Assembly (NCBI GenBank): GCA_016748015.1
Contig: JAAOMT010000349.1
Span: forward strand, 2,812-66,811
Reading direction: 5' to 3'
DNA length: 64,000 nt
DNA from: Geosiphon pyriformis
Lineage: Eukaryota > Glomeromycota > Glomeromycetes > Archaeosporales > Geosiphonaceae
The notes under the pieces are model-generated. The model searched no databases. It was not told the DNA's origin and was given only the letters and a program-made list of their open reading frames with translations. Numbering within the stretch: position 1 is the stretch's first letter; each line of letters opens with the position of its first letter. Of this stretch, positions 1 to 64,000 are shown one piece after another. Position numbers and translations under genes: made by a program.

Positions 1-2940
1 TTTAGATTAAAAGATATAAGAACATAAAGTTACTGATTCTTAAACTATAAATTATTGATCAAATTAATAATTACATCAATAACTAATTCTAAAATAAAGT
101 GGCTTATATGTATACTTAAATATAATTGAATAATTAATAAAAATAAAAAATTGAATCAAAACACTATAATTTACTTATTAAAAACAACATACCTGTAAGC
201 TGCAATTATTTTAAAACTGAAGTTAAAAATAATCAACCCAAGTTTGAAATTAAATTACAATTAAACAACCAGTAAATAAAACTGATTAATTTTTTTTAAG
301 CTAATAATTCTAAAAATATTTTATTATTTGTTTTTAATTGAAAATTAAAGCAAACAATCTGAATGGATTGCAATATATAATTTAACAAAATTGCTGTTTT
401 AAATGCACAGTTATCAAAATTAATTATTTTAATTCTATCGTTAATTACTTCTATAATATTATCTAATTGTGTAATATAACTAATGCAAAAAAAAACTTCC
501 AAAAATTTGAAGTTGGAAACTAGTTTTTAAAGTAGAAAATATATAGTTGTTATTTCAGTATATTGAATTTTTACACAATTTCACAAATATTATCAAGAAT
601 TTTGTTTAACAAAAAACAAACAAAAACAATATTTTGCCAAAATAATTTTTTTAAAAGCTGTTTTATTTCATATAATGTCCAATATTATTAAAGTTATCTA
701 TCATAATATATGTAGTTAAAAAATTTATTCAACTAAAAATTGTCTAAAATTTTAAAATGCATACCAAGTTACATTCACAAATTAAGACAACTCTAATTTT
801 ACTCTAATCAAATGCAAAAAATTGAAATTAAGTGCTTTAAAAACGCAAATTTTGAGAAAAACTCATTTCATTAATGGCAAATTTGAACTAAATATTTCGA
901 AAACTAATTACTGATTTTAAATTACAAATAATTACAAAAATTGGTTTCAAAATTACCATTTGTCACAATAATTAAACTAAAATTTTAATAAAAAAATCAA
1001 TATTAAAAGTCAAAAATATTGATTTTGAATGTACAAATAATATCACAATTTTTTCAAAAACTAAAATATGCCATTGAAGCAACAAAAATTACTTAGTCAT
1101 TTTTTTACTTTTGCTCAAAATTACCAATTTTATTTTAAAAAAATTTTGGCCAAACCAAACATAAAATCTCAAAATTTTAGTTTAATTAAATATCTTAATA
1201 TAATTATTGAAAATTTTGTTATAAACTTAAGAATTTAAATTAAACTAGTTTTAACTGCATTAGTATTAGTTAACTTAAGAATTATTAATTTAAAGTGTAA
1301 TAAAAATATTGAAAAATATTTTTGTTGATTTTATTTTTAAATAAAAGATGATTTGTTTTAGTAAATTGTATTTATTATAAGTATCTAAACTTCTTAACTA
1401 TTATAAAATGCACTTTTTGAGTATTATTTTTTTAAAATATATATTGTTATATAGTTTGAATAATACATGACTTAATTATAATATTTAGTTGCATATGTAA
1501 ATTGCTACAAATTGAGTTATTGATAAAATAAAGGACAAAAATAATTAATATAAATAAAAAGATAATAAGAATAATTTTATGCTAATTTTTGGTTCAAATA
1601 GATAACAGATAAATGAGAAACTAAAAACAATCTAAAATTAATTAAATATGTGAACAAATCAATAAATATAATTATTTTCTAAAACTCAGTTGCTAATTTT
1701 TCTAAAAAAATCTGAAAATAGAAAAAATAATACAGCTGTTATAATTTTAATAATTTAATAATTTAAAAACAAATATCAATTTATGTCCAGCAATTATTTA
1801 TTTAAAAAATATAAAAGCAAGTTTTTTACATATCAAGTTATTTTTAACAATATACAAATTAAAAAAAAAGTAATTGCAGAAACTTGATTTTTATCTTCTC
1901 TAAAATTTATTGTCTCAAAAGGGATTGTATGAGGGAAGTAAGATGTAAGGTTTAAGATTTTAGATTGGATGTGAAAAGTAGTTTCCTTCTGGAAAAAAAA
2001 TTATAATTAAATTCTCACTAAAGTACAAGAAATATTTAAGAAATAAAAAAACCCGAGCAAGGTCCTTATAAAATGCCTATCTCAATCTATTTGTTTAAAG
2101 ATTTTAATTTATAAAAAAATTTCTTTGTCGAAATTAATGAAGTATCTTGATTTTAGGATCCTGTTTATTATTTTTTTAAAAATTAACAATGCAATACTTT
2201 ACTTTTGTACAAGAGCATGTTATAACTGGAAAGTTATAGGTAAAAAAAAAATTTTTTGAATGTGAAAGTCGCCAATTATTTTTTGTTAAAAATGATCTTG
2301 CAGCATAAAATATTTTAGAATATTTTACACTTCAAGTTTTATTGAAAAATCAAATTTTTTACCAAATTTCTTAGATCTTAATGTTATAGTTAATTTATTT
2401 ATTCAGCTATTATATGTTAATAATACAGAGCAATATTTTATTTTAAAAATAAATTGTTGACTTGATTATTGACTGAATTGGTTAAACTTTTTTAGAAAAA
2501 TATAATTGACATAGTATAAAATTTGCAAATCTCTTTCTTATTATTCCAAATTTTATTTATTAAATATAATCACCTTTAAATTAATAAAACTATTTGTAAT
2601 TTTAAATCTTTGTTGATTGAAATTGATTTATTTTATTGAATAAATTACAAAATTTAATTCAAAGCTCTTTTTTTCTTTTTTTTACTCATTAGTTCTAAAT
2701 TTAAATTAAATCAAAGAGTCATTTTTTGATTAACTAATAAATTAAAATCAATTTTATTTGAAAATTTGGTCTTTGATATACAATTTTTAAATATTTTTTT
2801 AAAAGTATTTATAGAAAATATGCAGATATATTTTAAATCACGTTTTTTATTTGTTCATAAATTAATCAAGGTATTTATTGATTTTATACAAAAAATACTA
2901 TTTGATTGTGCTTCTATTTGCAGCAATTACATAATTCCGA
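1..2940. other. AT-rich stretch without supported genes
   Basis: Long runs of A and T with only short open frames of low complexity. I see no splice-linked coding frame, RNA gene or clear repeat unit here. A small exon could be missed. Confidence 0.6.
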
Positions 2941-3013
2941 TCAGATTTTCATAATAAATGTATTCAGAAAGAGCATTCCGGGCTTGTTTAATTACCATTT
3001 AAGTTCTGGATGA

Positions 3014-3126
3014 TTAAATAGTGGTGTGAAGTACGACAACAATCATAGCTTTCAAAGATTCTCAATCGGGCCACGGTAATATCGCAATTCCAGCTGTGTC
3101 AACTTTGGAATCATATGGAATGATAT
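3014..3126 (-). pseudogene. Unrecognised short coding relic
   Basis: The G+C content rises locally, and the minus strand reads as a protein-like frame (YDSKVDTAGIAILPWPD, then TGA, then ESLKAMIVVVLHTTI and TAA). The composition is unlike the flanking low-complexity DNA, which suggests a decayed exon. I do not recognise the family and cannot extend it upstream. Confidence 0.25.
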
Positions 3127-4439
3127 TTTCTTGTGTAAAATATTTTCAATTAAGTCCTTGTCAGAATTGTGTGAAAACGTTTTTTCATGAAAAGTAATTT
3201 TTTTGATATTTGACTTGTTTCTTATGATGTGTTTTAGTCATTGCAGATTTACATTGAAATGTAAGATTACAATCTATTGTATGTTCAAAAAAAATTTCTA
3301 TACAAAAGTGCACAGATATGATAACATACAGCCATCGATTATAAACAAAAATAACGTGGTCGCATAATTTTAGCCGTCACTGTGGAATGATAATGATTAA
3401 ATTTTTATTATTATTTAAATAATAGCTTCTTTCAATTTTATTAAGTAAATAAATCAATAATTAAATGACGCAATTAATTCAAAAAATTGATAGTCTAGAT
3501 GTTTGATAGATAAGCTAATTAAAGAATTAAGTATGAAGGGAGTTAGAAAAAGAAGATGAAATTTACGCTTTAAAAAACGGGGGTATTCTTCTATTGGACT
3601 CGAGTAATTTGCCTTAATGTTTGGAGGCGCTTTCGGCTATGAAATATGAACACCATGTTCTTTATGCTGTGGCCATTTACATTATTCAGTCTAGTGTATT
3701 AATTTTTGCATAAGAGATATGGGTCCCACGGTTTTAAGGGTGATGTGAATTTGATTTCCCATTCTGATTGTATTTAGCCATTTTAGGATAGCCGAGTCAA
3801 AAAAAAATGAGTGATGAGGATCTGCTTAATATTACGTTAGTCATGAGGATCCGCGTAATAATATAAAAAATTTCCAGAAAGTACTAAGGTTTCAAAAAAT
3901 GACGCTTTGTTTTTAATAGTTAACCCCACCCTTGTATTCTTGGATTCTTGTTTTCGCGTGAAAAACAAACGTATAATTTTGATTTCAAAATCAACAACTT
4001 AGAGGCAGTAACATATATAAAGAGGTATTCCCTGCCTTCAAGCAAAATTTTATCCTATATAGGATTACTCTTAACTTTATTGACGACGAATTACCCGCAT
4101 CCACCAACTCACGAACCCAACAGCTATAACCAGTACGACTAACGACTCACTACTCATGACTCACGAATTCAAAGAACACTAAAAAAATCCAAGAGAGATT
4201 CATTCTCGTACCGAGTCGTACTGATAACCGCAGCAGGTCTCCAAGGTTAAAAGCCTCTAGTTGATAGAACAATCCAGGTAAGGGTGTTGACGTATCTCTT
4301 CTAGCTCTAAGTGTTGAGTGAGGGAGGGGGACATCCTTTACCGGAAAGAACCCCAACCTTAACCGAAGAAACTCAACCAAGCACGGGGTTTCCAACTCCT
4401 TTATATCGCCAAATGTGGTGTTCTCTAACCTCTGTGCAT

Positions 4440-4640
4440 GCACTCATTCTGCCGAATGTCTGTTTTCACTTATGGTCTATAACATGAATTGTTATACCTC
4501 TGTGCATGTACCCATTCTGCCGAATGTCTGCTTCCACTTATGGTCAATGACATGAATTGTTATTTAACCTCTGTGCTTGCCGCATTCCAGCTAAATGTCT
4601 GTTTCCACTTATGGTTAATGATGTGCATCATGGGTTAAAC
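4440..4640. repeat. Tandem repeat, ~60-bp unit, about 3 copies
   Basis: A unit containing CATTCTGCCGAATGTCTG, then CACTTATGGT, a TGAATTGTTAT stretch and ACCTCTGTGC recurs about three times with small changes. The inverted copy carries the same array at about 20,930-21,180 with about four units, so copy number differs between the two arms. Confidence 0.75.
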
Positions 4641-4759
4641 TGTTCCTATCTACTATCTAGTGAACAGCAAAATCGGCAGGAAAAGAAGACCCTATTGAGA
4701 TTGACTCTAGTTTGATACCAACAATTGACGGATAACCACTGCTTACCAATGATACGCGA

Positions 4760-5040
4760 ATTCAACATTCGAACAACCATCACCCATCAATAATACATGA
4801 ATTTAACCTTCGAATATAATTACCACCAACCAATAATTAACAACTCAACATTCGAATATAACCACCACCAAGCAATAATTCACGAATTCAACCTTCAAAT
4901 AAAACCACCACCTACCAACAATTGCCGAATTCAACATTCGAATAATCACGCCAACCTGTAATGGGCGAATTCAACATTCAAATATAATTAGCACCCACCA
5001 GTAATTCGCAATTCAACATTCGAATAACCAATAAATACGG
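4760..5040. repeat. Tandem repeat, ~45-bp unit with ATTCAACATTCGAATA core
   Basis: Units of an ACCACCAACCAATAATT-like stretch followed by GAATTCAACATTCGAATA recur about six times. The equivalent block in the right copy (about 20,650-20,815) is shorter, with about four units. Confidence 0.7.
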
Positions 5041-6081
5041 AATAGGAATTCATGAACAATTGATCATCAAATAACTGAATTAAATTTTAGGGTTTGTTAG
5101 TCTGTTTTTTTTGCCTTGCAAGAATAAGTAGTGGGAAGAGGGTAGTTTAAGATTTCTTACAAGAATAAAGAATGGGAGGGGGGTAGTTTAAGATTTCTTA
5201 CAAGAGTGAAGAGCGGGAGGGGGTAGCCATATTTGTCAATTATCTTTTCTATATCCATCTAGTCTATATAGGAATAAAACTTTATCAGTATATAACAAAG
5301 TTATCAGGGAAGGGTTTTTACAATGGCAAAATTGTTCACCCGTTGCCAATTCTGATAAACTCTTGTTATTTACTGTTTATTGTTTAAGCCTATTGAAATC
5401 TAATTCAGAAATTTGAAATGATCGAAATAAAATATTTAAGAAACTTAATGTATAATAAACTATTGTAATTAATAAAAGTATTTTTAAATGATAATAGTTC
5501 GGTAATAACTTTAAGAATTGCTAATATTAGCTTAAGTCCAAGCAATAATAACTTTATTTTCAAACCACTGATCAAATATCCTTGAGACCTTTTTTACGCA
5601 AGTTCGGATTTAAATTTTAAAATTAGGTAATATTGAGCATGGTAAATATTTTTTTTCACCGTGTAAAACAAAAACCCTCTGCTCTTACTATAGAAATATA
5701 TTAATTTGATCAGCACGAATAAAAAATTTTATGGTCATTATTAATTTGGAAATATTTTATGTCCAGAAGTTTTAAATGAGAAAAATGTGAGTGTTTATTT
5801 TTAATGAAAACCAAATTTTATTGGGATTTGATAATTTTATTTTAATTTGCCTCAAATTAAATCCACGCTGAATGCTTTTTCAATGAAGGCAAGGCCAAAA
5901 TATTTTTTTAATTATTTCAATTTTTTGAACCTTTTCATTAAAAATTAAATTTATTTAAAAAATCGAATATTCATAAATAAATTAATTAAAAAAGGCAATA
6001 GACAATATATCCAAATAAATATTTTCTAGAAAAATTTAATTATCGGGATTAAATTTAATTTGATAGTAAAAAAAATGGCCA

Positions 6082-6793
6082 TTTAAGAATGATCGATTGT
6101 TACCATAGGAGGACATTGTGTCATCATTTGTCCTAAATAAGGACCAAGATGTGATGCGAAAGCTTCATTCAATGCAGCCTCGGTTTCACCATTGCACTCC
6201 TAAATATATAAAAAATGGTTAATAATTGTCAAAGAATTGTTCAGATTAAAAACAAAATTTCGATTCTATAGCAACTTACTTGGCTTTCCAACTTTATCCC
6301 GCTCGTGGTTTTGGGGCCTGGGCATAAATAAATGTTGAAATTATCCCCATTATTAATGGAAGTAGCACAGTCACAATCTTTTGGCGATGTCCAAAGCTCC
6401 TTTCCATGGTGTAAATATTGTGCTTTCTGATAACTCTTTGGATAATTGGGTATAAAATCATTATAATATGTCACTCTATATATTTTTAGATTCTTAAAGA
6501 AATTTAGCTTATGAGCGAATTGGTAGTTTACGAATCGAGGTTCACCATATGTGTAAACTTCGATCTGAGATAATTCAGGCGCTTTTACTGTCAAGAGTCC
6601 AAGTACAGCAAACACTAAAAATTAATGTCAATTAGATGAGTCTTGTCAAGAAATTCGATCAAAATATAAATATTTATGTACCACCACCAAGCCCATGTCC
6701 AACAAAACTCAAATTATATGCTGGCGGAATTCCTTTTCTTCTATGGTCAATTTGACGCCTTAAAGAAAGTCGAGTTTGTGTCGTGTCATGATC
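6082..6793 (-). pseudogene. Class 3 lipase-like gene, 5' part lost, no catalytic serine
   Basis: Three exons are visible on the minus strand: about 6,793-6,682, 6,614-6,280 and 6,199-6,082, joined by GT-AG introns. They encode the C-terminal half of an alpha/beta-hydrolase of the class 3 lipase type. The nucleophile elbow reads FVGHGLGG where GHSLGG is usual, so glycine replaces the serine. A YGEPRFVN strand, YYNDFIP (Asp region) and YLHHGKE (His region) follow, and the protein ends with a Cys-containing HLGPYLGQMMTQCPPM tail like that of the 27-kb homologue. A phase-1 intron lies just after the elbow, as in the other two loci. Upstream of 6,793 the frame meets a stop and I find no N-terminal exons, so this copy is probably a pseudogene. 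An active lipase is unlikely. Confidence 0.7.
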
Positions 6794-6799
6794 GTTTTA

Positions 6800-8470
6800 T
6801 AGTATGTCGCGTTCATTTTTTTGTGTTCATGATAAAAATATCACCAACGCTAAACGTTAATCTTTGTATTACTAAATAATAAGGGGGACGAACCTATAGA
6901 ATCGTCTGTTTTGTCACATGACTAAAATTACTGCGGGACCGACGGACCGATTAACATCCCTAATAATCATAATCGTTTTCATGAGATAAATTATTTGTGT
7001 GTTGACACTTTTCTAATATTTCTACTCGAATTTAACTGTATGGTTAACTTTAATCTAAAGATAAAAAAATAGTTTAAGTATAATTTATTTTAACTTTGAA
7101 TTTTTTTCTACAATTTCGAAGGTTTTGCTCATATGGTTAATAAAAAACAAATAGTCAAATCTATAACTAGATTTTCAACTGTCATATTATAATTAACAAA
7201 AACTAAAATTTTTTTACAATTAATTTCTCTTTAATTAAAATTAATATTCTCAAAATCAATTAGTCATTAGCTCTGTTGAATTAATATACTGTCTTTATTT
7301 TATAAATCCAAAATTATTTTTTTAATTGTTTTTTAGAAATTAAATTAAATTATTTGTAATATTAATAATGCTTGATTTAGAAATAATTTAACATCAAATC
7401 TTTGAAAATTTATTCTTATTCCATTGGAGTAGCTTTAAAATAGTCTTATTACAAAACTTTCAAAAAAAACTTGTAAACCTTAAACATCTTCAGAAATAGG
7501 AAACTCAGCAAAAAATTTGCTAACAACAAAATAAATTAAATTATCAGATGATTTTGACATTCAAGTCATAAATTTTTTAGATGTTTAGCAACAACACTGT
7601 AGCAAATTCGCTAATACAACCAGCATTAGCATTTTGAAAAAAGGATGTTTCAAATAATATTTGGTTAATTAAAGAAATGAATTTTCAGTTTTTTAGAAAC
7701 ATGATGAAACTACTCGTATAAGAAAGATTTATTAAATTTTTTAATTCAAAAAATCACATTTAAATCTTTTCATAAAGCAGCTTTTATAAAAAAAATAAAA
7801 TATAGTTATTTAAATTTTTTAAAAAACCGATCTGTCAAAATTTTCGGCAATTATTTTTCCAAAATTTCATTATAAAAATGCAATAACAATTTCAACAAAA
7901 GTAATAATCTAAGCACAAAAGTTATATGCAACAGACTATAGGCCTCAATATGGCTTTTAAATCCTCAGCCCTAGCGACTTGACGTTGAGAGAAACAGTAA
8001 TGTATTTAGCACAGCATTTTCCGGACCTTTTACATAAATTTTTTAACATTGGAATTCTTCACCTTTGAAACCTCAAACAATAAGATGGATTCTTTACGCA
8101 AAGGCATAATTCTTGAGACTGCTTTGGATTAGAGACACCAGGTTTGAATTTGTTTTAAATAAGGTTTTCTGTATACTTGCACAGGCGAACAATTCGTCCG
8201 ATGTCACTAGAGCCTATTTTACTCAAGTAAAACAATTAAACAATTGAATGAGATCAAGTTCATAATTACGAGCATAGATAATTGAAATTAAGGAGTGAAA
8301 ATCGTATATGGGAAAAATTATACACAAAAACTGTTAACTGTGTTTGGACAGTTTATTTAAAAAATTCCAGGCTCTCTGACTATGATAGTGTTTAGACTTT
8401 AACTCACGATATGTATTAAAATGATGTGTGAAAATTTGTATAATAAATCAAATTCAAAAAAGTTGTGAAT
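6800..8470. other. AT-rich intergenic DNA
   Basis: No supportable gene. The stretch near 7,940-8,240 has higher G+C content and may hold a decayed exon, but I could not read a protein from it. Confidence 0.5.
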
Positions 8471-8474
8471 TTGT

Positions 8475-8575
8475 TTATAATCCTTGAGCTTTCATTTCTA
8501 CATTGCTCGATTTCTTGTTAACTGTAGATTGAGCTTTTTCTTGTGTGGCTGTTGTATTATAGGATTTGAACTCCG
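8475..8575 (-). pseudogene. Possible CsbD-like terminal exon
   Basis: On the minus strand, a TTTTTAG acceptor is followed by an open frame ending QEKAQSTVNKKSSNVEMKAQG, a final Leu and TAA. It resembles the C-terminal CsbD repeats encoded at 31.6-33.3 kb (Lys/Gln/Ala-rich helix with a Gly-Asn/Ser turn), and the inferred phase-1 splice matches those genes. A GTAAGT donor occurs about 85 bases upstream, but the preceding exon is interrupted. Read as a degraded relative; the short length makes this uncertain. Confidence 0.3.
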
Positions 8576-8579
8576 CTAA

Positions 8580-11500
8580 AAATATATTTTGCATTATTGG
8601 AACGAGAATTTTCAAATTACTTGAAAATCTTTTTTATTAGGGTGAAATATTGCTAGTTTAACTTACATTTCTTCTTGATTAAAAATATGTTTTTAGAAAA
8701 AATTAATTGAACTTTTTAAGCAAAAACCCTCTTTATCCACAGATAATTTTTTAAGCATAATTTTTCTTTTCATTTTTTCCCAAATAACCTTTTTAAACTT
8801 TTTATTAAGTTCAACATATAAGTTTTTTTTTACAATAAATTTTATTTATGATTAAAACCTACCGAAATGTGTGAAATTCCAAGCTTTTACCTTTGTATCT
8901 AAGTTTAATAATTACAACTTTTTAAGTCTCCATTTATTTTACAAATAAAGTAAACAAGTTACTTTCCTAGTAATTGAAAAATATTTTATCTCAATTATTG
9001 GGTAGAGAAATACGAGTTTTATAATTCAACTAACAGAATAACTCGCGAGATGAATTACCTTAGTTCTCATACTCAAATTCTGTGATTCTTTTGCAAAAAG
9101 TAAGATTTTTATAAAAAATTTGTCAAATATTTGGATCATATTGCTGTTCCTTTGAGAATAAAGTTTTTGTCGATAAAGTAAAAATGAAAAAAGAAAAAAA
9201 AATTAGAGGGAAGTTTCTTGGAAATGGCATTAATTTGAGATCGAAATATTCAAAGGATCTATTATGAACTTATTCGATACTTTAAGCTCCTTTGAAGTTT
9301 CAGATTAAAATTCTTAAAATTTAGGAAACCAAATCAACAAAAGTATGTATATAAATTTGGTAGCGGATTTTCTTTCATCCTGTGATTTAAATATTATTTT
9401 CACTAGAAAATATAGTTTCTTAACCAATTATTAAACGAAATGAGGTAAAATATTGATAGGTATCAGAAGATAATTTCTATATTGAAAGGTAACATATAAT
9501 ATTTACCCATAAAATTGTAATAATAATTTATGAAGGGTTATGAACTTTTTTAAGATTCCCTTCACTTTTGATTTGCAGATCCGGTAATTAGGTATTTCTT
9601 GGATACAATTTTTTTTATCCCGAATGTTGCTAACTTACATTCTAATTTAGCCAACTTCTAAAATAATATCATTACAAAACAAAGTTCCGAAAAGTTTGCA
9701 ATAACAATCTTGGGATAATTTCCAAATTTCAATAAAACTTATTTTGTTCACTTGGTAAAAATAAACTCTCGAATAGGAATTAAGTGTATAAGATAACAAC
9801 TAAAGAATTCTCAGAATGTTTTTTTTAAAAAAATACTTGTGATCGAAAAAAGGATAATAGCATAGATCAAAACCCATAATTCATTTTTTTTAAAAAATGA
9901 ATTTTATCGATGATGATTGTTGCTGGAAAATACAGATATTCGCGGCTCGAAAATTTGAATACTTTTTTTTTAAACGAACACTTGAGGTGAGCACATAAAC
10001 CAGTTGCAACTGTCGGGACTATGAACTACAAAATTTGGAATCTGGTTTGAAAGTTATCTTAGATATATAAAAACAGAATTTTCATGACACTGACATATTG
10101 AAATTTAAAAAAAAATTTCCATTCTTCTTTGCATGAACTAATTTAAATTAATCTAATGTACCATAATCAATTTATACTCCGGAAATTTGACTAGTTAGTA
10201 GTTATCTAGATTTAATGACCAAATATCTGTTCTGTTAGCAATGGTTAGAATAGAAATAAATCTTAAATAAAACATGCTATACTAAAAAATTAAAGTCATT
10301 ATATGCACTGGTTGTAATAGGTTGGAAGCAAAAATTAATTTATTGCTAGCTTTTCTTAGAAGTCCAGTAATTTTGCCTTTTATTAACTATATCATATTAA
10401 ATTCTTGTATTCAATATAAATTCTAAATAGTCAACAGAGAAGAATAATGATTTTTTTAACATAGTCATTGGCGAACTCAATTCAAAGAGAGAATAACTCT
10501 CTTTATAATAAACAATTATTTGTTTTTTTTAAAAAAATATAGTTTTAATTTGGATTATTTTTAAATAATTACATTTACACTAAAAAATTACAATTTAATA
10601 AATTGAACATTTCAATAATAATTTATAAAACCAAATGGTGCTATTATAATTCATAATATCAGATGAATTTATGAAATATGAAAATCTCCCCCAAAAGATT
10701 TTGAAAAAAAAACTGAATGAATTTTAATGTGTAAAATATAAAATTCAGTCTTTGAATTGCAACAATTGATTACACTGGTGTTCAATTCAGATTCGTGAAT
10801 TTAATAATATTTTGCAGAAGAAGCAAAAGTTTCAAGTAATCTGATAAATATTATATATTTATAATAATTAAAAGTGTTTTTAATATATTATTTTTGTTTT
10901 CACTCTTTGAAAAAATTTACAATGTATTTGAAAAAAATTTTATTGTAAAAATTTGAAATTGATAAATAATAAGTTTTTTTTGCCTTTTTATAAATATGAA
11001 ACAAGAAATATATATTTAACAACCTTTTATTTGCAAAATAGAAAGTTTTCCATTTTTCTATATTTTAAGTTTTAAAAAAAAAAACAAAGATATTTAAAAT
11101 CTTTCGTAGTTTTTTAGACAAATATCATTTTAAAGGGAATGTCGAATCTGTTTAAACAAATAAACAAACGTTGTAAAACCTCAGATTGTAAAAGTCTAGT
11201 TTTTATTCAATGAAGAAAATATATTATAATTATAATTAAATTTTTCAAGATTGATAATAAAATTCCCAAAAAAAGATCCTTCTGCCTCGAAAGTTCTATT
11301 ATTTAAATGGTGAGAAATTTATTTCTTTTAAGCAATTTATTCAACAACTAATGGAAGGTTGATCCTATATATAATCGAATGAGTATTGAAAAGTAAGCTA
11401 CTCATTTATAGGATTCTTGTACCAATGTCAAGATCCCGGCTTTAAATTGTAAAGATAAAATCTTTTTCGAATGATAAAATGTTCTGTAATTAAAAGAGCT

Positions 11501-12540
11501 TGAAAAAACTCGTTTGATATACGAAAATGGTTATCTTGTTGTTTGGGGTATAGATTGCATTTTGTGGCTAGACTGCAAAGGTGAGGTGTTTCACAAGATG
11601 GGGTCAACGGAAAATTTTTTTTTTGTCAATTAGGTTAGTTCACTCGCAATAACTTTCAATCTATTGCAACAATTAACTTTTTCTAATGAAAAGTGGCTTT
11701 GTTAAAAAACCAATCCAAAATTAGTATTCAAAATAACTGAAAGTGGAAGCTTAAATTAGCATTGCACAATCAATTTCATGATTATTGACCAATTTCGAGA
11801 GTTGATCTCAAATTGGAATCCATAATAGATTAAGAATAGTACGAAAAATTTCCACCTTTATCAAAATATGGTTATTGATTTACTTAAATTTAACCTCATA
11901 AAAACTTTTTGCACTCACCTTTTCATTAGGGTTAATACATCATGTATCATATTTTCAGATCAATCATGATTAATAATTTAATCATGGGGAGCATTCTTTA
12001 ATATGTACGAGGTACGACAGCCTCCATTTCACCATATTCAGGTTCCTCCATTGGAAAAATTTTATTAATTTAAATGCATTTATATAGAAAAATGCTCGCT
12101 ATAAATATATTTATAATAAACAATTCTTATTTTTGATGATTTTTATTTTACGAGAAAAAGCTTTATCATGCGTAATCTTTTTTGGAGCTTTTATTTTTTC
12201 GAAGTTCGACTTAGAATTTTTTAAAAATGTCTACCTTAATAGGTATGAAATACATTACATAACAATTGTTGATTCGCAGCATTTATAGTGCAAGTTCCGT
12301 GATAAAACACACTTTATATTTAAATTTTTCATTCATTGACAAATGCTCTCATTTATCATGAATAAAAAACAATGCTTGAGCTTTTTGTTTGTAAATTTTT
12401 GGGTGACATGTGTTTGAATTTGCTGCTTGAGATTCAATGTTTCTATATTTAAAATTTGTCTAGAATTGGTAAGATACTCAGCTAAGTCATATAGATTTTA
12501 AATATTCAAAAATAGCTTCTATTATCATTTTCTATGAAAG
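8580..12540. other. AT-rich intergenic DNA
   Basis: No gene, RNA or clear repeat recognised. One short minus-strand frame ending PEYGEMEAVVPRTY and TAA lies near 12,000-12,055 and could be a terminal exon, but no upstream exon was found. Confidence 0.5.
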
Positions 12541-12555
12541 GTAGAAGAAAATTCC

Positions 12556-12568
12556 TTTATAAAAAGGA
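12556..12568 (+). promoter_or_regulatory. TATA-like element of the Asn/Gly-rich gene
   Basis: CTTTATAAAAAGG lies about 85-95 bases upstream of the ATG at 12,651, followed by a pyrimidine-rich stretch (GCTTCTCTCCTTCTT) suited to transcription initiation. Confidence 0.5.
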
Positions 12569-12650
12569 AGCTTCTCTCCTTCTTGAAAGCAATAGCCTCT
12601 AATATACATAAAATTTCCCCTCTACAAATAATAGAATTCCTTTTTAAAAA

Positions 12651-13305
12651 ATGGCAATAAAATTCACCTCTCTTCTCATGATTGCCTTGATCGCTGGCAT
12701 TGTCTCAGCTGTACCACTTCCAGGAGATTATAGCAATTGTAACACTGGGTATAATAGGAATGTTGGTTGTGGCAACACTGGAAAGGTTAATTGAAATATT
12801 TTTTCAATTGTAGTGTCCTTTAAAAAAATTTCTTTGAAACCTAGTTGTTTTTAATCTTGCTTAAAATCTATAGGGGAATGTAGGAAATTATGACGGAGGA
12901 GACAACAATGTTGGAAGTTACAATGGCATTGGAAACTCTGGTACAAATAACGGTAACAACAATGTTGGAAGTAGGAACGGATCTTACAATGGTATTGGTA
13001 GTACAGACAAAGATAGTGGCTCCAACAATGGCAATAGAAATATTGGAAGTGATAACGGGACATTTAACGGTAATTATGATTATGGTGTCCACAACGGTAG
13101 CAACAATGGAAACAACAACATCTCAAGTAAAAATGGTAAATAATCTTTTTTTTAAAATATTTATACGTTCTTAAAATTCTCATGATTAAATCTTTTTTTC
13201 CTTTCTCGCATGACAGGATTTGGGAACGGAAACAATAATGCTCCTGGAAGCTATAATGGTAATGATAACGGAAACAACAATGGTATCCCTAAATTCAATT
13301 TCTAA
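12651..13305 (+). CDS. Secreted Asn/Gly-rich small protein
   Basis: Three exons (12,651-12,785; 12,874-13,135; 13,217-13,305) give a 161-residue protein. It starts with a classic signal peptide (MAIKFTSLLMIALIAGIVSA), followed by a short Cys-containing segment (three Cys) and then about 110 residues of irregular Gly-Asn repeats (NNVGSYNGIG, NNGNRNIGS, NGSNNGNNN), ending GIPKFNF. Introns have GT and AG ends. A TATA-like box sits upstream. The protein should enter the secretory pathway and is predicted to be extended, polar and low in complexity, so a wall, matrix or secreted effector-like role is possible; none is shown by the sequence. The out-of-phase frames on both strands of exon 2 are shadows of the repeats. 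Confidence 0.8.
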
Positions 13306-13566
13306 GGACAAATATCATTCATGCCATCCATCATTGTAATCTATAGAGAATTCTTTTACTTAATTGTGTAATTCGAATATTCAATAATTAATGCTTCTTA
13401 AAACTATTAAATTGAAAAAAACGACTTTTAGTAATGCTGACTTGAAGTCCTTTAGTCTTTCTTAAGAAATGCATAATTATTTTATGACCCAAAAGTCATT
13501 AGGCGCAACTTTAAAATTTTTTTAATCACAAAGTAGCATTAAATTCTGTGAATTGGAACATTAAGT

Positions 13567-13745
13567 TTAACAGAAAAAAAGACCATCATGGGCTCCTCGA
13601 TCTATAGCAAATAATTTTGAAGACGAACTTTCTACATCATACGCTGAATGATCAAATACAAGAAATTCTGGAATAGTACCACGACTACCAACGTCCATCT
13701 TTTCAATCATTAATCCGTCATTCACTTCATTAATAAATTGAAGTT
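13567..13745 (-). CDS. Unrecognised terminal exon or relic
   Basis: The minus strand reads a protein-like frame (INEVNDGLMIEKMDVGS, then FLVFDHSAYDVESSSSKLF and IDRGAHDGLFFC) ending at TAA. Composition and residue mix are those of real coding sequence. The frame is closed upstream by a TAA and no clear acceptor was located, so it may be the last exon of a gene or a fragment. Family not recognised. Confidence 0.35.
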
Positions 13746-13845
13746 AGATTTATAATAGCACAATCAAAAATTTGCTTTGGCACTCAAGGAAAATATAGCA
13801 AACTCACACTTAGGAAAGGCATGTTAAGCAAGATCTCCCATTTAA

Positions 13846-13869
13846 AATTGACGCGTTAACGCGTCAATT
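13846..13869. promoter_or_regulatory. 24-bp perfect palindrome with two ACGCGT boxes
   Basis: AATTGACGCGTT is followed immediately by its exact reverse complement. The centre holds ACGCGTTAACGCGT, that is two MluI cell-cycle boxes (the core bound by MBF-type regulators in fungi) in mirror arrangement. CpG-rich sequence stands out in this AT-rich region. It lies between a minus-strand coding fragment and unassigned DNA, so its target gene is unknown. Confidence 0.45.
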
Positions 13870-14039
13870 GCTAAAAAGATCATGATCATAATAAATTTGC
13901 GTCTATTTGACTGTAAATTATTCACGCTTGTATTTCTGACTTTGAAACCCATGTTTTTGCTTTGCTATGGTTTAAACATAGTGTTTAACCTGTTAATGCT
14001 TACAAGAAAAAATCTTTACAACACAATCGGATTATTTCG

Positions 14040-14670
14040 AGAATAACTGTTTAATTCCATCTTACGTACTGGTTACATGCATCTCTACTAGGGTATGGCC
14101 ATTATGTCTTGTCTTAGATGTTTGATGCTGGTATTCAGAATGTCCTTAGGGATATGTGTTCAAGGCTTTCTTTTGCTGATTTGGAAATAGAAGTGATGTC
14201 TTTGGCTAGATTAGGAGTATCTGTTTTTGTCCCAGCCCAAGTAATGACGGTGGCAGCTCCTGTCTATTTTTGTCTAGATTATGAGTATCTGGGCTGTATT
14301 ATTGCAACTTAAAATGTGTATTCATTTTTGGTTTTTTATTCCTTTGCTAAACAAAAATTCAGTATAGAAAAAAAGTCTTCAGGGTTTAGTGGAAGGGGAT
14401 AATCTGCAGAGGGTTTCCAATTACCAATAGATAAACAAATAATTCGGCGGTGGCTTTTTCTTCTGATTAATGTTGGATATTTGTGTATCCATATTTTCAC
14501 TTACAATTCATTCGCATTGTTAGATGATCTCCCGAGTCTCAAGCAGCCATTATGAATATACTGGAGGCAAGAGTATGCATATCCTCGTTACCTTGGATAT
14601 TTCATTTTATATGCTTTCTATTTGTATTTATAGATCCCTTTATATAAAGAAATAAATATAAATATAAATT
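14040..14670 (+). other. G+C-richer unassigned block with A-rich repeat tail
   Basis: Higher G+C than the surroundings, with a 64-residue open frame at 14,118-14,312 (begins MFDAGIQNVLRD) that I do not recognise. The block ends in TATAAAGAAATAAATATAAATATAAA, reminiscent of the A-rich simple-repeat tails of LINE 3' ends, so a truncated retroelement 3' end is one possibility. Confidence 0.25.
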
Positions 14671-15840
14671 ATGCATTTCGATCTATGCATTTTTCCATTG
14701 TAAAAAATGAACGCATAATAGTGTCAATTATTGAAATATTTGAGGATCTATTTATTTATTAATAATTTAAATTTTTTTATTAAAAAACTGCCGAGAAAAA
14801 ATAAAAGGAAAAAGGAGTAAGTATTAAGCACGAATAGAATATTTAAAACCATCGAGAAAGAAAAAATAGTTGAAGAAATTGAAAGACATAGTAAGTTTGG
14901 ACGTGTTTTTCGTGTCTGTTTGTAAAAAATTTAACCAAGGATTAGAACTGAATAAGAAACTAAGTAGACAGGATCGACTTTAATAAACATAATAAGAAAA
15001 GGTCTGAATTTATTAAAAGAGATTTATAATGATTTTCATAAAAAGAAACTTATTAAAGTTGAAGAGTTTCCATTATTTGCTTTAAAAAAATTGACAAAAA
15101 ATTAAGCATTAGAGGAAGCTTCATTACTAGATTTGACTCCTAAAGAAACACCAAATTATTTTAATGAATTAGTAAACTTATTAACGTTTATTTTTTTAGC
15201 TAATAATAATACAAGTAAATTATCTGACCTACTAGATTAAATACTTAAACATTAAGTTTTAGTTTCTTCTTTTTAATTAGTTAGATCTTGCTGGATTTGT
15301 TTTTGTACTAAAGGTAGAAAACAAGAATGTGAGAGGTAATACTATGAATTCAACCTTATTGAAATAAATTAACTCGGTTACAATCAATTAATCAATTAAT
15401 TATTTACAGCAAACTTTTTAAGAAATATAAAACAAGAAATGACGAAGATAAATACTTTAAAAGAAATCTGATTTGGAGTAAACTCTAAATAAGATCTTTA
15501 ATATTTAGTAGCTAAACCTTTGCTGAATAAATTTCTCCTCTTATAAAGTTCTATTTCATATGAATATTTTGTATTTATAACAATTTAATTTGAAAAGCAA
15601 AAATGATGAAATTGAAGTGAAATTAAAAATTAGGATGCTATATAATTTCTGAATAAATAATTGAAATGCTTGATATTATTATATTTCAGAAAGTGATAAG
15701 ATAAACTATTTCAGAATCTCATGTCAATGTGGAATTTAGTGTCAATTTATAAATCAATTGTTAAAATTATTCCAATATAATATATTGTTGATAAAACTAA
15801 ATTAATGGCTTAATATGAGGCCATATTATAATATTATAGA
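14671..15840. other. AT-rich intergenic DNA
   Basis: Nothing assignable. A stretch near 15,000-15,240 has codon-like composition on the plus strand but is broken by stops. Confidence 0.45.
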
Positions 15841-15846
15841 TAAAAA

Positions 15847-17209
15847 TTAGGTCCATTTTAGATACCTAAAAGATTTATACTGGGTACCTGGAAAAGGTGG
15901 TGGAACTTCAAGACAAATATCCATTTTATAGCCAAAATAGGGACCATTATGAGATTCGATATTTGGCTCATTAAATTGTTTATTACAATTCTAGTAATGT
16001 GAAAAATAAATTTATATAATTAGCAGGGCCACAACTACATGAAATTAAGTTAAGTGAAGAAAAAAATACCATGTTTTCGTCATTATAATGATATCCATTA
16101 ATTTCTCTTAGGATAGGAGGACAGGTGAATACTATTTCATCATCGCAAGAGCATCCTTCGGAAGCGATCCAATATTCCAATGCATAATGAAGATATTCAT
16201 CGTGTGCATTTACTGGCATTTGAGTGACAAAGTCATCTTTAAAAGTAATACGTGCGATCAACAGATTTTCGATCTGATCAACGTAATCAGCAAATATTCG
16301 ATTTCCGATACGTGGTTGTCCATATGAATACATATATATATTTTCAACAGATGCGTTTTTCAATAATTCCAATATTGTCAGGATGCCATAAACTAAGAAA
16401 AATAAAGGGAGAAGAATTAATATGGGTAGGCATAGTAGGAAGTAAACGAGAACATACCAGCGCCAATTCCATATGCAACTAAAACAATTCTATATATTTT
16501 AGATTCATTTGAGATATCTGCTAGCATTTTAGCCATAATTCCTTGAGTTTCAAGATATTTTGAGTAAAATGCTCCATCAACTTTTCCCCCTTCTATCCCT
16601 GGATAATCAACCAAATCATTTTTTCGGGATAACCATTCTTTTTGGCTTAGCTCATCTGCTTTGATGCTGAGTATCAATTTTTTAATTACTATCCCTGATA
16701 TAGCAGGTAAAGATCCAACTCCAATCTGAGCTGAAAAGAATTATAAACTTTCTATCAAATTAAAAATGTAAAAATTTTTTAATTTTTTCCAAATTTCTAC
16801 CATAAATTCCAGGTATAACTCTATATTTGTTATTCTTATTCTTCTTAAGACATGATGCCTTCATTGAAAGCCATGCATATAGCTTAAAATTTTTTAATAT
16901 TGTAGGGCTAGTAAGATGTAATAACAAATCTTCTCTGCGAAAATTTCGATAGGCTGAATTTGAAGCATCAGAAACCGGAAGATGAATATAAGATGCATTA
17001 AAATTTTTAAAATTTTGAATAGGTTTAATGAAATATAGAGGTTTGGAGTTTCCTAAAACAAAAGATTGGTTTTTTAATATATTCTCTTGAATATACTTTA
17101 ACCAATCAGTATTTTTCTTTGTAATGAAGTCTACCGATTTCCAAATCTCTAATTTACAAATAAAAATTATGAACACAATGATTGAAGAAATGTAGAAATA
17201 GAAACGCAT
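15847..17209 (-). CDS. Class 3 lipase-like protein without catalytic serine
   Basis: Four exons on the minus strand (17,209-16,801; 16,730-16,458; 16,392-16,070; 15,990-15,847), all with GT-AG introns, encode about 382 residues. The ATG at 17,209 starts MRFYFYISSIIVFIIFICKL, a signal peptide or anchor; the open frame upstream has no ATG. Lipase-like landmarks follow in order: the DYPGIEGGKVDGAFYSKYL region, an elbow reading LVAYGIGA instead of GHSLGG (no Ser), SYGQPRIGN, TFKDDFVTQMP (Asp) and EYLHYALEYW (His), then a Cys-rich C-terminus with GPYFGYKMDIC. The intron directly after the elbow is phase 1, as in the two homologues. The fold is probably retained but hydrolysis by the usual triad is not expected. 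Likely secreted or membrane-anchored. All exons are open, so the gene may be functional in another role. Confidence 0.75.
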
Positions 17210-17249
17210 TTTGATAATGCTTAATTTTGTAAAATGAACAAGTTTCAAC

Positions 17250-18330
17250 TTTTATTTTCATCCAACTAAACCAAATCAGTTCCGTCGAATACTCTGTGTT
17301 TGGTAAACAATTTCAAATAAAAGATTTTTCTTCTTATCAATCGATCATCTTTGAAATCTTTTTTCAACTAAACTTTTAAGAAAAAAATTTATTGTTTTTT
17401 ATGATTCCTAATCCAGAAAAATTTTCAAGCGTCATGAGAATATTACTGAAAATACTTCCTAAGAAACCAATAAAGAAAATTTGTGGTATAAAGGTCACAG
17501 ATCTCTACCTGTCTTTCAATGTATCAACAAATTAAATAAAATTCATAAAATTTTTTATTAATTTTAAGTATCGATTGATATATATATTATCAATTAATCA
17601 CGAATTTTATATCAAGAATAAGTTTTAACGTACTTCCATGTATCATAATTTGAATATCCACTCTAAACAGATAAAAATTGACTTTTGATTAGTATATATT
17701 TTTACATTATTCATTTGTACATATTATGTGGATGCCTAATCAAAGTTCATTTTATTCTTTTACGTTTCAGTTTTTTGAATAGATAAAAGTACCTTAAACG
17801 TAATCATGACTGATTGTTTTTGATCCAAAGTTCAAGATTGTAGATAACACAAGAAATATTTTCTAATTACATGTAATACTAAATAATCGATAGAGAAGAC
17901 CTTTGAATTGAAATTTTTTACAAAGCACAAAGTATTCCAGAGAAATGACTTTGGTCCGTTGTATGAGAATAAAATTTGAATTTTACTCATTCCACAAAAT
18001 TTAATCATTAAATACTCTTTACCAAAATGCCACGAAAAACCATTCTTTTGATGTTGGAACTCCGGAATTTTATATGATGTTCAAAATATTTAAAACTTGA
18101 AAATTTCTTTAGCTTTAATATATTTTATTTTTTTAATTTATCGTCGCTACGAGATTTTATTCCTTGACCGAATGTAACACAATGAATAGATTTCAAATGC
18201 CCTTTAATTTCAAACTTAATATTAATAAATAAAATTCAAAATAATCCAAAGCTCTTTAGAACATTTTATGTTATTGAAATTTGATAAAATGACAAAAATC
18301 TTTAGATTTTTACTAAAGATGAGTAATATA
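17250..18330. other. AT-rich intergenic DNA
   Basis: Presumed upstream region of the minus-strand lipase-like gene. No TATA element or other feature is convincing. Confidence 0.45.
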
Positions 18331-18960
18331 TAGTTTAAGTTGTGAAGCAAAAAATGGGTTACAAAAAATTATTTTAAGTAATTTTCAGCAAGCAATCTCA
18401 AATAATATTTTGTGTCAAGATAGAATTTTCTAACAAATGAATTCCAAAGATTTTTAAAATAATCAAAACCTTATAAAAAACTTGAAATTAAGCATAATTT
18501 TAAAAGTTATGTTTAATAGATATATATATATATACAATTTTGCCAAAAATGTTAAACCTTTTTCTTTAAATAATTTTTTTCAAATCTTAACATATATACA
18601 TGTACATTGCAAATTATAAATTTATCAAAAAAATAAAATAAACTCATATATTTCCTATATCCCAAGCCTAAGATATTTTTTTTATTAAACCAATGCTATA
18701 ATGTATTTAAGAATATTTAATATGGTCCCTTTCGGCATTTATATAAGTTTGAATACGGACGTTAGTAAGTACCATCTCTTCTAGAAGGTTTACCCATTCT
18801 TTTATTAATTCAATAAAAATCTCTTAAGATACTCCTTTTTTTTACAACTATTCCTTCTACTCTTTTCTCTACACTATATTTTAACACAACTCAAATATTT
18901 TCAATTAGTTGAGATTATAAATTACCATTTCTGAAAAATAATCCAAAAATAAATATTGAA
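18330..18960 (-). mobile_element. Tc1/mariner transposase relic
   Basis: The minus strand carries PQLIENI, a stop, then VVLKYSVEKR, resembling the PDLNPIENIW motif with the third catalytic acidic region of Tc1/mariner transposases, and about 50 codons later a RIQTYINAERDHIKYS end like the usual SMPRR...GGxTKY C-terminus. Frames are broken. The same stretch recurs in the same orientation at 37,330-37,930 with moderate divergence, which supports a dispersed transposon family. Confidence 0.55.
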
Positions 18961-19499
18961 TAATTTTAATGGAAAACTTAGTGTCAGGGTTGTATGAGAT
19001 ATTTGAAACCGGATTTTTGCCTGTTTTATAATATAAAGCTCATTTGAAAAAAATTATAAATGCTCTAACTTTAATATTCTTTTATATCTCTATTATTGAA
19101 ACGAATTTCTAAGCTACTTTAGACAAACTTTGAATGAAACCATCTTTTGCAATCAAAAGTGATTATAGAATAAAATTCAATAAAGCAATTTTAAATAATA
19201 ATTGATTTTAGAATTTAATAGAATTTAATGTTTAAATAATAGTACAAGAGCCTTACGGTTTCTTTTAATCGTTTACTAAAAAAACTTAATATATATTTTT
19301 TATTTGTCTTTTTCATTTCTATGCTAAGTTTGTTTTTATTAATTTCTACTAAAAATCAATAAAATAAATGCGTTAAACCAAAATGAATTAATTATCAAAT
19401 TTTTAATTACTAAATAATAAATAAAAATTATTTGTTTTTCAAAAAGGTTTTAAATATTTATTACGAGTTTATAATATTAATCTCTAAATTATTACACTA
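18961..19499. other. AT-rich DNA
   Basis: No feature recognised; possibly decayed upstream part of the adjacent transposase relic. Confidence 0.4.
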
Positions 19500-19527
19500 C
19501 ACCCCCCCCCCTCCCCCTCCCCCCGCC
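19500..19527. repeat. Cytosine homopolymer-like tract
   Basis: A 28-base stretch is almost entirely C, broken by three single T and one G, inside strongly AT-rich DNA. The complementary strand is a G tract capable in principle of forming a G-quadruplex. Confidence 0.85.
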
Positions 19528-20639
19528 GAAATCTTAATTATATATTTCTTTCATCAAATTTAGAAAGTATCAAAAATAATTTGTGCATTAAAAAAATCAC
19601 TTTCGCATAAATAAATAAAAATAAAATATTTTTGTTAAAGAAATATTGTGGAATTTTAATTAATTGAAACGAGACTTAATTTTAAAGATTTAGATATTAG
19701 ATTTTATTTAATAATAAAACGCTCGTCTATTTGATTCAAGCATTATTGCGTGTGATCGATTTTGACAATAATATCCTAAGATACATCAAAGTCCTCACTT
19801 GAGCATCAAAAACTTTTGATAACTCCCAAGTAATAAATAAAGGATGTATTGAATGACCAGACTGAACATGATTTTTAGCAAGTACATTTACTCAACATTG
19901 TTTTTCGAAAATGCTAAATTTTTCATTCGTCGTTGATCAAATTAATACATTTCGATAGCAAGGGCAGAGGGTTTTCGTTTTACACGGTGAATATGTATAT
20001 TAAGCATGCTCAATATTGTCTAAACTTTAATATTTAAACCCGATATTAGATCATCAAATAAACGAAACTTGCGTATAAAAGGTCTCGAGAAGTATATTTG
20101 ATCGATGGTTTGAAAAATAAAGTTATTATTGCTTGGACTTAAGCTAATATTACCAATTCTTAATGTTATTACCGAACTATTATCATTTAAAAATACTTAT
20201 ATTAATTATAATAGTTTATTATACATTAAGTTTCTTAAATATTTTATATCGATCATTTCAAATTTCTGAATTATATTTCAATAGGCTTAAACAATAAACA
20301 GTAAATAACAAGAGTTTATCAGAATTGGCAACTGGTGAACAATTTTGCCATTGTAAAAACCCTTCCCTGATAACTTTGTTATATACTGATAAAGTTTTAT
20401 TCCTATATAGACTAGATGGATATAGAAAAGATAATTGGTAAATATGGCTACCCCCTCCCGCTCTTCACTCTTGTAAGAAATCTTAAACTACCCCCCTTCC
20501 ATTCTTTATTCTTGTAAGAAATCTTAAACTACCCTCTTCCCACTCCTCATTCTTGCAAGGCAAAAAAACAGACTAACAAACCCTAAAATTTAATTCAGTT
20601 ATTTGATGATCGATTGTTCATGAATTCCTATTCCGTATT

Positions 20640-20825
20640 CATTGGTTATTCGAATGTTGAATTGCAAATTGCTGGTGAGCATGGTTATTCGAATGTTGAA
20701 TTGCGAAATACTGGTGGGTGATGGTTATATTTGAATGTTGAATTCGTGAATTATTGGTGGGTGGTGGTTATTCGAATGTTGAATTCGTGGATTATTGGTG
20801 AGCAGTGGTTATCCGTCAATTGTTG
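20640..20825. repeat. Tandem repeat, TTCGAATGTTGAATT unit, about 4 copies
   Basis: GGTTATTCGAATGTTGAATT followed by a variable GTGAATTATTGGTGGGTGGT-like spacer recurs about four times. This is the complement of the array at 4,760-5,040 with fewer units. Confidence 0.7.
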
Positions 20826-20929
20826 GTGTCAAACTAGATTCAAGCTCAATAGGATCTTCTTTTCCTGCCGATTTTGCTGTTCACTAGATAGTAGATAGGA
20901 ACAGTTTAACCCATAATGCACATCAATAA

Positions 20930-21180
20930 CCATAAGTAGAAACAGACATTTAGCTGGAATGCGGCAAGCACAGAGGTTAAATAACAATTCATGTCATTGA
21001 TGTAAGTGGAAGCAGACATTCGGCAGAATGGGTACATGCACCGAGGTAAAAAAATTCATGTCATTGACCATAAGTGAAGCAGACATTCGGCAGAATGGGT
21101 ACATACACAGAGGTATAACAATTCATGTCATAGACCGTAAGTGAAAACAGACATTCGGCAAAATGGGTGCATGCACAGTG
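20930..21180. repeat. Tandem repeat, ~60-bp unit, about 4 copies
   Basis: Units with CATAAGTGGAAGCAGACATT-like sequence, GCAGAATGGGTACATGCAC and AGAGGT recur about four times, complement of the array at 4,440-4,640. Confidence 0.75.
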
Positions 21181-22082
21181 GTTAGAGAACACCACATTTG
21201 GCGATATAAAGGAGTTGGAAACCCCGTGCTTGGTTGAGTTTCTTTGGTTAAGGTTGGGATTCTTTCCAGTAAAGGATGCCCCCCTCCCTCACCCAACACT
21301 TAGAGCTAGAAGAGATACATCAACACCCTTACCTGGATTGTTCTATCAACTAGAGGCTTTTAACCTTGGAGACCTGCTGCGGTTATCATTATGACTCGGA
21401 ACGAGAATGAATCTCTCTTGGATTTTTTTAGTGTTCTTTGAATTTGTGAGTTATGAGTAGTGAGTCGTTAATTGTACTAGTTATAGCTGTTGGGTTCATG
21501 AGTTGGTGGACGCCGGTAATTCGTCGTCGATAAAGATAAAAGTAATCCCATATAGGATAAAATTTTGCTTAAAGACAGAGAACACTTCTTTATATTTGTT
21601 ACTGCCTCTAAGTTGTTGTTTTTGCTATCAAAAATATGCGTTTTTTTTTCATGCAAAAACAAGAATCCAAGAATACAAGGGTGGGGTTAACTAATATGTA
21701 GTCATTAAAAACAAAGTGTCACTTTTTGAAACCTTGTAATCAGTTAAGTACTTTCTGGAAATTTTTTATATTATTGTGCAGATCCTCATGACTAATCTAA
21801 TATTAAGCAGATTTCATGATTCATTTTTTTTGACTCGGCTATCCTATATTGGCTAAATACAATCAGTAGGAGAAATCAAATTCACATCCCCCTTAAAACC
21901 GTGTGACCTATATCAATATACTAGACTGAATAATATAAATGGCTACAGCATAAAGAACTTGGAACCGTAAGCATCGTCTATGAATGTTAATGATGATGAC
22001 TCATTTATTTTCTTTTTCACTTATAAAAGTATCATAACTATCAGTATAATTTTATAACCAAAACCAACACCAATACCAATAC

Positions 22083-22136
22083 TATTACTACTACTACCAC
22101 CACCACCACCACCACCACCACCACCACCACCACCAA
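22083..22136. repeat. ACT/ACC trinucleotide microsatellite
   Basis: ACT units pass into about fourteen ACC/CCA units. It lies just outside the right inverted repeat. No gene frame uses it with support. Confidence 0.9.
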
Positions 22137-22354
22137 AACTCCAACCTCTAAAGCAAAAAACCCAAGAGTTTTTATACCTTTTCCTTCAACTATTTTATTC
22201 ATTGAGGCTCCATGATTTTGCAAGAAGAGATAAATTTCTTTAATACAAACGAATCACCTATGCCAGTGGTCTTTTTCAGAAAATTTTACTATAATACGAA
22301 AAATGCTGTTTCAAAATGGCTTAATGCCCTCGTCAAAAATGATAACCCTAAGTG

Positions 22355-22868
22355 TATCGAGATTAAGTGACTCTATAAACAAGGCACATATTAAAAATCT
22401 ATCAACACTTATTTTTCTAGCTCAGTCTGTTCAGGAGCAAAAAAAGATCTGGTGAAACGTGTTTTTGCTGCATCTGAGCTTTGTTGACTTGAACTTTTTT
22501 GGCTCTTCCAGCAGAAGTTAGTTGACAAAACTCTAACTAAAAAGACAGCCCATACAATTCGGGATCGAATAGATGATATTCTTCCGCAAAGCAGCACTAG
22601 CGGCGATGTTAAGTCGAAGTCTATACAGAGCGATGATTTAAGCGAGAGCTTTGACGAGAAGAGCAAGAAAGAAGATCTTAAAGGATCACTTGGGAATGCT
22701 ACTGAATTGGAAGAAAGAAACGACGATGATCAGGATGAGGTAGAGGACAATGTCAGTTTTATGGATAAGGGTGCAAAGCTGGAGTTCAAAAAAATATATA
22801 TGGAGATGCATTAAGATACAAAATGGAAGCTGCCATCAGGAAAATATATTGAAGATGTCTTATATGAA
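22355..22868 (+). repeat. Inverted duplication, left arm
   Basis: About 515 bases are repeated in inverted orientation at 24,055-24,570 with few mismatches. The arm contains the 5' coding part of the decayed gene that continues to 23,790. The frames on the opposite strand are shadows. Confidence 0.85.
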
Positions 22869-23790
22869 TAGGCTAAAAACTTGGCCCATGAAAGGTGAGT
22901 ATCTTAAAATAATCTGTTATCATGTTGCTGTCTAACCATACATTTCTGATTTATCAGTTCAGTATACCGTTTCATCATCGATACCAGCGATGCAACTGTT
23001 ATGAACCTCTTTAGCAAACAGGATAAAGAGCATATTATGAGCTTCTATGTTCTTTCTGACCCTGAAATTGAAGATAAATTAATAACCTATTTAATAAAGT
23101 ATCGCAAGGCAAGTAAGGGAAGACATATATTAGTTTTTTTTATTACTTACTATTTAATTGCTTTTAAGCACTTCTATTTTTTTCCTTAGTTTGAGACTCA
23201 AGAAATTTGCAAAATAGTCAATGTTGGTATTAGCATCTCTCCTTATTATCCTAAGAAGCATTTTAACCACCATTACATTCATCAGGTTTTTTCACGACTC
23301 TATAAATATATTGTTATTAATATATTTTTCTTATGAGTTTTACTGTTGCCTTCCCAGATATGAGCTGAGATCGAGTGACTTTACCACATCCCATCTGGAG
23401 AGTGATTTACAAGTAACATCTGGAGCATTGTTATTGATGCCTGTTTCGTTGACCTCGAGATCATTGAATTTATCAGGTAAACAATGCCATTTCCATTTTG
23501 CTCTTACCATTTGCTTCCAGGCTTATTTTATACAAAATTTTATTTTTCAGAGGCGAAGGCTGTTCTCGTGCTTCCGGAGAGAGAAAGAACATTGGCAGAA
23601 ACAACTCCAAGGTAAAGAAGTTGCTTGGGCGCAAATGTGATGGGATTGTGCGGGAGTTAGGATCACCTGAGGAGTATGGAATCAGCGAGGAAGGTCGACA
23701 CTGGACTGGAAAATATGGCACCAAATTTTTAGCTGATGGGTGCCTGAAGTTATACGGGATATGCTACATCAAAAATTGAGGAAGCATGTT
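22400..23790 (+). pseudogene. Decayed multi-exon gene of unrecognised function
   Basis: A continuous plus-strand protein can be followed through several exons: an acidic linker (ELEERNDDDQDEVEDNVSFM), then LEFKKIYMEMH, a TAA, and DTKWKLPSGKYIEDVLYE; after an intron (GTGAGT...TTTATCAG) SVYRFIIDTSDATVMNLFSK; then FETQEICKIVNVGISISPYY after TTCCTTAG; LRSSDFTTSHLESDLQ near 23,360; and a Gly/Arg/Lys segment with ASGERKNIGRNNSKVKKLLG, GRKCDGIVRELGSPEEYG and GRHWTGKYGTKFLADGCLKL. In-frame stops (a TGA near 22,490 and the TAA near 22,814) show decay. The architecture is like large lineage-specific gene families of unknown function in arbuscular mycorrhizal fungi (recalled, unchecked). No domain is named. 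Confidence 0.5.
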
Positions 23791-24054
23791 ATCGGTTTCG
23801 TGAGGTCTTGCCAGATGGAGATCGTGGGCTTCCTGCACTCTGGTAGGTGCTTTGTTAATGTGTCTTTCCCTCATGTCTTTCTCGTGTATGCTCAATATTT
23901 TTAACTGATTTATATGATTGTGATAAGCACGACAACTCCGAATATTTGTAATGGATACTTCGTCTGGCTACATGTGCCGAATTCGAAGATATCCTTCCTC
24001 AAAGATTCTAACAACTCTTACCGACGTCGACCATCTAATCGTCATGATTCACGA

Positions 24055-24570
24055 AGTCATATAAGACATCTTCACTATATTTTCCTGATGGCAGCTTCCA
24101 TTTTGTATCTTAATGCATCTCCATATATTTTTTTTTGAACTCCAGCTTTGCACCCTTATCCATAAAACTGACATTGTCCTCTACCTCATCCTGATCATCG
24201 TCGTTTCTTTCTTCCAATTCAGTAGCATTCCCAAGTGATCCTTTAAGATCTTCTTTCTTGCTCTTCTCGTCAAAGCTCTCGCCTAAATCATCGCTCTGTA
24301 TAGACTTCGACTTAACATCGCCGCTAGTGCTGCTTTGCGGAAGAATATCGTCTATCCGATCCCGAATTGCGTGGGCTGTCTTTTTAGTTAGAGTTTTGTC
24401 AACTAACTTCTGCTGGAAGAGCCAAAAAATTTCAGGTCAACAAAGCTCAAACGCAGCGAAAACACGTTTCACCAGACCTTCTTTTGCTCCTGGACAGACT
24501 GAGAGCTAGAAAAATAAGCGTTAATGGATTTTTAATATGTGCCTTGTTTATAGAGTCACTTGATCTCAAC
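24055..24570 (-). repeat. Inverted duplication, right arm
   Basis: Reverse complement of 22,355-22,868. Read on the minus strand it gives the same decayed 5' coding segment, including the same TGA after VFAAFELC and the same TAA in the MEMH-DTKW stretch. The stops therefore predate the duplication or were copied by conversion. Confidence 0.85.
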
Positions 24571-25135
24571 ACACAAGAAAATTTTAAATTGAAAATTAAT
24601 ATATAATCTAACAACAATTAGCTTTTTTATGCTCCAAAGTTTTTACATATTTTTATCAATATAGTTTAAACATTTCAAATCTACAATCAAAAACCCAAAA
24701 ATAATTGGTATTATTAATTTACAATATTAAGCTATTTAAATCTAATTATTTAAATTACCAGCTTCTGAAAAATAACATGCTTCAAAATGAAATTAACAAG
24801 CCATTCACAATTGAACCAAATGAAGTTAAATATTAATAAACATAAGACCCAAGAATTTGGCACTAACAGGTCATTTTACAATCTCTGTAAATACAATTCT
24901 TAATTCTCAAAAAACTCCACCAAATTTTGAAACTTTCTTAAATAATTACTATTCCCAACATTTTATTTAATATATCAGATATTGGAAGTATACAATACAA
25001 TATTTTTCAGCATGAATTACCCCAAATTATACCTAATTTTACAGAGATTATTGAACATTTCCTAAAGCCAATAACCCTTCCCATATCTGAAAACTATCAT
25101 TTACAAACTGAGAAACTTTCCCAAATCAACCGGGA
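24571..25135. other. AT-rich DNA before the Tc1 relic
   Basis: Probably includes degraded 5' transposase sequence of the element at 25,140, but no frame is readable. Nothing else seen. Confidence 0.4.
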
Positions 25136-25139
25136 AAAC

Positions 25140-25400
25140 TGGAACACTGGAGAAAAATTCAATACTAATTGCTTAGTCCCTACTTTCAAAAGTGGATAAT
25201 AATTTGGGGTGTTTCGCGGGAGGATTAAAAGGATCATTAGTATTATGGAATAAATACCAAAAAAATGGTTAATTGTGGAAGCAGATCTATACTGCGGGAA
25301 ATATTAAGGAATGGATAACGGAAAATAAAATGGTTAAAATCCATATGAGAAACACAACATTGAAACCCGCTTAACTTTAAATATTTAAAAAATATATACA
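25140..25400 (+). mobile_element. Tc1-like transposase fragment
   Basis: The plus strand reads GEKFNTNCLVPTFKSG followed by WG and GRIKGSLVLWNKYQ. This is the mid-transposase motif of the Tc1 family (typical form: CLVPTFKGG...SVMVWGC...GPLV). The same stretch appears on the minus strand at 28,975-29,130, so the two relics are inverted relative to each other. Frames broken. Confidence 0.65.
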
Positions 25401-25651
25401 TTATAATTTTAGGTAAAAATAGAAAGCCTCAATAATGACTAATTCTTTGAATAAATATAAGTCAAATAACTTATTTCAAAGTATAATAATTTAAAGGTTC
25501 TTTCACAACTGGTAATAAAAAGCAATTACTTATGAATAAGATTGCCTCAAGAAATTCCTCATATAATTTAAATTATTAAAACTTAAATACGTTTTAAATC
25601 TCTAAAGTCTTAATTAAAAATGAATTTAATCCCCAAATTATAATATTCTTA

Positions 25652-25652
25652 A

Positions 25653-25686
<34 letters not shown>
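25652..25686. repeat. ATA trinucleotide microsatellite
   Basis: About eleven AAT/ATA units in a row. Confidence 0.9.
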
Positions 25687-25687
<1 letters not shown>

Positions 25688-25805
25688 GAATAGTCTCTTA
25701 TAAATATATAAAATTAAAGTGATTGAAGCCAATATTTAATTGAGTGAATTTAGTAACTTTCTAGTTACTCGTTTTTTGGGAAAAGATTAATTTATGACAT
25801 ATTTT

Positions 25806-26670
25806 AGGTCTCAGTGGAGACTATTTTCTTGTATTCCGATATGCAAATGGAGGCATACTTCGAGACTATTTAAAGAATCATTTTGAATTTGCTTGGGTCA
25901 GTAAGAAAATGAGCTAGCGAAAAATACAATCGACGCTATAACATATTTGCATGAGAACAAGATATCGCATAGGGATTTAGTGAGTTATTTTATTTAAAAC
26001 AGAAAGACTTTTAAAGTCAAATTATAAAATCCAAGAATTCTTTATAATTTAAGGACTCAAAAATGTTCTCATACATAATGAGAAAGCGATTTTAGCGGAT
26101 TTTGGATATCAAAATCAGAAAATAATACGATTTCATCATGCCATATCTTTGGGCTAGACCCAGTTAGCTTTGAAGATGAACATATAGATATACTGCAGCA
26201 CCCGATATCTATTCTTTGGGTTTTTTGCTATGGGAAATTGCAAGCAGCTATTTACCGTTTCAGAACCGTTTGAGAGATCACACATTAGCCGTTGAAATTC
26301 TAAATGGGAAAAGAGAATGTTGTGTAGAAATATTTAGCACTAAACTAGGAGGATCGCTTTCTCATCCGTTGAATATTTTATATGTTCAGCTTTATGAAAA
26401 ACGCTGGTCAGGTATCATCAAAGGTAGCCTTAATTCCCAAAATTTTTGTTTCACTATAGTTGATATTGAATTCATATTTATTCAAAAAATATAATAATAG
26501 AGCGTACGACAATTATTGATGTTCAACAAAAATTTGATGAGATTTTAGAACTTATCAATAGTGCAGAGGTGTATATTGCTAGTAACCAAGGTGACATACA
26601 ATCACAACACGATTCGAGAAATATTCAAAAAAGAGCGTATATGACAACTTGTGATAAATGTACTTATTGA
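25806..26670 (+). pseudogene. Tyrosine-kinase-like protein kinase pseudogene
   Basis: Broken plus-strand frames preserve kinase landmarks in order: LVFRYANGGILRDYLKNHF (after the hinge), TYLHENKISHRDL (catalytic-loop HRD), an intron, NVLIHNEKAILADFG (DFG), DIYSLGFLLWEIASSYLPF (helix F region), LAVEILNGKRE and a C-terminal KFDEILELINSAEVY segment. The glycine loop and the catalytic lysine are missing, the DFG to APE part is frameshifted, and stops interrupt the frame, so it is not expected to encode an active kinase. This type of TKL kinase is greatly expanded in Glomeromycotina. Confidence 0.75.
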
Positions 26671-27003
26671 ATTTTTTGTCATTGTTGTTGGGATGAGAAA
26701 ACTTTGTGTAAGCATTGATCTTGGTTGAAAATTAAATTTAAGTTTGAGTTAAATAAACATTTTGGAAATGAAAAAAAGATTGTTCAAATTTTTGTGAACA
26801 AAGGTTAAGAAGATTCTTGTTTGGGAAATTTATCCAGCCACCTAGGAAACTTAATAATAATAAATTATAGATTAATTAAAGAGCTACCTGCTGATTTTTC
26901 TTGTGAAACAATTTTCATGTGAGATAATCCCGTGCATTGACCGAACGTAAATAATATTGGACTTTGATCAGGTTTCTTGTCACTGACCAAATTTCAAAGA
27001 ATA

Positions 27004-28552
27004 ATGCATTTATATTCGGAGTTGGTGTTAATATTGGGTTCATTGGTACAAGCGACTTTGATTTTAAGCCTACCAAAAAATCAAAATTATATAGATTTTC
27101 CAAATAATCAACAAAGCTTGATTTCTGATAAGGATGATTTTTCCAATAATAACTTTGGTTTCTACGTGGAACAGTCAAAAGACGTAATCCCAGATGAAAC
27201 ACAAACTGATCTTATTTCGTCGTCCGAGGATAATAATGATTTAGCAAACTTTGGTTCGAATACCCTTCTAGTAGAAAATAACTTTATAGAATCTCCACTG
27301 TTTGACGTTGAACCCGAAAATTTATATTCCCAGAAACCTCCTATCTGGGATCAAAATCCCAAAAATTTTTTCATACACACTAATAATTTAAACAGTGATA
27401 AATTAATAGAAAATCTGATAACTACCAAAAAAGAAAAAGAAGAAAAACTTAATACATTTTCGCAAACAAAACAATTCAAGCCCAAGCAAGAAGGCCAGAA
27501 GTATATAATACGTCCGGACCAGGAAGATGATTTTGAACTTTTTGCTAGACTGGCAAATGGCCCATATTGTGGCTCTGATGAACAAATAATAGGGTTTGGG
27601 CCGCATATTTCAGGTACCTGACTAAATTCAAAAATCATTTTTTGTTTTCCCAAATTAAATAAATTCTATCAAAATCTCACTCATTATCACGCAGCATACT
27701 TGGTTAAAGACAGATATTACAAACGAATCTTGATTAGTCTTAAAGGCAATGGTCAAGAAGTTGACGTCTTAACCGATCCAGAGAAATTTAAATTAATTTC
27801 CTATCCGATTGCTAACGTTTCAAATTCAACACATGTTGTGAAGACCTCACCCAAACCTCACGTCCATAGGACGTTTTACACAAGGTTTCAATCACAGCAG
27901 AAAAAAATCCTGGCGTCTGTGGAAAAATACATGAAGCTAGATCATATTGCAAGCATACACATGGTCGGGCATGCTTTTGGTGGTGGTATGTGCTATGATC
28001 TTTTGAATTAATTTATTTAAATCTGCAAGGACCTCATTTTTGATTGCGCTTCTTTATTTTAATGGGATTTTATAACCATTAAGCATACGCAGTCTTAACC
28101 GCATTATTTTTAAAGCAAAGATATCCAAAGCGTTTGGTTTTCGTATGGACATTTGGGCAACCACGTCTCGGAGATCCAACATTTGCACAATATATCAATC
28201 AACTTGACCGATTGGTTATTCGACGCATCACAGTCAGTGACGACTCATTTCCACACTTCCCGAGACGAGAAGATGGATTTTTGCATCATGAAGAAGAAAT
28301 TTATGAGGATTTTCATTTAGGGAGGAAATATGTATGTGAAGGAACCCCCGGGGCTGAGAGTCCTGTAAGTTTAAACTCTTTTTAATTGGGGAAGGGATGA
28401 TTGATATTTTGATTTTCATGAACCTAATGTTAATATTTCAGGATTGTGCAAATAAAGAAGAAATGACTTTGGGAAAAGAAAAAGTGGTAGAGCATCATTT
28501 CGGGCCATATTTTGGAACTTTGATGAATTATTGCCAAGATTTTTATGTATGA
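27004..28552 (+). CDS. Class 3 lipase-like protein without catalytic serine
   Basis: Four exons (27,004-27,613; 27,695-27,985; 28,084-28,364; 28,442-28,552) encode about 430 residues. The ATG at 27,004 begins MHLYSELVLILGSLVQATLI, a signal peptide; the open frame starts earlier but without ATG. A long polar, acidic N-terminal region (about residues 30-200) precedes the hydrolase domain. Landmarks: PHVHRTFYTRFQSQ, the elbow MVGHAFGG (Ala instead of Ser), WTFGQPRLGD, TVSDDSFPHFP (Asp), GFLHHEEEIY (His), and a C-terminal HFGPYFGTLMNYC tail shared with the other two loci. The intron after the elbow is phase 1. Everything is open, so the gene may be expressed; hydrolysis through a standard Ser-Asp-His triad is not expected. 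Probably secreted. Confidence 0.8.
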
Positions 28553-28699
28553 TCAATAACAGAAATTTAGGATCGAAGAGGAATTAGCACACTATAAACT
28601 GAAATACTTTATAATGGGAAAAAAGTTATTCAAAGAAGTCTGATTTTAAAATTTCACAAAGGTTTGGATATTGTCCCATCAAGCTGTTCACACACGCAA

Positions 28700-29535
28700 A
28701 ACTCTGAAATTTCTATCGGCTTTGAGTTAAGTTTTTTGATCATCCAAAAAGTAAAACAATATTTTCGTTTGAATTGGATTTTTTGCAGAGTGAACTTTTA
28801 CACGTGAAATCCAAATTTAGTGAAACAAACTTTAAATTCTGTACCACACTGATTCAAAATTGGACACAAGAATTCAGATTTACTCAATTTTTTACTTTCG
28901 AATTCGCTGGCCTTCTTCGAATTTCTCCCACAGTATGGATCAGCGCGTTATCTTGCGCAGCTTTCAGTTAACAACTTAATTTTTTCGCCATTTTTTTTGG
29001 TATTTATCCCAAAATACTAATGATTCTTTTAATCCTCCCGCTAACACCCCCAAACCATTACGGATTTTTATCCACTTTTGAAAGTAGGTACTAAACAATT
29101 AGCATTAAATTTTTCCCCAGCCCGCTGCCAAACTCTTGGTTGTCGTGATTGCTTCCCAATTTCCACACTCGTCTCATTAGAGAAGATAGATCTTTGCCCA
29201 ATCGTAAGCAGTTTCATTTTATTTTCAGAATGTGGTTCTGAGATATAAGGTTTTTTTGCTGCGATACGTGAGTGAAGTCTGGAGTTGTAGAGTACATTTG
29301 TGGCAGCTGACAAACCGCATTTTGGACCTAAATTGTTGACAATTTTATGAAGTGGTGTCGTTTTTCCTTGGATTTATACACTAGTAAACCTTTTTCGTGG
29401 TTTTTAAGAATTTGTGGTCTTCCAAAACGTGGTAAGTTTTGACTTTTTCCTGTTCTTTGGTACTTGTCAATAAAGCGCTTTATTGTTGTTGGTTAATGTC
29501 CCTTTGTCAATCCATATAACTGTGGATGAGTGGAT
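28700..29535 (-). mobile_element. Tc1-like transposase pseudogene
   Basis: Minus-strand frames give IDKYQRTGKSQNLPRFGRPQ (end of the DNA-binding region), VLYNSRLHSRIAAKKPYIS, GEKFNANCLVPTFKSG, VWGVSGRIKRIISILG, and further on QDNALIHTVGEIR, matching the order of Tc1 transposases including the DNAPxH-type catalytic segment. Several stops and shifts. It lies just downstream of, and facing, the 27-kb lipase-like gene. Confidence 0.7.
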
Positions 29536-30107
29536 GTCATTCTTTACATAATAATATTATAATGTTCGAGAGTCGTAAAAGTCGAGTTTATTTGTTAAAA
29601 AGTGAGAAAACTCGATAAGTTGATTTTTAAAGTGGTTACACATGCAAATCGGACGTTATTGTGCATGTATATTTATGCCAATTTTCTTGTAAGCCTTTCC
29701 ACATAAATTGGATCGAGCCGAGGTTCTCTTAAAACTCGAAAGAAGATCCTCATAAGTTTTATGAATCGTGGTTGCCTGTAATAGTTGCCAAAGAAAAACG
29801 ATATTTGAACTTTTAGGTTTTACATATATATTGATTATCAGTTTTTCAATGCGGTGAGATTGTCACATAAAATTCAAAATAATAGGGTTTCTTGTTTCGT
29901 TTCTCTGATATTTTTATAATTTCCTGACAAATAAAATGTCAGAGACCAAAAATATAGAAAATGAATCACCGGTCTAAAAATATTTAGCCAGGAATTAGCA
30001 TTAAAATCTTGTGAACTCAATATTCGGTAACCTTAAACATCCTAAAATCAATAAAAGAGGGAGTAAGAGTATTCGAGAATTTTTTTTACCACTATGGTAA
30101 ACAAAAC
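29536..30107. other. Intergenic DNA
   Basis: May contain the 5' end of the minus-strand Tc1 relic. No other feature seen. Confidence 0.4.
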
Positions 30108-31009
30108 TTAAGAGAGATTTCTTCTATTGACTCGATCAAAAATTAGGGTTTTATGAACCGGATTAATCTTGAATAGATAATACAATATTTCTCTTTGTAA
30201 TGATGTCAACCTGTCCAGAGGATTCTGTTCAAGAGGTTTCATTTCTTGGATTTTGATTCTTGCCTTTTTCTTGACCTCATCTTGTTCCTCTTTTTTATTA
30301 TTATCATCATCATCATCATCATCATCAGAATCTAAAAAAAGACAAGCCTTCCCAGTTTTTTGTGGAGAGGATGTCTTTTGACCGTTACTATCAAATGTAA
30401 AATTTGGTTCATCAAGCTCTATTCGAGTTTCTGACACCAGAACATTCCTAGAAAAACTATTTCCTCCTGTTAATTCTTCGTCGAATCTTTCATTTCTGAA
30501 ATCAAGTTCTTCATTATGGGTTGCAATTGCTGCAATAACACTTCGAGGAAGCTTCAAAGTCACATCATGTTTCTGAAAAAATGGTTCCGCTAAACGAACA
30601 ACTTGTTGACCAGCTATATTAATTATTTTTAATACCCCCGGTAACTCGTTGACGAGAGCGTAACTCTAAAAGCATTGTAACAATTTTTCATGAAATATTG
30701 AATTATTAAATCAACACAAGGTGTTTGACATACTAATTTCCCGGTATACTCTAATGCACGGTTATTACTCGCGAGGTAGAGTGCTGGGACTTCTCCAAGA
30801 TTAATACATCCATCATGTTCTTCAAAAAGATCAATAAGCTTTTGCTTTGTTGTTTTATCCTCAATACGATCAATAACTCCAGCTTTTTTTGCAACTTTGA
30901 CAGATAGGAAACCATTAGGTTTGTTTTTTGGTGCAGGTGATGGATAAGGATCACTTCGTTGTCTTTTACAATACCTAAAAGGCTTTGGTCTACCACGAAC
31001 ATGTGTCAT
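30108..31009 (-). CDS. Protein with possible LOTUS/OST-HTH domain
   Basis: Two exons on the minus strand (31,009-30,734 and 30,665-30,108) with a 68-base intron (donor GTATGT, acceptor TTTTAG) encode 277 residues. The N-terminus is basic and Pro-rich (RGRPKPFRYCKRQRSD). About residues 55-115 read KLIDLFEEHDGCINLGEVP, ALYLASNNRALEYTGKL and SYALVNELPGVLKIINIAG, then QQVVRLAEP. This matches the helix-strand pattern of LOTUS/OST-HTH domains, small RNA-associated winged helices (my inference from pattern only). The C-terminal half has an eight-Asp run (encoded by an ATC/CAT repeat at 30,302-30,327) and a charged helix. The ATG at 31,009 is the first in frame. If the domain call fails, the protein is simply of unknown function. 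Confidence 0.65.
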
Positions 31010-31646
31010 TTTTGGCGTAAATAGGAGATAGAGGATCAAAAGTTATTGTTAAAGTACATTATCTCTTAAAAACATTAAGAGATAAACACGTCAAGTTATG
31101 TGAAATATTTTAGGTTGATAAAAATAAAGCCTAGCTTAATTTAAGTAGATTCTATTTGTACAGTGATCTAAAGATATTAATTTTATTTCTTTTGGGTTGG
31201 ATTCCGAAATTAACACTAAAAATTCGATAAACGCATGAAATGAAAATAAACACAAGCCACAATACACATTGGTTTTTTTGATCTTGTACTTCTTGCTTAT
31301 TACGTATTATTATTGTAACAAACCATGTCAAGAACAAACGTCCATCGCCCAACCTTCCATTAACTTGTTAAATATTAGTTTTTTTAATTACGCAACCACT
31401 CGATTATAGGGTGGATAACCTTCGCAGGTGATAGCATGTGTATGTACTTTCAATTTTGAATAAATTAACTACTTTTGAATTTTATTTCAAAAATATATAT
31501 ATTTTTAACTATAGTGAAATTAGAAAATACAAACTTTAATTTATTACACTAGACTATATTACAAATCCGGCTATGATTAAAACCCGTATCAGAACGATTA
31601 GAGTAGTTCGATGAGCAATTCGTTTTAAATTTTAGTAATTATTTGT
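31010..31646. other. Intergenic DNA between minus-strand genes
   Basis: No supported gene. An open frame near 31,152-31,352 shows no coding features. Confidence 0.45.
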
Positions 31647-32095
31647 TCAGAGTTGAGTTCCACCGGCAAGACGATCAGCTCTACCTTCAGCTTGCAATTG
31701 TGGATTACCGACCACGTTGCCAGTGGTTTCTTTAACTGTACCAGTTACGTTATTTTTAGTTCCTAAAAAAAAATTAAGAAAACATTCAATTATCATTTCG
31801 CCAAATTTTGTTATGAATAATTAATATTACCTTGAACTTGCCCGTGGGCTCTAGCCGCATCAATTTCAGCTTGACCTTCAAGCTTCTTAGCAGCACCTCC
31901 AGCTTGCATTTTATGATTACCGATTACTGAACCACTATTAAGGAAAATAATATATGTGTGAATGATTGATTTTTAGATAATTCGAATCAAGAACTAGCAT
32001 ATCGTGTTTTGGAAACCCTACATAGATTCTTTAACACTGCCTTGAGCTTTTTCCATGTGACCGCGGACTTTGGATGGTTGGTTAGTAGTAGACAT
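31647..32095 (-). CDS. CsbD-like stress protein
   Basis: Three exons on the minus strand (32,095-32,022; 31,934-31,831; 31,762-31,647) give 97 residues. Two CsbD-type repeats are visible: GHMEKAQGSVKESIGSVIGN with KMQAGGAAKKLEGQAE, and NNVTGTVKETTGNVVGN with PQLQAEGRADRLAG. CsbD-like proteins are small, hydrophilic, Ala/Gly/Lys-rich, and in bacteria belong to the general stress response; function in fungi is not settled. No signal peptide, so probably cytosolic. It is divergent from the homologue at 32,734 with a 638-base shared upstream region. Confidence 0.85.
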
Positions 32096-32318
32096 TTTTT
32101 TGGAATAAATTTTCTTTGATATAAATTTTCTTTGATATAAATTTTGTTAAAAAATTATGCTCTGATAATTTGTGGCATTTAAATAATCTTGCAGCATTTT
32201 TATCATATTTAACATGGTACAAAATAATCATCATCATTACAATGATTCAGATCCAATCTTCGGTAATTCCGAATTACATCAATTTAATTTAGGTTTCAAA
32301 GTAACACTGACCTAAAAT

Positions 32319-32468
32319 ACGTCATGCTGATGTAAATACTTCACGCTGATGTAATTACGTCACTTAAATAACAATTTTTACGTCAAAATGAGGTCGATTC
32401 GCGGGAAAATCAATTCCCCAGGTTGGGGAATTAAGTTCCCACACATAATCGCCCTTGAATTAACGTCA
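32319..32468. promoter_or_regulatory. Cluster of ACGTCA (bZIP/CRE-like) sites in a bidirectional promoter
   Basis: Four ACGTCA cores at 32,319-32,324, 32,357-32,362, 32,380-32,385 and 32,463-32,468 lie between the divergent CsbD-like genes. Two GCTGATGTAA stretches interleave with the first two. TGACGT is the core bound by ATF/CREB-type bZIP regulators, often stress-responsive in fungi. Nearby is an inverted repeat AATTCCCC-5-GGGGAATT (32,412-32,432). Confidence 0.55.
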
Positions 32469-32615
32469 TATTTTGTAAGTTTATCATATATTTAGGTGAC
32501 CACATTTTGTTGTAATTATGACATCAAAGCTTAATTAGGTTAAAGCATCATCAAAAGACAAGAGCATAAGCCAAAGCTTTAAATTTTTGCGAAAAACTCA
32601 TATGCAACAGAACTT

Positions 32616-32624
32616 TATAAATAG
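32616..32624 (+). promoter_or_regulatory. TATA box of the plus-strand CsbD-like gene
   Basis: TATAAATAG-type sequence (TATAAATAG starting at the T of CTTTATAAATAG) about 110 bases upstream of the ATG at 32,734. Confidence 0.55.
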
Positions 32625-32733
32625 ACCTGTCGTCAAAGTCCCGATTTCAATATTCTCAACAACAAACACACAACTAAATCTTTAATCACATCTTCAAATA
32701 AATTTTCAACCAACTCAATTACTTATTATCAAC

Positions 32734-33273
32734 ATGTCTCAACCAAGCAAAGTATCTGGTACCGGTGAATACTATAAGGGAGCAGGTAATTAAACGCTTC
32801 ACTTGTTTGAAGTCTTTTTTGACCGATAAAATTATTAACATTTGATAAAAATTTTTTTTGATTATTAGCTCAAGAAACTTTGTAAGTTTATTCTTTTGAT
32901 CTGGTTAGCTTCCCACATTTCTAGCTCTTTCTCATCTTAAATACTTTGATTTATTTAGGGGAAGTATCATAGGCAATACCGGAATGCAAGCCGAAGGTGC
33001 AAAACAAAAAGCCACCGGTGACGCTGAAATTAAAGCTGGTTCGTTTTTTATTGATAAACTTGCTATGTTCTAATTTTTTCCAATTTATGGGTTGACAAAT
33101 TATGACTTGGTTTTTCTCTAGCCAAAACGCAAGGCTACGCTGAAGGTACTAAAGATCGTCTCACTGGGCATGTAAAGGAAACTGCTGGTAGTGTTGTCGG
33201 AAATGAACAAATGCAAGCTGAGGGTAAAGGTTCGAAGCTGTCAGGCGAAGCTCAACAAAAAATAAATCAGTAA
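32734..33273 (+). CDS. CsbD-like stress protein
   Basis: Four exons (32,734-32,785; 32,869-32,881; 32,959-33,038; 33,122-33,273) encode 98 residues. The second exon is only 13 bases; it keeps frame and supplies the AQETL of the first repeat. Repeats: GEYYKGAAQETLGSIIGN with GMQAEGAKQKATGDAE, and DRLTGHVKETAGSVVGN with QMQAEGKGSKLSGEAQ. The third intron begins GTTCGT, a weak but GT donor. Same family as the neighbouring divergent gene; the pair probably arose by inverted duplication and may be co-regulated through the shared ACGTCA-rich interval. Confidence 0.8.
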
Positions 33274-33338
33274 AAGGACTTTAATTGTAGTCAAAACTAG
33301 AACGTTTTGTTATATCTTAAGTTTTAATATTCTCCTAT

Positions 33339-33360
33339 ACTAGTACTAGTACTAGTACTT
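33339..33360. repeat. ACTAGT short tandem repeat
   Basis: About three and a half ACTAGT units just after the CsbD-like gene, ahead of an AATAAA at about 33,376 that could be its polyadenylation signal. Confidence 0.8.
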
Positions 33361-33419
33361 AAATTTTTTTCTTAAATAAAGAATCAAGTCGACGGTTTCT
33401 TTCCAAAAAAAAAATCTTT

Positions 33420-34035
33420 TGTCTAATATTTTGAAAAAATAAGGACTGAATGAATTTGTATCACATTTTCATTCATGAGTGATTTATTCTATATTTCAAA
33501 GAGGCTATAAATAATAAATTTTCAATCTAATCCTCCATTTGGTTAAGTTGGAATAGAATTATGAAAAAAGTCCTACTCCTTTATTATAAAAGATAGTACA
33601 TTTCCGCTTTAGAAACTTAATGAAATTTGTAAGCTAAAAATTTTCAGATTCGTTGATATATGGAATTTAAGGTTCCCTAACCTATAGGGGAATGAAAATA
33701 TTGAGATTTACAAGCAAATATATCCCTTCGCTAATATAGGAACTTCGAATAGATAATTTTGACCGGATCGCCAAAAAATTAACTTTTCAATTATTCCAAT
33801 CAAAAAATGCTTCATTTTCATATATCATGTTTCTAATGTGGTACATGTATAATACACGCCAAATCATGCCAAAATATTAGGTCGTCGTGGAAGACAACGG
33901 GAAACCTTAAAAAATCTTAATTCATGAAATTTATAAATGATCAAAAAGCGTAGTTTTCTAAGACATGGCAATTGTTTCAATAAATCTTAATATTTGGAAA
34001 TAAAAGTCTAATCTAACTTAATTTGCACCAATCAG
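33420..34035. other. Intergenic AT-rich DNA
   Basis: No feature recognised; the right end may belong to the Tc1 relic that follows. Confidence 0.4.
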
Positions 34036-34039
34036 CTTA

Positions 34040-34770
34040 ATCGACTTTCCAAATATCATTTCTATAATAAAATTTTACTTAATATGGAAATACAGAATTT
34101 TCTATTGAGAAATTGCATGGATAGAAAATTACAATTTACAACCGTGGAGAACTTAAAAGATTGCAGTAATATTAACAATATTAGAATTGCAGTTGCTTTA
34201 ATAACAAAAGATATTAATCTTACTAAAAACGAATGTTATACGGTAAAAATGGGACATCTCCGTCACAAAAATAGACGATTAGAATTAAAAAAAAATAATA
34301 CATTATTAAAAAACGTTCTGAACGGCAAATTCTCCGGGAAATTAAAAAAATCCAGATCATATACGAGCAACCGTTAAAAGTGGACGTTAATCTATCATGG
34401 TATGGGGATGTACCCCCTCACGTATGACTGGTGAAGCATATGAAAACCAATTATTATGACTGTCAAAGAACCAATATTCAAAGAAAATAACGCTTCAATT
34501 CACAAATGCTTGTGAAAGAATTCCAAGATAATTTTGAAATTGTGTCTTTGGAATGGACTCCACAATCGCTAGATCTTCGTCCAATTGAAAATATATGAAG
34601 TTAAAATCTGGATTCACCAAAACCGAAAGCCACGAACAGAAGCTGACTTGGAGGAGGCAGTCTTTGATGCTAAAACGTATTAAAGAAGTTATAAAAAGAA
34701 ATAGTTATGCGACACATTGGTAGATGTTTGTTTTCCAATAATAAAGGTTCTAGTGAAAAAGTTACTTTTA
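34040..34770 (+). mobile_element. Tc1-like transposase pseudogene
   Basis: An open segment at 34,084-34,377 matches the N-terminal and helix-turn-helix part (KMGHLRHKNRRLELKKNNTL). Later the shifted frame has VSLEWTPQSLDLRPIENI at about 34,545-34,595, which is the third catalytic segment of Tc1/mariner transposases (usual form WPPQSPDLNPIEN). Stops and frame changes in between. Terminal repeats not identified. Confidence 0.65.
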
Positions 34771-35504
34771 TTACATATATCTGATAAAAATAATCGTTTT
34801 CGTTTTTTATCTTGAAAAAATCGTCCTAATTTTTGTGTCACTTGTCTTTATATGCGAGAATCTGAAAGAACATCCGTCAGAATTTCAGATTAAAAGTCAT
34901 GATAAAAGCTGTCGATTAAAGCTTTTTCTGCTTTCATCTCAGTATCAATAGTCTCAAAGTCTGGATCCAATATAAATGCATACATTTATTAATGTCCAAA
35001 AGTATTTAACCTATTAAATAAGGGGTATATTTTATTTCACAGATTATAATAAAGAAACATAGTTTAAACGGATACTTTTCTTCCTTGCACTGGGTAATTG
35101 AAATCTTCAGGTTCTAAAATCTTAATTTAGAACGCTTAATTAAAATTGATAAACTTTATTCCTATCAGTGGTTCAATATTGAATTTTGCTTTGAGCCTTG
35201 CGCAGTATCATTTTTTGCAAAAAAAGTCGAGTAACTAAACAAAGGTTCAAATGCCAAGAATTTCAATCACGAGAATGATATTCCTCTGTTTAGATTTTTG
35301 GCCATGTGCTGTTTTTAATGATTTATGCCGAACCATGACGACATATTATAATAATTTGATTAGCTTACTTTACATGTGAGAATTTAGGATCACATAAAAA
35401 GGCTTTTTTATCAAAAAGTTTTTTAAATTTGCGGTTTTTCTATTTAAGCAAATATCCCCAATGTGTAATAATAATTATTATTATAAAATTCCTTCAACTT
35501 AAAA
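34771..35504. other. Intergenic DNA upstream of the third CsbD-like gene
   Basis: No gene seen. No ACGTCA cluster like that of the divergent pair was noticed. Confidence 0.4.
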
Positions 35505-35919
35505 ATGTCGTCTTCATCTGAAAACCCATCACAAATTCGTGCAATTAAGGATAAAATCGTTGGGAAATTTAAAGAGAAATGGTAAAATAATTTTATCAAT
35601 GTTTTTTTCAATTGACATTTTTCATTTACAGTTTTCGAATTCAAAAGTATTTTTTTCTTTCCTAATTGAAATTAGGGGTGCGATTTTTAAAAACAAAGAA
35701 GTGGAATCAAGCGGTGAAGTACAAGTGTTGGGTGGTGATAAAGAGGAACAGAAAGTAAACATGATGCCAAGTGTGCTTGGTAAGACTTCCTATTATTTTG
35801 TTTGTACCAAAAAATTTATAGTAATTTTGTTCTTGATTCTTTAATAATTTTTTTTAATTTCTCTAGTAGGAAATAAGAATATCCCTGAGGAACTTCATTC
35901 CCAAACTGATCAAACCTAA
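35505..35919 (+). CDS. CsbD-like protein, single repeat
   Basis: Three exons (35,505-35,581; 35,676-35,779; 35,867-35,919) encode 77 residues. One CsbD-type repeat is clear: IRAIKDKIVGKFKEKWGAIF followed by NKEVESSGEVQVLGGDKEEQ, then a polar tail ending EELHSQTDQT. It is shorter than the two homologues at 31.6-33.3 kb and more divergent. The first intron interrupts the Trp codon (TG/G). A Tc1/mariner element begins 100 bases downstream. Confidence 0.7.
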
Positions 35920-36018
35920 TGTGCTTTTTCTGTGTTCATTGAAAATAACATGACTTTTTGTTATGGTACAAAAATTCTTATGTTAAAATATTAGCAAAAT
36001 AAATTATGTTTCATTATA

Positions 36019-36974
36019 CAGTATGGGAAGAAAAATCTTACCCGAAGATCATGTAATAAAGATTTGAAATTTAGTGTAAATTAATATATTTTTTAAAGTT
36101 CGATTCGCGAGGATCTATGATTTACCGAAACTTGTTTACTTTTTTCTCTGAAAATTACAAATCAAATGTCATCCCCCGATCGCAATACATGGCTTCAAAC
36201 CCTTTTACATTAAATATAACATTCGAGAAATTAAAAGAAACTGGAAACATTGATTGTAAAAATGTTTGGGGCCCTCCCAAACAAATTAAACCTGCATGTT
36301 CTAAGTCAAAGGGCCAATATTTAAGACGAGATCCAGCTTTCTCTTCTCGAAAATTGCTTATAGAATTGTTTCGAAGCAGCTGGGTAGTTCTAACTATAAA
36401 AATAACTTACCATCACAATCCTAATGCTTAGCAGTACCCATAATGAGAAACGTGTGGAATGGGCTTGAACTCACCTTAATGATAATTGGAACCGAACTCT
36501 TTTTTCAGATGAGCACCTTCCAGTTGTTCCAAAATACTATAAAAAGTTTCATGTCCAATTCGTCTGATCCCAAAAAATCGTGTAAAATTTTTGCTTGGGC
36601 CGGATTTTGCGCAAAGCAAAAAACTATTCTGTTTTGCTTCCGGCAAATAAGGGCTCTTATTATGTTGATATTTTGCAGAAGTGGTTAGCTGAGATTCGAC
36701 AAATGTTGACGTGTCTGGCGCTTTCAACAAAACAATGATCCCAATTAAAGCATTTTATGGACAAGTGTTCCAGATTTCCGTTATAAAGAATTTAATAGTC
36801 TATGAAGAGATGATGCAAGAACATTATCGAAAGAGGCAGTAGACAAATTCCTTATTAGTATTTGATTAATGTAATTAGTTGGTTACATGTGTTTACCTAT
36901 TTTATAAATTGTTTGTATAAAGATTATCGAAATATTGTGTAATAATAAAGGGCAAAATTTTTCTTACCATACTT
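36019..36974 (+). mobile_element. Tc1/mariner element with terminal inverted repeats and TA duplication
   Basis: The left end CAGTATGGGAAGAAAAATCT and the right end (reverse complement AAGTATGGTAAGAAAAATTT) form ~24-bp imperfect terminal repeats, each flanked by TA. The interior encodes a decayed transposase: KLKETGNIDCKNVWGPPKQI (N-terminal linker), a WNRTLFSDE stretch with shift, FQLFQNTIKSF, a WAGFCAKQKT-like segment, and SYYVDILQKWLAEIRQML. Size ~956 bases, short for the family, so internal deletion is likely, and no catalytic third segment was found. Not autonomous. Confidence 0.75.
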
Positions 36975-37329
36975 TAGGATTTAAAGGTAAAATTAAAGGT
37001 TTTTTTAACTCATTTGTTGAAATGATGATGCACTTTTGGAAGTATAAAATTCCGTTTTTTAGGTACCTTGTGATGATTGGTCAAAGAAAAATGATTAATT
37101 TTTTCATTTTTTAATTTCGCAAGATAATGATTTTTCTCCAAAAGAAAGTAGCAATTTCCTCAATATTGGAATACGAAAAGTAGTAAATTCCTATTTTTGA
37201 TAGTTTACACTTCAAATTTCTAATCTCTTAGGGTTTTATTTAGTTTGACTCAAAAAAGTCAAGTGCTTTAGGAATATATTATATTATTAAGTTCTGTAAA
37301 ATTACAAGAGTTTTTAAATTTTTATCAAA

Positions 37330-37930
37330 GATTAGTGATATTTGTTTTAAGTTTTAGCAAAAGTACCTTATTAAAAATTCATTCAAGTTTTTCAAGAGGG
37401 CAATCTCAGATAATAATTTAAGTCAAAATAGAATTTTCTAATAACTGAATTTAAAAATTCTTTAAAATGCTTAAAACCTTGTAGAAAAAATTGAAATTAA
37501 ACATAATTTTAAAAACCCAATAATTTTCCAATGTTGAGTATATATATAATTTTAGAAAAAATGGAAAATATTTCATCTATCAAATCATGTATATTGTAAA
37601 TTATAGGTTTGTTTTTAAAAAAGAATTAAAAAGAAAATAATAACATATATTTCCTATATCCAAACCCAGGATAATATTATATATAAAAATTAATATTTAA
37701 TATGGCCTCCTTCGACATTTATACAAGCCAGACATGCTATGAATGTTAATAAATACTATCTCTTCAAGAAGATTTGATCATTTTTTTTTCTTAGTTCAAT
37801 AAAAATCTCTTAAGATGTTATTATTTTGTAACTATTTCTTTTATTTTTTTATATTATGCTTTAATATAGCCCAAATATTCTTAATTAGTTGAGATAATAA
37901 CCATAGCAAACCATAATATAAAAGTCTTGC
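37330..37930 (-). mobile_element. Tc1/mariner transposase relic, second copy
   Basis: Same repeat as 18,330-18,960 in the same orientation. The minus strand reads LIKNIWAILKHNIKK (third catalytic region) and SMSGLYKCRRRPY near the C-terminal end. Strongly decayed; it marks the left edge of the very AT-rich block. Confidence 0.55.
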
Positions 37931-38454
37931 TTGAAAATTATGTCATTAAAAATTTTTTTAAATAGCATTTCATAAAGATGGTTATTAATATTTCATGATT
38001 TAAATTTTCTTTGAATATATAAAACTAATCTTTTTATGTTCACTAATCACCATCCAAACATGTAGCTTGAAGAAATACTTTACCATTAGTGTTATAAATT
38101 ATCCAAACAAAAAAAAAGTGTGTATTAGAAAATACAACTTTGTATTAATTATAATAACAATAATTATGTGTCTATTACAGATGATTATTTTTGGCATTTT
38201 CAATAAAAAAAAATATACTTAAACAGAATAACAGTGTGATTTTATTTTAAATGTTTGTTCTGAATAGTTTATTTATCGATTTTAATGTTTAATATTACCA
38301 AAGAATTTAATTATTTTTTTTGATATTGTTTAATATTAATTTTATTGTTAATTTTATTACTGATAAAAGCTATTAAATCTTTAATAAGCTATTTTTATTT
38401 TCAAAGTATCTTTTATATTTGAATTATATATATTGTTAAACTTATAATAATATT
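37931..38454. other. Transition into the very AT-rich block
   Basis: May carry further 5' transposase relic near 38,030-38,100 (VWMVISEHKK on the minus strand). G+C falls sharply after about 38,200. Confidence 0.4.
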
Positions 38455-38469
38455 ATAATTAAAACTTTT

Positions 38470-39085
38470 ATTTTTAATTTTATTTATTTATTTAGCTATA
38501 ACTAGTAATATATATTAATTACTAATATCATTAGTTAGTCATTCTATTTTAAGAAGTTGTTGTTAATATAATTATTAACCAAATTTTTAATGTAATTACT
38601 GATCTGAGTATTAATTTTTTTTTAAAAATATATAAATAAAACTTTCTAAAGCTGTAAAAAAAGATTTACACTCAAATTAAATTTATTTAAAGCAAAAATT
38701 AAAACAATAATATTAACTTTTTTGTTTTTTTATTATTATTATTTTCTCTTTTTTTGATTTGTATAATTGTTGATTTTTGTTAAGTATATTAAATAAACAT
38801 TTATTAAAAAGTATAACTAATACTTAATATTAAATTTTAAAAATACTAACATAAAATATAAAATTATATTAATGTATTATTTTTTATTAACAATATAAAC
38901 TATTTTTTACTTTTAAATTTTTTTGTTATCTTTAAAAAAATAGCAACCAAGATATTTATAAAACTAATTTTACATATTAAATTTTTATTAATTTAATTTA
39001 TTTATTAAAGTTGAATTATTTTTTAATTATTTTTATTATTATATAATATTATTACTTCTTGTTATTTTTTAATATATTATTTTAG
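38470..39085 (+). repeat. LTR-like repeat A
   Basis: Aligns along its length with 44,250-44,885 and more loosely with 62,765-63,480. The block at 38,948-39,085 is nearly identical in spacing to 44,747-44,880. After it, AGATTATCAAATC near 39,115 could be a mutated primer-binding site, since similar sequence follows copy C. Confidence 0.65.
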
Positions 39086-42000
39086 ATTATAACATAAAAA
39101 TAGTGCTTTTTATAAGATTATCAAATCTTTAATTTATCTATTATTGTATAAATAATTACTTTTTTTTAACACAAAAAACTTAAAATTATTCTATAATATA
39201 TAATCAAAACAATTTAATTTATATTAATTTTGTTCAAAAAAAATTTTAAAAAAACTATTATAGCAAATTAATATAATAATAATTACAAGTTTTAAATAAT
39301 TAAAGAATAGTTTTAAAAATTTTTACTATATAATTTACATAAAAAACTATTAAAAAAGCAATTCAACAAATTATTTAATGATTTTTAAAAAATACTAGCC
39401 AAAACATAACTTTTTTTATTATTAAATTTGAAGAAAAATTTTGTATTGTAATTCTAAGTAAAAAATTAAATAAAAAAACAAAATATTTATTTTTTTATTA
39501 AAAGTTTAAAAACAGATTTATCTTATACTTTATGGTCTTTTTTAATTATTAAAAATAATTTAACATTAAAAACAATTATAAAAAAATTTAATAAATAAAA
39601 AACAACCAATAATTATATTTAAAAATTATTTTTTTATCTTTAATAACTGTTTTAAAAATCAAAATTTTTTAATTTGTTATTAATGTAAAAACATTAGCCA
39701 CATAGCATAAAATTATAACAATTCCCTAATGTTTTCTTTAAATTTGAGAAATAAAAATTAATAAAACAATAAAAACAACAATAATTAAACTTTTAATCCA
39801 AATATTAAATAAATCTATGTAAACTTTTTTGAAAAAAATCTTTTTATTAAAGCAACAGAATATTAGTTTTTAAATTAATAGATATATTTTTTAAAAATAA
39901 AAATACAAACTAAAAAAAAAAATTTCTTGCTTAATTTTAATTTAATCAATAATAACATAAAATTACAAAAAACAATAACAAATTATTAAATTATACTAGA
40001 TTTAAAAATAAAAAATAAATTTTAATCTGAATTTTAATATAATTGTTTTAATTTTTAACAATAAAAATAAATTCTTAAAGTTAAAAGTAATTAAAAATTT
40101 ACTAAAATTAAAACTACCAAAAATTTAATAGTCAAAAATCTAAAAAAAATATTTATTTATATTATTTTTAGTTAAATTATAATTTATTTACAGTTTTAAA
40201 AAAATTTTTAAAAATTATTAATATCTAAAAAAAAAGCTTAAAACTTATAAATAATTTTAACAAATAATATTATTTATAATAATATTTTTTTATTTGCAAA
40301 GCATATATAGTTAAATATTTTATAAATTTGATATTAAATAATAACTTTTTAATTAATATTTTAATTCAATATTTCTTAAATGTAATTAGAAAAATATTAA
40401 CAAATTATTTACTAAACTTATAATTAATGTTTTTAAAATAAAAAAAAGCTTAAAAATTATCAAAGCTATTCTTATTTAAATTAATATAGAAATATTAAAA
40501 GCAAAAAACTATACTATAATTATTGAAAATAAATAGTTAAAAAAAGCTAAAGTGTTTTTAAATTATGAATATTTGTAAATTTACAATTTACAGTAAAGCC
40601 AAATTTATAATAGTTAAATATTAATATTAAATAATATTTCTTATAACAATTTAATAACAACAACAATAAAACAACAATAAAAACAATTTTGATAATTCTA
40701 AAGACACTAAAAAAGAAAAAAGCTAAATTAGTCTTTATTCTTTTTAATAATAATAAAAAACTCATAGATAATATGTAAATGAGCAGTAAAAAATTAGTAG
40801 TTAATAAAAACTTATTTATTAATTATATTATAATATGCTTAGAAAAATGTTTAGACAACAACTAAAAAAAAACAAAATAAAACTATAAATAATATAGTCT
40901 TTATGCTTAATATTAATATAATTATATTTCTATTTTTTAAGTATTAAATACAAATTGTGTTTGATTTTTTTCAAGAATTAAAAATTAGTTAGTTTAATTT
41001 TTAATTAAAAAAATCAAAACTGTACAAAAAACATTAAAAAAAAGTGTCTAAAATTCAATTTTTAGCAATTAAACAAAAAAACTCAGTAAAAAAACCAAAA
41101 AATTAATATCGAGAATTTGTTGGTTTGAAATAAATCAGTAATATTGAAAGATAATAATATTTTGGTTCAATAAATATCATTCAACATGTAATTAAAATTA
41201 AAAATATTCGACTTATTTATTTAAAACTTTATTAATCAAATTGCTAAAATAATTAATTTATTAAAAATAAATAAATTAAATAAAAAAAGTTGAATACATA
41301 TAAGAAATCAAAAATAATAAATATTTTTTATTATAGTAATATTTAAAAAAAAGAAATTTCATAATTCTGTATTAACTATTAATAATTAAATATTATTATT
41401 AAATAAGATATATATATTTTTTCAAAAATTAACAATATTTTTGATTAATTTAAAGACCTAACTAATTTTATAATAATTAATTTAACTGTTAAATTTTAAC
41501 AGATAAAAATAAATCCTGTAGCAAAAAAAACAATTTTTTATATAGTATAAGCTTATAAGTTTATTATAATGCTTTTTGAATTAATAAATATTTTACTATA
41601 TTTCAAAAATTAATGAAAAAAATATTTAAATCAAAACATTAAAAGTTTGTTTATGTATAACTTAATAATAAAATTATGTATTTAAAAACTTAGAATAAAT
41701 ATTTAAATTATTTTCAAAAAGTTTTTGATATTTTTAAAAATATTAAACTTAAAATTAAACTAATTAAATTATTTTTTAGATAACAATTTATCTTGTTTTT
41801 AAGTTATTTTATAATAAAAAATAGAATTTTTTAAACTTAGCCAAAGTAAAAAAAAAGTATAAATACTTAAACAACTAATAAATGTTTTTGAATTATCTTT
41901 TTTTTTAATTAATCTTTTATTATCAAAAGTTTATTAAAAATTTTTCCAAATTACATATTTATTTAATCAGTTTCTATAAAAAAATATTAATTATTATTAA

Positions 42001-44249
42001 AGTATTTTTTAGCAAAAAACATTTAAAACATTTAAAAAAAACTGATTATTAAATTTATCTTAAAACAACTCAACTTTAATAAATTATTTATTTTTTATAT
42101 TAATATTTTTAATGTTTTTTTAATACTATTTTGTCTCAAACAAATTTAAACACAAAAAAACATATTATAATATATAATACTAAAACTTTTTAATAAGTAA
42201 AAAAAATGATATAATTACCAAAAAAATACTTAACAATAGTATAATCTATTGTTTATTAAAACAAATATTTTATAAAAAAACATTTTAATATTAACATTAA
42301 TTATTAAGTTTTAATTTAATTAAAAAATAAAAAAAACTAAATTACAAAAATATTTCTTGTTAAATAATACATTTGAACAAATTTAATTACAATATTAAAT
42401 ATTACAAAAAAATAAGCAATCAAAATACAGATGTTTTATTTTAATTGGTTATTTAATAAAACAACAAATTAGCAAAAGTGCTAATTTAATTAATTATTAA
42501 TAAATTGTTTAAACTAAACATATTAATAAACTTAGGAAATTATTTAGCACTTATTAAATTTTTAAACAAAAAACAATATCTGTCAAAATATAATTAACAG
42601 CAAAGAAAATATTTGTGTAAACAATTAAATTTTTATTTAATTTGTCAAAACTAATTATATTCATAAAACTAAATAATTTCACAAAAAATTATCTTAAAAA
42701 AAAAAAATATACATACTAATTTTTTAGCAAAATATTAAAAACAATTCAAAAAACATTAACAAAATATTATTGGCTAATTTTAGAAAAAGATATAACAAAG
42801 TATATTAAAATCTGTAATACTTGTTAACAAAAAAGTAAATTCTATTAAAAAAAAACATTTACCTAATTTCTATTGGTTAATTTTTTGACAGAATTAAAAA
42901 TAATGTTGTTAAACTTTTAAAAATAATTACTAATAGAAATAAATACATTATAACAACAAATTACTAATAAAATAGATAAAAACAAAAACAATATTAAATT
43001 AAATTGTTATTTTAATTGCCAATTTTATTTATAAAACAAAATTTTGTTTTCAACACTTTTTACTTACAAATTAGCAAACTATAATATAATAATTATAAAT
43101 ATTTCTATTTATTTTATAAATATATAATAATACTATCTATTTAAACTAATATTAAGATAATATTTTTTAAAAAAAATAATTAAACTTAATTATAAAAACA
43201 TTTACAATAAAGATTTGAAAAAATATTAAATTTTTTTAATAAAAACATGAATAATTACTTATAAAAAGATAAAAACATTTCAAAAATTATTCAAAAAAAA
43301 ACATATAAAATACTTTCTTTAAGTATTAGTAACTTGGTTTTTAAATACAAATCTAATTAAGATAATATTTTTAAAAACAAATTCTCAAGTCAATAAAAAA
43401 AATTATTTATAATAAACAAAACATTAAATAACAAATCTTATATTTTATAAAATTAATATAAGACAATATTTAATAATCAATCTGTTCATGATACAAAAAT
43501 CAAAAAATACTATAAAAAAACCAATTTGTTATCTATTGTTATAATACTTATAATATTTATTAATAAAACACCAAAACAGTTATAAAAAAAGTCATTTTAA
43601 TTCCAAAACAAATGTATCTTTAATCAGCATAAAAAAATATTTTTTTAATTAAAATATTCAAAATATTTTCCTTATAATTCGTAAATATTAAATAAAAAAC
43701 TATTCAAACATTTTATTTATTACTAAAAAACAAATAACAATTAAAGATAAAATTGGAGTATACTTTGTTATTAATTTATAAAAAACTGTTACAAAAAAAA
43801 AATTAGCAGCAAGATAAAAAAGTATATACTTAAATATATAACTATTAAAATACTTTTTTTTAATATATTTAAAAAAATAATAAAAGAAGTTTTGCTTATA
43901 GACAAAAAATTATTATATAAAAAACAATTCAAATATTATAGAAAACTTAGTAAAATTATTAAAAATATAAAGCTTTTAAAAAAACCAACTTTAAAATTTC
44001 AGACAAAAATCTTAAATATAATGTGTTTAGATGTTTTAAAAGTTTTGATCATTGTAAAAAAGCCAAAATACTTATACAAAAGTTTGGTTTCTTGGATTTA
44101 AAACTAATATAATTACAGCTTTTATATAATTTGCTAATTAAAAATTTTAACAAATTAGTTATTTTCAAGATAAAAACTTTAAAACTTCTTTTAAATAAAT
44201 TTATTTTACCAAAGTTTAATTTTTTTAGAAAAAAAAATATTTTGGTTAA

Positions 44250-44885
44250 AATTTTTTATTTATATACTTAGCTATAGTTAATTATATGTATTAGTTATTA
44301 ATATTATTAATTAGCTATCTTATTTTAAGAAATAGTTATTAATATAATTATTAACTTGATTAATAATTTAATTATTGACTTAGTTATTAACTTGTTTATT
44401 AACTCGATTATTGATCTAATTATTAACCAAATTATTAATATAATTATTTATTTAATTATTAATTTATTTTTAAGAATATATAAATTAAATTTCTTAAAGT
44501 TGTAAAAATACATTTATATTTAGATTAAATTTATCAATACAATAATATCAACTTTTTTATTTTTTTTATTGTTTTTTTTTAATTTGTATAATTATTAGTT
44601 TTTGTGAAAAATATTAAATAAAAATTTTAAAAATAATTTATATTATTAGTATAATTTTATGTTTTATATCAATATTTTAGAATTTAATATTAGATATTAA
44701 TTGTACTTTTTAGTAAATATTTCGTTATTTTTAAAAAAAATAACAATTAAGATATTTATAAAACTAATTTTATATATTAAATTCTTATTAATTTAATTTT
44801 TTATTAAAAATAAATTATTCTTTAATTATTTTTATTTTTATATAATATTGTTTTTTTGTTATTTACTAATATATTATATTTAACT
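44250..44885 (+). repeat. LTR-like repeat B
   Basis: Direct copy of repeat A. Contains a run of short ATTATTAAC/T-type units (44,330-44,465) also seen in copy C, then a TATA-like ATATATAAATT and the AAGATATTTATAAAACTAAT block. Confidence 0.65.
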
Positions 44886-45448
44886 ATAATAGTAATATAA
44901 AAAAATTAATAATAATGTAAAATAATATATAAAAACATATAAGAATATATAATAATAAAATATAATTAATAATAACAAAAAATATTAAGCTTTTAAAAAC
45001 TATTTTATAAAATTAAAAATATGATATATATAAATAATTTAACTTAAAAAAATCAAGAAACAAAAAAACAAATTCAAGTTAAATTAAAATAAACAGAATT
45101 TTATTTTCATTTTATATTTTTATATTTTTAATATATTTTTATAATTATTTATAAATTAAATCTTATTTTTTTATTTAAAAACTCTTTTACTTTTTTTTAT
45201 TTAAAAATCAGATATTATTAATATAATATTTTTAAAATAATTATTTGAATTAATAAGTTTTAATTATAATTATTAAAAAATATTAATTTTTATTTTAAGT
45301 TTTTTTTTATTACTTTTTTTTAAAATTATTGATTAGCTTAAAAAGCTAAAAGTAAAATAAGAATGTAATTTAATTGTTATAAAAAATTATTTAAAATAGT
45401 AATAATCTGATAAAAATTTTTAACAAAAAAATAATATAAAGTATTATA

Positions 45449-45463
45449 AATAACAGATTTTTT
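45449..45463. repeat. Candidate target-site duplication, 3' side of ORF1-only unit
   Basis: AATAACAGATTTTTT here matches AATCACAGATTTTTT at 47,655-47,669 in 14 of 15 positions. The two sites lie exactly at the edges of the G+C-richer ORF1-only unit. Confidence 0.6.
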
Positions 45464-47654
45464 TTTATTAGAGTTTAGGCTATACTACATTGAAACATTA
45501 GAAGAAAACTTACCCAAAAATAACATCTTTTGGATAACAAGAAACAAAGTTACACTATAAGAAACCAATCCAACCAGCTATTCAGCTGTTTTCAAGATAT
45601 CAGCTTTAACATTAATAGGCTCATGTTCCCAAAAGGACATCAAGTTAAAAAACACCTCATCATCCAAACCAACTGAATGCTCTGAATTGCCAAACATATC
45701 AATATCTTCCATGCAGCATTCTTTTTTTAAAGAAACCACTTCCCTTTCTAACTTACCAACAATCTTACTAAAAAAACTTATATGTACTATAACCTTATTG
45801 ATCTTAAGGCCAAGCTTACTGCTTGAAACCAAATCTCTATTAATAAATTGCTTAAACAATTTGACCAAGAAACCAACTGGTTTAACAATAGACTCAACCA
45901 AAACAGAAAGCTTGATCAGATCAGATTCCAAAGAAGCCAACCAAGAAAACACCAAGAAATCACTAATAACCACAGAAAGAAAAGTAGGAGCCACCAGGGG
46001 AGAAAACTCAGAAGAATCCAGGAAAGCAGAAGCTTTTACATAAGAAACACTATTCACAAAATGTGTTTTAAACACCTTAAGAGTCTTAAAAAGGGAAGGC
46101 AAAGAAACTTTGCAGTCAACAGCCAAATGACTCACTTCTTAACATCTAAAGCATTGCCGACAACCAGGAGTTTTTCACCAAATATAGCATTTTCTTAAGG
46201 TACTAGTTTTGATAACTGTAGAGTCCAAATTAACTTGAGAACCAAATGTAATCAGAGCAAACTGGAAACAATGACCAGAATCAGGTAAACAAGAAATAAA
46301 ACAAGTTTGGCCACCAACCTGGGAGATCATATCACTAATCTCAAAGACAGTACAACCAGAAAGAAGATTAACCAATTTGGCCTTGAACTGATTATAAAAC
46401 AAAATTGTCTCATTTTGATTTATAAGAGGAAGAATGTGAACACTATCTTTGCCCACCAAAATTGACTAGTGATTAAGAGCAGAAGCAACAGCATCCAATT
46501 CTTTAAAGTAAACAACCACATATTGCCAAACACCAGCAGACTTTAGCACTACATAAGAAACTTTACCAAAAACACTAAGAGCTACACTTCCAGAGGCATA
46601 TCTTATAGCACAACAGCAGCAGAAAAAAAACTAAACTCAGAAACCACCAAAAACTTGGCAATTTTAAGAGAAGCAAGGTGAACAGAGCTTGTAAGCTCAA
46701 CCAGAAAAGCAGTGTTCAAAGAACTTTGGGAAGCAAATTCCACACAAAACAGCTTCATATTGTCTTTTAATACTGACTTTGCATCCAAAAAACCATGTAT
46801 TGATTGAAACTCAGTCTTAATATAAGCCAATTTGATCTTGAAAGTAGCACCAGGCACCAAAGTGGAGGCCACCCACTCAGCAAACTTTTGACAACTAGAA
46901 ATAGTTTTCCAGGCACCACCAGAAATAGCACCAAAAACAAAAGAAAAAAATGATTCAGTTTTCATTTGATTACTCCAGTTCTCAAGAACAGGTGACCCAA
47001 TAGGAGAAGATTGTTTTGCTTCCAGAACTAGCAAAAATCTGCCAGAAAACACCATATTTGGCAACACAGCCAGTGGTTAATCTTGGTCCATCTTAGATAA
47101 TGTGCCAAATGATGCTATGAAGATCTCATCTAAGATCTCATTGGGAACCACAAAGGGATTCGGTGTAACAATAGCAGAGGCAAACAACTGCTCCCATTTT
47201 TCTGAACTTTTGGTCTTTTTGATCATTTTTTTTGAAAAGGAGATGCTAGAAACACCAGATGTTAAAGCTATAAAGGGGAATATCAGCTTATTAACTGGTC
47301 TATTATTAAATACTTTTGGGCTCTTAGTAAGGGTGGAGACAACACTGGGACTAATCTAAGTGTGTCTTTTTAAAAGAACTTTGACTGGTAAAAAACCAGC
47401 CAAAGATGAGGAAGTTGCTTCAGTAGCTACTAAAAGCAGCTTTTCATGAGTACTGGGTAAAAGAAAGGCTTCTAAAACGTTCTGTCTAGTTGCTTTGACA
47501 ATAAAGAGAGTTTTTCTGATTGAAATTTTATTAGATATTTCAGAACAGATATCAGGTGCAGCTTTTTTACTCTTTGCTTTGGTCATAGTCATAAAATTAA
47601 GAAGACAAAGAGTTTTTTAGTTGTGTTGTTTTTCAGGTTTAACTGTATTTAAAA
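45464..47654 (-). mobile_element. ORF1-only LINE-like retroelement ('half-LINE')
   Basis: A ~2.19 kb minus-strand unit of higher G+C than its surroundings. It runs from just upstream of the ATG at 47,592 through one ORF1-type frame to a stop at 45,578-45,580, then ~115 bases of 3' sequence, ending in an A-rich tail (AATAAAAAAAAA read on the minus strand). A 15-bp near-perfect direct repeat flanks it. There is no ORF2. Ordinary LINE copies lose their 5' end, not ORF2, so the layout with ORF1, tail and target duplication points to a complete non-autonomous element mobilised by another LINE, like mammalian HAL1. A degraded relative lies at 61,380-62,345. Confidence 0.65.
45578..47592 (-). pseudogene. 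LINE ORF1 protein gene, interrupted
   Basis: Homologous along most of its length to the ORF1 at 48,918-50,879 though clearly a different subfamily. From the ATG: a Lys/Ser/Thr-rich start (TMTKAKSKKAAPDIC), a Ser-rich linker (SPSVVSTLTKSPKVFNNRPV), a middle region, an RRM-like domain ending SAGVWQYVVVYFKELDAVAS, then a stop, GKDSVHILPLINQNE, a zinc knuckle CFRC-x-EVSHLAVDC (CX2CX4HX4C, its fifth position a TAA stop), and a C-terminal helical region with SIVKPVGFLVKLFKQF. Lesions: TAG 47,356-47,358, TAA 47,077-47,079, a shift near 46,600, TAG 46,466-46,468, TGA ~46,173, TAA ~46,140. Most are of the kind produced by C-to-T or G-to-A change. Such proteins bind LINE RNA as chaperones. Confidence 0.75.
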
Positions 47655-47669
47655 AATCACAGATTTTTT
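47655..47669. repeat. Candidate target-site duplication, 5' side of ORF1-only unit
   Basis: AATCACAGATTTTTT; 14 of 15 positions match 45,449-45,463. Confidence 0.6.
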
Positions 47670-48761
47670 AACTTATTATACTTAGTTAATTTACCAAAAT
47701 TATAAAAATTTATATAATTAATTACTTATATTGTAGTTTATTAACTATTAAATTAATAATATTTATTAGTATTATTAATTAAAATTTTCACAAAATTATT
47801 ATCATGTTTTATTAACTTAAATATCTATTTAGTCTTAATATTAAGCATTATAATAAGTAATAAAAAAATTCAGATTTTAAGTTATTAATTACAATTAAAA
47901 TCAAAAAATAATAATTGTAAACTGACAATTAATTTTATTTTAACTATTTTTAAAAATATTAAATTAATTATTATATTTTAAATTTTAAAAAACACCGGAT
48001 TTTTTTATTATTTTACTTTATAAAAATATACAATAAAGTTTTTTAATTTTTTTTTATAAATATAATTATTTTTAAAATAATTTGTTTAATAACAATTATT
48101 AAAATAAAATATTTACAACTTGAACTTTGATAAATTATTTAATAAAACTATTTTTAAATAAAAAAAATTTATTATAATAGTGTATATTAATATCAAAATA
48201 GGTTAATAAATTATTAAGCTTATTTTTAATTATAGATTAATAAATAATATTATTATAAACCAATTTATAAATCAAATAAATTACTAAATTAATTAAGCTG
48301 TTAATGTATAAATTATTATTATTTATACAATTATTAAAACACTAATTAGAAAAATTAATAATTTTTTTTTAAAATTAACATAATTGTTTTTTTTTATTTA
48401 AAGCAAATACTATATATTTATTTAAAGTATTCAAAAACTTAAATTTAATATATAATAATTAGTATATTTAAATATTAATAATCTATAATTATTTTAAAAC
48501 AACTATTTTTTAAAAACAATTTTATATTAAATTTAAAGATTTTATTAAACAATTTATTTTAAAAATACATAATATTTTTTTGACTTTTAATTACTATATT
48601 AAACTGCTATTATTTTTAATTTTAAAAACAAAAAAAGAAAAACAATTATTTAAATATTAATAAAATTAATAATAATATTAACTCAATAATTTGCAAAAAA
48701 TATAATAAGCAACTTTTATTTATAAAAATTTGTTATATTTTTACTAAAAATAGAACAAAAT
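47670..48761. other. Very AT-rich DNA between two LINE insertions
   Basis: No gene or recognisable repeat. Probably the same decayed material into which both G+C-richer elements inserted. Confidence 0.5.
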
Positions 48762-48917
48762 TATTTGTGACAAAAAAAAACAAAAAAACAAACTTTTCTC
48801 TCCCGTTGATCCCCTGGTCACAACGAAAGCTTTGAGTCGTCACTGAAATAGCCTTTCTTTTCCCTTTCCCTTCACCTTTCTCCAGTTATTTCTTCAGACA
48901 TTCCCCTTTTTGTGGCT

Positions 48918-50879
48918 ATGGAACTGGTGGGCTTTGCTGCTGGTGGTTCTGAGTCCATTTCGGCTGGATTGGGGATCTGGTCTGGTGTCAAAAATAAGCG
49001 TTCAGTTGGTCCTCAATCTTGCGGTGCATCCTATAAGAAGCCGAAGAAACCTGTGGCGGTTGACGGTTTGGTGGAGTCGTCTGCTGGTGTCTCGAATGTT
49101 ATGGATGAGAGTGATGACGGACCTAATATTGGGCGATCGTGGGCTAGCGAGGTTAACAGTGAAGTGGACAGCGTAAGTGGCGTCTTAGACTTGGATAACT
49201 TGGAAAATGTCGTCGCTAAGGAAACTAGCTATGCAGAGTTGGATGTTTCAGATTTGGACGACGACATGAACAATGCCATGCCAAGGAAGACATGTACCCG
49301 CACTTATGTTCTGAACAGTAAGCTGCTACCTCTCTCTTTCAACGTGCTAAGTAATGGTGAAGACACTCTGCCTCTTCTGAGTCCTAAATTTTGTGAGTCC
49401 AATCACTTTCCTCCAGTCGGGTCACGTGCTCCAGAGAAACGGAGTTTTATTTTGTCAAAATTGTTTGCATTGGATATTGAGCTATCTGCTATTCCTGGCA
49501 AAACTATTGGTGATAAGTTGGTTTGTGTGAAAAAAATTTTTTATCAGGTTGATGGTTTTGGGGGGGCTTCGACTCCCTCAAAATTTCCTGGAATAATAAG
49601 ATCATCATTTACATCTGAGAAAAGTTTGTTTAAGGTGAGGGAAATGGCAATCAGTGAAAAAATATTGGTAAATGATAATCTAAAAAAAGTAAACAGCCAT
49701 TCAAATTGGAAGGTGATCATCAAGGAAATCTCAGTAGATCTTCCCAAATCGGCAATTGAGGCAGTGTTTTTCAAGTTTGGCAAGATTGTTTCAATTAAAG
49801 TGCAGCTTATTGGTCTTTGGCAAAAGGCCCTGGTGGAATATGAATCATCTGAAATGGCTGATTTGGTCGCAGCTAGATAGTCTGTGCTCATGGGAAAGGA
49901 TTCTGTCCGCATGGCAAAGGCAAATATTGATAAACAAATATGGGTATCAAGGAATCAGCATTAGGCTTTGCTCTATACTCTTCCAGTTGGCACCAATGCT
50001 CATGATCTCTCCAGTTTGTTGGAATCTTATGGTGAGAAGACTTGTTATATCGGCCGTAACCCTAGTTCATATGTTTGTGATAGATGTGCTGTAATTTGTT
50101 TTGGTAATAAGGCATCCAAGTTGGCTGCTATTGGTACCATTCCAGTTTTCAGAAATGTGAGTTTGCATTGGGCTGGTCTTTCTTTGGCCAGTTGTGCTCA
50201 TTGTAAACAATTCAGTCATGTTTCAGTCAACTGTTCCTTGGGTGAGTATTCTGGTGTTCGAAAAAAGAGGGTGGTTTCTGAGCAAGATCGGGTTCGTCTA
50301 GCTGGGATATATAAGAGGAAGTCGGCCCTTGTCGCTCGTTCAGTTTCTTTTGGTGGAAAGATGTGGGCCCAAGTGGCAGGCCGTTCTCCCTCTTGTGTTG
50401 TCTTTTTGGGTGCTCCTAGTGTCAGTTTGGTCTCTGGTTCAAAGGCTTTCTCAATGGATTCCTTCTCGTCTGGTGCCACTGATCTAGGTGGTCGCCTAGT
50501 TGTGCTGGAACGCTCCGTGGAAATTCTCACAGACCAAGTTTCACTTATTTTAAAGAAATTAAGTTTCATTGACTTGGTGCCATTGGCACCTTTTCTCTCA
50601 GCTCTTCTTTTGGTGTCTCCAACTGCCGTTGTTTCAGATATGAACTCAGGTTTGGGTTTGGATTTGGATAGCACGTTGTTGTCATCTACCTCTTCTTCTC
50701 CCAATGTTGGTGGGTTGGTTGTTGATTTCAGTCCGAGCAGTTCTAAGGTTTTGACTGCCAAGATTGGCAGTTTGGAGTCGAATATGATGACTCTTGAGGC
50801 TTCAGTTCACTTGGTCTTGGATAGATTGGATCATCTGCGTTCTGGATCGGATTTGTTGGTTTTTCCTCCATCTCAATAA
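48918..50879 (+). pseudogene. LINE ORF1 protein (RRM-like and zinc knuckle), two in-frame TAG codons
   Basis: ATG at 48,918 starts MELVGFAAGGSES. The frame stays open to TAA at 50,877-50,879 (653 codons) except for TAG at 49,878-49,880 and 49,962-49,964. Order: polar, Ser/Asp-rich N-terminus; a conserved block with ILSKLFALDIELSAIPGKT; an RRM-like domain (WKVIIKEISVDLPKSAIEAV to KALVEYESSEMADLVAAR); the first TAG; GKDSVRMAKANIDKQI; the second TAG; and a CCHC zinc knuckle SCAHCKQFSHVSVNC at about 50,190-50,235. The C-terminus is rich in Ser/Leu with heptad-like segments (SLESNMMTLEASVHLVLDRL). It is expected to bind and package element RNA. The first stop sits at a position where all four ORF1 copies in this window have a stop. 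Confidence 0.85.
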
Positions 50880-53800
50880 GTAGTTTGGTTTGGAAATTTG
50901 CTACGTGCAACATTCGGGGTATCAATGTTCCTGTGAAGCAAGCGGATGTTGTTTGTTGGCATGTGAGCTCGGGAAATATGGTTTTTTTTATCACTGAGAC
51001 TAAGTTGAGATCCTCTTCTGGACTGTGGATAAAGGATAAATTTGATGGAGTGCAAATATTTTCTTCTGGCTTGGATAAGGGTTTCATGGGTGCTGGGGTT
51101 GCAATTGTTATGAACACTTCTTTGGCCTGTCATGTATCTAAGGTGAAGGAGATTCCTGGTCAGGTTATTTCTGTTCGACTCCTGTTTAAGGGCAAGCTTT
51201 CAGTTACTGTTTTGGGATTGTATGCTGGTGCCTCCTTTGGGGCTAAATTTGGTCAGGCTTCTGAAGTTAACACCCTCATTGCAAAGGCAGTTAACTCCAG
51301 CAATTTTGTTATCTTGGGTGAGGACCTTAATGAGAATGGATCTGGTAGAAGTGCTAGTTTCAAGTTTTGTTTGAGTTTAGGTTTGGTCAATTTATTTGTT
51401 GGTCATCATTTGGCTAATTCTTATACGTGGAGCAATTTGAGAGGGGTTGGGAAAACAATTGATTACATTTTTGTTGGTAGTAATTTGTTTACTGCTGTTG
51501 CTGGCCATCAAGTTGTCTCTGTTTCAGATTTCTTTGACACTGATCACAAGGCTGTTGTAGTTTCAGTCAGTTTGGGTGGACTTTTAGATGTACAATTGAA
51601 CAGTTTGTGCAAGCAGGCAAATAAAAATTGTTGGAAGTTCAAAATCAAGAATGCTGACTGTGTTGGATGGGCTAAGTTTAAGGATCTCTCATCAGCTAAA
51701 CTTTTGTCTTTGGGTAAGGTGTTCTCTAGTGCCGAAATATGTGGTGATGTGGATGCTATGTGGACAGTTTTGGTGGGAGCTGTGGTGGATTCTGCTGATG
51801 TGACATTTTTGAGGCATTGGTTTAGTGAATTCAAGTGTTCGAAAAACAAACATTTTTCTAGGTTTTTTGGTCTGGAATTGTTGGTGGCCAAGATTGTCAA
51901 GAAATTTTGCTCTGGTGACTTGCTGGGCACTGATTGTCTTGTGAGTAAATGGTCGACTCTGGATGACACAAAGGCTCGTGCTTTCAAGGACTTGGTTGGC
52001 TCAGATGTTAAATCTGATATTGTTGTTAGGCATTTGTCATTGGTTTGCAGAGATTACAGGAGGTCGAAGATATTTGAGTCAAGGTTGGCTGAGGAAGCTT
52101 TGGTTAGGAAGACAATTGAGAAGCACATGGATAATTTCTGTTTGGATAAGGGTAGTATGATCAGGAGTGTGTTGGAAAAGTCTTTTTGCAAGGTTGTGTT
52201 GGATCACTTGATAGTTGATGATGATCTGGTTTTGTTGCCTGAAGAGGTGAAGTCCAGTGTGGATAGAATAATGGAGGGGTGGACAAGGAAATGCTCTGTG
52301 CAGTCAGTGCTTCTTGGTCTTTGGGCTCATTAGTACGCGCCTTTGGACTATGTTCAGGATGATGCTTTTTCAGGTGTTATGAGTGCAATCAGTATGGGCG
52401 AGTTACTTTCTGTTGTTGGTGGTCTTCTTGATGGCAAGACTGCTGGTTTGTCTGGTGTTCCTAATGAGTTATGGAAACATGGTAGTGAGGTGGTTTTGGG
52501 GTGCCTGTTGGCGCTGTTTAATAAATGTTTGTCTGGTGGTGTGGTGCCTGTTTTGTGGAAGAGGGCTTGGGTGTCAATGATTCCTAAGCCTTATGACTGG
52601 GATGGAGTTCTTACGAACACTCGGCCCATTGCTTTGATTGAGACTGCCAGGAAGATTCTTTCCAAGATTCTGTCTGACCATATTTCAATGGCTTGTAGCA
52701 AGTTCAATGTTCTTCAGAATGACAACTTTTCGGTGCTGAAAGGTACGTCAATACAATCTCCAGTGTTTGCTGTCGGTTCGGTAATTAAGAATGCCATTGA
52801 GAAGGATAGGGAGTTATGGTTGGTCTTGCAAAATATGCGGAAAGCTTACGATTCAGTTGGATGGCATCATTTAAGAGCTAGTTTGTGGCGTGTCAAGATG
52901 TGTAAGAGGTTCATAAAGTTTTTTGGTGGTATTCATGAGGATAGAGTTAATAGGGTGATGACTGACTTTGGTTTGTCTGGTAGTTATAAGGTGCATGATG
53001 GGCTGGACCAGGGTGAGGTCTTTTCACCACTTCTTTGGAGAATTTTTTACGATCCGTTTTTGTGTGAGATTAAAAGGCATGAACAATTGTGTGAGTACCG
53101 GATTGATACTAAGTTTGTTTCAAAATCTGGCAGAATTGAGGGCAGTGGTGGTTTGACATCGTATTTTTCGGCTGGTGCGTTTGTCGATAATATAATCTGG
53201 GTTGGAAATTGTCAGGCTTCTACTCAGTATGCTCTGAACATTGCCAGTGAATTTTTTGTGATCAATGATATTTCTATTAATAGTGAGAAGATGATAGCTA
53301 TTCCCATCAATCAGGGCATTAAAGTTGCTTCACTGAACATTTGTGGTCAGCCAATTTCTATTGCCAAGAAAGGGGAAGCACATCGATATCTGGGTATTTT
53401 TCTGTCGACTGAAAAGCTCTCCAAGCCGAGTGTTGCCAAGGCTCATGCGGATGTACGTTTTTTCGTCAATGTTGTGCTTAGAAAGGCTATTACAGACAAA
53501 CAATTCTCCTATCTGGTGTCGGCTGTTTTGCAGCCTATTGTTAGCTATCGTACTCAGTTCAGTTTTGTCTTATCTAATGTTTGTCACAAGTGGGATGCCT
53601 TGGTTAGAAAGAGTCTTAGGTTCAAGACTTGTCTCCCTCATGATTTTCCTGATGCTGCTTTGCATCATCTCTCATTGTATGGCCTAAAGCCTTTTGAGCA
53701 GGTGCAGTCAGAAGGGAAGGTTGCTGCTTTGATGGTGTTCTCTAATGCCTTTGGCATTCTTGGGCATTTGTTTAAACATAGGTTTTTGGACCTACAGGTT

Positions 53801-55562
53801 CTTGGTTGGGCTTCTTTGGATCCTTTGCAGTTTCCAGTCAGGTTGCATGTTAGTCCGGTGAACAAATTTTTTGGCTGGAATGGTGAAGATCTTTCTGAGC
53901 AATGAGCTTACTTTGGTGAACAACCTCCCCACTGTATTTTGTAGTCCTGGTCGGTTTCTGTTGTCCTCTGTTCTTGGAAAGTCTCTGTATTTTGATTCGG
54001 TCAAATCTCTTAAACGTTTTGGTGTCGTTTTTGGTGATCGGCTTTTTGATAAGAAAGGTGTTTTGTTGGATTGGAAAACTTTTCGTCGTTGGAAGAGGTT
54101 GGATCCGCGTGGCCCTGTGCTTCACTGGTTCATGGTTTCTTCTGAGTTTTTGAAAGGTCAGGGTTACTCACTTTCTGGTTCTGTTGGCTTTGCGGAAAAG
54201 CTTGGTTTGGACATTTTGGGGTCTGGGGAATTTTCTGCGGTTAAAGATGGATTGCATGACATTTGGTCAGGCTTTTTTGAAGTTTTCACGGATGGGTCTT
54301 TGAGGAATGCAGGCTCTGCTGAGGTCGTCTGTGGTGCTGCTGCATACTTTTCGGTCTTGGATAAGAGCATTGGTGTCGCTGTTTGTGGTTTTTTGTTATC
54401 TACTATGGCCGAGTTACAGGCTGTCACTTTGGCTTTGGAGTGTGTTCCTTCTTCAAGTACTGTGATGTTACGTCTTGACAGCCAGGCTGCCATTGATGCA
54501 TGTATGTCTGAGATGTCTTTGATTGCCTCTGATTTCCGTAATCAATGCTGGCTGGAAAGGCATCATATTTTCAATTTGGTCAGGGATAAGGATCTCAGCG
54601 TAAGTTGGGTTAAGATGAAAAGACACTCTGGTATTCTTGGTAATGTGAGAGCTGACTTGGCTGCTGGGGCTGCCTCTGGGTCTCCCTTTTTCTTTTGTGC
54701 TGATGTGCATGAACATTTTTTGGTTGCTGAGAGTATCACTGTTTCTGGTAATGCCCATCATTTTGTTAGGAATAATTTTTGATCAATTTGTCATGCTCGT
54801 TGGGAAGCTGGGCCTGGTTATGATGTAGTTCTGGATGCAATAATTGGTTGCATAGACTGGGTTGTCACAGCGAAGGTGTGGCATTCTGATTCTTATATGC
54901 TTGCTGGATTCACTAGTCGCACATCCTCAACGCTTTGCACTTATGTTATGAAGACTGTGCACAGGAGGTTGCCGGTGGCAGTAAGGAAGAGGTTGTATGA
55001 TAAGTGCTACCCTAGTGTGTTGTGTTTGTTTTGTGGTGAGGTGGAGTTCTCTGACCACGTTTTTACTTGTGTTCATGAGTCTGGCATTCGTGGTGAGATT
55101 TTGGCAGAGGCTTCTGCCCGCTGGTCAGCTTTGGCTGGTGGTTCCTCTGCTTCTGCTGTGTTGTGGGTTTTGTTTCAATGTTCCATTGATGTTGGGCTGT
55201 ACACTTTGGTGTGCAAAGGGTTTGTGCTGGAGGAGTGGTATGAGGAGGCTTGCGATGTTTTTGAGGATAGAAAGATGGCCACTGCTCAGATTGTTGATTA
55301 TGTTAGGTTCGTTGTTGGATTACATTGTACTAAAGTATGGTTGGCTAGAGCCAGCCACCAGGTGGTGATGGAGAAGGCTGGTCTGGTCTGTGACGTTGGT
55401 GTTGTTTCTGGGCTTCATTGTGGTGTGTCTTCGGTTTTGTCTGACGGTGTTGTGAGATTGCTTGGTTTGGCCAATTCCTTTGCTGTTAGCTTTGGTTGTC
55501 GGAAGCCTTATTGTTTCTTTTCTGGTCTGGGTGGCAGTGTGTGGGTGGTTATAGATGTGTAG
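50825..55562 (+). pseudogene. LINE ORF2 polyprotein: APE endonuclease, reverse transcriptase, RNase H
   Basis: The frame is open from 50,825 (in -1 phase, overlapping the end of ORF1 by 55 bases) and has no ATG before about 50,978, inside the endonuclease. Endonuclease motifs: FATCNIRGIN, FITETKL, LGEDLNENG, NSYTWSN, KTIDYIFVG, FFDTDHKAV. RT: TAGLSGVPNELWKHG, NTRPIALIETARKILSKIL, MRKAYDSVGW, DGLDQGEVFSPLLW and AFVDNIIWVG, where the second Asp of the catalytic pair is Asn. RNase H: FEVFTDGS, MAELQAVTLALE, MLRLDSQAA, and MKRHSG with VRADLAA, all catalytic residues present. C-terminus: CLFCGEVEFSDHVFTC. Breaks: TAG 52,331-52,333, a frameshift near 53,870-53,905, TGA 54,780-54,782. Confidence 0.9.
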
Positions 55563-55735
55563 TATTGCCTTGTCTGGTCTGAGTGGCTAGCCACATGTAG
55601 AAAGTGCGTGAGTCGCATTTAGTTTGAGCCTCTTAGTTTGGTTCTATGTACTAGATAGTGATTGGGCTGTACTCATTAAATGGGTTAAATAAATAAATTA
55701 CTTGTTTTTACTATAATATTTCTTACAAAAAAAAA

Positions 55736-56350
55736 TTTAACTATTCTAAACATTATAAAAAATAAGATAAAATTTTATGTTTTATTTGTAAAAAAAACTT
55801 TATTTAATAAATGCAAATAAATTAACAATTAAAAATAAAATTTTATGTAATATTACATATTAATATATTATTTTTATTATAAATAGACACTAAAAAACAT
55901 TTTTTTAATTGTTGTTTATAATTAAATTTATTTAATTATAAACACTATTTTTATAATAATAAAAATTAATAAATAAAATTTTATTTGATTTATTATAAGT
56001 TTTAAAAAAAACTGAAATAATAATTAATAAATCTTAGTATTAAATTATATATTTTTTGTCTTATATTTTGTTATTTTAAATATTATAATAATTATAATTT
56101 TGTATTCAATTTAATTTTTTATATTTTATATTTAATTTTTAAATTAGAAAAACTTATTATTAAATCTAAAATATTTTGGATTTATATTTTTATTAAAATA
56201 ATTTTAAAATAGTTTTAAAAAATCTTACAAATACAATAATATAATAAGTTTTTGTCTTGTTAATTTTTTGCTCATAGTAAAATTTTTATAACTTGAAAAA
56301 AAGTTAAATTCATTTTTCTTTTTTCTATTTTTTTTCTTAATTATTTTTTT
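55736..56350. other. Very AT-rich DNA
   Basis: Between the intact LINE and its decayed relative; no readable content. Confidence 0.45.
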
Positions 56351-59300
56351 TGACACAAATTTATTTGTAATTATAAAGCTAATTAACAGTTTAATTAGAG
56401 TGGCAAACATTAACAAAAATAGAGTAAAGCATTATTTTGGTACAAAAAAAACCAAAACATATATATTTATATACTTAAGAATTCTAACAAAAAATCTAAT
56501 AACTTATTATTAAATCAAATATTATAAATTTATTAGCAAATTTTTTGCTTATAGATGTGTTAAAAAATAATAATATAAATACATGTGTTTTTAGAACAAT
56601 AAAATTGAAAATAAGAAAGATAGTATTAATAAAATATTTAATATTAAGAATTTGAAAAATATAATAATAAAAAAAATCAGTTTTATTAATATTAATAACT
56701 TTAATAATAATAAGTATATAAATAAAACTATACTTAAAAACATATATGTTTAAATTTACAAATTGAAAAAACCAATTAAAAAATTGTTTTATAATTTTTT
56801 ATATAATGATAAAATTTTTAATCTCGTATTTTTGCTGGTTTTATTTTGTTATCTAATATTTTGGTCAAAAAAAAAATGTTTTAATTTGGTCAAATTTTTT
56901 GTTTTAGATATTAACTTTATGACAGTATTTAATAAAACATTAAATAAAAAACTTAAAAATATTATAATTATTTTTTCAAAATTTCAGAATATTATTTAAT
57001 TAATATTTATTTTAAAGTCTAGTTTAAAAATAGCTAAAATACTGATTATTAATAAAAAAATTCTGGTTAATACTGATTTAAAAAAAATTAATATTAGATT
57101 AAATTAAAAAATTATTATTAAAAAAATCTTAATTGATTGCTTAAATTGGCATTAAAATTAATACTATTTAAGTTTAATAAGATTAACATAATTAAAATAC
57201 AGTTAATTATCTTTGACAAAAGACATTATTTAAGTTTAAGAATATTAAATTTACTAATTTGATTATTTCTAAATAATTAATTTTGTTAAGTAAAAACTTT
57301 ATATGTATAATTAAAGCCAATAATAACAAACAAACATAAAACTTAAAAGACTATTATTGTGTTTTTTTATATATACTATTAATAAATATTACTATTTATA
57401 ATCTTTTAAATTTTTGTTATTATATAATAAAAAAACTTGTTTTATTTTTCATAACTCAGTTTTTTATATATATATATATATTATATTGTTATGTGTTTTG
57501 ATTCTGCTATTGCCAAAAATGCTGTTATTTATTTAATTTCAGTTTTCAAAAATATAAGCTTAAATTAATTTAATTTGTTAATTTCAAAATACACTAAATA
57601 TAGAAAAAGTTGTATATTTTTAGTTAAAATAAAACTCTATTTTTTAAGTTTAATAAAAACTATTTTATGTATATTTATATTAAAAAAAAAATTTTGTATT
57701 TTGTCTGATTTTTTTAATAATATAACTTAGACTTTTATAGTAAATAATAAGATAAAGAATTTTTTATTTATAATCTTTCTTTAATAAAAAATTTAGCCAA
57801 TATGTTTACTAATAGTTTAATAAAAATAGTTTTAAATTCTTATTTAAAAATTCTAACATATTTTTTAGAGCTTTTTATAGATTATGTTTTAAAGATTTTT
57901 TGTAAATTAAATAGCTTTTGTTTTTTATTCTTATTTTTAAGTGCTAATAAATTACTTTTACAAGATATTAATACAGAATTTATTATAATTATTGACAAAT
58001 TATTGCCAACTAATTTAGTTTTACCTAATATAAAGCACATTTCTTCAAATTTTTTTTTTAGTTCCAAAATTTTAATTATTAAAATTAATGGCTTAAAAAT
58101 TAATATTATAATTTTAGAAAATTTAATTAAATCTATTAAAAAAACTTAATTCTTTTTATTTGAATAAAAATTTGATTTTTTTTATCTAATAATTACTTAA
58201 TCTAAAAAATAGTTATATATAATATTAAAGACATATATGTTTTTGTTAAGCATAATATTATTATTAAGTAATATAAGAGTTTAAATAATAATATTTCAAT
58301 TTTTATAAAAATTAAGCTTTGCTTAAGTATTAAATTTTAGATTGTTAATAAATTTGATAATATAAAAATGTTTACTTTAAAACTGAAATCAGGTTTTTGG
58401 AATGTTAATATTATAGTTATTATAAATAAATATTTAGTTAAGTATGTTTTTAAGTTTTTAAAAGTTTTTAATAAATTTTTATTGATTTATTTGTTATTTA
58501 AAAACAAGTAATTAGTTATAGTATTAAAACTATATATTAATGTATTACTAAAAAAGTGATAAAATTAAATACTTATTATTATTTTATTTATATTTAAAAT
58601 ATTTAATAAAAGTATTTTTATTAGTTTGGAAAATAATTTTAATAAAAATAATACTAAATACAATATCAATTTTAGAAAATGCTTGAATTTTGGTTTGGTT
58701 AATTTGTTTTATAAATTTTTGTAAATTTTATAAAATTATTAATTTTATTTTGGTATTACTGTTTTTATATAATGCTATATTAATTTATAATATAATTAAT
58801 ATACAGAAATTTTTTTCAATAAATTATTATGCTATTTGTGTTTTAATAAGATTGAAAAGTCTTTTAATATTGTATTTTACTACAAATTAGATGTTTTTAA
58901 GATTTAGTTTAATAAAATATTATATGTAAAAACTCTTGTTTTTTTCAATTTTCAAGTTTAAAACTTTAAGTTTCTAAGTTACTTAAATATTTAGTTTTAA
59001 TTTTGAATGTAAATTTTAATTAATTTAAAGTTTAATATTATTAGTTTAATTTTTTGTAAAATTAGAAAAGTATATTAAGCCGAAAAGCTTCAAGAATCTT
59101 ATAAAATTAAATTAGATAAGATTAATTTAACTATTAACAAATATATAAAAAACTTTATTAATAACAAAATTACATAATATATATAATATACTAAAATATT
59201 TATTTTACAAAATGGTATTAGATTATTTAATAATTAATAATAAATTTATTTTGGTTTTTAATAAAGTTAAATTATTAGTAAATTTTATTATATAAAGATA

Positions 59301-60400
59301 AACCAAAAAATAAATTGTTTTTAATAGAACTTTTTTGTTATAATAACAGCAATATAATCTTTTAAAATATGCAAATAACTTTGTTTTTTTTAGAATAATA
59401 GATTAAATTTCATAAAAAAACTTTTAGTAATAGACAAATTACTTTTAAAAAAGCAAAACAACTAAACTTTCTAGTATTTTAAATAAATTTTGACAGTATT
59501 ATTATAAAAATATTTTAAGTTTATTTTTGATTTTGCTGAATTTTTGTTTGGTTTTAAAATTAGTATTTATTCAATAAAAATACATATAAATCTTAATAAT
59601 TTTTAAATTTTATGATTGAAATAAAGTTTTAACTAATACTTGTTTTATAACTTTAATTAAAACAGTTTATTAGATTTTATTTCTAATAACTTCTTGATTC
59701 TTAAAAATACTTTAACTTTATTATCAATTTTTACTATTAATTAGTAGTTTTTTTTTAATTAAAGTTTTTTTAAAAAACATATTAAAATTAATTTTAGTAT
59801 TGTTTTTACTTTTTTTAAGAATTTTAAAGCTTTTAATAATAAACTAGTTAACAAATTGGTTTTTTTGCTTTTAATATTACTATTATTACTACTATTACTA
59901 TTTTATAAATAACTAAAAAAAGTAAAAACTTTAAAAAACAACAATAATTATTTGTATTTGCTATTATTATACTAAATTTTTTGGTAATTTTAAATAAATT
60001 TTTGTATAAGATTTCTTTAATAATATTAATTTTTTTTTAATATAAACAATAATAATAATAATAATATGTTTTTTAAAATAAACCAAAATTAATTACTAAT
60101 TGTGTTTTTAAATATAATTTTTATTAGCAAATTATTATAAGTATTATTAAAAATTTTTTGTCCTATTTTTTTAATATTATTAATACTATTTTATTATTAA
60201 TTTTGTTATTTATAGAAATTAATAAATTTTTAATAAGTTAATTTCTTTTTTATAGTATTTTTTTATACTTTAAATTGTGTTTATTGTTAAGTTTATAATA
60301 AAAAAACCAATTTAATGCCAAATATTTTATATAATTACTTTGTAATAAAAGTTAATTTTTTTACAATATCTTGTTTATAAAGTTTTTAATAGTGTATAGT
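56350..60400 (+). mobile_element. Heavily AT-mutated copy of the 48.8-kb LINE
   Basis: Co-linear with the intact LINE although the frames are mostly closed. Matches found by eye: 56,877-56,975 with ORF1 block ILSKLFALDIELSAIP (49,443 on); 57,050-57,290 with the RRM-like domain, nearly gap-free; 57,530-57,600 with the zinc-knuckle approach; 57,802-58,149 with the ORF1 C-terminus; 58,392-58,454 with the endonuclease segment 51,080-51,142; 58,640-58,710, where LENNFNKN and CLNFGLVNLF replace LGEDLNEN and CLSLGLVNLF; 59,120-59,320 with the linker before RT; 59,640-59,710 with TRPIALIETARKILSKIL. Substitutions are mostly C-to-T and G-to-A. The right end is uncertain; RT-distal, RNase H and 3' parts were not identified. 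Confidence 0.75.
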
Positions 60401-61379
60401 TATTTTGTTGTAAAAATTAACTTTTTACAGAAAATTTTGACTGTAAACTACTTAATAATATAAAAATTTAAAAAAATTTAAAAAATAATAAAATATATTT
60501 GGAAAAATTGTTTTTAATTTAGGCTTAAAAGCATTAAAAATTGTTAAAATTAATAGTTAATAAATTTTAAAATAAGTTTTATTTAAATTAATTTGTAACA
60601 ATTTTTTAAACTAAAATTAATTTAAAAAAAAATAATTCTAATTAAGATACATTTTTTTAAAAAAAACTCTTTTTTTATACAATTTATTTTATAATTAACA
60701 CTTTTTTTTCTAATATTTTAGTAAACTAAAAATATATTTTATTAAATTGCAAGCTATTTTTATAAATTATTGATTATTTTAATAAACTGTTAAGTATTTT
60801 ATTAAATTACTAAATATTTTAGTAAATTTTTTATGTTATATAATTTAAAGTATTGTATAATTTAATTATTATATTTAGATATATATATATTCTGTATAAA
60901 TTAAATTATTAATTAAATAATAATTTGAATAATTTAATAAGATAATAAGTAATAATTTAAAACAATAATATATGTTAATTAATAATTTATTTTCTACTAA
61001 TAACATCAGTTTTTAAAGCAAAATATTAAGTTAATTAAATAAATACTAAATTAATCTTTTGTTTTCTGTTTTTTAGTATTGTTTCTAATAATATCTGTAA
61101 AATAATTTTTAGTTTTTAAAAAATTTTGCTTCTAAGATTAAATTAATTTTAGTTAACTTTTTATTTTATTTGTTGTTTGGCTTTATTGGACTCAAGTTTG
61201 TTTTAAAAAACAATATTAAATTGTTTTATATAAATTTTGCTTTTAAGATTTTTTTAATTACTGTTATTAAAATTGTTGTTAATGATTTTTTTTCTTGATC
61301 ATACTTAAAATTATGAAATCTTTTGTAATAAATTTTGGTTTTTTATTTTTATTGTACTTTATAATATTTTTTTTAAAAT
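60401..61379. other. Very AT-rich DNA, probably decayed element sequence
   Basis: By position this should hold either the 3' part of the decayed LINE or the N-terminal ORF1 part of the following unit; I could not align it by eye. Confidence 0.4.
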
Positions 61380-62345
61380 ATTTTTTATTAATATTAAAAT
61401 ATTTTTAGCATTTTTAGTATTATTGTTTTTGTTAAATTAAAGTCTGTTAACTTGTAATAATATGTTATTATTTATTTTATGACATTTTTTTTATTGCTGT
61501 TATTCTTGATAACTAGTTTGTATTGATGTTATTTTTGGTGACTAGTTTGTATTGATTAAAAAAACAGTATTAAATTTTTTTCTTAGTTAATTAAAAAAAA
61601 TTATTATCTTAAAAAATATTTTTAATACCAAATTAGTTAATTTTTTTTTGGTATACTATTTTTAAGATTAGTAATTTTGTTTTTAAAATTAGTAATCATA
61701 CTTATTTTATTCTTTGTATTTTTAATTTTTAATTTTGTTAATGCTTAGTGTTGTAATTTTTAATTTATTAAAGATTTTAAATTTAATTATTTTTAAAATT
61801 AATATTTTGTGCAAATAGTATTTGATAAAAAATTTTTGAATATTATTATTATTATAAGTATTAGAATTTAAATTATTTTATTTGTAAATTGTAAAATGTT
61901 TTTACTTTTTTTTTTAAGTTTTTTTACAAAATTATCTTTTATTAACTCAAAATTTTATGCTAAAGTTGCTGTTTTTTTGGTTTTTTTATTGTTGTGCTTT
62001 TGTTTTTTTGTTGTTTTATTTGTAATAAATTCTATAATTAAATTAAAACTAAACTTTTTAAAATTTCAGATTTTAAATCTGACTATTCTAATTAAACTTG
62101 TTATTAAACCAATTGGTTTTTTGGTTACTTTAGTTATTTTTCTTTTAATTAAGAATATGCACAAAAATTTTAAAATAAAAAAAACTTATTTATTATGTTA
62201 AATATTTTTTAAAACTTTATTAATCTTTTAGTTATGTATTTAAAAACTTTTTTAATTTTAAAACTAAAATAAAATTTAGTAATCTAAATGTTGATAAAAA
62301 TGATACTGTTAAAACATTTTTTTTAAACAATAATATTATTATAAT
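61380..62345 (+). mobile_element. AT-mutated copy of the ORF1-only unit
   Basis: Aligns with the minus-strand ORF1 at 45.7-46.6 kb rather than with the full-length LINE. Matches include the RRM-like end (AAAGTCTGTTAACTTG near 61,441 against AAAGTCTGCTGGTGTT), the stop-codon region at 61,540, the helical region LTILIKLVIKPIGFLV within the open frame 61,896-62,201 (against LSVLVESIVKPVGFLV), and the acidic C-terminus to about 62,340. As in the better-preserved copy, no ORF2 follows; about 420 bases later an LTR-like repeat begins. Confidence 0.65.
61498..61556. repeat. Tandem duplication, 29-bp unit
   Basis: TTATTCTTGATAACTAGTTT and TTATTTTTGGTGACTAGTTT, each followed by GTATTGATG or GTATTGATT. 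The unit spans the in-frame stop position of ORF1, so this copy carries the stop twice (61,514-61,516 and 61,543-61,545). Confidence 0.65.
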
Positions 62346-62764
62346 TCAGAAAAAACAATACTTTTATACAAAAAATTACAACACATATTATAAAAATTAG
62401 TATTAAAATTATATAAAAAAAACTAAATATTAAAGTTAATTTAACAAATATTAACTGGCAACAAGAAAATAAAAAATTAACAATTAGCTTAATTATAATA
62501 CAATTTAATTGAAAATTTAAATTAAATACAAAAAAATTTTAATAAACTAAAAAATACCAATAAAAATTAAAAATTAACATATATAATCTGATAACAGATT
62601 TTATTATGCTCTAAAATTTTTATACACTCTTATTTATACAGTTTAATATTTTAAATTTATAATTATTATCCAAAAATAATTATTAAAAAATATAAATAAT
62701 TAATTTATATTTGATTATATTGATTATAATTACAAATATTATTAATAATATATTATTACAGTTG

Positions 62765-63480
62765 AAAATCATAGTTTTTATTAGTTATTACATATATTAG
62801 CTACTAATATTACATAATTAGTTATTCTATTTTTAGATAATAATCAATAATTTAATTAATAACTTAATTATTAACTTAATTATTAACTTAATTATTAATC
62901 TAATTAATGATTTGATTATTAATTTAATTAATAACTTAGTTGTTAACTACTTTTAATAATTATATAAGCAATAAATCTTTTAACTGTAAAAGAACATAAT
63001 CAAAATAACAATATAAAATTTACTATTAATTATTTTTTTTATATCACTTATTTCTTTTTTTTTATCTTTAAGTATTTAAATATTTTGAAATAAAAGATTA
63101 CTTATTGGCTTTTATATATTTTATTTTATTTTTTTCTTGATTTGTATTGTTAGAATTAATTTAAGAAATAATTGTTTGTCTTTGTGATTTATTGAATAAA
63201 GAAATAATTAAAAACCACAATAATACTTGTTATTAATTTTAAAAATTATTAAGTTAAGACATAAAATAATAGCAGTAATATTATCTTATTAACAATTATA
63301 GACTATTTTTTTACTTTCAAATTTCCAGAAAAGATTCACAATTGTGATTTTTATAAAACTAATTATGTATATTAAATTTTCACTTATTTAATTTACTTTT
63401 TTATTGTAATTTTCTCTTTAATTAATTTCATCATTTTACAATTCTGTTTTTTTACTATCTATTAGTTTGTTATTTCAATC
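62765..63480 (+). repeat. LTR-like repeat C
   Basis: Third, more divergent copy of the repeats at 38,470 and 44,250: TTAGTTATTACATATATTAG at the start, a longer run of AACTTAATTATT units (62,860-62,930), a TATATAAGCAATAAATC promoter-like stretch near 62,961, AATAAAG near 63,195, and the TTTATAAAACTAATTATGTA block near 63,350. It is followed by AGTTATCTAAATTTGATC near 63,512, similar in place to sequence after repeat A, so it may be the 5' LTR of an element continuing past the window. Confidence 0.5.
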
Positions 63481-63559
63481 CATAATAATATAATTAAAAT
63501 TTTAAATCTAGTTATCTAAATTTGATCTTTTAAATTATTAATTTTTAAAAAAATAACAT

Positions 63560-64000
63560 ATTAAGTCAGTTTATAACTAAATTAATTAATTTAATATATA
63601 TAAATAGTTAATATACATAAAATAATTTTAATATAATATGTAAATTTTATGTAATTTAACTATATATACAATATTTTTATAAATTAAAAAAAGCATTAGT
63701 CTTATATTGAATCAATTTTTATTATAGTTTTATTATAAATAATAGATTTTTTATTTATTTATTTATTTTTTATTATTTTGTATTTTATTTTTTTTATATT
63801 ATTATATATATACTTATTTTATTATAAACAATTAGTTATAATTATGTTATTTAGTATTATTTTATTAAAGAAAAATAAAAAACATTATCAAAAAATTCTA
63901 TATTAAAACATATTAATTAAATATTTAAATAATATTATCTTCTATTTATGTTATTTTTTTATGACTTCTTAATAACTTTTTTTAACTTTATTTTCTTAAT
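63560..64000. other. Very AT-rich DNA at the window end
   Basis: No readable content; possibly interior of the element started by repeat C. Confidence 0.4.

Follow-up and report, generated by a model that had tools for sequence, protein, structure and literature searches.

The TRE5-A.2 element of Dictyostelium discoideum lacks all of ORF2 and was shown experimentally to borrow the ORF2 protein of TRE5-A.1, and its activity is close to that of the complete TRE5-A.1 element (PMC5391098). In mammals, the half-LINE-1 element HAL1 (Bao and Jurka 2010, cited in PMC4859970) is ORF1-only and dependent on a LINE. HeT-A of Drosophila, which encodes no enzyme, is thought to depend on TART or TAHRE at telomeres (PMC5537684). 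In stringent-type LINEs such as UnaL2 and ZfL2, the RNA carries in its 3′ tail a stem-loop to which its ORF2 protein (ORF2p) binds (PMC4176376). A preliminary description of the 64,000-nucleotide stretch of Geosiphon pyriformis DNA analyzed here (the window) had compared an ORF1-only unit at 45449-47669 with HAL1; the ORF1-only likeness stands, but HAL1 is not the sole parallel, as HeT-A and TRE5-A.2 exist outside mammals. No description of an ORF1-only element in Glomeromycotina or other fungi was found in the open-access literature text. Our analysis indicates that the unit very probably belongs to an old, ORF1-only, non-autonomous LINE lineage that is mobilized in trans via a 3′ tail shared with LINEs.

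As previously noted, a gene of the LINE-ORF1 type lies on the minus strand at 45449-47669, with an A-rich 3′ end, a repeat matching at 14 of 15 positions at its two edges (47669-47654 and 45463-45448), and neither endonuclease (EN) nor reverse transcriptase (RT) 3′ of its ORF1. The element itself, one member of a dispersed family, occupies 47614-45458 (minus strand, as are all of its parts). It begins with a conserved 5′ end and very short 5′ untranslated region (UTR) (AACTCTTTGTCTTCTTAATTTT, 47593-47614; 424 genome matches at three or fewer mismatches), followed by a 708-codon ORF1 frame (45485-47592) that runs from an ATG at 47592 to a stop codon at 45487-45485. Comparison of this ORF1 with relatives revealed a frame that is not open, with 7 premature stops (codons 78, 171, 329, 381, 478, 490, and 676) before its own stop as well as indels, and it is therefore a pseudogene. 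The “~115 bases” previously placed after ORF1 are mostly its last ~32 codons, behind the premature TAG at codon 676. The positions of the RRM (46211-46369) and CCHC zinc-knuckle (46109-46156) regions were transferred from another copy, L016, where they match PF00076 (E value of 9e-7) and PF00098 (E value of 1e-5), respectively.

A deletion between two AAACT repeats has removed the LINE-type 3′ UTR of the window copy, so that only ~27 nt follow its real stop codon. In relatives the 3′ end reads TAG...CCTAAACT-GGCT...(about 105 nt)...TTAAACT-CTAATAAAA, and the same region also reads TAAACT...TTAAACTCTAATAAAA; the window copy has CCTAAACTCTAATAAAAAAAA at this junction, leaving a remnant of the 3′ UTR and the A-run (45458-45484), with ~105 nt including the stem-loop lost. 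Edge comparison places the 5′ copy of the target duplication, AAAAAATCTGTGATTT, at 47654-47669 and the 3′ copy, AAAAAATCTGTTATTT, which overlaps the A-run, at 45448-45463, the two agreeing at 15 of 16 positions. Between the 5′ duplication and the element lies an A-rich stretch of 39 nt (47615-47653) that is not conserved among copies; extra nucleotides at this position (1 to 24) are often present in other copies. Taken alone, the edge repeat is weakly significant in this AT-rich DNA, since its score of 12 was also reached by the best of 59 mismatched controls, and it is significant only together with the family-wide flank test described below. Among other repeats in the window, a ~550-nt direct repeat (77 to 82% identity; 38478-39033 and 44254-44833) includes a copy immediately downstream of the ORF1-only element. 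Inverted arms of ~520 nt (92 to 97%; 22352-22867 and 24057-24574) flank a spacer of ~1.2 kb and may represent a foldback or terminal-inverted-repeat element, and a large inverted repeat (3716-5731 and 19915-21914; 77 to 97% in several blocks) contains tandem units of ~68 and ~42 nt.

When the assembly containing the window (124.7 Mb in 406 contigs) was searched at the DNA level, scoring was confined to the best of 1399 candidates and gave 41 matches. Both ends were recovered in 26 of 30 loci, with the 5′ end AACTCTTTGTCTCCTTAATTTTATGACC and the 3′ tail TTAAA....AATAAAA set in unrelated flanks, which bears out the earlier suggestion of a family of same-ended copies. Elements are about 2,275 bp long and carry a single 708-codon ORF1 (RRM plus CCHC) and no ORF2. 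The 27-base 5′ end occurs at 424 sites with up to 3 mismatches and at none in a reversed control; copy counts are lower bounds from one assembly, and the copies sampled are the best-scoring, least-mutated, or best-preserved ones. Several nested subfamilies are present, each with its own tail variant. Two family 5′ ends (G000:C357:6051 and 6154) lie 103 bp apart in the same orientation, possibly a tandem or nested insertion. Within the window, similarity searches identified a heavily decayed ORF1 relic (61134-62308, plus strand), nearest to copy L020 and recognizable at 61134-61256 (tblastn, 1.7e-5) and 62067-62308 (blastn, 3.5e-21). The region 61,380-62,345 had been proposed as a second, decayed copy lacking ORF2; it corresponds to this strongly decayed ORF1 relic, whose recognizable parts do not tell whether an ORF2 was present.

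The possibility that genome copies continue into ORF2 was examined at 40 previously unused 5′-end sites, which were probed at +2080 to +2420. The tail lay ~2.2 kb from the 5′ end clearly in 36 copies and weakly in 2, and was absent from 2. No ORF2 was found in sense downstream in any of these 40 copies picked by their 5′ ends, and their sole RT-like match (L101) is on the opposite strand, past the tail. Approached from the 3′ side, type-A/B tails were preceded by the ORF1-only C terminus in 10 of 10 cases, and LINE-variant tails by LINE ORF2 in 10 of 10. Of 22 perfect type-B tails, at least 16 are preceded by a listed 5′ end at a distance of 1.8 to 2.4 kb; therefore, most copies are not 5′ truncated. 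That the unit is not a truncated LINE, as originally argued, is upheld by the fixed 5′ and 3′ ends of the family and its LINE-homologous 3′ UTR, and 5′ or 3′ truncation of a LINE was accordingly ruled out as an origin. ORF1 present and ORF2 absent is the rule in the family, the composition of ORF1-only LINE derivatives; TRE5-A.2 likewise keeps ORF1 and misses all of ORF2.

Target duplications of the insertions measure 8 to 12 bp (for example, AAGTAAGATAAA, ATATATAACAAA, AAGACACAATA, and ATTAATGTTAT). Across 26 copies, the best match between paired flanks averaged 9.69, compared to 7.47 for mismatched pairs, and 300 re-pairings reached 8.27 at best. One copy, L020, is inserted within a decayed LINE endonuclease gene; once the insert and one of the two AAAACTTGA copies are removed, EN similarity runs without a gap over 240 amino acids in a single alignment (E value of 1e-55). 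Target duplications at further copies, which the preliminary description had called for, were thus found in both the flank test and the L020 empty site, and the family shows LINE-type insertion with target duplications and an A-rich 3′ end. Like HAL1, the family is ORF1-only and dispersed, has an A-rich end, and would depend on a LINE. Similarly to HeT-A, it has only Gag/ORF1, is abundant and old, and would rely on the Pol of relatives; HeT-A, however, forms head-to-tail arrays at chromosome ends, whereas ORF1-only copies are dispersed inside contigs with target duplications. TRE5-A.2 differs in inserting upstream of tRNA genes, a targeting not known for the ORF1-only family.

The 708-codon frame and stop position of ORF1 are common to all copies. 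Pfam matches of the protein included an RRM (PF00076, RRM_1) and a knuckle of the CCHC type (PF00098, zf-CCHC); an L1 ORF1 family was not among them. HAL1 has an L1-type ORF1 and relaxed tail use; in contrast, the RRM-plus-CCHC ORF1 described here has its relatives in the LINE ORF1s of this genome, and the shared tail of the family carries a conserved stem-loop. Identity to the ORF1 of the two-ORF LINE in the window is 24 to 27%, and to other LINE ORF1s, including those of LINEs carrying the second tail type, 23 to 31%; those other LINE ORF1s are 34 to 65% identical to that of the window LINE. No two-ORF LINE carrying this ORF1 subtype was found among the top-scored matches, and an unseen parent LINE is possible. 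In this respect the family departs from TRE5-A.2, a direct derivative of TRE5-A.1, as its ORF1 is only 23 to 31% identical to the LINE ORF1s examined. An AlphaFold2 model of the ORF1 protein (ORF1p; mean pLDDT of 43, pTM of 0.25) was left unused, and an ORF1 profile search of solved structures gave no match.

Fixed differences between subfamilies A and B comprised 84 synonymous changes, whereas their own base-change types predict 59.2 (z = 4.0), and differences of L020/L025 from B comprised 80, compared to 51.7 expected (z = 4.8); off-frame controls in the two wrong frames gave z values of −0.9 and −0.8. This synonymous excess, absent off-frame, argues for past purifying selection on the ORF1 protein, at a ratio of roughly 0.5 to 0.6 by simple arithmetic. 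Private changes likewise show some synonymous excess, so the contrast of fixed with private changes was not used. A first McDonald-Kreitman-like count (P = 0.0017) was biased, as codons with two differences had been dropped, and was replaced; raw dN/dS was uninformative, with similar off-frame values, because of transition bias. Most copies are decayed, and the genome search also recovered stop-free ORF1 frames of 713, 716, and 729 amino acids in some copies, so that copies with an uninterrupted predicted ORF1 exist. Among private changes in copies L001 to L030, C>T and G>A predominate, and stops at codons 78, 132, 171, 239, 398, and 478 recur in many copies, a pattern that fits methylation- or RIP-like decay.

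A LINE sharing the 3′ end of the family, which the preliminary description had proposed as a possible source of ORF2, was found in several forms, including an adjoining one. This LINE (48790-55695, plus strand) is of complete length, with ORF1 followed by EN, RT, and RNase H in Pfam searches (PF03372, 1.7e-4, below its cut-off; PF00078, 1.8e-12; PF00075, 1.2e-9), and represents a candidate partner type. Its ORF2 stop codon and 3′ UTR (55560-55694, plus strand) align to the ORF1-only tail, and a 9-bp stem with a 5-nt loop, common to the ORF1-only family, stands at the start of the LINE tail (55571-55593, plus strand). The flanks of the LINE hold AAATTATTTGT at 48758-48768 and AAATTACTTGT at 55695-55705, an 11-bp duplication (AAATTAYTTGT, 10/11 matching), and its 5′ end is preceded by ~23 additional A-rich nt, a layout as in the ORF1-only insertions; as a single case, this target duplication of its own is suggestive only. 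Relics of a second LINE follow on the same strand (56598-58709; ORF1 at 56598-57104, EN at 58197-58709).

Throughout the family, the last ~115 nt from the stop codon on are homologous to the 3′ UTRs of two-ORF LINEs; the family and an autonomous-type LINE in this genome have their 3′ ends in common. This homology extends to 49 LINE tails, which represent subfamilies with ORF2 identity as low as 54%, and a second LINE group has tails 76 to 83% identical to ORF1-only types C and E. The homology sets in at the stop codon, where LINE ORF2 ends in ..TAGTGTTGTCCTGACTGG and ORF1-only type C in ..TAGTGTGTCCTTGATTGG, such that the ORF1 stop codon of the family occupies the position of the LINE ORF2 stop codon. 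Such a junction suggests that all sequence between ORF1 and the ORF2 stop was lost in an ancestor. About ten bases past the stop codon lies the stem-loop (9-bp stem, 5-nt loop). Across 42 distinct sequences, which represent the two LINE groups and every ORF1-only type, 91.8% of stem cells are paired, compared to 18 to 54% in slid registers. Covariation amounts to 35 double changes, and 0 of 500 shuffles reached the pairing or covariation score; the shuffles keep the effect of relatedness, and the slid registers, which remove it, agree. The stem-loop is thus common to the LINEs and the ORF1-only family and is preserved by compensatory changes. A short 3′ stem-loop common to a LINE and its dependent element, to which ORF2p binds in the cases studied, is likewise found in stringent SINE-LINE pairs (UnaL2/ZfL2). 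SINEs, however, have no protein-coding gene, whereas the ORF1-only family keeps a selected ORF1.

A tree built from 96 tails requires four changes of the ORF1-only label (bootstrap range of 3 to 5), and ORF1-only tails sit near both LINE groups, although the 116 columns resolve little; tail exchange between the family and LINEs is accordingly a possibility, not a finding. A single tail origin, indicated by a first tail tree with two sides (ORF1-only and LINE), was dropped once the second LINE group was added.

The unit as we understand it would consist of a ~22-nt 5′ leader, the 708-codon ORF1, the stop codon with ~115 nt of LINE 3′ UTR, and an A-rich tract. ORF1p would bind the element RNA that encodes it; LINE ORF2p would recognize the shared stem-loop tail, nick the target, and then copy the RNA by target-primed reverse transcription. 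We infer such movement and tail recognition in trans as the simplest reading; stringent-type LINEs, TRE5-A.2, and HeT-A offer parallels. The short leader, only ~22 nt and without an identified internal promoter, counts against this explanation. From the stop-codon junction we infer that, long ago, a LINE may have lost ORF2 down to its stop codon and then split into several subfamilies. A bolder version, which we put forward tentatively and consider possible rather than probable, is that an ancient ORF1-only lineage, long independent and with a selected ORF1, has re-matched its tail to the active LINE by following or recapturing tails; in the tail tree, the ORF1-only tails are scattered over several positions amid those of both LINE groups.

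The copies could instead be retrocopies (processed pseudogenes) of host mRNAs from one gene or a few genes domesticated from a LINE ORF1, with no self-sustaining lineage. The very short leader and A-tract are mRNA-like and copies are mostly full length, but every subfamily carries at its end a LINE 3′ UTR whose covarying stem-loop a host mRNA would have no reason to keep, and the several nested subfamilies, their own tail variants, and hundreds of copies also make this explanation unlikely. A related proposal, that a gene family derived from LINE ORF1 was co-opted by the host and spread as a by-product of retrotransposition, has a fungal precedent for large ORF1-derived gene families in the EKA family of powdery mildew, for which host co-option of LINE ORF1 was reported (PMC4641428). 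We consider it very unlikely here, given that ORF1 is retained in full, RRM and CCHC included, the pattern is purifying, and most copies are decayed.

Homology of ORF1 to LINE ORF1s would also be expected of ordinary LINE fragments produced by premature polyadenylation, internal deletion, or 5′ truncation. This explanation is scarcely credible in view of identical 5′ and 3′ ends in hundreds of copies, none of 40 of which reaches ORF2, and of an ORF1 only 23 to 31% identical to that of the nearest-tailed LINEs; with such identity, the copies are therefore not deletion forms of those LINEs. Finally, the ORF1-only RNA might supply ORF1p that two-ORF LINEs also use, as one half of a cooperative split LINE in which neither is simply a parasite. 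ORF1 was apparently long under selection and intact frames exist, but two-ORF LINEs carry an ORF1 of their own, and the selection is explained equally by ORF1p acting on its own RNA; we regard such cooperation as improbable. An ORF1-only lineage mobilized in trans by LINE ORF2p is the explanation we prefer.

ORF1-only LINE derivatives have rarely been described, and why a non-autonomous element keeps ORF1 is an open question. The present family combines hundreds of mostly full-length copies, several intact frames, a signature of selection on ORF1, and a stem-loop link to complete LINEs. Direct tests thereby become possible of tail recognition, of ORF1p cis-preference, and of how tail sharing evolves. 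If tail re-matching were true, the family would represent a parasite or partner of LINEs that codes for a protein and whose tail is modular.
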